Shown here: positions 1 through 64,000 of the stretch, piece by piece | How positions within the stretch are numbered: the first letter of the stretch is position 1 | Layout: the number at the start of each line of letters is the position of its first letter | From: Ceratodon purpureus | Taxonomy: Eukaryota; Streptophyta; Bryopsida; Pseudoditrichales; Ditrichaceae | Direction: 5' to 3' | DNA length: 64,000 nt | Assembly: GCA_014871385.1 (NCBI GenBank) | Contig: CM026427.1 | Coordinates: forward strand, 9,244,344 to 9,308,343 | Made by a program: the position numbers and the translations under genes | The notes under the pieces: generated by a model | Told to the model about the DNA's origin: nothing | Database searches by the model: none | Seen by the model: the letters and a program-made list of their open reading frames with translations, nothing else

Positions 1-377
1 AGTACCAATGATAATTCTATATTAAGGTATAGTTTAAAATTTCAGCCATAAAATAAAAGGTAGAAATCCGAGCACTTCAATGCTTGCCGCTTTTAAAAAT
101 CATTGTTTTAAATGTAGAATTTAAATGACGGCTCATTCTAATCCTATAATAAATCATAACAAATAGAATGTGCTCCTGAATTCAAATTATCAATGTAGAG
201 TTCTAAAAATCTTACCTGATATTCTTAGACCTGCAAAAAGTGGCATTATAATTAGTTAGCGCCGTCTCTAATAAATCTTACATTCGTTACCTAACAGAAT
301 GAATCATTCTCCAACTGTTCACAAGGACATTCCAACTTGAATAAAATGATCAACAACGATGCATCGTTCCTCTCACT
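1..377. other. AT-rich flank, no gene seen
   Basis: No open frame with family similarity is seen. The stretch is AT-rich and leads into the degenerate transposase that follows; it may hold the end of that element, but no terminal repeat could be recognised. Confidence 0.4.
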
Positions 378-3300
378 TTGCTCTCGCGATATGCCATTGC
401 TAATACACTCTCTCTTCTACTCTCTGCGTCTGTAAACATGGGAATGGTGTGCCTGTACGCCCAAGGCATGGGCATCCCTCTTAGGTTTCGCGTAGATGAC
501 GATGGTCTAGCTACAGTCTCCTCTCTTCGCCTGAGTCTCAGATTCCACTTCCGTGAAGATACCATCAGTATAGAGGAGGAGATCTTTGATGACGTTACTG
601 CCGAGGTTACCCACACCCTCGGGCAACCTTCAGTGAGAGATGAAAACAATATGCTGCAGTGGAGACTCCTTCCTGGATCCTATAGAGTCTATGGTCTTAC
701 TGATTCTCTGATGGCTGCATCCACTGAGATCCTCACCCCCCGTCGCTCTTCTACTTGCACAATTCAGACTCCCTTACCTCGTGATGTCAAGGTCAAAGTC
801 GAGCCTGGTACTGAAACTTCAGACGTAGAGAAACCTCCTCCTCCAACAGTCATTTCTCTCTCCTCTGATGACGAAGTCAGTCCCGTCAAGTTGGTGCCTA
901 AGGTCGACGCAGATGCTCCTCCTTCCAATGTGTCTCCTCCATTGTCCTCAGTCATAGTTAGCATTGTTCCGCTCCTTAAAGAGATTGCTAAGACGCGTGG
1001 GTCCAAAAACATTTTGAAGAAGATAGACTATTCCACTATCAGACACGAGAGAGTTGAGTACTTGCCTGCGAAGTTTGATGGTCCGGTTCTTTTTGAGTTG
1101 CCCCCGGTTGCTGCAGGATCCTCTAAGGTCGCCGCCAAGTCAATGCAGGGAATGGACAAACGATACGACGGACACTTGTGGACCAAGACCATCACAACAA
1201 ACATCAAAAACGACTTCGGACTGTCTTTTCGTAGTTCCACCTGCGTCGGATGGCTGCGCTGCACCAACGAGGAGTGTGACTTTCTGAAGCGTCTTCCCAA
1301 GATCTTCGACGTTAACGAGACTGAGTTCGAAGGCTGTACCCTGCAAGCTTTTGTCATGGATCAGCCTCCTCCATCTGACTCGACGCTAGTGTGCAAGGTA
1401 TGTAAAGAACCTCCATCATGTGTAGCTACATGCGAGGCTAAGATTTATTACGTTGTGGGCAAACCGAATCAGACTAGAGCTTGTATTCACATAGGAACAC
1501 ATGATCATCCAGTGAAAGTAGGAGACTATAGAGACTCTAAAGCAGAGATTAGTAGCTTAATAGAAGAGCAGGTAGAGATGAACAACAAAGCAACAAAGAG
1601 CGCCGTTGTCCTGGAGGCGAGCAAACTCCTCATCGGGAGCTACCTTCTACAGCCCGAGGATGCACCACCGAGGAAGCTGACGATGGAGGAGCTGGTTCCT
1701 GTTCTGGATCGATGCAAAGACATGGCGTCACCAAACATCCGCAACAAAGTCGCCACCTTCAAAAAATTCAAAAGGTACGGAATCATGGACGGTATCACCA
1801 AGCTCCGTGGTAACAGTCTCTGGGCGTATGTCCAGGAGAATAGGTTTCCTGGTCAGGGATCTATGCGTGACAAAGTCTTTCTCTTCAAGATGTCGGAGGT
1901 CGGCCCGGGAAGTGGCGTCGACTTGGTCAGCCGAATGCAAGCTGGTGGCGACTTGGAGAACGCATGGATCATGTTCGACCATGTCAAACGCGTCAAAGAC
2001 TGGTCGACCATGGCGTGCCATGTGTACGACGCCACCTACTGCCGCGTGATGACAATCGCCACTTGCGACACGCAGTCCGAGGACACGGACGCCCAGCTCG
2101 TCTTCTGGAAAAACCTGAACCTGGTCATGGAGATCAATGGCGTTGCAGCGCCGAACTTCAAGGGGTTCATGGCGGATAACGCACAGGCGAATTGGAATGC
2201 AGTGCGAATCCTTTACGGCAATGGCAACAAGGAGGACCCAATGGAGGACCGGGAGAGGTCGTGCTTGTTCCACTGGACTCAGAACATGGTGGCGTATACG
2301 CAGAAGCACTTCCCCGAAGAACTCTGGGAACAGCACAAGAAGATGTGCACTCAGTACAAGAATGCGACCAGCATGGCAGAGGCGGAAACTCTGTACCACG
2401 CGTTGCGAGCATGGTGGGCATCCACCGGGGTTGTTGGCGAGAGCGGGCTCATCAAACTCGATCAGTGGCTGTCATTCTAGCACCACCGCTTCCGCCAGTG
2501 GGGGGGATTCATGACCAACGTAAGATCTCTGCACTCTATTTTGATTTATTTCATACTCATTTCCTAGCCCTAACCTACAAAACTGTAATCCGTGAATCTA
2601 ACGGCACCTACTGTCAAATCTGCAGAAATTCACGAAAGAAGAACTCACAGAGATGCCCACCTGTAACCTCGCCGAAACAGTTCACAACAAGTGGCTCCAA
2701 GCTTCTGGAAACAACGGGAACGTCGAACGACCTCTACGTTGCTACCGTGGACGATTTCGTTCGGGCATTTCTACAGGTTGTCAACTACTACCAGTTCCTC
2801 AAAGGTGACGTCGGCGGAACAGGACCATCCAAGAAGGAACTCAGGCTCCGGATGGCTGAACGCAACGCGAAGAAATGGGGAAATCCTACAGTGCTCGATA
2901 AGCCCATGCTCGATATGCCAGGCGCGGATGAGTTCTGCACCCGTCAGCCTATCATGCCTGGAGCGGAAGTCTTCGGTTCACAGAAGCGAAATGCCGACGT
3001 CCCCATCGGAGCTGACGAGGAGTCTCATCGCCCGGACAAGACAAACTTCTCACGCCCACGAGGCCCAAGACGTGCCGTCAGGGCTCGCCTTATGCAGATG
3101 CCCGTCATTGTCGAAGACGACTCCGAACACGACACCGAGGTCCAATGTACCCAACCTCCTGCCCAGGAAGATGATTCCCCTTTACCTTCACCTGTGAACA
3201 AGGGCGGCATTCGCCATGTCAACGCGGTTGAAGAAACCAAGGTCGACGTGAAGGAGTGGCACATCTCAAGACTTCACAAACTTTCTGCAAAGTGCTGCTG

Positions 3301-4126
3301 GGCCCAAAGAGCTGAAACGACGAAGAAGTGCACTGAGAGAATCGTCAGGGGGCCCCATTGCACAGCTGCCCCGACCTACACTGGGCTTTGGACTAACTAT
3401 CGCCGGAACACAGTGGAGAAGACAGAGTTCTTCTTCTGCTCCGACGATATTGAGCGCTGCGTGAAAGGCTCTAAGCGCAAGTGGGTAGCACACTACTCAA
3501 AGGACCGGGAATTCCCCTCCATTCCAGAGGTCTGGCCAGTGAAACTAGGTACTAACCTAAAACTCACTGAGATTCTTGCCCTCGAAGCAGCAGGCTTTCA
3601 ACTTCTGCCCAAGAAGCCGGTCTCTCCAAGACGCCTCTTCTCCTCTGGCCCGCCTCCTGCAAATCTCAGCTCGGTGCCAGTCCCTGCAGACGCTGACCGC
3701 TACCCAGGCAAGAGAGACGGCAAGATGGTCAAGCGTACTGCCACTCGTCCCAATCCGGCGCAGCGACTCTCCATGGGCTCCTCCGAGTCTCTTAAAGCGC
3801 GCCTCCGTTCCGTCACCATGATACCTGAGCCGGGCCACGGTTGCATCATTGGGCTGGATTCGGGCGTCGCTCCACACATCACACGGTACCAGATTACCAT
3901 CAGTTCTTACCCTGGTTGCACTTGCCCAGCATTCAAGAAGACGATGACTACATTCCGAGGCAGGACTCAGTTCACGTATTGTAAGCACCTTTACTACATA
4001 CTCTTGAAGGTCTGCAACCGTGATCCCGAAGCCGAGCTTTTCATCCATGCGCCTACCTTTAGCTTCAACGAGGTCAAGCTACTCCTAGAGAGTGGAATCT
4101 TGCGTCACCCCTTGGCGAAGAAGTAG
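378..4126 (+). pseudogene. Degenerate MULE-like transposase with SWIM zinc finger
   Basis: Transposase-type protein in two exons. Exon 1 (378-2519) encodes an acidic, Ser/Pro-rich N-terminus, a Cys/His zinc-binding region (residues about 285-380, with pairs LRCTNEEC, CKVC and a closing HIGTHDH) of the FLYWCH/WRKY-GCM kind that precedes many MULE transposases, and an RNase-H-like core (first Asp in AWIMFD or VYDATY, second in GFMADNAQANWNA, then CLFHW). Exon 2 (2626-4126) ends with a SWIM finger: CTCPAF, then YCKHLYYILL. I place an intron at 2520-2625 (GTAAG to TGCAG). Two lesions break it: an in-frame TAG at 2478-2480, where the flanking frame still reads family-like sequence (next residues HHRFRQWGG), and a one-base frame change between about 2690 and 2735. 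The element is therefore probably dead. Transposase class is inferred from domain order; no terminal repeats or target duplication were found. Confidence 0.72.
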
Positions 4127-4380
4127 GTAGCCCTCCTACTTTAGAACTGCCATTTCCACAATGGCCATTTGTCACATAGTGAATGATTTTAGTAATATAC
4201 CATGTACTAAGTCAGCTATTCAGAAGCTGTATTGACTTCTTCATTATATTAAAGGCTTTGTCGTTCTCATCGATTGCACTCTATTTCAATACATTCTATC
4301 TTGAAGAAGTGCACTATATACCTCGTATCCTCTGACATGTACCCTTTATTACAGCAAACATATACTTGTTATTAGATGTC
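4127..4380. other. Intergenic, between convergent reading frames
   Basis: Short AT-rich spacer downstream of the transposase remnant. It could hold its polyadenylation region; no other feature is seen. Confidence 0.3.
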
Positions 4381-4833
4381 CTAATCTTCGAACCTAACAC
4401 GTTTAGGGTTGCCCACTACACTATCAGCAGGGCTGCGAACCTCTGACTGTACTGCAGGACAAACTACATTTGCGTTCACCTTCGTTCCCACACTTGGCAA
4501 GTGTCTTTGGTATGAACGTTTCAGCAATGGCCCACCTTCCCGCCTCCGATTCACTGATTCCCTGGAATAGGTTCCCCTTGGGATCTTTCCAACCTTCGAG
4601 TATGCATGAGGTTGCAAAGGCACATCTGCGTCCTCCTCCCTCACTCTGATATCATCCGAATTTTCTGAACGTGGAGGGTCAGTTCTTACATCCGGTTGTA
4701 CGTCAACATCCGTTGTCAAAGGACGCCCTTGGCTGTTGGCCATCACCTCTTCTTCGTCCTCCACCTCAACATATGGTTGAAATGGACAAACATCGTCAGC
4801 AAGTGATACAACAATATCTCTAACGTCTTCCAT
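4381..4833 (-). CDS. Hypothetical acidic protein next to transposase remnant
   Basis: Single uninterrupted frame of 150 codons from ATG (MEDVRDIVVSLADDV) to stop, ending GNPKRVRFED. The N-terminal half is acidic (EVEDEEEV, SENSDDIRVREEDADV) and the C-terminal half is basic. No domain is recognised. It is convergent with the transposase at 378-4126. It may be a second gene of that element, an unrelated short gene, or chance; low complexity and lack of similarity keep confidence low. Confidence 0.3.
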   Translation of the reverse strand: MEDVRDIVVSLADDVCPFQPYVEVEDEEEVMANSQGRPLTTDVDVQPDVRTDPPRSENSDDIRVREEDADVPLQPHAYSKVGKIPRGTYSRESVNRRREGGPLLKRSYQRHLPSVGTKVNANVVCPAVQSEVRSPADSVVGNPKRVRFED

Positions 4834-5962
4834 AACTGCTGCTCCGCAGTACGGAAAAGAGCTTCACAAAACACCAACAGAAAAGAGGAAGAGACATTCC
4901 ATAATCCTAACTTAAATATCCGTGAAGGAGATGCTTTGCGCCCTTGAAAATCGGCTTTTCATTCATTTGAAAGTTGTCGTCGTCCTAAAATGAATGGAAA
5001 AGGCTGAGGGTTGAGCAGAAGTCATTTAGCATTAAAAATTCAAAAAAAAAAAAAAAAAATGAAATTATAAAAGCAAAAAAAAAAATATATATATAAAAAA
5101 TATAAAAAATGAAATTAGAAAAATAAAAGTAAACAAAAGGAAAAATAAATATTAAGGTTTAAAAAAATATGAAGGCAATTGAGAAAATGAAACAGAAATT
5201 AAAATGAAAGAGAATTAAAGGAAAGGACTCTTTTGACCCCTTTAACAAGATAGATAGAATAATGGAAGTTAATATAAAAAATAAAAGAAATAAAAAAGTT
5301 GTAAGGCATGTAGACTATGGCGGATCCATTCTAGCAATGTTAAGAAAATGTTAGGAAATTAAATGTTACTTGATCCCTGTTCAAAGGTTCAATACCAATA
5401 CATTTTAAGTAGTAATTTGCATATAAATTTGATGAGATAAGGGGAATTAATGTATGCCAGAACTAGTTAGAAGGAGCTGGAGCATAGTAATTGGTGCACG
5501 TCAAAAAATTAATCACCAAGAAAAGAGAAAACGAACTACAAATTCAATGGAAACACTGTAATTAATCCACGGTTATAGGGTCAGTAAAATTACTAAAATT
5601 AGAAACTTTCCAAATATATACTAGGAATATTCGAATCTTCTAATTTTATAATTTATTTTTAGTAAAAAATTGCTATTTTAAGGTTCTGTCCCCCATTCTG
5701 TGCTCTCCGCTCTCCAAATCTGCGCTCACCGCTCTCCGCTCTGCGCTCTCCACTCACGTACAAGCTACGTCCGTACATTCTGGGCAGCGTTACAGTCCTT
5801 GTCTTTGGTGACTACTATGTCACTCCTGAAACAAGAAAATGCGTTAAAATGTCACGTTAAACTACGTCATTTTCCCCAATGCTTTCCTGTAGTGAATTGC
5901 ACAGACCATGTTCAATTCTTTTCATGTTTGCACACACTACTAATGCATTTTGCACACTGCAG
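4834..5962. other. AT-rich spacer with poly-A tracts
   Basis: Very AT-rich DNA with a long A tract at 5042-5060 and A/T runs to about 5300. No conserved coding sequence. The open frame running into the next feature from 5700 has no similarity before the CTGCAG acceptor-like site at 5957-5962. Confidence 0.4.
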
Positions 5963-6833
5963 GGTGTATGAAGCAGAGCAGAATTCCAGGAGCAAAGAAC
6001 GCCGCTTGATAAATCGCGCAAGACGTGGACGAAGAAGACGGAATTCCTCAGACATTCCTTCACAATTGAGGCCTTTGGCCCCATTTCCGGATTGGTTAAA
6101 ACAAACCGTTGAAGCGGATCGGAGAACACGCTCTTGGATCATCGATCAAACCACTTATGATCTGTCGAGACCCCCCTCGCTGATTGCAACTGCTTATCGA
6201 TCAATGAAGGCTTACGGCATGCACCTCCGCTGTCGCTCAGTTGAAGCTTCCAGGACTTCCATGGACAGTGGAGTCCATGCAATATTCACCGACGATGCAG
6301 GAGAAGAGACGGAGGAGTATGTAGGTTGGGTTGAAGAAATACTGGAATTAGAGTACAAGAGCACGTGTGTCGTTGTTCTTCTCTATTCCTGGGTGAAAGG
6401 AAAAATGGGAGGGGCTTCGCCAACAATGAAGCGGGATCAACATGGATTTCTGTCCATGAATTTTTCGACAAAGTGCCTTCTTCCTTTGGGTCCCCACTCT
6501 TTCGCGTTCCCCATTCACTCACATCAAGTGTTTTTTATGGCGGACCAGGGGCCATGGAAAGTGGTGTGCGAGGCAAACGTTCGAGGCAGCCGCAGAGGTC
6601 GTGCCTTTGCTGCAGAGTACGACGATGCGGAGGCACAATTACCCGACTCAAATTCACTACATGCCAATAACACAGAGCTGTGCACAGGAGAGCCTTCACA
6701 TTCAGACGTCTCAGCTTACGGGTCCTTTGTAGAAGAGCAGGAAGGCGAGCCAGTGGCAGCGGAGGGAAGTGATGAGGATGACGACCGGATCCTGGGTGAT
6801 TCATTTGATAGTGAGTTTACATCAGAGGATTAG
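5963..6833 (+). CDS. DUF4216-like C-terminal part of a CACTA-type transposon protein
   Basis: Open frame that follows an acceptor-like CTGCAG and ends at TAG 6831-6833. The centre matches the DUF4216 pattern found at the end of plant En/Spm (CACTA) transposon proteins: GWVEEILELEY, then VVLLYSWV, a DQHGF step, a histidine/glutamine stretch HSHQVFFM and a final GPWKVV. The C-terminus is acidic (EGSDEDDDRILGDSFDSEF). The TNP2-type catalytic domain that normally precedes this module is not in the window, so this is a fragment or the last exon of a deleted element. The tandem array that begins about 60 bases downstream fits the subterminal repeats of such an element. Family assignment rests on remembered motif order. 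Confidence 0.6.
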
Positions 6834-6890
6834 GCTTCCTACAATGTCGCCTAGAATTCCATACTGTGTTACATTTTCATAAATGTCTGG

Positions 6891-7600
6891 ACGTGTTTTG
6901 TAACAACTATTAACGCGGTATCTGTTTCAACTAACATGCGCGGTACATCAGATATGTAGTGTCGCGTTTTTTGTAACACATCTTAACACACTTCCCGTTC
7001 CAAGAAACACATGCGTCAATGCCTCCTAGTCTCCCAAATTAAATATTGCTGGTCAAATACTGCATTCCACGTCAGCCAACCCATCCACGCACACGTTCCA
7101 CGTCATGGCACGCATTCCACGTCAAATAGGTTCGTCATGTTTTTTGTAACACATCTGAACGCACTATCACGTTACAAGAAACGCGCACGTCAATGTTGAC
7201 AGCCCCCTCGGACTCTCAAACATTACTTGACCGGTCAAACCCTAAACCTTCCACGTCAGCCTATCACCCTACATCGCATTCCACGTCAGCACAGTCATTC
7301 CACGTCAGACTTCTCGGTACGTTTTTTTTAACACACTTGAACGTGGCCCATGTTACCTTTAACGCCTCAATGTTATAAGAAACGCGCTGCTCTGGATACT
7401 ACTATGGTCAACCATAGTCAAAACTACCTTCCACGTCAGCCATTGACTCTTCAAGCATTCCACGTCAGCGCACTCATTCCACGTCAGTCAATGTGTTACG
7501 TTTTTTTTAACACATTTTAACGTAGTACCTGTTAAGATTGACGTCCTCCCTGTCATAAGAAACGTGCTGACGTGGAAACTTACTATATTTAGTCATATCT
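6891..7600 (+). repeat. Tandem array of about 180-bp units, each with three TTCCACGTCA sites
   Basis: Each unit opens with a T-run followed by TAACACA (near 6970, 7141, 7321 and 7501), has an AAGAAACgcg segment, and carries three TTCCACGTCA copies. The nine copies start at 7065, 7096, 7115; 7249, 7279, 7298; 7429, 7458, 7477. Spacing inside a unit is 29-31 then 19 bases, and the unit period is 179-184. A partial unit lies before (6891-6960), and a partial last unit holds the sequence inverted (CTGACGTGGAA, 7567-7577). CCACGTCA is an ACGT-core bZIP-type site. The likeliest role is the subterminal repeat region of a CACTA-like transposon. Confidence 0.8.
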
Positions 7601-7832
7601 AAAGTTCCTTGAGGTAAAAAAGTAGGTGAAAAAATTACTGTCCAACAGGAACGTGTCCGTTTAATTTAACGTGATGCCGTTATTTGGAACGTATAAATTT
7701 TATTCGCGTTTCACCCATATCCTCTTTGACGCAGTGACGTTATTGGTGACTTTTTCACGTTAAAACGCTTGACGCGCGCCACGTTTAATTGGATATTTGT
7801 TCCACACTAATTCAGGATAGTGTGGATTTACG
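7601..7832. other. Probable transposon end with short inverted repeat
   Basis: ACGTT-rich DNA continues from the array and ends in a perfect 8-base inverted repeat, CCACACTA (7802-7809) and TAGTGTGG (7818-7825), 8 bases apart. CACTA/TAGTG is the terminal sequence of CACTA elements, so the element may end here, next to the truncated Copia copy. Confidence 0.45.
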
Positions 7833-9194
7833 TCAAGTTTGACGCATCTCTGCCTTGGTGAAAAACACCTTGGTTGGCTGAAGTATGTCAAAGATGAAGC
7901 AACTATTTGAATTGAAGAGAATTGTGTGTCCTAGGTCTGTAAAACGACCTACGGACAAGAGATTTGTGCGTACACCTAGCACATACAAAACATCCTTGAT
8001 AGTCTTTACTGATTTGTCACTGAAATTAATATTTCCTTTGTGAATGACAGGTAGGATCTGACCTGCGGCAGTGCGAATAGTAGAAGTAGAAGACTGAGAG
8101 GTGTTGAAGAGAAGTGACGAGTTTCCAGTAACATGGGAGCTAGCACTTGAGTCGAGGAACCACGGTTCCTTGTCTATCGTGAAAGCGGACATGCAAGCTT
8201 TCAGCGCAGCTTTAGAGTCTTCTTCTTCAAGCTTGTTAGGTGAGTCTTCTATTGCAGAGTAACTTGCTCCTGTCTTCAGTTTTGCTAGCTGTGATTGGAG
8301 CTCTCGGATTTGAGTCTCCACCTTTCTAACTTCACAATCTGCCTCAGTGTGGTTAAACAGACCGCATGTGCTGCAGGGACGGCGAGATTTGTGACTGCGC
8401 CCGCGTCCTCGGCTTCTACCGTATCCGCTGCCGCCGCTATCACGAGGCAGGCTGCTTCTACCAGGATAGGTACGTTGAACTTTATCCCTTTGGAAATAAA
8501 GTAGCTCGTCTGAGTCTTGTAGCCTGTCAAAGTTTCTCGAACTCTCCTCATATAGCATTAACCCCTGTAGTTCAGAAAAACTAGGAGTTCTATCTCTATT
8601 TTTCTGGATCGCTTTGAAGGTTGCTCAGCTCTTGGGCAAGCTTGCAAGCATCTGATCCACAAGATCCTCATCTTGTACTACTACTCCTAAACTTGCTACT
8701 TGTGTTACAAGGGAATTGGTGTCCTGAAGATGTGAGTCCATAGTTTTTGCTTCAGACATTCTAAGAGAATATAGTTTTTCTTTTAAAGCAAGGCGTCTTG
8801 ATGGTGATTGCACATCATACATTTGCTTTAAGTTATTCCAGATTTCTGAGGGATCTGTAAGATGAATAACATGCAAAATAATATGGTCTTTTACCGTGGC
8901 CACTATGATGCGGCAGGCTCGTATCTTCTGTTCCGTCTCATCTGGTTGAGAAGATGCTAGTGGAGCAATAGCAGCTGGAGTGGCTGTAGAGTTTGTGGCG
9001 GCGGAAGCTGAAGCCGTCCCCGAGTCTCCGCTGGAGCTGCTGCTAGCTGCTGGAGTTGAGGTTGCGGCAGGTACAATGAACCTCCATAGCTTTTCCTGCA
9101 TGAGAGTCATCTTGACTCTGTAGCTCCACAACAAATATTTAGACAGACCATCAAGCTTCGTTGAGTCTGTCATCTCTCTGAGGATAGGGTCCAT
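7833..9194 (-). pseudogene. Truncated Ty1/Copia gag-protease fragment
   Basis: Reads from ATG at 9194 with a Copia-type gag (KLDGLSKYLLWSYRVKMTL, then IWNNLKQMYD and RRLALKEKLYSLRM), a CCHC zinc knuckle CSTCGLFNHTEADC, a protease motif PWFLDSSASSHVTG and the gag-pre-integrase stretch DVLYVLGVRTNLLSV. An in-frame TGA at 8625-8627 splits gag; the frame is otherwise kept across it, so this is a single nonsense change. The protease active site, normally DSG, is DSS. The fragment stops at 7833 before integrase and reverse transcriptase, against the presumed CACTA end. It is a dead 5' fragment. Confidence 0.85.
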
Positions 9195-9261
9195 CTCTAG
9201 AAGTTAGCTTCGCTAGTCTAGGTTGGAGCTTAGGAATGAGTTTCTCTGTTTCACAGAGAAA

Positions 9262-9273
9262 GCTCTGATACCA
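9262..9273 (-). other. Copia primer-binding site
   Basis: The minus strand reads TGGTATCAGAGC, the classic initiator-Met tRNA primer site of plant Copia elements, directly next to the LTR end. It fixes the orientation of the element and its LTR boundary. Confidence 0.85.
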
Positions 9274-9405
9274 TGTAGACGTAGAATGTGTGTGTTCGAA
9301 GAGAGCTGTATTGAAAAACGAATTGAATTATATACAGAGGATGCGGTACCCTTTAGGGTTACCGTAGGGTCTACGCTTCATATTGTGGCACGTCATTTAC
9401 CCTGA
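9274..9405 (-). repeat. 5' LTR of the truncated Copia element (outer end uncertain)
   Basis: The LTR borders the primer-binding site at 9274 (its minus-strand end is ...CTACGTCTACA). The outer boundary could not be fixed because the second LTR is missing, so no comparison is possible; 9405 is a nominal limit and the LTR may reach past 9450. Confidence 0.45.
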
Positions 9406-9572
9406 TTGGGGTTTGGTTTAATACATGTTAGGCAGCCAATTTGTCTTGGCATTAGAGTCATGCCATGAGGTAACAATGAAGACGCAAGCATTCATGCTAA
9501 GCGATGGAAGTTAAGCGGGCTGCCTAGTATTGTCAACCTTTGAAGAGTCGATGTTTCTATGACGATTGAGGA

Positions 9573-10770
9573 CTACCCCACTGCAATGAGTTCTCCTTGA
9601 AATCGAATGAGCACGAGGTCACTATCGAGATTTTCAAGAGTGAGCGCTGCATTAAAATATATCCACTCCCGTTTCAACTTATATTGAGTAAGAATAGGTA
9701 ATTTCGTGTAACAAGTCCTCCGCAATCGTGTGAGTAACTTCTTTGCCGTTCCAACATCCACATTGTTGTAAGCTCGAGATCTCACAAGGCGAGACTGTAC
9801 CAAAGGATGACCGATGAAATCGTCGTAATTAGCGAACTTGATCCATAGATCCTACAGTTACTTACTAAACCAAAACTCGTGCACAACCAAGCCCTTATTC
9901 TCATTCCAATTTACACTAAAGCCGGTGCATTTGGTGTAAGACAAACAAGTATTCTCTCTCACATCATCCTTGTCTACATCGATCTCTTCACGTATGACCC
10001 TCAAAAATTAGGGGAAATATGGGGTCTGCATTGGGCCTTTGCTTGAAATACGTGCCTCAAAATTTGGCCATGCCCGTGCAATTTATGTGTTGGCACCAAT
10101 GGTGCCAGCAGGTCGCCCAATGGTGCCAACAGGTTGCCAAATCGGCGTTTGGGGGGTCCAACTAATCGCTGGCAGCAAAGGCGTGTGCCAATGCTGTCAC
10201 CCCATTGGAGAGTAGCAGATTTTGTTGTCAGCGGGGCGAATTGTATTGTGAGCGGGCAGGATATCCAGCAATGAGATTACTAAGAGAGGCATGCGTGGGC
10301 AGCAGTTCACCTACCTTTGGGCTGTCTTACAAGGCCCGTTGCAGACCCTATATTTCCCCTAATGTACATGTTGACTTCATCGGTGTTCATTTGCTCAAAG
10401 CATTCCCTCGTCATGTAAGCTTCCATATTGTGGGTGTTGGACATTGAAAATGGTAAGTGGTTGAGTTCATCCGATGATAAAGTAATTCCTACAATTTTCA
10501 ACCATCGAAAGAATCTGTACGTCTCACCTCTTAGTATCGGCTTGAAAGTATTCAAAACCAACAAGGCAATCATTGAGTGCGGATCTTGCCACCAGTCGAT
10601 GACCATGAAGATGAGATTTGGCAAGGTGACCATGAGAGTGGCAATGAATATGTCCAACTTCACCTTCAACTGATTCCAACTAAAATACTCTGCAATAAAT
10701 TGAAGGGTGACGAAGATGAGGATCAGGAATACCGACAGATCCATAGTATCAAACGCCCAAGCCTCTTTGC
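9573..10770 (-). pseudogene. Broken gene for an unrecognised membrane protein
   Basis: The upstream part (10362-10770) encodes hydrophobic segments (MDLSVFLILIFVTLQFIAEYF, DIFIATLMVTLPNLIFMVI, ALLVLNTFKP) and then a soluble stretch ending TDEVNMYI. An inverted-repeat element interrupts it there. Below the insertion, related sequence resumes (RVIREEIDVDKDDVRENT, GFSVNWNENKGLVVHEFWF) in a frame offset by one, meets two in-frame stops (TAA and TAG, about 9850-9860), and then continues DLWIKFANYDDFIGHPLVQS to a stop at 9573-9575. The insertion, frame change and two stops together show a dead gene. The family is not recognised; two or three membrane spans are visible. Confidence 0.6.
10009..10361. 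mobile_element. MITE-like element with 30-bp inverted ends and TA flanks
   Basis: The left end TTAGGGGAAATATGGGGTCT (from 10008) and the right end, read inverted from 10362, agree at about 29 of 34 positions. TA dinucleotides flank GGGG...CCCC on both sides, fitting a TA target duplication of the Tc1/mariner (Stowaway-like) kind. The 350-bp interior has no coding capacity and a local repeat of CCAATGGTGCCA. It sits inside the membrane-protein pseudogene. Confidence 0.7.
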
Positions 10771-11219
10771 ATCCACGTTACAAGGCGTTGGTCGTCCTTA
10801 CGAAGACTAAGGTTGATGCCCTTTCAATTGTCTGCATAGAGTTGGCGAGCTACCGGTGAGACGGATCCGCTGCTCTACAAGTCAAAAGAGATCAGGGTTA
10901 CCAACGAGCAAGCCACTACACAAATCAAACCTGAACTAATCTGATCAGAAAACCGTACCAAAATTAAATTACAACAAAGGGAAACAAGTCTATCAGATCA
11001 TCAATCACGGCAACTACAAGATGGCTAAAATACCGGGGGCTCAAACCGTAAGCAACAAGCAAAATTACTATCGCATGTCATTGAAATCATTCACATTAAT
11101 CTTACATATCACGCAGCAGCCTAATCAATCTCAGTGAGCACATGCTGAAATTTCAGTCTCAGAGGCAATCCATGATTGCTATCGGCAGAAAGCGCGAACC
11201 TACGATGTCACAGCCCCTT
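10771..11219. other. Intergenic, nothing recognised
   Basis: No conserved coding frame. It could hold upstream exons of the broken membrane-protein gene, but none was identified. Confidence 0.3.
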
Positions 11220-11580
11220 ATGGCTACAATACAAATAGAGCACAGCGAATGTAGAGCAAAAGGACAGTCAGAACTAACGGACTTTCAAGAATTCTTAATG
11301 CTAACTCCAAATTGTAGCAAATATCAACGCACAGCTCAACGAGCAAAAAATAAGATAAAACGCCACGCATGCTCCTGGCTACAATTCAATATTGCAGCAC
11401 CGCGGATGTAGAGCACAAAAAAACCAACAGAACTAACATTTCAATCGACCTCAATGGCGCAACAAACATCAACGAACGCCTCAATGAGCAAGAATGATTT
11501 CTACGAGCAAGAAAATAGCCTCAAGCTACAATTCGATAAGCAAGAAGAATGCAGATTAATAAAAATACTGACAGAACTAG
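11220..11580. repeat. Three diverged direct repeats, period about 150 bp
   Basis: The phrase (T)GGCTACAAT or AAGCTACAATTC recurs near 11220, 11376 and 11523, followed in the first two by GATGTAGAGCA and then CAGAACTAAC. The copies are diverged and function is unknown. Confidence 0.4.
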
Positions 11581-11692
11581 AACAGTTCAGGAGACATCAA
11601 TACCAACTCTAAATTGCATCAAACAGCAAGCAAAAAAACGTTAACCGAAAGTTTCCTGGAGCAGAATTGGAATCACCGAGAAGCGCAGAGAG

Positions 11693-11795
11693 CAGCGGAC
11701 GCAGGAACGCGAAGGAACTGCGGCGTGGAAGCGGGCGTAGAGGAGCAGACGCAGGAACATGAAGGAACTGCGGCGTGGAAGCGGGCGTAGAGGAG
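11693..11795. repeat. Two tandem copies of a 51-bp GC-rich unit
   Basis: The segment GACGCAGGAAC(g/a)(c/t)GAAGGAACTGCGGCGTGGAAGCGGGCGTAGAGGAG occurs twice back to back. It is nearly identical between copies, so the duplication is young. No gene is associated. Confidence 0.7.
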
Positions 11796-13807
11796 AGAAC
11801 AGCACGCTGGCTCCAGTAAAAAAGAAAGCAAATGGTCACTGACGCTCACTTCGAGGCGCTCAAGGAACAAGGGACCGAGATGCATACCCCTAAGCCGTCA
11901 CAGCACCATAGAGTCATAGACCGACAAGTTGCGGGATTATACATCTATGTTTATGATAGATGACGGTTTTGGGTATACATCTATTAGGAAAGGGCAGGGG
12001 AGCGCGTGAATTTGAGTTTCCTTTTTTCTGCTACAACTTCATCCATGCGCGAGGGCTGGAACCTTCTTGATGAGAGGGCGGGTTATGGCTCTCGATGAAG
12101 AATGGCGACGTCTGGATGATCCTCCGTGGTTGCTGTTCTTTGGAATCGAAGATTCTCGTCTGCGGCAACCGAAGTTCTGACGAGGGGGAATCGACGTTTT
12201 TTGCCAAGGTTCCTCATCCACGTTTGATGACTAGTACTTCGAATGTTCTGTGCCACCTGGTGGCTATGTGTTGATGAACGCCGTCTTGCGTACTACGGAC
12301 ATGCTAATGTGGACGACATTCATCCCGTTTCTTATAAACCAGCTCAAATTTATGGACTTTTTATTATTTGAGGATGCTAATTTTAGATATTCTCATTGAT
12401 AGATATTAATAATACTAAAGTCTATAATAATAAATCATTCTATAAACAATAAATTAGAGGTTACTTTTGACTTTGAACTTTATACCAACTAAGCATTTGT
12501 AAAATAAATGTTGGAAATGCTTGAATCCTTAGAAAAAGATATTTTAAATGATGATATTTTTCAGAGTCACTACTATTAGGAATTATAAAGTATATTTTAA
12601 CATTTACCAAATTCCTTGGTATGTTTAGAATGTTGTATTAATGAAAAAAATTTACATCAATGAGCATTCCAGTTTTCTAAAAACATTATCAAGTAGATAA
12701 CTAAATTTATTTGTTTCAAATTTACTAAAGAATGTGTAAAATTTCAATAAAAATTTATTTCAAAAATTGACAAAAAATTAAAATTCCTCTTGTAAAGCAA
12801 TTGTAATTTGATATAATGATAAATTCAATAGGATTTAAAGCGCAATGATCAATAAAAATCAAAAGCTGAAAAGGTAGAAAAATCTCTAATCATGTTTTAT
12901 AATTTATTATATTACAATTTTTATTTTCTTGAATTTTTGAATTCCTTATAGATGAATGTAGAGGGTTCTGATATTTAAAAGGAAATTGAATCATTTTGAG
13001 CACCTCACAAAACGTGGTAATTTTGCATATTGGTATCTAAAAATAGAATATAAGATCTAGTTTTAAATTGATATAAAATTTCAATCATCTTGATAGATCT
13101 GGATGATTTAACTTTAAACTAAATAATATTATGGATAGTAAATAAATAAGTTTTATTATAAAAAGGTGAATTATTTGAATTGTAATAATTTATTCAAAAA
13201 ATTTTAAATTTAAAAAATATGCAAAAAATTCTATCAAATGTTTTATAAAGTCCACAAATGTTCAATATCGTAAGCCCAAAGTTAAAGTTCCATTTCTAAT
13301 TATAAGTACTAAAAGAAAATAAAAAAAGTTAAGTTTATTCTTGCCATAGAATGCGTTGGTTTTTAGATTTAGAAAAAAACAAAGAATAGAAACTTACATA
13401 CAAATGTAGTCACTTTTACATAACTCAAATTATAACATACTCATGGACTTCATATAATACAATTATTTTTTTCAAGTATTAACATAGAACATAAGTTCAA
13501 CATAAATATCCTCAATGGAATAATATCTTTTTAACATCATTGAACAATCAGAATCAAAGTTGAAAAACTAAATCATTATTGAATAACAAAAAATTTACTT
13601 TTACTTTTATATTGACTTTTAGTTTAGCTTATATTTTGATTTTAAAATTTAAAATTAAACACATGGTGGGAGTTTCTACTCAAGTATAAATAAAGAAGTA
13701 AACCATCATTAAACAATATATTTTCATCTATTTAGAACAATAATGTATTTCAATATAACATCTTATTCCTTTTTCTTTGTTATATTAATACTCTAATCAC
13801 TACATAC
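11796..13807. other. Long AT-rich intergenic region
   Basis: From about 12350 the DNA is extremely AT-rich with no coding similarity. The last 200 bases probably carry the promoter and 5' leader of the quinone reductase gene; no specific site is convincing. Confidence 0.4.
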
Positions 13808-14889
13808 ATGGGGAAGTGTCGTTTCAAAGCAAAGATGAAATCAAACTCAACTCCCTCTTCGGAGAGAGAAATCATAGTCGATGCACCAGTGATGGACGAT
13901 GCAAAGACTGTCGATGCGCCGATGCACCTGTGACTGATGAAGAAATTAAGGAAGCTGAAGCACCTCTAGATGAAGAGCAAACCGCTGATGCTCCTCAAGA
14001 TGAAGAGAAGGTTGCTGATGCATCTATGGGTGAAGAAAATGGAGAAGCTAAGATTGTTGATGTATCTGTGGATGGTGAAAAGAGTGTTGACAACAATTCA
14101 CTAGATGTTGCATCAGTAGATGCCAAGGTCAAGGTGTTCATTGTGTAAGTTACCTGCTTCACTTACTTTCTTTTGTTTGATATTTTTCTCATGTTTTTGA
14201 TGCAGCTATGAATGGATATTGTTGTCTTTTGAACTACATGTCATGTTAGATTAAAAAGGGTATGATTGATCTAGAGAGTTTTGTGATGCAGATTCTACTC
14301 GACGTATGGACATGTGCTTGCCATGGCGAAGAAGATGAAAGAAGGGGTGGATTCTATAGAAGGAGTTGACGGCTTTTTGTATCAAGTGCCGGAGACTTTA
14401 CCAGAGAATGTTCTCACTATGATGAAGGTGCCGCCCAAGGATGAGTCCATTCCGACCATCACAGCAGCTCAGCTATCCGAGGCTGATGGATTCTTGTTTG
14501 AGTTTCCAACTAGATTTGGCGTTATGGCAGCTCAGATGAAGGCCTTCTTTGACTCGACTGGGTCGTTGTGGAAGACGCAAGTTCTTGCTGGAAAGCCTGC
14601 TGGATTGTTTGTGAGCACGGGCTTGCAAGGTGGAGGACAAGAGACCACTACACTGACGAGTATTACTCAACTTGTGCATCATAGGATGTTGTATGTCCCA
14701 ATTGGGTATACTTTTGGTTCTGAGATGTTCACCTTTGATGAGATCAGAGGAGGTTTACCTTATGGCGCCGGAACTTATGCTGGAAATGGATCGAGGAAGC
14801 CTTCTGAGCTCGAGTTGGCTATGGCTGAGCACCAGGGGCAATATAATGCAAATTTCGCTAAGATGTTGGCTAAAAACAAGGATAAATGA
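13808..14889 (+). CDS. WrbA/FQR1-type NAD(P)H:quinone oxidoreductase with frameshifted N-terminal extension
   Basis: Flavodoxin-fold quinone reductase that transfers two electrons from NAD(P)H to quinones, a detoxifying reaction. The core runs across a phase-2 intron (14145-14291): exon 1 ends KVKVFIV and exon 2 (14292-14889) opens FYSTYGH, the FMN-phosphate loop, then VPETLPENV, ADGFLFEFPTRFG, MKAFFDSTG, GKPAGLFVSTGLQGGGQETT, YVPIGYTFG and PYGAGTYAG, the complete family order. The only ATG upstream (13808) gives MGKCRFKAK, a plausible N-myristoylation/palmitoylation start, then a DAP-rich acidic stretch (EIIVDAPVMDDAKTVDAP) that stops at 13931. The same kind of repeat continues in the next frame (ADAPVTDEEIKEAEAPLDEE) into the core. 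One missing base near 13915 would explain this; a 62-base GTGATG...TTAAG intron would also restore frame but has weak signals. Core call is firm; integrity is not. Confidence 0.85.
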
Positions 14890-15168
14890 GATATGTGGTG
14901 ATTAATTTTATATCTTATTCTTCCGAGGGAACATGGTTTCCATGTCGAACGTAGAAAGAAACATAGTTATTGGAATTCAATTTTTGTTATTTGTGTGGGT
15001 ATTTTTTCATTAAATAAAGTCGCCTTTTACATTGCAAATATCTAACAAAAAATAATAAAAAATGCATCAAATCACATTGCACTTGTAACAAAACCAGCTC
15101 TTTTCATTTTTAATTGTAATAATCCTTCAAACAATGTGAACTTTGTTCTAGACAAGAGGCTCAAATGC
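14890..15168. other. 3' flank of the quinone reductase gene
   Basis: AT-rich, with TTAAATAAAG-like polyadenylation context near 15010. No coding sequence. Confidence 0.35.
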
Positions 15169-15566
15169 ACTAAGGTATACGGACCTATGACCGATAACTT
15201 AAGCATTTCAGCATAGAAACTCTTGGGTTTTCAATAAAGAGTTATTTTTAGTGCAAAGTATCATAAGGTTCATGAAGAATGAGGATTTTTTCAATATTAA
15301 TTCAGTAAATTCAAATTACTACAAATTCTTTTGTACAAAAGTCGGTCAGAACCCATGACCAACATATACCTTCAACCATGACCGGCAACAACAAGAGTAG
15401 TGAGCAAACATATGACTACTTATTTCCGTCACACTCACAAAGGCATTCTATTGGAGGATGCATCCTAAATTTACTGTTCATCAATTTTTTGGCTACTTAT
15501 CTGGCATGGGAAGCCTACATATCAGTCACGGGTGCTTTATCGGTCATGGGTGTGTATACCTTAGTC
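15169..15566. mobile_element. Short element with 28-bp inverted ends
   Basis: ACTAAGGTATACGGACCTAT...(15170 on) pairs with the inverted sequence ending 15565 (TATCGGTCATGGGTGTGTAT, ACCTTAGT), about 25 of 28 positions. Inside, CATGACC(g/a) and ATATACC motifs recur near 15353-15380. The size (about 400 bp), lack of coding and inverted ends fit a MITE; the target duplication is unclear. Confidence 0.55.
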
Positions 15567-15863
15567 ATATTCCAACCAGGTTAGTTCCTTCTAAATGAAA
15601 CGAAACATGGAGAGATGCAGCAATTTCCAAGTCCAATACTAAAATATCAATCACACATCCACCTGCTGGTAACCTCGTGTGCTATTCAAATCATTTCCGG
15701 AACCTGAATTGCAACGTGTATGAAGAAACAGGTGCGTGTATAACAATTCAAAATGATTTAGTTTAGATCGGTATTTAAATGTGCATACTTATACACGATA
15801 GAAACATATAAACATCGATTCCACGTTTCATATATGCTAAGGGAAGGGTTTTCAATTAATCCC

Positions 15864-17619
15864 TCACTCTGGCTTCAAGGATTTCTCAATATCTACCACA
15901 AAGCGATAACGAACATCATTCTGAATCATGCGTTCTATTGCCTCATTCACGTCCTGGATGTCCACTGTCTCAATCATTGGAACTACTCCCTTCTCTCCGC
16001 AGAAGTCCAGCATCTCTTGCATTAGATTCATTCCACCCCCCATACTCCCCGTGATGTACTTCCCTGCGAGAACCCCATTTGAACACCTAAAATCAGGACG
16101 ACATCATGGAATCCTGAGCTTTGCAATTATTTCACTCGAGAGAATGCAATTTCAAAATAACACGTCACAACACTCTCATTGGTAATTGTAGAAGCTATCC
16201 AGATTTAGATGCTCTCACGAACAAGACGTCGGCAGAAGAGAACATACTGTTGAACAGATTAAACGGGCAGAATTTCAGCTCCACTGCATCTCCAACGAGG
16301 ACAAGAATACCGTGAGGCTTCAGTGCGACAAGATATGGATCCAGTGGAACCTCCGCTGCTGCTGCATTGATGACGAAATCCAACGTGTTGGCTAGAGCCT
16401 TCATGGCTTCCTCGTCTTTACTCACCAAAAATGCGTCTGCTCCAAGTACACCAAGAGCTTCTTCTTTCTTCGAAACCGATGTACTGAAAACGGTCACGTG
16501 GAGGCCAAATGCCTTTCCAAACTTGACCGCCATGTGGCCCACTCCCCCCAACCCAATCACGCCAAGCTTCTTCCCAGGCTGGTTCATGCCATGGCGAATC
16601 ATAGGCGTGTACACCGTAATTCCAGCGCAGAGCAGAGGAGCCGCAAGATCGGAAGGCAGCGAATCCGGAATCTTGACAACATACCTGAAATTTGAAACCA
16701 ACAAGCCATTGTAAATGCTGCGTAATCAACAGCATGGTGTGCTCATGCAGCAACCACATTCATACATGGGTGCCAGGAGTTTGAAATGGTTACCGCTGAT
16801 CCGCTTGCATGAGGTTGGAGAACCCTCCTCGGGTTATCGTGCCATCCACATCTTTGTCGTTGAAGCATCTAGTGGGGTGGTTTGTACACAATTCTATCCC
16901 ATCCTTGCACGATTCACATTGCTGGCATGTCATTGCGGTACATCCCATTCCTACTCGATCTCCGACTTTATATTTCGACACATTCGAGCCTACCTCCGTC
17001 ACAAGCCCAACGATCTCGTGCCTGCGACACATAGACCTCACACATTAGGGATCAAATAAACCATCATGTACCCAGATGCATAAACCCCACGAGTCCCCTT
17101 GAATTACACTTCAAACTACAAGTTCTCTCGACACATTTTCTTTTGAAGACCTGTTCTGTCAATTTGAACTTCAAATTTTGAACATAAAAGGATCATGATA
17201 TCTTAGTTTGGTAGAAAAGTTCATAGTAGCAGCAACGAAAGAGAAAAAGACTGTACTTACCCCGGAACGACGGGGTACATCACATCCCCATGAAAATTCT
17301 TGGTCCAGATAACCTCCGCATAGCAAACTCCACAGTGGGTGACTCGAAACACCACATCTTCCGGCCCCGAGTTTCTGCACTCCAACAACAACACACCAGT
17401 CGTAATCTCGAGCACTCTGAACGTCCCGATCACGTACCCCCAGCTGCATTTAGCACCGATCGAGAAGCTCTGTATGCAATACTGCTCCATAAAACAGTAC
17501 TCCCCTCATGAGAAAACACCGAAGCTCACTCACCTGCGCTTGAACTTGAAGGGCACCAGCACTCCCTTGGAATCGTGCGCAGCATATCCATAGCAGTCGA
17601 ACCCTTCCGCGGGCTCCAT
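15864..17619 (-). CDS. Cinnamyl-alcohol-dehydrogenase-like zinc alcohol dehydrogenase, copy 1
   Basis: Medium-chain dehydrogenase, 354 aa, probably cytosolic, reducing aromatic or aliphatic aldehydes with NADPH. Five exons: 17534-17619, 17261-17374, 16794-17021, 16248-16684, 15864-16063; the sum is exactly 355 codons. Catalytic zinc ligands are Cys46 (THCGVC), His68 (PGHEIVG) and Cys162 (LLCAGITVY). Structural zinc ligands are Cys99, Cys102, Cys105 and Cys112 (MTCQQCESC...LC). The cofactor loop [17 protein letters not shown] and the [11 protein letters not shown] step favour NADPH. The residues after Cys46 are Tyr-Ala-Glu instead of the usual His-Thr-Asp of true lignin CADs, so the substrate may differ. 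It is full length with all splice sites canonical. A close tandem paralogue with the same exon lengths lies at 24235-25930. Confidence 0.93.
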
Positions 17620-20301
17620 CGCTGTCGATCAACGCAAGTTCACGGGATTGAATGCTTCGCACATTACAGCATATTAAAATAGAATCAGTGAGATCTGAAT
17701 CGTCTGTGAGGGCCGCTGCACACTTGGGAAAGACAAGAACGCAGTGATCACAACTACCGTCGGAGCTGCACAGGAAATTTCATTTTGTTCTCACATAAAC
17801 TAGTTTATTCGCAGTTTGGTGAACTGGTCAAACTACGCAAGGTTGGCATGACGAAGGGCTCTTCAATAATGGCATCCGGAGCTCGTTTTCCGCAGCTCGA
17901 GGATCAGGATTATGATTCCAGTTTGGAAGAATATGCTGAAGTCAATAAGTTCAATTTCCTCACGGTTACTTTATTCCTCAACAAGTTTTCTTTCAGTCGC
18001 GAGCAGAGCTACAGATTCTTGCATCGACCCACGAGCCACAGTGGCATCATTTGACCACACCGGCTAAAGTTTGTCGTCAATGAGTTCTTTCAATGTAGAC
18101 AAAGATATCAGGATTGTCAAACAAGCAGACCTCTGTGATTCCAAAGCACTGAGATGATCCTAAAACCTCGTCTGCACTACTTACTTTGCCTCAACAAGAT
18201 TAACACTGTCGTAAAATACACCAATCTCATAGTGAGACTTCGGGGACACAAGAGATGGCAGGAGGAAGCACCAAAACACAGACAAAAACAGACTTTAAAT
18301 TGTTTTCGGCATTCTGGTTTTCTGAATTTGATTTAGAAAGTAGATTGAAGCCTCCCCCTGTGGCAGGATCTGTGTTGCTTTTATCCAGCCAGCTGCTTCC
18401 TTACTCATCGTGAGCATGCTTGTGACATTTATAGAGAATCAGAACTTTGGGAAATGTGTTGCGCCTTTGGCCCTGAATTGGGTTGAAATTGAGGTGACTG
18501 CTACTATCACCCGTATTGAGGTCGTGCATTGTACTGTATATTTGTATTTGTGACGCTTAATCAAGCATTGTCACAGTTTCTCCACAACGACAATTCACGT
18601 ACATGATTCGGAAAGTTTTTCTATGCAGTCTTGGGAAGAGGTTGCAAAATTATTATTGTTTTCGGATCGATTGCTCAAGCCTCTACTGACTATCACGTGA
18701 AGTGACAGCACTCTTGAAACAAAAAGTCTTCGTGCAAGAAGCGCGTCATAATCCTTTTACCTGTAACCGGATTTTGGAATTCACGCGGCTAGAATTTGGT
18801 TCACAGACCAATTTGGTTCAACAGACATAGAAGAGCGAGCCTTCGGCAATTATGATATGTGGCTATTTACACTTAGATTATTTATATCTGAAGATCATAA
18901 ACATTCAAGTAGCACCCGACCTTGGCTGCTCTGCTAAGTTGTGCGTCCACTAATTTACCTGAATTTCAATATTGCCAGACACCTGCTGAGGATCATATGT
19001 CCCCCATGTATTCGAAATTATCGAACATTGTAAAGTGAGCAGATTCGTCGGTTAATAAGGTTCGACATCAAAGCAGTGAAAGCACTACAGTTTGGAAATA
19101 AGTTTGAATCCACAGGGGAATGATTATGTAGTACTACATCATGTTAAATTATGCTCAGTCTTGACGTTTCAATGTTTGCATTCCAGACGCTGTGCGATTC
19201 CATGGCCATGGCAGTTGAATATCTCTGACATAGAAAAGAGGAACGGTCGGCCATCTGTCCTAATCCTAACCAAATTATTTCATTTCAAAAATTGCTTTCT
19301 TACTTTTCTTGGATACCGATATGTCGATTCCATAGCGATATACAAATTTCTTATAACGTCCTGCTTGAAGATATGTTAGGGCATGAGGATGTGCATGATT
19401 CGATTTCTGTTATGTAAATGGTAGAGACGTAATAAGGGCCATCAATAAACTGGAGACCAAGAAATGGCAACGCTTCCTTAGCCGTCATTACCTACTGTAG
19501 AAAATTGAAACAACTCGAGCGTCGTGATGTAGGGACTACGTGCAGGGAGTAAGATAGAAGGTCACAATTGCTTGACCCAAGCTGTTACGGTAATTCAGCA
19601 TGCTAGGAGAAGGCTAATTTCCACAATTGGATGGCAAGGGACAGTAGGGAATGAGACCATTGTCTCAGTTATCGACGACCATGTCTCGTTCAAGGTTAGA
19701 GTGACAGTGTAAGAGACAGGGAACAATCGTAGATGTTCTCCTGCCATGGCGGAATTTAGAGTCTACGGACATGGATGTTCATTAAGAGTCTACGGAGGTA
19801 TTTTGTGTTTGAATGATTATTGTTTAGAAATATTGTCTTATTGCTACTATGATGACTGTTCATGGAGTATAACTACTTCATGTCAACCATTTCCTTCAAT
19901 ATCATGTATGTTTCATGACGATGCTGTGTCACAAATTCATGCAAAACTAACAGGTATTGTGATTTTCTAGATAACACAATTTCTAGTCTAAACTTTACCT
20001 CATTCTATGTGGAATTGTACGATGGCCTTAAACTAGATCGGCAATCAATAGTGCAATGCTAGCTTGTCACAGGCGCCACATAAATTAGCATATCTGTATA
20101 TCTTTCGCATGACTACAACTAAAAACGATTCTCACTAACCAAATAGTATCATTCCCATTTCTGGCGCTAAACTTTGCCTCATACCGCAATTGTTTCTCAA
20201 ACATCAATTTCTACCTGAGAAATCAAGTAAACATTGTCGATCTGGTGATCCGTTTCTAACTACAAAACCAGCACATATTGCATCTACAATCCGCGGCTGC
20301 A
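17620..20301. other. Intergenic, CAD copy 1 to DapF
   Basis: About 2.7 kb without a convincing gene. Open frames are short and lack similarity. The 17.6-17.8 kb part likely holds the CAD promoter on the minus strand; no individual element is claimed. Confidence 0.4.
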
Positions 20302-22954
20302 CTAATTGCCAAGCACTACTGAACCCTGGAACACTCTCTCCGCAGGGCCAGTCATGTATATGTGGTTATCTGATTCCCTCCATTCGATTTCCAGAGGTCC
20401 ACCAGGTAAATCGACGGTGCAGTTCTGCAACAATAACAGAGAACAGGTCAACTGACTACACAACGACGATCGGAGAGAACTAGTTATGTAACATACGTTC
20501 CTCGAGAACAGTATTAATCCACGATGGAAACAAAAATACTTCTTCGGAATTGCAAGAGCTGAAAACAGCAAATCTTCATTAAACTCACCCTTTCAGCACG
20601 CCCTTCCTTCACTGCAGCAACAACTAACGCACAAGCCCCAGTCCCACAGGCTTGCGTAGCACCTATCGAAGAAAAGACAACAATTAGGTCTCCAAGGTAT
20701 TGACAGCAGCCTGAATCCGGGGGAGAAAGAGATAGAGCTGAACAAGATTTTTCTCATACAAGAAACAGTTTCGATTGCCTGGATCTGGGCATGCAACGTC
20801 AAATATATATAATGCCCAGATACCTCATGAAAGCAACTGAAACTAATTTAGAGTCTTACCAGCTCCACGTTCCCACACGCGCATTTTGAGGTGAGTGCGG
20901 GAGATCACCTCAACAAACTCTGAAGCCATACACACATATCAGAGCTCATGTTTAGCATATATGGGTCAGCTCTACAGCATCTGTTACTTCATAAAGTCGG
21001 ATAAAGAATGGAAGTCGTTCTACCACAGTACAATAAGAAAATTTACTGCACACATTTAAACTCCGTACCAGTATTTGTTCGTGCTGGAAACATTTCATGA
21101 TGCTCAAATAGAGGGCCAATTTGCTCCAAAGGAAGTGCATCAACATTCAATCCCTAAATAATACACCATACAAATGGGTAAGTAAGCAGCATATTTACTC
21201 AGTACACACTGTTGGACGAATACAACATGTTGAAGACCTCAACCTTGACACTATACTTCTATCCAACGCAAAGAATTCCGTGTGAATGAAATAGAATGGG
21301 GATTTTATCATGGAGATCTCACCTCTCCTCCTTCCTCTCCAAAGGTGATACAGTGGGGATTGCCCATGCTTACACATGTCACTTGCCAAGTCTTTCCATC
21401 GACCACCAAGGGTGCTTTTACAACCTCTCCTCTGGCAGCCAACTTGGTTGGAATTTCAGCAGCCTCCAAATACGGGGGTCCCATATCAACACAAACCTGT
21501 TCGGCACAAGTGCAGAAGTTATTAACACAGTCATGATGAGTAGAGAAGTGCATGTTCCGGAAAATTATATTCATCTACGTATTCTGCGAAGAGTATGATG
21601 AACAACATCAATGTCGCATACCTGTCCATCTTCCCGCAACTCGAGAATCATGTAGCCTGCAAGAGTAAGCACTTTGTAGCTGCAAATCCAAACCCGACAG
21701 TAACTCAGTGAGAACAACATTTAGACCAGAAAATGGTGCCATTCACGTAAACGTAAGTGAACGCACGAAATACCTCTTGGGCGCTGTTGCCTTCTCGATC
21801 TCAGCCAGGTACTTAGCAACACATCGAATTCCATTGCCACACATCTGCTCGCAAAAAACACACGAAATATGAATAGCGTAACTTTGAATAAGATTCTTTG
21901 AAGTATCAATTAATAACCACCCTTGGTCCTAAGAATTCGCAACAGCTGTAATATTGAAAAAGCTCAAAACCAAAACCACAGATTCACGAAATTCTGCGAG
22001 GATCTTAAGGCAGCGCAGCACATTATTCAACTGACCTCCACTAAAAAAGATTTAAATAACAAACGAAAAGGGCAAGGTAATCCAAGGTCAGCCTCTTCAG
22101 CCACTCCTTCCAGAATAACAAAACGCATCTCACCTCTGGCTCAGTACCGTCAGAATTGTATATCCGCATCTGGTAATTGTCATTGTCTCGCATGACAAAG
22201 ATGACCCCGTCTCCACCAATCCCAGTGTGGCGGTCACACAAACGAACAGCCTCTGCCGGCGTTATAATTGGTTCTGATGAATTGAGGTTGTTGACCTACA
22301 GGACATTAATGCCATGTTAGACAACTGAACACAAGCGTATTGTCTCCTCCATATCTCTCAACTCAGAAAGATGATAAAAACCTAAAAATGCCGCAGCAGA
22401 TGTAGTTATCAGCTCAGATTCCAGTCTCTCAACTCTAAACCCTGAAAATCCAAAGAAAAAAGGTTTCTGCAAATTGTATCAAAAACCCCAGAGAATGCTC
22501 ACCATAATGAAGTCATTGCCAATTCCATGGTACTTCACAAACTCCAGCGTCCTCTTGGACGCTTTCCCCTTAACTCCGTCGAAAGAGTCAAAAACCTGGT
22601 TCTCAAACACCATCCATGCAAACTCAAAATCGTTGCCCTAACCCAAAACCCATCCGAAACACTAATGTCAGAAACCCGACTCATAATCCGCACTGCAAAT
22701 CCAAACCCCACCTTCTCCAGCTTCACACCGCCTCCTCCAGCCCTGCCACTCGCGGCCTCCGTAAACAGATCCGTCGCAGAAGTTGAAGAGGAGTCCAAAT
22801 TCGCCCTGGCGCCCCAGAGTAGCACCGACCTCTGGACCGCCAACCGCTGCGCTCTGGTCCCCAACGGCTTCCCGGGCAAGAACAACGAGCAGTCACCCCC
22901 GAACGCCGAAGCCCCCGCGCGGTTCCCCAGCAGCACCTGATTCCGCAGCGCCAT
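20302..22954 (-). CDS. Diaminopimelate epimerase, plastid precursor
   Basis: Converts LL- to meso-diaminopimelate, the penultimate step of plant lysine synthesis, in plastids. Ten exons: 22712-22954, 22503-22595, 22134-22295, 21774-21844, 21622-21679, 21323-21496, 21069-21153, 20860-20919, 20589-20662, 20302-20424; the sum is 381 codons. The N-terminus ([18 protein letters not shown], Ser/Ala/Arg-rich) is a typical transit peptide of about 80 residues. Family motifs occur in order: [35 protein letters not shown] then MCGNGIRC with the first catalytic Cys168, [44 protein letters not shown] with the second catalytic Cys321, [13 protein letters not shown]. Both catalytic cysteines are present, nothing is missing, and all introns are GT-AG. 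It lies between two CAD paralogues on the same strand. Confidence 0.96.
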
Positions 22955-24234
22955 GCTCCTCGCCCAACCTCAAAACCGCCGCAAACCTCCCACAGCTTCC
23001 AACTCTCAACTGCAATCAACCATTTCAACTACACTCAGCCACTAAATGGGCAACACCCAACCCCAACAGACTCTGCAACAGCAACCTAGAAGCCTCAATT
23101 CACATTCGCCTGACTCACAGCTGCAAAAATGCAACCACAAAAAGACCACCTAAATGCTAAACCTAATTCCATGCATAGCTTCAACATCATGACCAAACAC
23201 CGTCACCTCTACACAGCTACTGAGATTACAACTAAGCCATAAACACTCACCTCAACAGTTATGCGAGGCAATGCAGCGAGCTCCTCAGATTGTGAACACT
23301 AGAACCATAATCAAGGCACACAATCTTCAATCAGGAACGGCGAGAGACTCACAGGAAGATGATGCAAGCGCTCGGCTCCGCTAAAATGACGACAAAATGA
23401 GCGATCAGGCGGTAGTTTATTCCAATTTCCAAACTGACTTGACGGCATCGTATCCACAGACTCTGTATGCCATCCAATGCCTGGTATGTGCCAATGAAAC
23501 ACAGATTCTTCGCCGCCTGAAGCTCGTTGAGGACGTTGTAAAATTGGGTGGGTAACTTTGTGGCGGCGCTTGTTGTCTTATTAAATAGATTTGCAATTGG
23601 GTGATTCATGTTTTTCTAATTTCCCATCTTCAATTCCTACTAATGTCAGTTGGGTAACCAAATAGTACGGTTGTGATATGACGGTTCTTCGGAATCTTGC
23701 AAAGCTTCAGTGGATTTTTCTTTGCTTTTTTGACACATCTTATCAGGGAGGCAGTCTTTGCTAATTGCTGTAGATCACAATGGTTCAGCGGGGACAACCT
23801 TTGAGCTTCCGGAGAGAAATTTCCATGAATTCTGCCAAGAGAAGAGGTATATGCATTGGCCATATTCCTGTAATTCTTATCATTCATATCATTTCTGCAG
23901 AATTGTTCTTGTTGCAATTCAGGTTCCAGGAATGATAAGAATATATTTTTCTAGATATGACTGGCATGAACGCACGGACCACTTTTCAAGTCAAATGTTG
24001 AACATCAATCACATCCACAGGTAATTTGTAACCTCGCTTACAATTCTTATCATGATTCCTGGAACCTGAATTGCAACGAGAACAAAGTAGCAACTCAGAT
24101 TGCGACGAGCACTCTAGAAAAACAGGTCATCATAAATAATTCAATGTACATCACGTTACATGGATAAAAGTGTGCAAAAAATGAGAAGCTTCCACTTCAC
24201 AGATTGCCTCCTAAGATAAGCAGTTTCAAATCCT
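22955..24234. other. Intergenic, DapF 5' side to CAD copy 2
   Basis: Probably holds the DapF promoter and leader and the 3' flank of CAD copy 2. An open minus frame at 23349-23609 has no similarity. An inverted repeat at 23908-24080 is listed separately. Confidence 0.4.
23908..24080. repeat. Inverted repeat with 37-bp arms, shared with CAD copy 1 flank
   Basis: The left arm TTGTTGCAATTCAGGTTCCA (from about 23908) and the right arm, whose plus strand reads TTCCTGGAACCTGAATTGCA (about 24055-24074), pair over about 37 bases with a loop of roughly 100 bases. The right-arm sequence GGAACCTGAATTGCAACG also occurs near 15699-15716, downstream of CAD copy 1, so it was there when the CAD block duplicated, or it is a mobile repeat. 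Confidence 0.6.
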
Positions 24235-25930
24235 TCACTCTGGCTTCAAGGATTTCTCAATATTCACCACGAAGCGGTAATGAACATCATTTCCCATCAT
24301 GCGTTCTATTGCCTTGTTCACATACTGGATGTCCACTGTCTCTATCATTGGCACTACTCCCTTCTCTCCGCAGAAATCAAGCATCTTCTGCATCAGTTTC
24401 ATCCCACCCACCGAACTCCCCGTGATGTACTTCACTGCAAAATCGCCATTTCAACTCTTACAATTAGGACGATGTCATGCTTATCACAATTCTATCACTA
24501 GCTTTGCAACGATTAGGATAAAACTGTAGAATGTGTCAACAAAAAGATGGTAGCAGGCCGAGAGAACATACTGTCGAACAAATTAACTGGGCAGAATTTC
24601 AGTTCCCTTGCTGCTCCAACAAGCACAAGAACACCGTGGGGCTTCAACGCGCGAAGGTATGGATCCAGTGGAATCTCCGCTGATGCTGCATTGATGAAGA
24701 AATCAAACGTGTTGGATAAGGCCTTCATGGCTTCCTCGTCTTTACTCACCACAAATGCGTCTGCTCCAAGTACACCAAGAGCTTCTTCTTTCTTCGAAAC
24801 CGATGTACTGAAAACGGTCACATGGATTCCAAATGCCTTTCCAAACTTGACCGCCATGTGGCCCACTCCCCCCAACCCAATCACGCCAAGCCTCTTCCCA
24901 GGCTGGTTCATGCCATGGCGAATCATGGGAGTGTACACCGTAATTCCAGCGCAGAGCAGAGGAGCCGCAAGATCGGAAGGCAGTGAATCCGGGATCTTGA
25001 CAACATACCTGAAATTTGAAACCAACAAGCCATTGTAAATGCTGCGTAATCAACAGCATGGTGTGCTAACTGAGCAGCCATATCCCTACATCTGTCCATG
25101 AAGGTTCCAGGAGTCTGAATTTCTCACCGCTGGTCCGCTTGCATGAGGTTGGAGAACCCTCCTCGAGTAATCGTGCCATCAACATCTATGTCATTGAAGC
25201 ACCTTGTGCGCCGCGTTGTACACCCATCTATTCCCCCCTTGCATGAATCACACTCCTGGCATGTCATGGCGCAATATCCCATTCCTACACGGTCTCCGAC
25301 TTTATATTTCGACACGTTCGAGCCTACCTCCGTCACAACCCCAACGATCTCGTGCCTGCGACACATGGACAGGCTCACACATTAGGAATTCAAACCATCA
25401 GCCGCCAAAACCCTAGAAGCCCCCAAATCACACCACACTCCAAACTACAGCAACTCTCTCGAAGTCTTAATCTCAATTCAATCACGAAATTCTTTTCTCA
25501 GCCACGAAATACATAAGCACGATCAAAGAGAAATTGTGTCTAGACAACACTCACCCCGGAACGACGGGGTACATCACATCCCCGAGAAAATTCCTGGTCC
25601 ACGTAACCTCCGCATAGCACACTCCACAGTGGGTGACACGAAACACCACATCATCCGGCCCCGAGTTTCTGCACTCCAACAACAACACTCCACTCGTCAT
25701 CTCAAGCACTAGAAACCACCTCAATCACAAACCCACAGCTTTCTGCATGCATGCATGCATCCAGCACCACCATGGCAGCTCCTGGCTCCCCGCCTGCTCC
25801 ACAACTCTGATCTCCACACAACAAAACTCAAAACTCTGACTCACCTGCGCTTGAACTTGAAGGGCACCAGCACTCCCTTGGGATCGTGCGCTGCGTATCC
25901 ATAGCAGTCGAACCCTTCCTTGGGCTCCAT
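24235..25930 (-). CDS. Cinnamyl-alcohol-dehydrogenase-like zinc alcohol dehydrogenase, copy 2
   Basis: Paralogue of the gene at 15864-17619, also 354 aa in five exons (25845-25930, 25555-25668, 25128-25355, 24572-25008, 24235-24434) with exon lengths identical to copy 1 (86, 114, 228, 437, 200). Zinc ligands and the cofactor loop are unchanged, and the same Tyr-Ala-Glu follows the first zinc Cys, so the unusual active site predates the duplication. Differences include [12 protein letters not shown] and TTRRTRCF in the structural-zinc region, [13 protein letters not shown] in exon 4 and NYHYRFVV-type changes in exon 5. Introns differ in length (176, 199, 119, 137 against 159, 239, 109, 184). 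The C-terminus is EKSLKPE in both. Full length and apparently functional. Confidence 0.93.
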
Positions 25931-28199
25931 AGATGTCAACGAAATGCTCCCCACCTTTGTTATCTAGAAACAGAACTTAGACTAATATTCAAATGATCCC
26001 TACAATAGATCTACACAATCAGCTATTTATCTGAGCGAAGAAACTTGTGCATGGCTCTGAACACTGGAGACTGAAACGTCTATTCAAGGCTCTGTAACAC
26101 CACCATGTCGAGCATCCCCATGCGATACTAAGTTAGAGCGCCCCCATACTACAGCACTGTTGATGAGGAGCATCGATCACGAGTCTGAGCAGAGACACGA
26201 AGTGCGTTAGGAAGACGGCAAGTGGACCGCGCCAAACACTAATTTGGACGCAGGTCTACCCTGGGACGGGCCTCAGCTCAGCACCGAACCCGCCTGAGAA
26301 AGCAAGTCGAGGCCGGTGCCCGCAGCTTCCGCTCGAAGGCAGGAAAGAGCCGCTTCCGATGGCAACACCTTCAAGGGATCAAATCGTCATCTGCACTGTA
26401 ATCAACCGACTGTAATATTTAGTAACACTCCACTCGAGCTAGAAGCAACTATGTCGAATATCCCAACCACATGCATCGATCTAGTGTAGTTTCCATCGGA
26501 CACAGACGCCGTACGTGTGCTCGAGCATGCATGCAGGCGATCGCTGAACACCTGGCTTTCTAGACAATCGTCTAGACAGAGAGAGAGTCGACTCCGAGAG
26601 ACCGGCGTCGACGTCGATCTAGACGACGGCTACATGTGTCCAGACTGCAGCGATTCCTTTTGCTGTTCTTTTTCATGCATTCGAGTTTCATGCATTTTCA
26701 GGTCGAGGCACCTAAAACCGATCATTTAAGAGATTTTCCATTGGGGAGATTTTTCCTTGAAGGGGAAATAGGTTTAAGGAGGAATGAAACTTTAAATTTC
26801 ATGTTTACTTCAATATTAAATTTACTACGAATTTTTAAAGCCATTTCTTTTGTAATACATATAACCGATATGTACCCACCTAGAACTGACCACTATGACA
26901 CCAAGACACGATCATTGTACTACTACCAAAATATTCTCATATGATTCCCTTTTTACCAATCATGCTTGATACTTTCTTCTAGATCTCTCAAGATTTTAAA
27001 TCTGAAAACTTGTTGGAATTGGAGAAGTCTAGGGGGGAAGCACAATAAAGTGTACCAAAAAAGTGCTCTGCTCATTGTCCATTTCAGCCCCTATCGCAAA
27101 GACATAAGAAAGTGGCATCTCGATTGTTGGTATGTTGGGAAGAAGTATGGGTTTAGAAAATAGACTTGATTCTCTAAAGTGTGGGAAAATATGGTATGAA
27201 TTCGTGTCTTCTACAATGCTCTACGAGAAGCTCAAAGTCCGACAAAGTGAATGTCCAGATTTGAAAAAGTGATAAGAACGATGTCGAATGTTGTCGGAAA
27301 TCACTTTTGACTCCACCGGGATCTCCGTTTGTGAATTGCGGATGTATAAATGGCAATGACCACTTGAAATGAAAGTTTGGGTGCACGAGAAGTATTTCAA
27401 GGACGTTTTCGGGACACGGTCGTTTTGGAAACTTTTTGGGGTGTAAATGGAAAATATTGTGACATTGGAATATGTTTTTGTGAACATTTTCAAGATATTG
27501 ATATCCCGGGAAAAAAAAAAGTGAAAAAAAATAAATTACAAAAAGGACATTTCACTTGAAATTCACAATGGAGAAAGTGACAGTGAGTTCCAAGTGCCCT
27601 GGGTGAGTGCCACGTCGTAACTGGTAGTTTAGCAGTTTCATGGGAACGCATTGGTTGCCTCGAAATAAGGGTGACGTCGCTCGTGCGGAGACGCAAATGC
27701 TCTTGTCAAGAGAAGGTACAACTATCTCACAGTCGACACTTGGTGGATGCAAATTCAGAATCTGAATTTCGATTCTTGCTTTTCCCGTTAATCAGTCTTC
27801 TGTAGGGTCTGGGCGATGGAGGCTATGGGAGTTCAAAGTGTGAGGGGGAGTAAATGTGGTGCATATGTACGAATATTTCAGGGAAGATGCTGGGTTAGAT
27901 AGGAATATTTGCAACTGGAGCAAAAAAACGTCGATGCCTACTGGTTGGACGATGTAGAGTCCCAAGACTGCACGACGCCGGGTTCCGGGAAAATTAAAGA
28001 TCTACTGAACAGATTAGAGCGAGAGAAGCCCAAATGAGTCAACGTCGGTGAGATTTGCAGCAACTCCGGGGCGGAGAAAATCAAACTCTTGGTTGAACGG
28101 GAGAGGAGAAATTCGGAGTGCATCGTAAACTGCAGCGACGCAGAGAACACCGGGAACAGATACGGGTAAGGAGGGTCAGAATATACTTAGAGAGAGAAG
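25931..28199. other. Intergenic, no gene recognised
   Basis: A short GCAT microsatellite lies inside CAD copy 2 intron 1 (near 25745-25760). At 26555-26630 there are short palindromic CTAGAC/GTCTAG and GTCGAC motifs. The rest (to 28.2 kb) has only short frames with no similarity. Confidence 0.35.
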
Positions 28200-28520
28200 G
28201 GTTTAGGGTTTAGTACATTCAATCGGATCGAGGACAAGAACAACTCAACGCAGATGTAGCGCTCCGTCGGCGACGAACTCACTTGGTCTATTCCGAGTAT
28301 ACAGGTAAATCTGCTATTCTCGTTTTTTAGGGTTTAAGGCACGCTGCATGTGGGCAAGAGTTTTACAAGATTGTAATGCTGTGCACAGTGATTTCCCGTA
28401 CGACAGTTGATTTTCATATTGCGTGGAATTAGGTTTAGGGTTCGGGAAGAAGCGGGACACCAAGAGGTGGCTTGGCGGAGCTTGCAAAGGAAGAAGGGGA
28501 CATTGTAAGTTAGTTGCTCT
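28200..28520 (+). promoter_or_regulatory. Telo-box-like GGGTTTAGGGTTTAG and possible transcript start region
   Basis: GGGTTTAGGGTTTAG at about 28199-28213, and TTAGGTTTAGGGTT near 28430, match the plant telomere-type motif that is common near transcription starts of plant genes. A donor-like CAG/GTAAATC follows at 28305. This may be the leader of a transcript reading towards 31 kb, but no protein is established. Confidence 0.35.
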
Positions 28521-31057
28521 GATGGCGACTTGTGAAGAATTGTGTTTTTACGACAATCTGACCTAGTTCTCCTGGTAAAAATGTTTCAATTCTACACAGG
28601 CAAGCTTGGTGTGGGGCATTCCACTCCTCTATTGATTTTCTTTTGGAAAAGTTCCGGTTCAATATTCATGGCTATGGACTGCACATGCAAGTTCTTAACG
28701 CTGCTGAAACCACAGAATGATAGTCCTGACAGAATTCATTATTATGTTGAAATTCTGACTCAGGCTAGTTGCTTTTAATCACTTTATCTCCTTCTCTGGT
28801 AACACGGAGTTGTTTAAGGACGTGGTGATGCCTCGAATGTTCAAATTTCAAATGCAAATGTGAACTCTGATTTTTTTCCGCGTTCAATGTCTCTTCGAAG
28901 TGTAGATGCGCTTCCTTTCGTTAGGGCTTTGTCGATGTTGCGTGCCGTGGGTTCCTCCCTATTGGATTCCCTTTAAGTCACGAAAGTCGCTTTCATGGCA
29001 TTGGCTTGCCAGGGTATTTTGGTGACACTCACCATGATTTGGTTTTGATCATGTCTGATTCTGAATGCAAGCCCGTTTTCAACTATTTTCCGGAACACAT
29101 GAACTTGTCTTGTATTAGCTGTTCTCATTGAACTTCGAAGCTTCCAATGTTGTGGGTCTTGAGTACTGTATATGTATGTGTATCGGTTTGTCGGATGCCC
29201 AGTTGGTATCTGGTGGTAGGATAAGGGAGTTGAACAAGGTTTTATTTTGCTGCATTTGTGGCTGCCAAATTAGGCTTCCTTTCGTGGCTTCCCTTGCGCG
29301 AATTTGTTTATTTACACCAGTTCGAGCAATCAGTTGGTAGATTGTATGGCAGTGATCTCAGAGCGTGCTGGCTTCTTAATGAATCTCTTCTGTGTCGTGG
29401 TGCAGGAGATGAAATGACCAGAGATGAAGTGATCAAGGATAAGGTGAGGGACTCTTTATTCTGCTGTCCTATACATGCGTTACTAGTTAGGTTTTCAAGC
29501 TTCGCATTTTGTTTGTTACCCTAAACCTCTTTACATCACATGTTGAGCGACTCGGGATGATGGAAGAGTGAGCGAGTTTGTGGAAGAAGTCTGTCGGTGG
29601 AATGCGGACTCCTTAAGTATTTACCAGCGTTCTAGTTATCCTTTAGAGAAAGTATAATCAGTTTCTTCTTTTTGAGAAGAACATAAGTGAGAGTAGTAGG
29701 AACTGCTTACTTTTATTGTTAACTTCAGAGAAGCTTAATTTCTCATGGGATCAGAAACGCTGGCATGTAGAATAGTAGATTGAATACATGTCGGGCACCA
29801 TGCCTTTTTCTATGAATATGTTCGTAAGAGTGAGCTTCCATAATGATTTGGGTCCTCGTCAGTCATTGCAGAGCACGTTTAAAGACTGTTTTCAAAGAGT
29901 GGCTTTCTTTCTGGAATCGTTTGGGCTGCTAAATGTGCCAGCGTTAGGAAAAACTGACGGAGTGACGATGTTCTGAAAGAACTACACTTTCGTATACGCT
30001 CTCATCCTCTTCTCTTCACACATAACTTCGTTGAACTCAGCCATTTCTCTAGCTTGGTAGGACAGGGTAATGCCACTTGAGCCGTGACAAACTATATTGA
30101 CAGTACAGATTTGACGTCAGGTGATCACTGCGATTTCTAATTTGAAGTTTACTTGAATTTTTACATTCCCATTCTATTATTTCTGAATTCAGTATACTTC
30201 GTTTTACCATTATTTCTACTTTATCAACGACCAACATCGAATATCCCAGGATGCACATAAATAATTTTTGGGTGATCTTAAACTACTTCTGTCTGCGTTA
30301 TCAATTAAGATTAGCTTTTAGTTGGTTCCTCTACTTTTGTCATTGCTTGTCTAATTCTTGTCGTGTTTTGTAGTTACGATGCCCACAATGCCGAGGATAG
30401 AGTGGTCAAAGACATGGAGTTCGTGGTGAAAGTGGTAGTGTTGTCCGCTGCTAGCGTTGGTTACCCTTCCTACAGGTATAATGCTGGTCCCTGGAGTATC
30501 GTCTTTGATGGATGAGTATTGGACCTGGTTCAACGCCGCTGTTGTAAATTTCAGTACTTGACGCTAACTTCAGCCAGTGTCTATCTATGTGTCCTGCAGG
30601 TTTCTGCATCTTCGGCAGAAATGAAAAGGGATTGGGGCAAGGATTTGCATCTTGGTGTATGGCAATTCACCGTCTCAGCTTCTCATTTTCGCCAGAGTCC
30701 TTCAGGCATATATTTTACAGCTGTCATACTAGAGAACAATTTCGATGCCACAGGACGGTCTTCAAAATTAAATACTTGATAGTGCGCAGGGGCCACTATC
30801 AGACCTAACAAGCCCGCCATCGTCACAGACTCTGTGAAATTTAAACTTTATTGCGCAGAGTGTGTGAGTATATGAAGGGAACTTTGAAGTAGAAGTACTG
30901 CATATTGACCTGCCTCAGTCATTTAGTGTTCAGGGTTCTGGGTGGACATGACAGACTCCATTAACTAATGATTTGTAGGTACAGGTGTCATGCAGGAGAT
31001 CATGGTTTAGGGGTAAGGGAATTCTGGTGAGGCTTTCAAACGCCCGTGCCCTTGGAA
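28521..31057. other. Upstream region with small exon-like pieces
   Basis: Short frames bounded by acceptor and donor signals occur at about 28440-28503 (reads GGLAELAKEEGDI or, in another frame, FGKKRDTKRWLGG), 29406-29442 (DEMTRDEVIKDK) and 30375-30473 (YDAHNAEDRVVKDMEFVVKV). They do not join into one clear frame and no family is recognised. They may be 5' exons of the gene at 31058, a separate gene, or chance. Confidence 0.25.
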
Positions 31058-34000
31058 ATGGGTAGTCAGAAGAAGGCACGTGCAAGGGCAACGATCGACA
31101 GACGGCGGGAGCTTCGATTGGAGGCTGAGCGGCGTCGGGAAATAGAGATCTTGGAGGAAGCTGAGCAGGAGCGAATCCGCAAATTCAGGTGCGTGCTTTG
31201 AGATCTATTTTACCAGGGAACTTCAGGGGCAGTGCATAAAGTATGTGGACTGTTCTAATCTGCGCGGAATTTCTCACTTCGTGTCCGGCTAGTTTGAGAC
31301 TGTAATGCTGGGGGGGAACAGTGCCTGCACTGTATACGCTACAATCTACGATTGAAGACTCTTCCCTGAACAGGGCTGAGCAGGAAAGGGAATATCGCCG
31401 GACATGGAGACGTCGCTCAAGATCAGATGAACAGGGGGGCGGTCTCCAGGACGCTGCTGGAGAGGGGCCTTCCGGGGTGGAAACCGAAGGTGAGCCACGC
31501 AGCGAAGAGCATCAGAACGAGGAGGATGACCATGGTGGGCGTGATAGATTTGAGGAACATGATGGCGGTGTGTCAGGCGGGGAAGAGTCCCAGGAGGAAA
31601 ATCTTGTCGGGACACAGACGACAGAGTCCACGGGAGCTGCTGGCGATGGGAATGAGGGTGACGGAGGGACGCTACGATACCGAAGGTGTAGGTGGGCTGC
31701 TTCAAAAGGAATGAATCACCTCATGCAGATCCTGGATGCAGGCTTCACTCAAGAGGAGAAGAAGAGTGTGTTCCGCAGGTGCTTCTCCGACGAACGCGTT
31801 CGGGAAATAGACCCGCAGTTGTACATGGCTGTGCAGAAACTGCGCAAACAGGCTACCACAACAGTGGAGAGTTTGAGGGGGGCGCTGCAAAGAATTAGAT
31901 CCACAAGCATACGAGGCAAGTTGAAGGTCAGGAATATAGTATTGACGGCAGCTGTCTCGCAGGGCGACTCTCAACGCAGGATATGCAACGCATTAGGGGC
32001 GTCCCGATATCTTGTTCGGAAAGCATTCTTACGGCGTACCTCAGTTGACGAAACTGGGGAAAACCTATGGGACGGGGGGGACAGAAAGCGGCGACGCGAT
32101 GCGCTTAGTGCAGAGGACCAGTCCGCTGTATGTGGATGGTGGGAGACGGAGACGACAGTGTCCCCTAACAAGCGAGACGTGAAGAGACGTCGTGTCGGAC
32201 CTAAGGAGCACGAGAGTCATCCAACGCATTACTTGCAAGTGTCACAGGTAAAGAGCAATCTGGGGTGAGTGCTCGCGGTTTTTCAAGTGAAACAGTCGGG
32301 TGTCCAGGGTGCTTCTTTAGAGTTCTAAATGCTTGTTTTTCGGATGCCTGACAGTATTGACGTAGTGTGACTGAATTCGTGCTCCTGTTTACGGGTACCG
32401 AAGGCGACAGTGACGGTCCTGCATATGCGATGTACGAAGCCTGCCAGTATAGTTGCCGAGGTAATTAAATGGTGCAAGAGATGGCGTGATCGTCCGAGGT
32501 GGTGGGAATGACGCTGTGGCTGACGTAGGCGTAAGATGAAGCGTGTAAGGATTGAAGTTGTTTATTGCCCGGGTTTAGAATGTTGGTTGTACGTAGGAAT
32601 GTAAGTACAGTAATTGACGACGGAGGCTGTTGAATATTGCACGGTGTTTGGGGAAGGTAGACGGGATCGCAAGGTACTTATGCAGTGTCACATGTGATTG
32701 CCCTTCGTTGGTTGTACAGGGGAAGAGAAGGTTTAATGTCCATAGCATGTGAGGGTGCTCAGATGCAGATTACATTTGCCGTAGCTAACAGCTGCATCTT
32801 AGGGGAATAGTGGGGAAGGTACACGAGAGGCATGACGAGGTCAGGGTCGGACTACAGCTCTGTGCTTTCATGAGATGAATGGGCGACATTTCAGAGTGAA
32901 CTCTCGGAGGCACCTCTTACGTGGCACTTTGAAATTCCGGCGCTGAAGACTTCGTCTGGGACAACCGGCCATGGATTCAGGCTGTACGTTTTCTTTAGGC
33001 ATACAGTGTCATACAAATCTCGAGGTGTATAGTGTCATACGTTTAGAAGTTTAGCTTTCAATGAGAGGGGTGTAAGTTCCTAGGTTTACACATGAAAGGA
33101 AGATGCGGGACTTGTGTTACGTGTTTTAACCCACTTACAGTATCTGGCTCCTTCGATTACAGAATGTGGTTTGTTTGTTAGGAATAGTAAGAACGTGAAG
33201 TGATCTCTAGTTGGAGAGTATACTGACCCGGTTGCGTGGGCAGGGGATTGCAATGCATTACACTGGCTATGGGTCGATATGGGCACAATCTGATGCGGTT
33301 TCTGTGCATGTGTGTGAACTGTCAGTTAGAGTTCCATGCAAGGTTCAGGGAGGCGAATGAGGACAGTAGGGTGGGGCTCAGAGCGTTCGAGATGCTAAAG
33401 CCCTTCTACGTAAGAAGGCTGAAAGAGCGGAATACGTGTGCGTGCCGCTACCACTGTGAGATTGCTGAACTGAGGGTTGGCTGGAACAACATGAGGACCG
33501 CCACGAAGGGGATTCACGGCCGGCATTGTGGATGCGTTTGCGAGGTGTGCGTGAGTCCGGTTACTATGCAAGCATCAGGGGTGGACCGGAGCAGCACGTG
33601 TCATGCAGATCTTTGCCACTTCACTGGGGTGACGGACATGTGGCACAGCGTGTTGTGTCCGGTCCAAGCAGATGGATGGCACGCTCCAGCATGCATCAAG
33701 GGGACGTGCGAAGTTTGTGGAGTCGACATGTTACAGCTTTGTCCAAGGGAAATGGACGATACAGAACCGCTTATGGTGCAGTGGCATAATTTCGAGATGG
33801 TGGTCCATGGAACATCACGAGCAGGGAAAGAGAATAAGGTTATGAGGATGATGTATCAGAGCACAGGGGCGCCAACATATGTGGGGTACCTGAAGCAGAA
33901 ATTGGGGACGTTCATAGTCCACAACTACATTGCCAAGTGGCAAGCAGAGCAATATAAGGTCAGCATGGATACTTTCCCTCCCGACTCGATTTTGTCTGCG

Positions 34001-37000
34001 GTTGATTTTGCGGAGAACTACACATTCCAGCCGTACCAAGAAATCCAATCCATGCATTGGCTTCAGCATCAAATAACGATACTTGTACACATCTGCTATA
34101 GATGGAATCCCCTATACCTTGCAGACTCAACCTCGGGTGCTCCAAAGCTTTTGACCGAGTACCATTACTATATAAGCGACGCACCGGAGCATGATACACT
34201 ACTGGTTCAGCACTGTTTTGCGTTGCATTGGAAGCACCTCACCGACAGGGGAATCAAGCCCAATGAGCATATAGTGTGGTCTGATGGCTGCGCGGCACAG
34301 TTCAAATCACGGCGATGCTGGTATCACGTGTCAAGGTATGTGCGCACCATCCGAAGAAAGGGTTCACCCCGTTGTTCTGCATTTCGGTCCATGGCAGTCG
34401 CTGGTGCACAGCCTGAGTCGCTGAGTGGCCGAGTATGAATTTTTTATCTTTTAATTTTTTTATTTTATTTGCGGAGTCGTACTTTTATGACTCCGGCTGC
34501 ACCCTGTTTCTGGCGAACCCAACTTCGCGGCAGTTACATACATGGCAACTAAATTAGAGTACTGGTAAGTCATTCAAAGTGAACAGTGCCGCGTTAGCTA
34601 GGGATGACGGAACTAGAGGGTCAGCTGAATTGAAACCTGATTTTAAATAGTGTGTGCCTGTGCCAAGACGTTACTGGTTCGTGGATACGTAGGTAAATAT
34701 GCATCATGTCTGGACTTCACAAGCACAAGGTAATGGGCATGTTAGTATCCGTTTTTCTTTTTGAAGTTCTCATTGTCTCCTGCTTGCTGACTCGGTTTGC
34801 TTCCACTCGGAATTTGCTTGTCGAGGCTGCAGAAATCCTTCCCGCATTTAGGCAGCGTTCTTCTGCTCTTTTCACTGCGTTTGGCTTCGTGACTCCGAAG
34901 GCTCTCTTTCACTGGTTTATTTAAATTCTATTTGATCAAGTCCCGCACTTCTGTCGACCGCTGCCTGTCAACTCTGATTGACGTTTTCCTCTCGGGTTCT
35001 ATCGACTCTGTCTCACCCTCGCTTGCTGTCTACTAACTGTCCATTTGGATCTTCTTCTTTCCCGCTGACTTGCTAATAGATGTTCTTGTCTTCTGTTAGG
35101 GGTGTTTTGTGGATGGAATTAAGTCTACAGATAGTTGGGTCGTTCAGCAGCTTATTAGCAAATCGAATGTTAGAGAGGGTTTCAAGTCCGAGACTCAGCC
35201 TCATAGCAGTTATTTTATATTTCAACTGTGCTGTACTCGTTGGTTAAACTGGTTGCGATAGTAGCCTAAAGTTACTGTCTTAAAGCTTGTGATGTATCGG
35301 CATTCGTGACTCTGCTTTTCGGTTTTTTAAGAGGGACTCGATCAGGTGAAAACTGTGACACTGCAACCACAATTATCCGCCGATTTAGTGTCAAAATAAG
35401 ATCTGAATTCTTGTCTACTGAAGCATCTGCAGTAAGTATCTCGATTTTGAGGTGCATGACAATGGCTTAACCATCGATTGAGTTCTTTGAGAAGCAGGAG
35501 TACAAAGCCTCATATTGCAGAGCTTAATCAGTGTTCTAGGATCAGTACACAGAGGCACAGCTTCGCTGGAATTGGGTTCCTTCAGAACAAACAGAAACTC
35601 GACTCAGTAACTTGTCTCTCTCTTAAATTTTGCAGGATCTTTTGATTTGAATCCCCTCTTGCTTCATATTTGACGACTGAAACTCTCTCAGGAAATATGT
35701 AGTGTAGAATGTTTGCCTCTCTGTTTGAGCTTAGAGGTCGAAAACACTGCGTTCAGGTTGTGAATGTCAAATGCAGAGCTTTACCCTATCGCTAAGAAGC
35801 CCCTCTGTGTAAGATTGATATAGAGCAATATATGATGCGATGAAGAACAGATCAGCATGAAGTCTAACATAGCATCTTGATTCTTTACCGATTTGTAGTA
35901 TGATAAATGCGACGATTCTCCTTGTGCAGTAGGTCCGTCATAATCATGTGTGGTATTTTTGGACTGCTCGGTTGTGCCAACCATCTACTTGATCTATTGG
36001 TTGTGCCAGCCAATGGGTCAACCAAGAGAAGACTGAGTCTGACCCGGGACTGCACATTACAGATAGTTCAACAGGTAGTGTACCTTCCAATGACGGCCCT
36101 CACTTTCCCTGTCAGCTGGTTATCGCTTGCTCTGCCGCTTCATACGTGCCGCGCTAGAGCCATCAGTTTCAAGCACATAAAGCTGTGTACTCTTGGCTGT
36201 ATATAGGTTGAGTAGGTTCGTTGAGCATTTCGTGTTTGTTGTGCCGGCAAACAATTGAGTTAGAAAATGTCTGGTCGAGTGTGAGAATATTGCCAAGCAT
36301 TCTTTGCAAGTAATCCTGCTTCCTGTAGTATTGTCACCCTTGATAGCACCCTGAATAGTGGCACCATTTAACAGGTGTAAATGGGAAATGTTCTGCAAGT
36401 GCAGGTATCCGTCCACGACAAGGATGCCGGGCTTGCCGAATGGATGCAGAATGGTGTGGTCTTATTTTGGCAGTGGCCATGGCAAGGGGCTCCATGACGG
36501 AGCAGGAGCGATGCTCAAATGTGCTATCCGCAAAGAAGAGATGAATTTTGAGTCTAGGACTAAGCTGCAAACTGCAGCGGATGTAGTGAACTTCTGTAAC
36601 CGCAAGGAGCAAGAGGAGCATCGCGCATATGGGAACGTGAGGAGGACTCTCATTCGATATTTTCATCTTATTGAACCAGATTCCGTCGACAGAAGTCGGG
36701 ACCTAGACTGTCGGCCTGTAGAAGGGACCAGATCTGTACACTCAGTGTCGTCGGTGTCTCCTACGAATATCACCTACTTGCATATAAGGCAGCTTGCTTG
36801 TTTCTGTCCCGAGTGCATGGATGACAACCCCATGCTATGTGCAAAACAGGAACATGTGCGACATTGGGCCCTGACAGTGTTACAACCACTAACTCCAATT
36901 CCTGTAAGCTACTTGCTTTCAGTCCCCCGTTCGCTTACCATTGTATGTTGTTATTCTCCGATGGTGATGACCATGGCCACAGTCAGGTTCCAGCTAATTC

Positions 37001-37720
37001 ATTTTTTGTAAACCCCATTGAGGTTAAGTACGTGCCACGTTGTGGGGAATGACGACGTATTTCATGGTTATTTTGGCTGTGCTATGCATGTGTATCACTG
37101 TGCAGGTTGCAGGCACAGCAACGCGATTTCAAAGAGCAAATGAGCATATTGGAGAGTCATCAGCTTCAGCAGAAAGTAGGGATTGCACAGTTGAGGTGGC
37201 CGGCACTGAGTTGGGATGGCGTCTACCATCTGCGGTCGACGGACCGCCAGAGATTCACGTCTCACAGTTCGTTGATGATCTAGTTGACGAGGGCGAGGAC
37301 GAGGCGGATCTGGAATCAGAGGCTGAGCGAGTGGAGACCGGGGATACCTATGTGGTGTACACTGACCGTCCTGAGAATGGCGATCGATTCTTTCTGGTGC
37401 TATGTGACATGCCTGTGCACAACAACAAAGCCACGTTCACAGATGGTTGGGGTTGTACGTGGGACAAAGACAGTATGCTCATAAGCGGGACATACTACCG
37501 GCGCCTTCCAAGTGTGGGCCGTGATGCGGGTTCATACAGGTATGAGCTTCTGGAAGATGAGCCAAGAGCATGGAATTACTCCCACCTCGTGGTGCAATCG
37601 AGGGTGGAGTTGTGGCAGTACAAGAGCAACAAGAAGAATCCACGCTTCAAAATGTCGGCGGAGACGAGGGAGTCCATTCTGTCCAATGTGGAGGAGCGGC
37701 AAGCGTACAACGCGCACTGA
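31058..37720 (+). CDS. Large DDD-type transposase-like protein of the DFAENY family (domesticated or autonomous)
   Basis: Five exons are supported: 31058-31188, 31374-32247, 33326-34335, 36405-36903, 37106-37720; phases agree and give 1042 aa with no stop. One small exon could still hide in 32248-33325. The order is an Arg/Glu-rich helix (RRRELRLEAERRREIEIL), an acidic region, a possible helix-turn-helix (SQRRICNALGASRYLVRKAF), a Cys/His-rich part (NTCACRYHCEIAEL, HGRHCGCVCEVC, GTCEVCGVDMLQLC), then three blocks typical of one unnamed eukaryotic family: SAVDFAENYTF (Asp562), EHIVWSDGCAAQFKS (Asp655) and YFGSGHGKGLHDGAGA (Asp703). The three aspartates in this order suggest an RNase-H-like DDD nuclease, which is inference. 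The C-terminal exon (GDTYVVYTDRPENGDRFFLV, WDKDSMLISGTYYRRL) looks like a small beta-rich reader-like domain. The 2-kb intron 34336-36404 holds a dispersed repeat. I recall similar hypothetical proteins from bryophytes and invertebrates; function is unknown. Confidence 0.75.
35218..35540 (+). repeat. Dispersed 320-bp repeat, copy A
   Basis: Lies in the large intron of the DFAENY gene. It matches 55771-56095 on the opposite strand at roughly 80 percent by eye, including the exact block GTGCATGACAATGGCTTAAC and the flanking CATCGATTGAGTT. It is non-coding. See copy B. Confidence 0.8.
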
Positions 37721-40700
37721 TAGACACTGGTGACGTGCTGGGACACCGCCTGCCGAGGGGTTTCAAAGTCGTCACGGGTTGGGGCCGGATATGCTAAGGG
37801 GGGTGACGTACGCGAAGTGTATGTGGCTTACGTGAACCAGGAGAAGGGCACTTTGGAAGGGAGCCCTAATACGGTGCACGCAGGGAGACCCCGCGAACAT
37901 AAAGAAGTCATAGTTCTGTCTGATTGATCGATGTTGCACACTCTGGAGAAGGGATTGTCATCCAGTCGAAAATCTTGGACCATTGCTTCTCTTTGTCTGA
38001 AACTCATAATGTTATAAGTTCCATACCTGTTTTGGATAGAACTCTGGGTGGATTCCGTTGCCCACTTCTGTGATGTAAATCAGCGTAGGGATTACTCATT
38101 CACTTCGCACTGGTGGCTCTCATGCAGGTAATTCCCTCGGTATATGTTGCCGATAATTCTGGGTGACATTGAAGACGGGATTTCTATGCTCTCTATGCTA
38201 ACTGCTGTCCTTGCCTGCCTGAGTAGAAGTTATGTACGGTTACGGAATATGTGACAAATACTCGTGTGTATGGTTTAGTAGCCACGGTGAAATCATGCTT
38301 GCAATTGGGTATTCTCTGAAGGAAATATATTTCTGTGACACCAACTGCTATGGAAGGAGATCGAAAGTTTCAACTGCTTGTGTGTGAACTTAGTGACTTA
38401 TGAATTTCTCTGCTTGAAGTCCGCCTGATGTTAGAAATTCGACGCTGTGTGAACCATGAAATTGCAATAAGCAATGACGTGAGAGAATAGATAAAGCAAC
38501 AGTACTTGGAGAGAACATTGAGGAGCTTTTCTGAATGCCTCTGCCTAATGCCATCTCATGGTTTACATAGCGTGGAGTACGCCAGACGAGTGTGCTACTT
38601 GTAGGCCGTAAGTATTTCACATGTCCGTTTTGGAGAAATTAAGGGCAGGTGATCACAATTGCCTTCGGATAATGATAATTTGGTTAAGAAGGACCTGTTA
38701 GTTGTGTGTTACATGAGCGACGTGGAACATGGGCTCCTCGTGTATGATCATCGAACTGGTGATTTGCTGCACGCACTCGCGCTTGCAATTGGTTCGGTAC
38801 CTCAGATACCACCGCGATACCAAAAGATCCACATTTGTTTTCTAGTTTCACAAGCTCTCTGACCCCGGGAATCATTTCTCGGTGTGATATGAGTACCGGA
38901 ACCCCTGAAGTATCAATGCTAAGGGAGACCACGCTCGCGATTCTGGAAAGGTCATTGTTCGAGACTTGTCAGGTACAGATTTTGTTCCTCTAATGTAGAT
39001 TTCTTGCTTCTGGAAATTTGTGTGAGTTCTTGGCTGTTCAGTCGTTCTTCCATTGCTGAGCTACATCGTTCTTTTCAATGTTTTACGACTCTTCAACTCT
39101 GTTGTGCTTTTACGTTCGTGTCCCTCAAAATTTACCGAGGGAGCTATTCGAAGTGGAATTCTCACTAACTCAGAACCAGCCATGGACCACAGTTTCTGAC
39201 CTTATGCTAGATAGAGGGATTCGTGCCCAACTGGTCAGGAGGTCACAGCACTCTTGAGAGGACAATTTCACCGTTTGAGAGGACTTAGTGCGTTCCTTGG
39301 TTGCTTTCTTCGCAAACAATTATGGTGTGACTGCACTTTCTCGAGCTGGGGCGATGATTCCTCAGTCTGGAATTGCGCTGATTTGAACTTCAGCCATCGG
39401 ATTAATGGCTCAGTTTGAAGACTTTGTATAAGGATTGTCCAGAATATGCAGTGAAAGCGCTGGCTGGACTACTGACTACTGCACCGACTTCCGACGAGGG
39501 GCGCGGCTTCGATACGAAGTTCTGAAGCTGATCGGGGAGCGGGTTATCCAGGTACAATACGATGTGAAAACTGGAGCTAAAATGTGATGCTGTGATGCAT
39601 GATTTTAAAACGCAAAGGATCTACTGCAGAACGTGCAAAGGTGGTACTGCTGCCTTCGAGACCCATGTTTGCTATGCTTGGAGGATTTTAGGGTTCTGTT
39701 GTCAGAAGAAGCGTGAGATGCAGCATGCTCGGTACCTGCTTGGTTACGTTTCTCTAAAACTGATGCTAGGCTAAACAGCTTTGAAATTCAGGCAAACATG
39801 GTAAATTACCTTGTGTCTCCGCGGGATAGAATGCATGCTTCCTCATTACTTCTTAGGACACAATTAGGGTTCAGTTGAAGAAAGGGTGCCCACTGAATTC
39901 TTCTACCATCTCCGTTACATGACCGAGATTGTGAACTGCTGGATTGATGTCGATCATGTTAAAACTATTGTAGATGCTTGGCTAGCCCAACACGAAACAG
40001 GATACCCCGCGGATGCCGGTACGTTACTCTTGTTCCAGTATGAAGTTCTCTGCTTCAGATGTAGTCGTTCGTGGTGACATGAATCATGAGGTCTATAGAG
40101 ATTTAGTGACGTACTTGTTAAATTACCCTTCCGAACCCAGGCGGGTGGAAACCACTTCGCATTGCTAGGCCTTCTGGTTGTTTGTTAACGATTACTGTTG
40201 CAATGGACAGTTCGATCTGTTGGTTAAAGAAGAGTTGCAGCATGCTTGAAAATGGGGTGCGTATTCTCGGCGAGGAGAGGACGGTGTCTGGTGTATGTAC
40301 GCTTGTTCAATACTTGGCATGTTCACATGGATTTTGATAAGGTACAACGTTTCAGTTGTTCTTTATTTGTGTTCATTGTTTCTGTATCTCATAGGAGTAA
40401 CATTGTTCTCGGAATCATATGGGACGAAAGCAGCATGCCTGCCCATTGCAGTTAACTGTTTCGCGGTTTCCTGCAACGACTACAGTTCACCTGGGTCGAA
40501 GATTCAATATTAAAATGTAAAATATGAAAAATACCGATATGTAAAAATACCGAATTTCAACTAGGCAACTGGCCGGGTACTAATTATTATTGAGAGCTCG
40601 AAGTTCTGCTATCCTAGGGCCGCATAGCGTAAGCACTTCATTCTCTCCTTCGCAGTGCTCGTGAGTCATGACTCCAGCTCTGCTCCAGTGCTGAAGCGTC

Positions 40701-40875
40701 ATCACTCACCTTGCTGATAGTGGCAGAGTGGACTAATTGGCTGTACTTGCGTTTTGAATGGGTCAGTGTTATTGCTAGGATTTTAGCAGTCACTGGTAAG
40801 CATCTGGCATGAGTCGTCTTAAAGCGACTCCTTCGTTCTCTTGTGGTGGACGTACTACAGAGCTTTCCCTCCGAT
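37721..40875. other. Intergenic, nothing firmly recognised
   Basis: About 3.1 kb. A short frame just downstream of the DFAENY stop (VREVYVAYVNQEKGTLEGSP, to 37927) may be a former C-terminal extension. The rest has only short frames without similarity. The missing first exon of the mitochondrial carrier was looked for here and not found. Confidence 0.35.
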
Positions 40876-40904
40876 CTGATGTACGGTTGTAGAGTCGTCT
40901 GAAG

Positions 40905-40945
40905 CTCAAGGTGTGTTCCAACTTATCAAATGTGGCGCTGCCCCT
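40905..40945 (+). repeat. 41-bp direct repeat, copy 1 (before first visible carrier exon)
   Basis: CTCAAGGTGTGTTCCAACTT and the following 21 bases match 43976-44016 at 39 of 41 positions. In copy 2 this is the end of exon PEYLK plus its donor; here it sits upstream of exon LLSGG, where the start of the gene should be. Confidence 0.85.
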
Positions 40946-43900
40946 CAGCTACTTTCTGGTGGCATCGCAGGGCCGTTCAGCAAAACATGCACTGCCCCAC
41001 TTGCTCGGCTTACTATTCTTTTCCAGGTGTGCATTGCGTATTTTCAGCTAACAATGATTTAACGAATATCATGTTTGCTTATAATCTGGTATTCTGTCAT
41101 AATCCGGAATAGTAAGGATTGTTCTTTTGGCATAGACACCTGAACTCAGGATTGGAGATCTTGTCTGACATTGATGACTGCGAAACTTAGGCTAACGCAT
41201 GTTGTTCTAGTATAAATTCATCTTAAAGTAAACTCAGTTCATGCCGTAAAGAGTTCTGAAATTTTGATGTGAAAGTACCTGAGAGTTCAATGTTCTGCTC
41301 TTTACACGCTCACATAGTTACTTCCTTGCTGGTTGCATTGTTGATGGTTTAGGTTCAAGGTATGCGAGCACATGCCGGCGCTATGATGAATGAAAGTCCT
41401 AGCATTTTGAGAGAAACCAGGCTAATCTTCAAGGAGGAAGGCTTTAGAGCATTTTGGAAGGGCAACGGGGTAACGACTGTTCATCGACTCCCGTATTCAT
41501 CCATCAACTTTTCTGCATACGAGCAGTACAAAATGGTAAGCAATTAGAACAACTCAACGGTCCATATTATACGCTGCTGAGGTTAATGGTAGTTTATGGA
41601 TGTGAATTGGTGAACGTGTGTTCATGGACTCCCTTTGGCTACTCCAGGGGTGTGAGCGATGGGTTTGTGGTTGGATTAATCAGCTGTGTTATCCACTTTA
41701 CTTTGATAATGTGCTTCCTATATCTGTGCGCATCCACGATTTTATTTGCAAAGCTGATGACACGCTCATTTTATTGCCAGCACTTAAGAAGGATCTTGGG
41801 CATCGAAGGCAATCAGGAAAGCCTTCGGGTTGGAATGAGTACAAGGTTGGTAGCTGGTGGGGGTGCTGGCATTACAGCTGCGTCCTTGACCTACCCGCTA
41901 GACCTGGTTCGCACGCGCTTGCCTGCACAGGTGAATCTTACTTATCAATACCACGTTCGGAGTTTTAATAAGATATTGGTTGTAATATATCTTGAGTTTC
42001 GGATGACCTCATAAAACTAGTGCCACATTGCCGTAAAGTGTATGGTTCTGCCCGAATTTTTCTCCGAAGTAGAGTATCATATCGCCACATTTTTCTGCAG
42101 CTCGCTTGAGGATGCTTCGCTTGTTTCTAATTTACTGTTTCTCTTTGGGTGCATATGTAGACGACGGAAATGTATTACAGGGGCATTACTGACGCTCTTG
42201 TGACTATCACTCGCGATGAGGGCTTTCGTGGTCTTTACAGTGGCTTGGGACCCACACTTATGGTATGGCCACTAAGCTTTCCTGCAAGGGCTATTATTTG
42301 ACTCCTTTCTGACTATACAGTTGTTTAGGGTATATTATTTTCAAGATTGCATACCAGGAAGCACTGGATAACATCTCAATGATGGTTTCAACAATGAGCA
42401 GTTGATAAATTCGTCCACAGATGTGACTCCTGACATCATAAAAGCACTGGTTGTATTAGTCTGCTCCAAGCGTAGGGCAATTGCGTCAAAGTAGGCGACT
42501 AAGGGTATTATAGAAATGCCAACCCAAATATCACCCTCTCCAACACGGAGGTGTTGAACTATTTTGGTAGTTGTAGGAAATTCTGAGAAGCCCTCTCCCC
42601 GTTCTCTTTATATTAATGCGCTAAGCGATATTCGTATAGGTAATTCTTTTAATGCTATAGTTGTCGTTGAGAAAACCCTGACGATTAGCCTGCTGATGGG
42701 GAATGCGGGAACGCATGACATGCAGGTATGGGGTCGGTCGGGCATTGCTGAAGAGTTGTGAAGTCGCATAATCTTACAGGGTGGGGTTCCAGCGATGCCC
42801 AACCGACGCTTGCCCATGTGCAAAGCCAGGTAAGTAAGAAGAGTTACATTGTACTCATGTAGCGGGTGGGGTTTTGGCCGTGAACTGCGTGGTCGCTGCT
42901 TTGAGAGAATCGACTCACTTGGATCCCAGATGACTTAGTTGGAAATTTGGACGAGGGGCCTAAGTTTTCAGATCAGGAAATGATTATAAAGTAGGATAGC
43001 ATGTACCAGGTACTATCGGAAGACGTTTTGGAACGCTGCATGGCGGTATGAGATTAAGGATGCTATGAAAATGAAGTCACTTAACAGTTCATGTGCATCG
43101 ATATGGTTTTCACACAAGTGTTACTCTACTTAGTGGTTGTCCTGCAAAATAACTCTTATCATCTGGGTGGTTATAATTCGCTATGCAATCAATCCGAATT
43201 AGTGGAAATTTGCAGGAACTAAAGTTCTGGCTCGTCTTCAGCTCATTTGTTGCTCACTCTTTACTTCAGGAGTTTTTAGTGTTGGGAATCATGGAAAGAT
43301 GTGCTTCTAACAGGGTTTTACTTTTGGTGACAGTGTGTTCGCCCGAACATCGCTATCAATTTTTGTGTTTATGAAACTTTGAAGTCGATGTCGGTGGCCA
43401 AGAGGTATTATTTAAGCACCCTTGCTTCAAGACGCATGTCTTTTCAGTCCATCACGGCTTTCACTACATTTCAGTGAAAAATGAATCTCGTATAATCAGT
43501 TATGTGCTGAAAATTGTATTCTTTTGTTCTGTTTACTAGCGGCTTAAACGATGATTTGTGATTATGCAGTCCGGACTTGTCACCTGTATTAGTCAGTCTT
43601 GCTTGTGGTAGTTTTGCTGGAATCTGTTCATCCTCAGGTATGTAGCAGATCAAAAATATAACTCCTGGATTTCATCACTATTCATCTTGCGTATTGTAGT
43701 CATCCCTGTTATTCATGCTTTACTTGATGAATAGTCATGTTGAGCTTGCAAAACAGGTTAAAAGACATTTTTGAATTCAGTGGTAAATATAACAGCGTCG
43801 TTGGGGTTTGATCTGAACAGCAACATCTCCCATTGATCTCGTAAGGAGGCGAATGCAGTTGGAAGGAGCCGGGGGAAGGGCTCAGGTTTACAAGTCGGGG

Positions 43901-43975
43901 CTTAGTGGAACAGTTAAGGAAATCATTGCGAGAGAGGGACTGTTTGGTCCTTACAGGGGGATTTTTCCAGAGTAT

Positions 43976-44016
43976 CTCAAGGTATGTTCCAACTTCTCAA
44001 ATGTGGCGCTGCCCCT
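43976..44016 (+). repeat. 41-bp direct repeat, copy 2 (exon-donor junction)
   Basis: CTCAAG is the end of the carrier exon at 43821-43981 and GTATGTTCCAACTTCTCAAA is its donor and intron start. It is the probable source of the copy at 40905-40945. Confidence 0.85.
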
Positions 44017-44402
44017 CTATCCGCTGCATCTTCGTTGTTGTTTTGGATGCTTGTAAATTTCTGATATTGGATGACCAGTTTAGATCTGAAGCCCAATTTC
44101 GGGCATTCGCGTGCAACGATTCTTACTTTACAACTTGTTTTTCTATATAGGTGGCTGCAGGGCCCGTGCTAGAATCAACCATGTTTCATGTTTGCGGTCC
44201 TTTTGCTTTGGCTCATGGTGAGATGTTGATGGACTCTTCGCATCGACCCTGTTGGTTTTCTTATTCAGGCTTCAGAAAGATATCGTCTCAGAAAGTTGCC
44301 AGGCCTTCCCGACGATCCTCTCGAATCGGTGGAAAGTATGGCCTACTTCGAAACTTGCAACAGCCGGAGCCAGCCACGAAGAATAATTTTCAACATATAT
44401 AG

Positions 44403-45480
44403 TGTACATATTATTCGGATTGTGCTTTTTATACCAGGTGTTCAGTTCCGCACAGATAATGAGCCCTTGAAGGTAATAGATCATTCTAACAGCGTTCTCC
44501 TGAAGCCTCTTCCATGTTTCATCAGATAATGTTTTGAGTGAAGGATGTTTAATTTCGTGAGCTGCTAATTACGTACTGATAAAAAATTATTTAAGTTCTT
44601 GGAACTCAGATGCTGAAGTTTTGAATTCAATCTCCAGCATCACCTTTTGATGGAACCTGTCGTCTCACCTGTGGCTGGGTGAGGTTTTTCAAATGTCTAA
44701 GTTCAACGGCATGGGATCCACCACTTCACGGGTTGCCTTGTAGTTAGAGACTCGGAGATTTGTCGAGAAGCTCGTCTTCAAGCCCAGGTACATTCGTCTC
44801 CATCGTATTCAATCGCCAATTCGTACGAGAGGAGAATATGTTTTGCAACGTTTTGAAAATGTCATATCTGAGGAGCATCCTCACAATTTGTTGGGTACTC
44901 TCTTCCCAAGTGCTTATTAATTCTGGGTGACTTGGTGTGTTCTCTAGACTGGTGTGGACAGCGCCAGCTGGAACGCATACACCTCCATCAATTCGTTTGC
45001 GATTTACTCTCCCCCTGCAACCACCGTGAGTTCATCAGCCGTCTCAGATCCTGAATAAAGAATTTGTTATCTTATGAGCTATTCTCTTAGACGCAAAGTT
45101 TTTCTACCTCTTCTATTCTTTTACCAGAAGACATCTTCCTTGAACTCTGCCTTGACATGTGATGTTTATGCAGGTTGAAGGCCCCGCACTGACGAGCGGT
45201 GGATTCAGTCATTTCTCTTCGCCAACGTACACTTCTGTACAGGTGCGGGGGTTATTGAAGTCTTTTTTCATAAGTTTCGCAATGTTGTAGGTTACATTAA
45301 ATCCCAGGAATTTGCCGTGCGCTTAATCTACGAATTGCTTCAGTGAACATGCCATTGAAAGCACGAATTGCTGAATTGTAAAGGATGATCGCCTAGCTAC
45401 TTCCCGGACACCGCTGTACACTGTGCCCGCTGATGAACAATTGGCGTACTGCCCAATAGTTTCGACCTCCACTGACTGGT
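44403..45480 (+). other. Possible small exons of unknown gene
   Basis: Two short frames with splice signals and compatible phase: 44944-45027 (TGVDSASWNAYTSINSF) and 45175-45241 (VEGPALTSGGFSHFSSPTYT). Ser/Thr-rich, no family recognised. They could be 5' exons of the B3 gene at 47359 or chance. Confidence 0.2.
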
Positions 45481-45539
45481 TACTTCTCTGGCGGTTCTCG
45501 GAAACAGCGGAGTGACTGGTACAATGCGCAGCTCTTACA

Positions 45540-46130
45540 AACACGTAACTTCCGGTGAAGTGGTGCGCAGGCACGTATTATTCAGTTTTGGACCGCTGCG
45601 GCGCTGTGCGGTCAATGGATTCACGTTTTGGACCTGGTGTCTTTGCTTTCAAAGGGCAAGACAAGCGAAAGAACAAGTACGGCACTTCAGGGGGTGACGC
45701 CAGCGACACCTGATTTCCGGATTTCCAGTTCTGCACACTTGGGACTTGACTTCCTCACTTGCAGTTCACTTAGTACTGTCCACTGCCATTCGTATGTCTC
45801 GGCGATGTCACGTGGACTGTGCTTAGCATTCTCCAGTGCCCATGCTGTACTTTCCACTGGTAGAGCACTTGGTTCCTCTTTTTCGTGGCGAATCACCGAG
45901 GCTGGCTGGATAAGTTTATCACACGAGGTTGGCAGTGCTGTAGTCGTAGATTGCCTCTGCAAAGTTCAGCACGGGAAGGAAAGTGACGAAGTGCTCGAGT
46001 ACGAGCCCAGTCCCCGAGGAAGTGAGTGGCAGTGGAAATGCATCGCTCAGACAGTGTTCCTGCGGTACGGAAGGGACATTCCCGTAAGAAGTGAAGTAAT
46101 AAGTTGAAGAGTTCCATTTCGAGAAGTGCG
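45540..46130. repeat. CACTT/AAGTG-dense tract 1
   Basis: At least twelve CACTT or AAGTG pentamers lie in about 600 bases (for example near 45557, 45682, 45736, 45756, 45766, 45870, 45980, 46091, 46123, 46130). Roughly one is expected by chance on both strands. An open frame of 159 codons overlaps it but looks like simple motif-rich sequence, not a gene. Confidence 0.6.
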
Positions 46131-46449
46131 AAGTGAATTCCATGGTAACGACTTAAAACATTGACTATACCGTTTTCGGGGGTACGTATTTGCCAACAGG
46201 ATGTTCTATTGAGCTGCATTGAGATATAGTGGTTGGTTGTTATCAGTTCTAGTTTTCTTTGGGTTAAACATGAACCCCATGCGATGATTAACTACCATTA
46301 GTTCATGTGGCCCTAAGAGCTTTGTTTACTTCAGGCGGTTTCGGTAGCAGTTCGCATCCTCAAGAATCTGCAATACAGAAGACTCTTTACCCGGGTAGAA
46401 GAACAGTAGATGCAGGTGCAGTTCCTCTTATCGCTGATGGCTTCTAGTA

Positions 46450-46760
46450 CTACAAGTGTGCTATATTTTGTGTAGCAGTTTTAGAGAAATATAGGCGGAC
46501 ACTTTCAGTAAACCATAACTCCCACGGGTACTGTACCTGAGGTTCACTTCAAGTGTAAACTTCATTGAAGATTTCAGTGTGTGGTACTTGTTCAGGGAAT
46601 GTTTCACTTGGTACTTGGCATGGCACTGTGGAAGCACTTTCTGGGCGACTGATCGGCACTTCTGGCACTGAGAAGACACTTCGCTTTCAGTGCCCACCGC
46701 AGGTTCACTTCATCTGTCCTGTCACTTTTGCTGTGTCACTTACTTGCTGTCCCCGTATGA
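46450..46760. repeat. CACTT/AAGTG-dense tract 2
   Basis: About ten copies, mostly CACTT on the plus strand, within 300 bases (near 46457, 46500, 46543, 46601, 46634, 46661, 46678, 46706, 46724, 46736). The density and one-sided orientation resemble the subterminal region of a DNA transposon. Confidence 0.65.
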
Positions 46761-47358
46761 TGCCATTTCCCGCTGTGTTCCTGGGTTTCTATGTTGTTCA
46801 TGCACGTCTGACGAACGTTCTAATGGTGTCCGAACGTGCTGTGGTTTCGAATGGGATGCGAAAGTACCTATTCAGCATTCTGCAGTGGTCTCCCCGGCAG
46901 ATAGTGTCCTGCAAGACTATACACGAATTTGTGAGGAAAGTACAATGTTGGGGATCCTCGGATGCAGAGCTTCCCCAGCATTGTGTGCGCACTAAATGGC
47001 CTCCATCTGCTGGCGAATAACATCCTGTCAAAGCCGACATTGTGAGTCCTCACATGATTGCTGAAGTACTGGATCTGATTTTTTTTATAAATCCCAGTCG
47101 AGGTCATTATGTGGCAGCCCGAATTAATAACTTGGAGGTGATGCATTGGCTATGAGTGCATCCGTAGATCGGATTTCCTCATTATGTCAATGCCCTAGCT
47201 AATCTCCCACTATCAGATTGCTGCCTTAATAGGGAAGGGCCTTGACAGATATCTCAGTCATTTCTCTTTCTCCAATTGCGCGTTTGCATCCTCTTCCCCT
47301 GCGTACCGATTTAGTCCCTTTCCACCGGTGTTACCTTCTGTGCAGAGCCCCCTCCACA
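46761..47358. other. Upstream region of the B3 gene
   Basis: No conserved frame. It holds the presumed promoter and leader of the gene at 47359; no specific element is called. Confidence 0.3.
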
Positions 47359-48311
47359 ATGTCCGGAAACTTCGAGAAGCTGATTCTGGAGGACCTCGAC
47401 GAGGCCGCAGCGAGGTACTTCACAATTCGGATTGCAGCGAAGAACAGTCCTACACGTCTGGTATACCGTCCACGCGAACATGTAGTTTATAAGCCTTGTT
47501 TGAATTCAGCTGAGTGTAAATTTCTCTAACTTCCCCATGTCTCCTCCACTGTGTCAGGAGGTACCGGCTGATTTCACTGAAGCAACGGGATGGCCCGGAG
47601 TCTCGCAATGCTTTCTCCTCACATCAAGCCGCTCACGGACGGAGTGGCCTCTACAGATGACGCAACTCTCGTCGTCTACATGTGTGGGCACAGCGATTAG
47701 TGACAGCGCTGGCTGGCTGAAATTCATGGAGCACATGCCCGTCTCAGTCGGGGACATCCTCTGCTTCGAAATTGTGGATGAGCGAACCCTTGTGGCGAGC
47801 ATTGCCTACCACCGAGGTCGTCCTCCGCAGATCGCTGTGGAAGAGCCGCAGGTGGTCAACGTAAATGCGCCCCACTTCAGGAAGAAGCTCCGCGCCTCAC
47901 ATACCCGGCCTCACAAATCGGCGCGCCTGGTGACTCCCTACCTACTCACAGTCTTGAATTCGATGGTTGCAACGAGTACTACGTTAGCATTTAAGGTTAC
48001 CCTTTATGGGTTGTGTCTTGTAAAGCAGATTGGCTCAGGGATTGACGTTCTCTGTTCTGTTGTGGCAGGACATTCCCACCTCGTTCTGGCGCTCCGTTGG
48101 GGCAGAGAAGTTCGACGGTAGCTTGCTCACACTGTCTGGTCCTGTCCGCGAACACGTCGTCAAGAGCGGCATGTGCGTCACTGCGAAACAGACTTTCTGC
48201 TTCTTCGGCATGGGTTGGTCGGATTTCATCGCAATGAACGACCTGAAGATCGGGGATACAGTTCTATTTACAAAGGTCACCGAGTGCCGGTACGAAGTGA
48301 AGAAGGAATGA
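47359..48311 (+). CDS. B3-domain DNA-binding protein (two B3 domains, REM-like)
   Basis: Plant-specific nuclear transcription factor type, 260 aa in three exons: 47359-47460, 47558-47995, 48069-48311, all phase 0. First B3 domain (residues about 18-125): ARYFTIRI, then VPADFTEATGWPG, QCFLLTS, SAGWLKFMEHMPVSVGDILC, FEIVDERTLVASI. After a basic linker (HFRKKLRASHTRPHKS) comes the second B3 domain (about 165-258): TTLAFKDIPTSFWRSV, LLTLSGPVREHVV, FCFFGMGWSDFIAMNDLKIG, DTVLFTKV. Both domains keep the GW..F...N.L..GD..LF pattern of the family. The start is the first ATG after an in-frame stop and gives a sensible acidic N-terminus. Proteins of this REM-like type are often lineage-expanded; target DNA is unknown. 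The gene sits in the motif-dense right half yet shows no lesion. Confidence 0.82.
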
Positions 48312-50671
48312 GCGTTGTTTGATTGAAGTCAGAACTTAGAGGAACTGCTTAGAGTGCGTGAGAAGTGTTTATAAGATCCCCACTGTACATGGTTGTGCTT
48401 CTTCAACGTCAAGGACCGTTTTCAGTACCCCGAATATCTCGCTTCTAGCTCTGTTTACTTAATTTTTCCTGTTGGCTACGACGTCCATGGCCATCTCAGA
48501 GGATAATCGCCTGGACATGTAGAGCCAGTGACCTCGAAGAATGCCGAACCTCTGCTCACTCCCTCAATGTTACGATGATGTACATACACCACCCCCTTTT
48601 TTCACGACTTCGTGATATCTGTCAAAACATTTGAATGTCTACTGTCTATTCAGCTCCTATATACGGAGACGCGTGACTTCTCATAGAGAGAGCAGGTTTG
48701 AAATGCATGTCCAGAGGAACCTTATTAGAACACTCTTTCATTTTGCTAAGTTACTTCAATCTGACTGCGATGGTACTTTTTGCAAGATTTAGGTGAAAAA
48801 GTGAAGTGCAAGTACCAGTAGAGTACCAGAGCACTTGCAAGAACTCGAGGCCCGCGTATTGACTCGCATTGTTTTGCAGCAGGTGGTTTTTGAATGAAGA
48901 CCGAAAGTGACCATCCTGTTTTCATTTGACATCTTCGAGACACTCTTCTGTGAAAGAGAAGTCACGCTATGTTCTTATAGGAGAAGTCCAGTGACTAACC
49001 AAGTTTGGAAATGGATAATTCTCTCTTCTCACAATGCTTCGCAATTAATTCCCCGTCTCAGAAGTAGGCAATTCCTGAAAATGGTTGCATTATACATTAG
49101 GTTACTTTTCCCGTTTATGTAATGTGATGATGCAGCAGCTTCCAAAATCTGAACATCCCAGAACCAGAGATTCAGAACCTCCACAGCTGCAATATTTACA
49201 CTCCCTGCATGCAATTGGCCGCATTTCTTCCCGTCATAGCGCTTCTGCTCTTAGACTTCATCTTTGGTGGTACTGAACTCAGCTGAAAAATATCCAGCAA
49301 TCTCCTCTAGTGAATCCATATCTTCATGTCTACTATTCTAGACCTGCACAGCGACTCCACTCAGCTCCGTACGTGCAAATTTTCGGAAGTGGTCTACTTC
49401 GTCCTGAAGATGAAAGCGACACATCTCACTCGCACGATTCTACCAGCAGTGGGAGTCCCATCACACATGAGATTGCAGATCCATACTTCTCTCTCTTATT
49501 TCTCTATTTTTTCGGGCCAACTACGAGCAACTTCAAGCACTGTCATCCCGCTTATCGCATGACTCAAACAACCCCGATTTCACTTCCACTGTGAAAAGAC
49601 TTCTCACCCGCGCGACAGTTATCACAGAACTGCAAATCCACGTTCCACTGCCTAAAGACGGATCCCTCCGTGGGTCTCTCGAAGGTGAATTCCTATGTAC
49701 TGATTGCTCTTGTCGGCTCTGGAAAATGGTCCATATGAAAGGCAGTGAGCATTTCGGAGTGGTGGATGGGGTTCATACATTAGAGTTTTCATCAGCCTTA
49801 GTAGATGCGTTGTACACTAAAATTGTTCCATTCATTTTTGCAATGCATTGCCAGAACCAAGTTTAGACATGCATTGAATCCAATCAGAAGTAGCCACTCT
49901 GAGTGTCTTCTATAAAACTACTAGTGAAAGAAATTGCAGACAGAATCCATTCAACAAAGATGTGCAAAGTTTACTTAAAGGCCTAACTTCATGTCTTAAA
50001 GCTGTAAAGATGAATCCGGGGACAGCAGAAGCACTATTGCATGGTTCAAAACAGTTATGTCAAATTCGAGTTTGGAGGGGCGATTTTAGTTTCGTATAAA
50101 ATTGAAAATGTTGCACGCAACACGTCTTCAACCGTCTCAAGGGAAACAATTGAGGTTCACAGTCCTCAAACGTGAAAAATCGAGAGTGACAGTTCAGTAA
50201 CACACGAGTTTCATGCGTTCGCTACAAGCATCCGACATGGATTGTTTAAAGGACTTGGGATTCACGACCTCGCTTTTTCCTCGTCGCCTTTCAGTAATCG
50301 ACTGAAGAAAGGAAAGAATGGCAGACGCAGTCTCGGCTTACAGATTCTGCTTACGGAAGGAGAAAGGAGTCGCACACCTTCGTCTAATCCGCCAGTAAGC
50401 ACGTATTTGGGAAGGGGAAATTGGACAGTCCACGCAGCCTGTCCACGGCACGCCCACAGAAGACAAGACTGTTAGGCAAAATATATCCCACAGACCTTCA
50501 CATTAACGACCGTATGATCTAACAATCAGCGCACATTCTCTGATTGTATGTACAAGCTAACTTGGGGTTGTGGAATTTCGCAAACAATTACAGACAGTGA
50601 CAAAGAGATGGGACGGACAATGGAAAAACAGCAAGAAATAAAGCACCGCGAGATGGGTTTGGAACATACCT
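48312..50671. other. Intergenic, nothing recognised
   Basis: About 2.3 kb with only short frames. A few more CACTT/AAGTG motifs occur near 48798-48835 and 48955. No gene is supported. Confidence 0.4.
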
Positions 50672-51253
50672 TTACATGCGCTTGACACGCTGATCCGGCG
50701 TGACCCACACTGTCTCCAGCAACTCCAGCCCATCTCCTGGGACCACGTGCACTTCGACCATCCATCCGCTCATGAGGAAGGCAAGCAGGGAGTTCAGCTC
50801 GGAGTTCAACAGCTCCCCCAAGGGCTGGGTACGAAGCCTCAACGACAGGGGGGTCGTGAAGGACCACGATTTCCTGAAGACCGCGACGGCGGTGTCAAAC
50901 TCCGCCAATCGATTGCCCCGGCGTTGCAGGAGCCAGTTCCTACCGGCAACAGGCAGATGAAATTTGCGCAGGGACGGAGCAGCGCGCAATGCATTGTACT
51001 CGAGCCGGGACCTCATCGCTGCGTTCCACTCCTTCGATAGGCACGCAAGTTTTGGGATCAGCTCCAAGAGCAGGCTGCGATTCACGTTCAGCCGATCGAC
51101 AGCAACCCAGGGATCTGCGGGAGCAGAAGCAAACTCGACAACGTGATCAATTACAACATCGCATGCCACAATGTCGAAGCACCCTCGTTTGTTTCTCGCA
51201 CAAGCAACGATCCATTTAAGGTCAGACATCTCCCCAAAAACTACAACGACCAC
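50672..51253 (-). CDS. Hypothetical protein, possibly F-box-like
   Basis: Uninterrupted frame of 193 codons; the start may be MVVVVFGEMSDL (51253) or the internal MSDLKW (51229). Contains a Leu-rich helix LLLELIPKLACLSKEWNAAM that recalls the second half of an F-box (L..IP...CLSK.W), then LRTQPLGELLNSELNSLLAF and a C-terminal WMVEVHVVPGDGLELLETVW. No second exon was identified, although a donor-like AAG/GTATG follows the stop. The family is not recognised; the F-box idea is weak. It may be a lineage-specific gene. Confidence 0.45.
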   Translation of the reverse strand: MVVVVFGEMSDLKWIVACARNKRGCFDIVACDVVIDHVVEFASAPADPWVAVDRLNVNRSLLLELIPKLACLSKEWNAAMRSRLEYNALRAAPSLRKFHLPVAGRNWLLQRRGNRLAEFDTAVAVFRKSWSFTTPLSLRLRTQPLGELLNSELNSLLAFLMSGWMVEVHVVPGDGLELLETVWVTPDQRVKRM

Positions 51254-52321
51254 CGAGAAGAAACAGGGGCGTGTCAGAAGAGATCAAAACAACACAGGAG
51301 CGACGGAGGTGGAACATGAACAATAGAGGAGCGCAAAGGCAATCACAAGGAGGAACAAGTGGCAAAGAAGTTGCGTACCTTGGTCGTGGAGGGAGAACAG
51401 CGTTGGAGGATGGAGAAGACGGCTACGTTGGTCTCTGTCAGCTGTCGAAACCCAGCTTGACAGCCCACCATGATCACCCTGATGATGATGTCGATCGTGG
51501 GCAAGTCCCCTCGAGTCACTTCTGTGGAGGAAAATGGTGATTATGGAGAGCTCTAGGTTAATCAGACGTGGACGATCTTGTCTGCTCATGATGGAATCCG
51601 CAGCCCAGACAGCATCAGGTCAGACTCATTTCTATTTGACAGTCACCTGTCCTCATCAACCCCCATAGTTAAAACATTTGGCATTACATGGGATTATGTA
51701 AAGAAAGTTCGAACAATACGGACTGAGTAACTACCAGTACCAAATAGTCTTCTACAGATCTCAAGTTATTTAATTTAGAAGTGCAAATTACAGAATGGAA
51801 ACTGAACATTCATGTATTCATTTTGAAGGTTAAAAATGTAACAATAGCTGCTGCATAAGCAGCATGTAGAATGACAGGCACTTGATGAGTATCATCAAGC
51901 TTGAAACACTTCACTCGACCTGTCAAATCCACTTTCACTGGCTAAAGTCATATCCTGGTATATACCAACAATGCTAAACAGAAGGTGCGACATTCTCACT
52001 GCATCAAAGGAATGGAGATGAATGTAGCTTGCTCCAAAGTCACCCAACGTTTTAGCCCAAAAACTTAAAAGCGAAGTCAGAGAAATGTACATGTTACAGA
52101 ATGAAGCTCAAAGAGGACCTTCACTAACACCATAGCGGGCTCATCACTTGGCGAACAAACATTTATTTATTTCTGAAAAAAATAAGGTTTACCTATGAAA
52201 AACGGTGAATTTCTGAATTTCCGTTTTTTAGCAGAAAAAAATGATTAAAAAATGACCTTAAATGGTTTAGAAAGAACAAACACTAATTAATTCATTTTTG
52301 GTTTCTTGCCTTCGTATTTTC
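51254..52321. other. Intergenic, nothing recognised
   Basis: Short frames only. Holds the presumed promoter of the minus-strand gene at 50672 and the 3' flank of the TL29-like gene. Confidence 0.35.
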
Positions 52322-54707
52322 TCATTTCTTAGCCGCAGTGCGAACCAGTTGCTCTGCCACACTCATGACTGCCATAGCTATCGACTGAGCCGTAGTTTGT
52401 CCCGCGTCGTGCTTGTCTGCCATCTGAACAAGCCCCACGTTTCCAATTATACCACGGCCAGCACCCATAATGAGATTCTCTACAAAGCCATGTCATTTAG
52501 CTGTATCTAAGCCAAGGCTACGGTACAGGAAAACAGAAAGTGTGACTCTAATCACTGGTCTATATTGTACAGGTCAGTGAAGATACTCCATCATTTCTAT
52601 GCAACACACACTATGATATAGACATAGAACTTGTGTAACACACACCAGCAATTTGAATAAGATCTGCCCATGAGATGGGGCCACCCTTGGTTACGGCAGC
52701 TTCGTCAATGCTCTGCTTGATGGGTTCCAGGAAGCTGATAGCTTTTTCTAGGCACTTCTTTTCTGGCCTGTTAAGCTCTAGACTGCACTTCAAAAAAGTC
52801 AGCAACCTGGAGGCGGCATCTTTGGCACTTGATACAACCTTTCTGTCATGTTCAGAACCAACGGAAAGCTCTGAACTAAGATCAGTTAGTCGAAGGCAAG
52901 TTTCGAGACGTACCGTACAGAGCCATTCGCCCCACCAGTCTTTGTTTCCTATACATACCAGAACAAATGGGTTAGTTAATAGATGCAAATCGTGCTGAAA
53001 CAGCCGTTCAAAATAATGAAATTTATAAGTAAATCGTTGTTGTACTGAGACAATAAGAAGAGGCTAACCTTCTCATACGTCCTGGCATCATTGATTGCCA
53101 ATCGGAGAAGATCCGGAATAATTTCGGGCTTGGCCTGCATAATTCATTACCAACACTATTGAGCGACTGAGACTCCATTTGCAAGATACCATTAATCAGG
53201 GATTAATCAGGGATGAAGAATTATTTGCCTATTTCTACATAGATTTCAACAGCGAACAAAGATTACAGCTGCATTGGGCTTGAAAGAAGACATACCGCTA
53301 TCTCCACTCGAAGCTTGTCCTTCAAACTATCTAAAAGCAATATGTACAAAGTGTTCTGTTTAGAAAAGGCTACGTCGACTCTTCATTGAATAGCAAACTT
53401 CCTACGTAATGGCACTGAATTGCAGTAGAAATCACCAGGAAGTGAACCAGGAACTGAATCTATAGTGAAAGCTAAGGATTCACGGCTGAACTCACTGAGA
53501 AAAATGCCACGTTGTTGCCTCTGAATAATATCAGCAGCTTGAGCCTCTTGGCCTCCAGGAGTGGAAGTCCATACCCCGGCCTGCTCGAACCCAAATGCGT
53601 TTTAGTCAAAATCAACGAATCGAGAGCACCTTCATATTTTCGGACTTCAAGTTTGTCAGAGAGATTTGCCTTTCATATTGATTTGTTGATGATGGAGAGA
53701 AGTGCAGAAATAAGAGTAATTATGGTTGAGGTTGCGGATTGCTCACTGCCACTACAGAAGCAGTGAGCCCGACGAACACGTCCCTCCGAGCCACTGTCAC
53801 TTCATCCTTCTCACTGGCTTCACACCGCACACCAACCTACGCGAGACCAAATTCAAGGTATCAACATTAGCCGCATCAGAGAGTAGTGATACAGTCAACC
53901 AGATGATTGATTCGCAAATTCTGAGATAGATGACAGACGTCTCCCAGACTTCGAATGCTCGGAAGAGCGGTTTTGATTGAGTGCCTCTCCAAACTATTTA
54001 GTTCCGACAAAGTAACCATGAATTGAACTATACCAAAGTAGGTTTCGAAAGTGCACAGTGTGTTTGAGCTTCGACAACAACCCCCACTAACATTCAAACC
54101 AAATTCTAGCGCTCCAAGCAGTCACTCAATCATGTATGAGATCGCTTGAATCTACATTGTGATAACGTAATAACCCCTGGGCCAAAAAAACAGCTCGCCC
54201 TAGAAACTCAAACTCTGAAAACTGAAGTGGAAATTCTGATACACACAGTAGTGCCAATTCCTATCAAACATCAGCATAAGCCAGATTCCTAGCAATTCAG
54301 GTTGAATCCATTCCAGAAGATTAGCCCGACTTTGGTCCACTGTTAGGTGAAAGAGAGCTCAATTGTCTAAGGTATGCCACAAAATATTTCTTCCGACACA
54401 ATGGTACAAAAAACCGGGTGCGCAGGAATCAGAAGCAGCAGGCTCAAATATGAACTCAACAAACCCATCACTAGCAATTGCCCTCTCGGGAGATATCACA
54501 ATTCAGCATAAACTAGGGGAACCAAGCCACAATTAGCTTCGCATCACAATTAGTCCGGAGAATCACCTTGGTTCCGTTTGAAGGAGCAGCTGTTCGCGGC
54601 GATACTGATACAACCGCACTCCCGCCCAAGAACGAGGAGGAAGCAGCTGCACCCCTCGAGGCCAATGCAGGAGCACTCTAGGCATGGGTCGTTGCCACTG
54701 CCGCCAT
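52322..54707 (-). CDS. TL29/ascorbate-peroxidase-like protein, altered at both ends
   Basis: Related to the thylakoid-lumen TL29 (APX4) heme-peroxidase-fold protein. Seven exons with agreeing phases: 54567-54707, 53496-53580, 53296-53330, 53069-53134, 52914-52948, 52646-52782, 52322-52479 (219 codons). Exon 1 is a transit-peptide-like sequence, MAAVATTHA, then an in-frame TAG (54678-54680), then SAPALASRGAAASSSF. Middle exons match TL29 well: PEIIPDLLRLAINDARTYEK, ETKTGGANGSVR, LELNRPEKK, FLEPIKQSID, KGGPISWADLIQIA. The distal half of the family (the CGG, GQWG and FLGPDQ region) is missing; exon 7 instead gives MGAGRGIIGNVGLVQMADKH and an Ala-rich helix ending RTAAKK. The protein is 218 codons long, against about 350 for TL29. 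The stop could be bypassed only if transcription or splicing starts downstream of it (an AG acceptor lies exactly at the TAG). Confidence 0.72.
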
Positions 54708-55465
54708 AGCTTCTCACTGCCCAATCCCGAAACCACCACAACCCAAATCCACCTTCATCTCACACTCCCCCAATCCAAAACGCTGATCACACACTGGCCA
54801 TCCAACACGACACAGAGCCTGCTCCTCTTCCAACACCCACATTGCACTCCGCAGCCTCAACATCCAAGCATTCACGTCACAGCCAATGCTGCCAATCCGA
54901 ACCCAAATTCATCTCCACCCTCTCGCATCCTTCCAGCACTCCTCGCTCCGCCATCCTGCTGGCTATCCGATGGTGGAAACGGAACCACGCCCCACATGTC
55001 CGTTGACCAGGTCACATGTGGCGATGCCCCAGAAACTGGGCCCAACTAAATATGGGAAAATGCTTCTGGATGCCGAATCTTCAGGATGCCTCTCCACATT
55101 GTAAGGTATGTGCTGTGTGAGATCACAGCCTCGGCTTCAGGAACGAACTGCGAAGGAAAACTTTCCAGTTTGCAGGGAAAGCACACGGCTTCTGTGAAGG
55201 GCTTCGCTGCCACCTTCCTCTGGAATTTTGTCGGTTCGGGTCAAAAAATACAGCACATGATTATGACGGAGCTACTGCACAAGCAGAGTCGCCGCATTTA
55301 TCATAATGACTTTTTTTTACGATGCTATGTTAGACTTAATGCTCATCTGTTCTTGACCGCATCATATATATTTATCACAGAAAAATAACAAGTTACAACG
55401 ATTTCAAAGCAAACGGAGGAGAATTTGATTTCCAAGACAGAAATGCATAAAGACAGGAGGAGATT
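54708..55465. other. 5' flank of the TL29-like gene
   Basis: Probably promoter and leader for the minus-strand gene. No coding similarity on either strand. Confidence 0.3.
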
Positions 55466-55705
55466 TCATACAAACACTACACCAGCAACAATTGCTGGAC
55501 AAAAAACGAAATAAACGGCCAATACCACCATCCATTGAAAAAGATTTTCATTGCCGACGTACCCCAGTAATTCATGTTCCGCCACTATTGACTCAATTTC
55601 GAATGATGCAGTTCTGGTTTTACACGTCTTATACTTCTCGGCCTTCATCTTCTGATAATCCTCCACTGTGATCTGCCTGAACTGCTTACTCTAGGTATCC
55701 ATGAA
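55466..55705 (-). other. Possible last exon with a C-terminal membrane segment
   Basis: After an acceptor-like AGTAAGCAG the minus strand reads FRQITVEDYQKMKAEKYKTC, then TASFEIESIVAEHELLGYVG, and ends in a hydrophobic segment (WMVVLAVYFVFCPAIVAGVV) at a stop. This looks like a real tail-anchored C-terminus, but no upstream exon was found and the family is not recognised. Confidence 0.3.
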
Positions 55706-55770
55706 GCGTTTGTAGGATTTTGAAACAGTACCAAACCGAATTTGGCACTGCTTTGCAATCCTTCCTAGTA

Positions 55771-56095
55771 ATCCTACAACATTGATTAAGCTCTGCAATA
55801 TGAGGATTCGTACTCCTGCTTCTCAAAAAACTCAATCGATGGTTAAGCCATTGTCATGCACCTGAAAAGCCAGATACTTACTACAGATGCTTTAGTAGAC
55901 AGGAAACATGATAAATTTCGACACTAAATCGGTGGATAAGTGTAGTCGCAGTTCTCAACGTTTCACCTGATCGGGTCCGTCTTAAAAAACTCTGAACCAG
56001 AGTCACTACTGGGAACACCACAAGCTCTAAGAAAGTAACTTTACGCTATTATCGCAACCAGTTTAACCAACAAGGGCTTGCCAGGGTTGAAATAT
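55771..56095 (-). repeat. Dispersed 320-bp repeat, copy B (inverted relative to copy A)
   Basis: The minus strand matches 35218-35540 from the TATTTCAAC end to the AGCTTAATCA end, with long exact blocks such as GTGCATGACAATGGCTTAAC and GAGAAGCAGGAGTAC, and a few short indels. Non-coding. Confidence 0.8.
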
Positions 56096-56604
56096 GACAT
56101 CCCAGAAGAGATCACTAAACACATATCTGTACCTTCAAAATTACATTAACCACGCTGAGGACGATGAGCTCCTCACGATCCGTAAGAGCTGGTCGAGTAT
56201 AGATTCAAACAGAAGCCGTGGGAAGTGACTCGTTCGACAACTCACATACAAACCCGGCCGTCCGAGAACTATAATTGCCTGACGCACAGGGCTGGCCTTG
56301 CCACTCCGCGCTGCTCCCTACACAAGCACAGGCAGGACGGGATCAGAAGGTCTTCCCATCAGATTCAGAAGCTGATTGATCACAGTCCTTTTACAAATTC
56401 ATTACAAATTCATCACAAATTCAGTGGCTAACATTACGCTCCCCCCACCGTATGTAAGAAAATCATGATAGTTCTAAGTGAACGGGGAAGTACAGAATGT
56501 GCCTCAGTACCTCGTTCGAGCGCCTCCGCATATGATAACCGACTCAATTAGAACCTCTACAATATGAGGTGGTTGCATCACACATCTACTGAACCTGGTA
56601 CTAC

Positions 56605-57292
56605 TCAGTAAATGCATTGCACCAACATCAACCACTTAACCCATCTCGAGCCGCACATGCGGCGCTCGGCCAGCTCCCGCTCGGAGTCAGCTGCTCCACC
56701 AAGGCAGCTGAGCTCTTCTTCGGGCTGAACGGAGGTGCAGTTGTACAACGCACCGTAGATGTCCTTGCAATGCACTCTTTGCTCCGGAAGATCATCAGTC
56801 TCCATCGCCGTAACCCACTTCAAAACATCATGAACTCCCCCAGAACTCAACAACTGATTCCTCGTTAGTCTTAAGAGAAAAGCAACTCCGAATCCCTAAA
56901 CTCTCCCACGATCCCACAACCCGTTTCCAGCTCGGCAAACTCCCATCGAACCGAAACTCTGTCCAGGCGAAGCCATGTCCCATCGGAGGGTTTGCGGAAC
57001 TGAGATAAAGTGAGACATGGCCTGCCTGAATTACTCCAGACATGGTAAGCATTCGTAAATTCTTCACTTCAACCATTACTTCAACATTAACTGAATTCAT
57101 TGCAGAATACACAAAAATTACAATGAATCCTCGAATAGATATCTTAAACTGTCTTACAACGCAACAAAAATACACAGTGCTACTGGGCTCTTTACCATGC
57201 CCTGACGTCGATGCCTGTATTACCATAAAAATTTCAGAGAGCTCCCTGATAAGATCGCTATGATCATATTCATATGACCGGTAGTATGACAT
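56605..57292 (-). other. Open frames of a possible lineage-specific gene or remnant
   Basis: Two minus frames follow each other: 57050-56828 (GFAWTEFRFDGSLPSWKRVV, SWESLGIRSCFSLKTNEESV) and 56853-56605 (LKWVTAMETDDLPEQRVHCK, YNCTSVQPEEELSCLGGAAD, ending MLVQCIY). They may be one gene with a frame change, since the first reaches WGSS where the second begins. No family is recognised. Confidence 0.3.
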
Positions 57293-57490
57293 AGTGCTGA
57301 GCCGCTCTTAGATATGGCTAGAACGGAGTCAGCAGCCCAATACCCTAAATCCGAACCAAGCGTACGCACCTGCCTTGTGTGCGTCTCCCCTGCATCGCAT
57401 GGTGCGATACACTCTGAAAATGGGGTGGACAAAATTGACGAGCTGAGCTCACTACTACATCACTAGGATGGACTTGTCCTGCTCTGTACC

Positions 57491-60400
57491 TCAGTCACGC
57501 TTCCTCTTTGCTACCTTGCCTCCACGGCCTCGACCCTTCCCGCCATCGCTGACCACTGCCGGGGCTCTGAATTTCTCCTGTAATCCAATTTGCGCAAGTG
57601 GCTTCATGTTTGTCCCTTTCTCTCCCCTTGCAGCGCCCTGGATGGTTCGACCTCGCCCCAGATTCGCCTTCTTGGTCACTGGCTCTCTACCTGCATCACT
57701 TGTACTCCCAGGAGTGACAGTCGGGGACGGGCAGAGTTTATTGTGCAGGGCCGCTTGTCGCCGCGTGCTATGTGGACGTGCTCCTTGGGTAGTTTTCTTG
57801 TCAACCGTTGGGGAGGAGCCCGGTTCTGCCTGGATTTCAGCACTTACCGTATCCCCGTCAAGTGCTTGAAACTCAGTTGCTGGCAACGCCCACTCCAGGA
57901 CTCCTTTACTGGCAGGCGATGAATCCTTTTCAGTTCCCTGACCCATGGCCCTGTCCGGTAAGGTCCTCTCGCTCTCTGGCTCAGGAACGTCCACATCCTC
58001 GTCGTCACTGAGAACCAGGTTAGGAATGCCCGTCTGTGGCGCTGGCTCTTCAGGACTCGCTAATACTCCGTCGCCAGTCATTGCCATTGTCTCCGGGATG
58101 ATGGTTTCCCCTACACTACCGCGGACTCCTTCTAGCGCCGGAAACGAAGCCCCTGGCGCCTGACTGAGACAAACGTCGTCGTCCCCGAAAACTATACTAT
58201 CATCGGAAGTCCGGCCCGTTCCTGATCCCAAGTTAGAACGGGACCCGGATTTCGGAGTCCTCCCAATGCTTCGGCTAGGCACGTCCCCCATTTGCATAGA
58301 CTTGCCAACCGCGTTTATCCTGCCAATACTCCCCGTCGGTGTCCTCCAGCTTCCAGAGGCGGGGGTGCCTAACTGTCCGGAAGATGGTGTTCCCGGTCCT
58401 TGGTGTCCCTGAGACACCGGTGTTCCTGATGCAGACGGCACCTGAACTGCAAGTGCCAAGATCAACATGTTTCATGCATCAGCTCTTCAACCTCAACCAC
58501 GAAAAACTTATATACATGTCCATGCATTGAACCGAGCATGCTGAAGCAATGTCAAAGTAAATCCCTCGAGAAGATGAAGTCCTGCCCTTCACTGTACAAC
58601 ACGTGCATACGAGTTACAGTGTCCTTCCCAGGTCACAAGTGAAACTGAAGTGGAAAAAAACATGAGCACCGAATCTAAAGTGCCATGCCACCGTCGAATC
58701 ACTTCTCCATCTGATCACAAGTGGCAAAGTGTCCAGGTGGGCACTTCGGTGGCGACAATGCATTACATTAGCCCGACCCGACCACCACACCGCCACTTAC
58801 CTAAGTGCGTACTGAAGTATACAGTGACACTCACGCTTTCCACCTTCCCCCGGTGCTTACTACAGTGAAACTACAGGGATTACGAAGTGAGCCACCCGGC
58901 ACCCCCAAGAAAACACAGAATAGGGAACGTGCGGAAGTGGAAGTCGAAGTGGCAAACCGAAGGGCAAGTGCTAGGGCACAGTCGAGGAACTTCTTCGGAC
59001 TTTTGAAAGTGAGACGACGGACTCACACCACGCTGCATCCGAGTCGGTGCCCGCGCAGCACTTCGACAGTGGAAGTCACTGAGACAAACTCTCGGGATGT
59101 GCCAAATTCAAACTCCTGAGCAGAAAGTGACAAACTGAAGTGGGAATGGCAAGCAAAGCGTTTGCTTCATGCTTGCCAATTCACATAGCACTGCCTAGGC
59201 CCTTCTACGCTCATCCCGAAGGGATTTAGGGCCCCCACAGTGCTTGTTCACGTGAACCGGCACTGGCACTGCACTTCTAAACGTGATCAGTCTTGAGGTT
59301 TCAATTCGAATAACTTAAACGGACCTCCAACCGTGCCCCGCACTACCCTAAGTGTAGTATCCACATTTCCAGTCACCACCTGAACTTAAAACGAGTTAAA
59401 AGCGGAAACCAAGTGTACGGCACGGAACAGATGTAGCAATCACAGGGGGTGCACTCCAACACTGAACCTTCTTCAATGGAATTCAGCACTTCACTGGAAT
59501 TCGTTACTTACAGTTTGTAGACGCGGCTGCACCGGCATTCCCGGATTCAACCCTGTTGAGTGTACCCAGGAGACCCTCCTGTTTGGGCTGCCGCAAGGGA
59601 GGTATGCGGACTTGATTCGCTCCGAAACTCGCCATCCAGTCGGAGCAGAACTCCTTCTCGCAACCTCGATACGCACACTGCCTCCTCCCGTCACTTAACC
59701 ACGCTGCCAAGCAGAAATGATGGTACACGCACCCGCAGTCAGCTATGGAAGCATTAAGGCATTTGAAGTTGTAGCCACAAACAGGGCAGTTCTCAAGATA
59801 AACAACCATCGTCCTGCCCTGCTCTGGTTGTCTAGGATTGCGAATAGGCAGCGGTGTCGTTCCCATCCCTGAACCGTCGGCCATGAGCTGCACTTGATCA
59901 GTCAACTTTGCCAACCAGATCTCCGCTCGTACTGCGCCCATCCCACGTAGCGTTATCTCTCTCTCAATCTTTTTCAAGTCTTCCTCCAGCCCCTGCTGCT
60001 CCTTCCGGAGCTCTTCCGTCCTCGCACTCTCCCTGCTGAGAATGTGTTCTCCAAACTCCAGGTCCTTATCAAGTATGCGGAGCTCCTTCTCGTCCTCCAT
60101 TTCGGTCTCCCCCACTCTCTGGATCTCGCTGCCCTCTGAACCGATATCCGTTCTTACGTCGTTGAAGTGTGCCAACAAGCTCTCACGCCGTCGCCGTATG
60201 TTCGCGCAGCTCAGCTCTTCCTCTCGCACAGATTTCTGCCTCTCCGCCAACGCCCCGTCCACTCCCTTGCACTTTTGCTGCACCTCACGCTGCTGATGCT
60301 CGAGCACAGATCTGCAAACCAGAGGTTATTATCAGTTATTATACACACCGTCAGCTCGACCACATGACATCAGAGGATCCTTTCCATTACTACGCTACTC

Positions 60401-61170
60401 TTTTCACCCTCATGCCCATCGACACCCTTGGCGAGTATGCGGCTCGGTTCCCTGTGACATCGACACAGTTCCAACTCCGTATCCACGGCACGCTTCACTT
60501 CTGGCGCACTGCTCTCTGATTCAGATCTTGAATACATTGTCGACGAGCTCTTTGTATTCTCGTCTAGGTCTGCAATTACCTCCGAGACCTGCAATTACAT
60601 CAACCAGTTTTTCTGTGAACTGTGAAACTTGGAGTTTTTACTCTCTTGGACTTCGATCAGATAGTGATCTTAATCAAGTAATAGCAGCAGAATTCTGGTA
60701 ATAAGTCCGAGTTACATTATACACTCCCGAGCCAAAACACGTGAAGTATTTTGGCCTCAAAGTATTCAAAGAGCTCTGACGACGAGGCCAAGATTGAAGC
60801 ACTGAAGTCGTGTTCCACACTTACAACGTGTACAGAGTGAAAGTACAATAGCCACCTACCTCAGTCTCGATGCATCCTTCCACGACTTCCTCTACAGTAT
60901 GTTTCAAAACTTCAGCATATCTGCAATATAATAAGCTTTTAATAAGTTCATTGCGTTCCCATAAAACCTCGCTACATTTCCATCGATATTCTTCATTTAC
61001 AGCCAGTCATCATTTTCGCGTCCAATGAGCCACAATAACCAGATTTAAGTGATAACTTACGGTAAAGCCCAGACAGTCTTGTCACCTACTAGGTCACCTT
61101 CGCTTACAGTCTTGGTGTCATCAGGTTCTGCTGGAGCGAGCAGGAACGGAGTTACATTAAGCTGCGACAT
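57491..61170 (-). CDS. Coiled-coil protein with a RING-like zinc finger and Gly/Ser-rich tail
   Basis: Five exons with agreeing phases: 61061-61170, 60861-60921, 60467-60588, 59512-60311, 57491-58446; together 683 codons, no internal stop. Start MSQLNVTPFLLAPAEPDDTK. Residues about 98-240 are charged and helical (EHQQREVQQK, ELRKEQQGLEEDLKKIEREI), a probable coiled coil. Residues about 273-313 form a RING-like set, CPVCGYNFKC, DCGCVYHHFCLAAWL, then CAYRGC, with CGC where RING-H2 usually has CGH; an E3-ligase role is possible but unproved. The C-terminal third is rich in Ser, Gly, Pro and Thr (SQGHQGPGTPSSGQLGTPAS), has an acidic patch (LSDDEDVDVPEPE) and ends basic (GGKGRGRGGKVAKRKRD), suggesting a nuclear protein. 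The intron 58447-59511 is packed with AAGTG motifs. The family is not recognised; it may belong to a transposable element. Confidence 0.7.
58560..59500. repeat. AAGTG/CACTT-dense tract 3, inside an intron
   Basis: More than twenty AAGTG or CACTT pentamers in about 940 bases, mostly AAGTG on the plus strand (for example 58637, 58648, 58679, 58719, 58726, 58803, 58885, 58935, 58947, 58967, 59007, 59124, 59138). Fewer than two are expected. The orientation is opposite to tract 2. It fills the intron of the RING-like gene. Confidence 0.7.
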
Positions 61171-61591
61171 AGACCTCAGTTAATGATCTGACTCTTTGGA
61201 ATGACGATCAGATGAGCACTAAGAGAAAAGCAAGAGGAATCTAGTGACAAACTCCAAGGACACATTCTACATTCACTCTTCACAGTCTGTTATTATACAC
61301 GGAGGTCGAATAGCTAACCACATTCGTCAAATATACACATAGTGCATGTGATCAAAGCGAATAATTGGGGATATCCTAGATGGGAAATGAAGATGATTGG
61401 GTTGAGAAATCTACATCACTGCAACCCCGTAAATTAAGCATTTAAATGAAGATACGACGCCCCGCTTAAACAGTTTAGACATGCATAAATCCACGCAGTA
61501 CACCAATCCCGTGTTGTTGTGTAATTCCAAACTATATTGCTGACAGAAACTGGGTTTCAAAACGACCAAATAATAGAAATGGACTTGTTTC
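61171..61591. other. Spacer between RING-like gene start and epsin remnant
   Basis: No exon of either gene could be placed here. It must hold the promoter of the RING-like gene if that gene is real as modelled. Confidence 0.3.
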
Positions 61592-62883
61592 TTACTTGTC
61601 TCGGTTGGCTGCCGCCTTCTGTCTCACTTCTCGAATTTTGTCCTTATCTTTGATTAAAGCTCCCAGCGTTTGAGCCCTCTTCCGCACATTGAATCCCTGG
61701 CCCTTACCGGATGCCTGACATATATTGGAAGTCACACAAAGTCTGAAAGCAGATGAAGGACATCGTTAATGAAGGACCTGATACGGATGGTCGCGTGACA
61801 GACTAGTACAATGTTCGGGAAAAGAGCGACGAAAGAATGCGTCCTGCAATACACAACCAGCTTCAGAAGTGTACCTGAATCTGATAAGTATGCTCCTGAA
61901 GTTCATCAATGACTCTGTCTGTGCCATTGGCAACCGAAAATTCCGAAACTGTTAAAGCCTGCGAATCAGAACAAACAACAGAGTCAGAAACTGAAGCAAT
62001 CACAGTTCTCACACTTCCCAGGAAAAACAACGTAACAGTGTCCATGACTGCGAAAAGCGTATGGTTCAAATTCCAAGTTCATATCAAGACAATGCCCCCT
62101 CGAAATCACAAAATGTAGAAGTTCAGTTCACCTTGTACACATGACGCCAATTCCTCCCTGAACTGTCATTAAGACGCTTGTACAAGACCGTCATTATCAT
62201 CTGGTAGTCGTTGCTGCGCAATGCATGCCAGAACAAGAACTTAGAAACATAGTGACTTCACATTCCTCTTCAAGGAAACTCAGAGAACAGCAGCACCCGG
62301 CCGTCAACAGAAACTCGTCAAGTAAAGAGGCATACTAGTTCGGAAGCCCCTGCGCGATGTCTCCCATGATCGTCCCATGTGGACCCCATGGCTCGTTGCT
62401 GGTCGCCTCCAAAATCTGAAATAAACGAAAAATCAGTCACCATCTTCCATCACAACCACATTCTAACCCAACATCCTCCACACCTTGTTCCAGAATGCGA
62501 ATTCCTAAGTAGCTAGCCCTAACTATGCACGAACTCCCAACGCCGCCTCAAACTCATAAAAAAACTCCTCGAAAACAGCCGCTGTAAACTAAAGCAAACC
62601 ACTTCATCTGCCAATAAACACTTAGTAACCCCCATCAACACCACTCCACTCAAATCCTCGTCCACCCCTCCAGTTCTCTTGCACGAGATCCAACTTGCTC
62701 CTAGCCATAGATAAACTGAAGCCTAGACTGAACGCCGCGAGACTAAACGAGCTAGCACCAAAGACTACCACCAAAACAGCACCGCCCCGCTCCAAACACC
62801 GGATGCATTCCATTCCAGAACAGATCCTTACCTTCACTTCGATCTCGGGCACTTTGAGCACCTTCTTGTTGACCTCCCGCTTC
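61592..62883 (-). pseudogene. Epsin ENTH-domain remnant
   Basis: ENTH domains bind PtdIns lipids and clathrin adaptors in vesicle transport. Exons: 62832-62883 (KREVNKKVLKVPEIEVK), 62336-62415 (ATSNEPWGPHGTIMGDIAQ), 62132-62213 (NDYQMIMTVLYKRLND, NWRHVYK), 61875-61958 (SVANGTDRVIDELQEHTYQI), 61596-61714 (ASGKGQGFNVRKRAQTLGAL, REVRQKAAANRDK). Problems: no ATG exon for the N-terminal helix; the family segment (T)L.DFQY is recognisable at 61715-61742 (TLCDFQYM) but lies in another frame or is removed by an acceptor shift; and the frame ends at TAA directly after NRDK, so the long clathrin/adaptor-binding tail is missing. Plant EPSIN2-type proteins are far longer. Probably a pseudogene fragment; an ENTH-only product cannot be excluded. 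Confidence 0.8.
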
Positions 62884-63078
62884 CTGAACACACAGAAAAC
62901 ACCAACCCACCGTTAAAAACTTCTTCTCACAAACACCCCCCCCTCAAACTCCACCACTCTCTAAGGAGATCGCACAAAATTCCATCAAACAAACCCAGCT
63001 CTAGCCCTAACTCCGCCTCCAGTACTCCTCCCCAAACACCAACACTTCCCACCACCTCACCACGAAAAACTCCCCCAC

Positions 63079-63870
63079 CTAACCCAATACCTTCGCTGCC
63101 ATTGACAAGCACCAGAGGGATGATGGGACAATACCAGCTCGGCGCAAGATGCTGACCGTCTTCTTTCAGTTAGTCTTGAAGGACATCGTCCCCTTGAGGA
63201 AAAAGAGCACGTGTAATCGGTGATAGACACGCGAAGAGACAACGAGGGCTGGCATGATTTTTCCCTCCCTGCACACGTAACCCGACAATGGATTGAGAAG
63301 CTTCTCAATCAGGACACAGTCAGAATTGAGAAATAGATCACGCTTTTTCACATTTCTTTGCAAATACAATGTAGGAAAGTTTCAGCTCCATAGATTTCGA
63401 AGTCTCTACCTGTTCAGGAGTCCCGAATTGACCCTGTCGAGACAGAAGATTAATATTGTTGCTTTCAACAGAATTCTGAGCCATGCCGATGATAGTGCTG
63501 GCTAGACTCGCCTCTCCATGATGGTACGCTGAATGCTCTGACACGTAACCAGAAAATCGCGCAACCTGTGAGAAGAGCAGTCCCGTTGTGTGCCTATTAA
63601 AAATTTGGACAAAATTGACTGGTATAACTAAGAGGACGAAACACATTGGACACGAACTCCATACATGAGATGAACGAAATTTACCTTGGCTTGTTTGACG
63701 AAGTTCCTCTTCAAACAGCAGAAGAGGATTTTCCTTTGACCACGCTTCAACCCATCCACCATAGATGGTATGGATCTTGAAAGGTCGGCCATAGAGAACA
63801 GGATAAGCTCCTTCTTTACAAAATCGCAGTACTTGATCTTTTCCGCTCGCATGTCAAGAAAGGTTCCAGG
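63079..63870 (-). pseudogene. DNA topoisomerase II fragment, inactivated
   Basis: Three exons of the DNA-gate region: 63685-63870 (PGTFLDMRAEKIKYCDF, KELILFSMADLSRSIPSMVD, GQRKILFC), 63410-63565 (ARFSGYVSEHSAYHHGEASL, STIIGMAQN) and 63079-63268 (GGKNHASPRCLFA, then PIIPLVLVNGSEGIG). Splice phases still agree. It is dead: the catalytic tyrosine block (normally SARYIYT or similar) reads SPRCLFA, so the active-site Tyr is Cys; an in-frame TAA stands at 63170-63172; the QFGTRNQGG step reads QFGTPEQ; and similarity ends abruptly after EGIG at about 63080, where the sequence becomes unrelated G-rich DNA running into the epsin remnant. Upstream exons may lie beyond 64000. Confidence 0.88.
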
Positions 63871-64000
63871 CTGCCACATTGCAATCCCCGAAACAATTTC
63901 AGTGAATTGAAAGTACTCATCTCCTGAAGGAAAGATAGGAAAAGGACGCACAGTTCCAGGTAAGCATGTTCCAGATCATATCCTGGTCTATCGATAGGAA
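63871..64000. other. Intron or upstream sequence of the topoisomerase II fragment
   Basis: No topoisomerase exon is recognised in the last 130 bases; the next exon would lie outside the window. Confidence 0.3.

Follow-up and report, generated by a model that had tools for sequence, protein, structure and literature searches.

The window, by which is meant the whole 64,000-nucleotide stretch of moss DNA analysed here (C7:9244344-9308343 of a 362.5-Mb assembly), carries at positions 31058-37720 of its forward strand a transposase-like gene whose five exons join in phase, with GT/AG at the junctions, to encode 1042 amino acids and a stop. Exon 1 (31058-31188) makes an in-phase join to exon 2 (31374-32247), which is followed by exon 3 (33326-34335), containing a Cys/His-rich region and the aspartates D562 and D655, by exon 4 (36405-36903), containing D703, and by exon 5 (37106-37720), which supplies a C-terminal domain and the stop codon. 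A preliminary description of an open, lesion-free gene of five exons and over 1000 codons is thereby borne out, since its junctions (31188/31374, 34335/36405 and 36903/37106) fit the in-phase model and the three aspartates fall in the blocks it had pointed to, D562 in VDFAENY, D655 in SDGCAAQFK, and D703 in GKGLHDGAG.

Splice sites were compared across copies for intron 2, donor 34335, acceptor 36405 and donor 36903. The best junction for intron 2 is 32247/33326, connecting HYLQVSQ with LEFHARF; all 17 fetched close copies have GT and AG at the equivalent bases. A second open option is 32264/33244. Donor 34335 is likewise conserved in 17 of 17 close copies, and the two exon 4 sites in all 16 that are readable there, while among four divergent relatives the intron between exons 3 and 4 is present in one and the two exons are fused in three. 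The model is least secure at the beginning of exon 5, since in most copies DNA similarity picks up again only at 37265-37284. Exon 3 has at least 122 matches in the 362-Mb genome, at about 118 separate places including the window's own (a lower bound, 120 of 1072 candidates having been scored, with three places split among the 122 matches). The 11 best of these have no in-frame stop, and later ones, many of them on C6, often do. With silent change far exceeding replacement change among the copies, these matches establish that the gene is real, far beyond chance.

Downstream lies a B3-domain gene (47558-48308, + strand; possible start ATG at 47360), provisionally modelled with two B3-like domains and at least one intron. 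The B3 DNA-binding domain is best known from plant development. Pfam places B3 at 48060-48308 with E=4.5e-7, just above the cutoff, and the first domain falls below it. In a copy on C10, frames downstream of the transposase match window positions 47555-48305 at 31-44%, the second part giving a Pfam B3 match with E=4.2e-9, and a B3 relative also follows a C5 copy; none was found in a C11 copy up to 8.8 kb past the transposase stop. As a query, the B3 gene finds at least 150 places in the genome, some of which are surely host genes. At least 29 of the 122 listed transposase matches have a B3 match within 20 kb, 28 of these downstream (20 on the same strand, nine on the opposite one). On large contigs the figure is 26 of 116, against a mean of 1.8 and a maximum of 7 in 1000 random placements, tandem or duplicated copies being counted separately and neighbours possibly sharing one B3, so that independent events are fewer. 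The other 93 of the 122, many of them fragments, have no B3 match within 20 kb among the places listed.

A third open reading frame of about 186 amino acids (50672-51229, - strand), with no Pfam match above the cutoff, lies inside a stretch whose conservation is one of DNA; about 30 places carry the DNA around it at 73-99% identity, and ten of these follow a B3 match at a distance of 2-3 kb or so. An exon of a mitochondrial carrier (41448-42011, + strand) lies within the stretch shared with a C1 copy described below, which suggests captured host DNA. In two other copies (L068 and L069) a receptor-kinase-like fragment, as translated by eye, is common to both upstream of the transposase gene and is possibly another capture.

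The remainder of the window is of mixed content. Two long frames at 345-4123 (+) resemble a MULE-type transposase by eye and end in a SWIM-like Cys/His motif, with no Pfam match, and pieces of a Copia-type retrotransposon (gag and the Pol beta-barrel domain) lie at 7836-9203 (-). A flavodoxin-fold exon, presumably WrbA-like, is found at 14287-14886 (+). The stretches 15837-17056 and 24211-25394 are diverged copies of one another (82%), the second with a zinc-dehydrogenase exon recognised by Pfam, and an exon at 63341-63853 (-) matches subunit A of DNA gyrase/topoisomerase. An inverted repeat of 85% identity links 35236-35542, in intron 3 of the transposase gene, with 55771-56074 at the far right of the window.

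Terminal repeats, target duplications and copies

The element in the window begins at 27032 with GGGGGGAAGCACAATAAAG. Its left terminal inverted repeat (TIR; 27032-27093, + strand, inner limit approximate) starts GGGGGGAAGCACAATAAAGTG... and is preceded by TCTA. The position is set by the nearest copy, C1:9739820-9721519, which shares 18.3 kb (window 27032-45355, + strand) at 98.6% identity up to an N gap on C1; identity sets in exactly at 27032, and the DNA before it is unrelated. Two C5 copies open with the same end, GGGGGGAAGCACAATAAAG (or ...GCATGGTAAAG), as do L071 and one C3 copy, and every one of them has its own flank. For the window copy, no right end was found up to position 64000. 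The best score of a right-TIR search in the window was 36, where shuffled sequence reached at most 34, and was taken as noise, and a repeat scan of 28-41 kb, a range that excludes the left end at 27032, detected no TIR pair. A second copy, C1:7133848-7141031, shares 48300-55300 at 98-99% identity, a stretch that does not reach the right end of the element. This sister at C1:7.13 Mb, with 99% identity to the window across 48300-54910, carries a match to the end pattern 36 kb beyond its B3 gene, which makes C1:7169861 a candidate right end, and the window copy may therefore extend past the window. Another candidate right end, the edge after ...AAATCATAA in four further copies (the B copies, three on C3 and one on C5), was rejected because the three C3 copies share their flank, and further because the C5 flank starts CACTACTAGAAA, which we take to resemble a CACTA end.

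A genome-wide count of a 26-base pattern of the end gives 516 forward and 499 reverse occurrences, against none for the reversed pattern used as control. Among 100 listed end places (C1 and part of C2), 25 adjacent pairs less than 45 kb apart are convergent. Eighteen of these measure 735-753 bp, forming a class of about 737-bp miniature elements (MITEs), and three enclose the transposase gene between inverted ends, 26 bp of end having been checked for each: C1:599579-628067 (28,489 bp), C1:11275497-11313395 (37,899 bp), which also holds a B3 match, and C1:20940215-20950728 (10,514 bp). B3 places were entered for the C1 pairs; the six pairs on C2 are all shorter than 750 bp. The flanks of ten chosen pairs out of the 25 were read, and a 4-bp duplication was present in nine (TTGT, AAGG, TATT, TATC, CGTG, GTCC, ATTT, GCCT, AGGA), including all three gene-bearing pairs. 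A 737-bp element at locus L059 likewise has the two ends, as inverted repeats of about 57 bp, and is flanked by a duplication TCCA; the length of the target duplication is constant. The comparison of flanking terminal repeats that the preliminary description had called for thus finds TIRs and 4-bp duplications around copies of the gene. Two candidates were set aside: the tenth pair read, of 24.3 kb, is not a simple insertion, its flanks being inverted and free of duplication, and at L065 the repeats that had suggested a direct-repeat (LTR-like) element are the left ends of two neighbouring copies.

These data bear on how the gene and the ends belong together. An element with GGGGGG ends and the gene could be two unrelated families joined by insertion, as insertion of such MITEs close to copies of the gene does occur (L059) and no right end was seen for the copy in the window. 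Yet in the window, in two C5 copies and in L071 the left end stands upstream of the gene and is oriented alike (its inner part also in L072), the same edge recurs at distinct sites, and three complete pairs with duplications enclose the gene, which largely excludes such nesting; we regard it as very improbable. Somewhat less so, but still improbable, is that the gene is a passenger in elements moved through these ends by another protein. Giant elements often carry extra genes (the consulted part of PMC12477816), and only three TIR-bounded gene-bearing elements appear among the listed places, all on C1; against this, all three are flanked by 4-bp duplications, and the gene has a conserved DDD triad. 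The B3 protein is not the common factor, since the 10.5-kb and 28.5-kb elements have no B3 match among the places listed.

Movement has been recent, given near-identical copies: starting near the stop codon, the four B copies are 99.7-99.97% identical for 3.6-3.8 kb, although local duplication may have contributed to the near-identity of those on C3.

Conserved aspartates, selection and relatives

In 21 loci fetched as copies or relatives, D562 and D655 are conserved in 21 of 21 and D703 in all 20 that are readable, the sequence of L061 entering N at that position. Three conserved acidic residues are what characterises a DDE/DDD transposase, and the absence of homologues with the three aspartates, which had been named as grounds for abandoning the assignment, was not observed in any readable locus. 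In three divergent relatives, whose identity to the window protein is 36-41% across exons 3-5, the triad is retained along with the Cys/His-rich region, and the C-terminal domain can be aligned; searched alone, the exon 5 part finds matches in two of four divergent loci (E<=1e-3). Recognisable as it is in relatives, the C-terminal domain has no Pfam match. A Pfam scan of the entire protein likewise gave no significant match, its below-cutoff names being DUF4326, which recurs below the cutoff in two of four family members scanned, and two weaker ones at chance level. A search of the PDB returned a single match by sequence (E=0.72) and none by profile. Averaging Chou-Fasman propensities over four sequences puts strands ahead of D562, D655 and D703 in the RNase-H order, but the helix expected at D703 is not seen and strand and helix are mixed at the position of the first helix, so that the pattern fits only in part and weakly suggests an RNase-H fold.

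The suggested dN/dS comparison yielded a median of 0.085 and a maximum of 0.099 in 24 usable pairs (synonymous distance 0.05-1); the window copy and its nearest copy, with dN/dS 0.13 at dS 0.010, have diverged too little for use. Taken by themselves, low dN/dS and an open frame would suit a host gene that is merely transposon-derived and under selection. Low dN/dS in a multicopy family is equally expected for a transposase selected by its own movement, however, and a domesticated gene is at odds with many copies, near-identical at different sites and in some cases provided with both ends and target duplications. We accordingly give domestication hardly any credence: with at least 122 matches and this median, the gene is mobile and multicopy rather than a single domesticated copy. 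Of the two origins proposed in the preliminary description, 'young and mobile' or 'domesticated', it is the first that agrees with the copy number, the near-identical copies at different sites, the inverted ends with 4-bp duplications and the purifying selection. That description was right about a mobile DDD-like gene, its HTH-like N-terminus and reader-like C-terminal role being putative, and it overlooked the MITEs, the ends of the element, the third reading frame and the B3 gene.

Relatives outside the moss were sought in collections that do not include animals. None was found in viral contigs with three queries, and none was confirmed in bacterial and archaeal contigs; 46 pattern matches in prokaryote records were collectively taken as chance. 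Uncharacterised invertebrate proteins presumably contain the related blocks DFSENYSF, SDGAASQYKN and HGKGPCDG, and an approximate segment of this kind can be aligned to the catalytic region (27% identity) so that the three aspartates fall in register, which makes these proteins a lead.

Proposed mechanism and comparison with known systems

The conserved triad, together with TIR-bounded elements that hold the gene between 4-bp duplications, supports the assignment as DDD transposase-like, and we estimate a probability of roughly 0.86 that the gene is the DDD transposase of a giant Sola-like cut-and-paste DNA transposon with which the MITEs share their ends. Such a transposase would bind the element ends through its Cys/His-rich region, and an RNase-H-like core with D562, D655 and D703 would cut and join DNA with a 4-bp stagger. 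The linked B3-domain protein may help by binding element DNA, whether as an end-binding partner or as a regulator, and the MITEs of about 737 bp were probably moved in trans. In its 4-bp duplications, DDD triad and large size the element would work like Sola.

On this reading an unnamed conserved gene becomes the likely engine of an element with defined ends, a target duplication, short relatives and recent copies, and a mobile-DNA family that had been overlooked is opened to direct testing, as the activity of a defined element can be assayed with the MITE as substrate. A recurrent linkage of B3 and transposase would amount to the use of a plant DNA-binding domain by a transposon. The family is named in no title or abstract opening found in the open-licence literature.

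Several known systems offer partial parallels. PIF/Harbinger elements have two genes, for a transposase and a Myb-like DNA-binding partner, a 3-bp target preference and a different transposase; the moss element similarly pairs a transposase with a separate DNA-binding protein, but its partner has plant B3 domains. KDZ and CACTA elements differ in transposase motifs and in duplication length, that of the moss element being 4 bp. According to the part of PMC12477816 consulted, giant KDZ and EnSpm/CACTA elements often exceed 10 kb and reach 30 kb or so, carry accessory genes and occur in organisms whose haploid phase is long, and to that extent the moss element is like them in large size, accessory genes and host. 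The moss element also has a bearing on the question why such organisms carry very large transposons.

The Sola superfamily (Sola1, Sola2 and Sola3), in a description said to date from 2009, reportedly combines a DDD transposase with 4-bp target duplications. Both are found in the moss element, a likeness to Sola by description. For Sola2, the consulted portion of PMC3627910 gives 4-bp AT-rich target duplications, a preference that the moss element does not share, as its duplications are not limited to AT-rich (AWWT-like) sites. For Sola-1, giant elements that include an accessory gene are reported from the brown alga Ectocarpus, one of them 21.5 kb long, in the consulted part of PMC12477816; unlike the moss element, Sola is not credited with a B3 partner in the consulted parts of PMC12477816 and PMC3627910. 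The family may belong to Sola, and there is a fair chance that it forms a separate lineage. Only tentatively would we go further and propose an undescribed superfamily or deep lineage of its own, in which the autonomous form of a giant transposon combines an unnamed DDD transposase with a B3 protein recruited from among plant transcription factors and with a third conserved gene, and supplies the transposase for the many MITEs of the moss.
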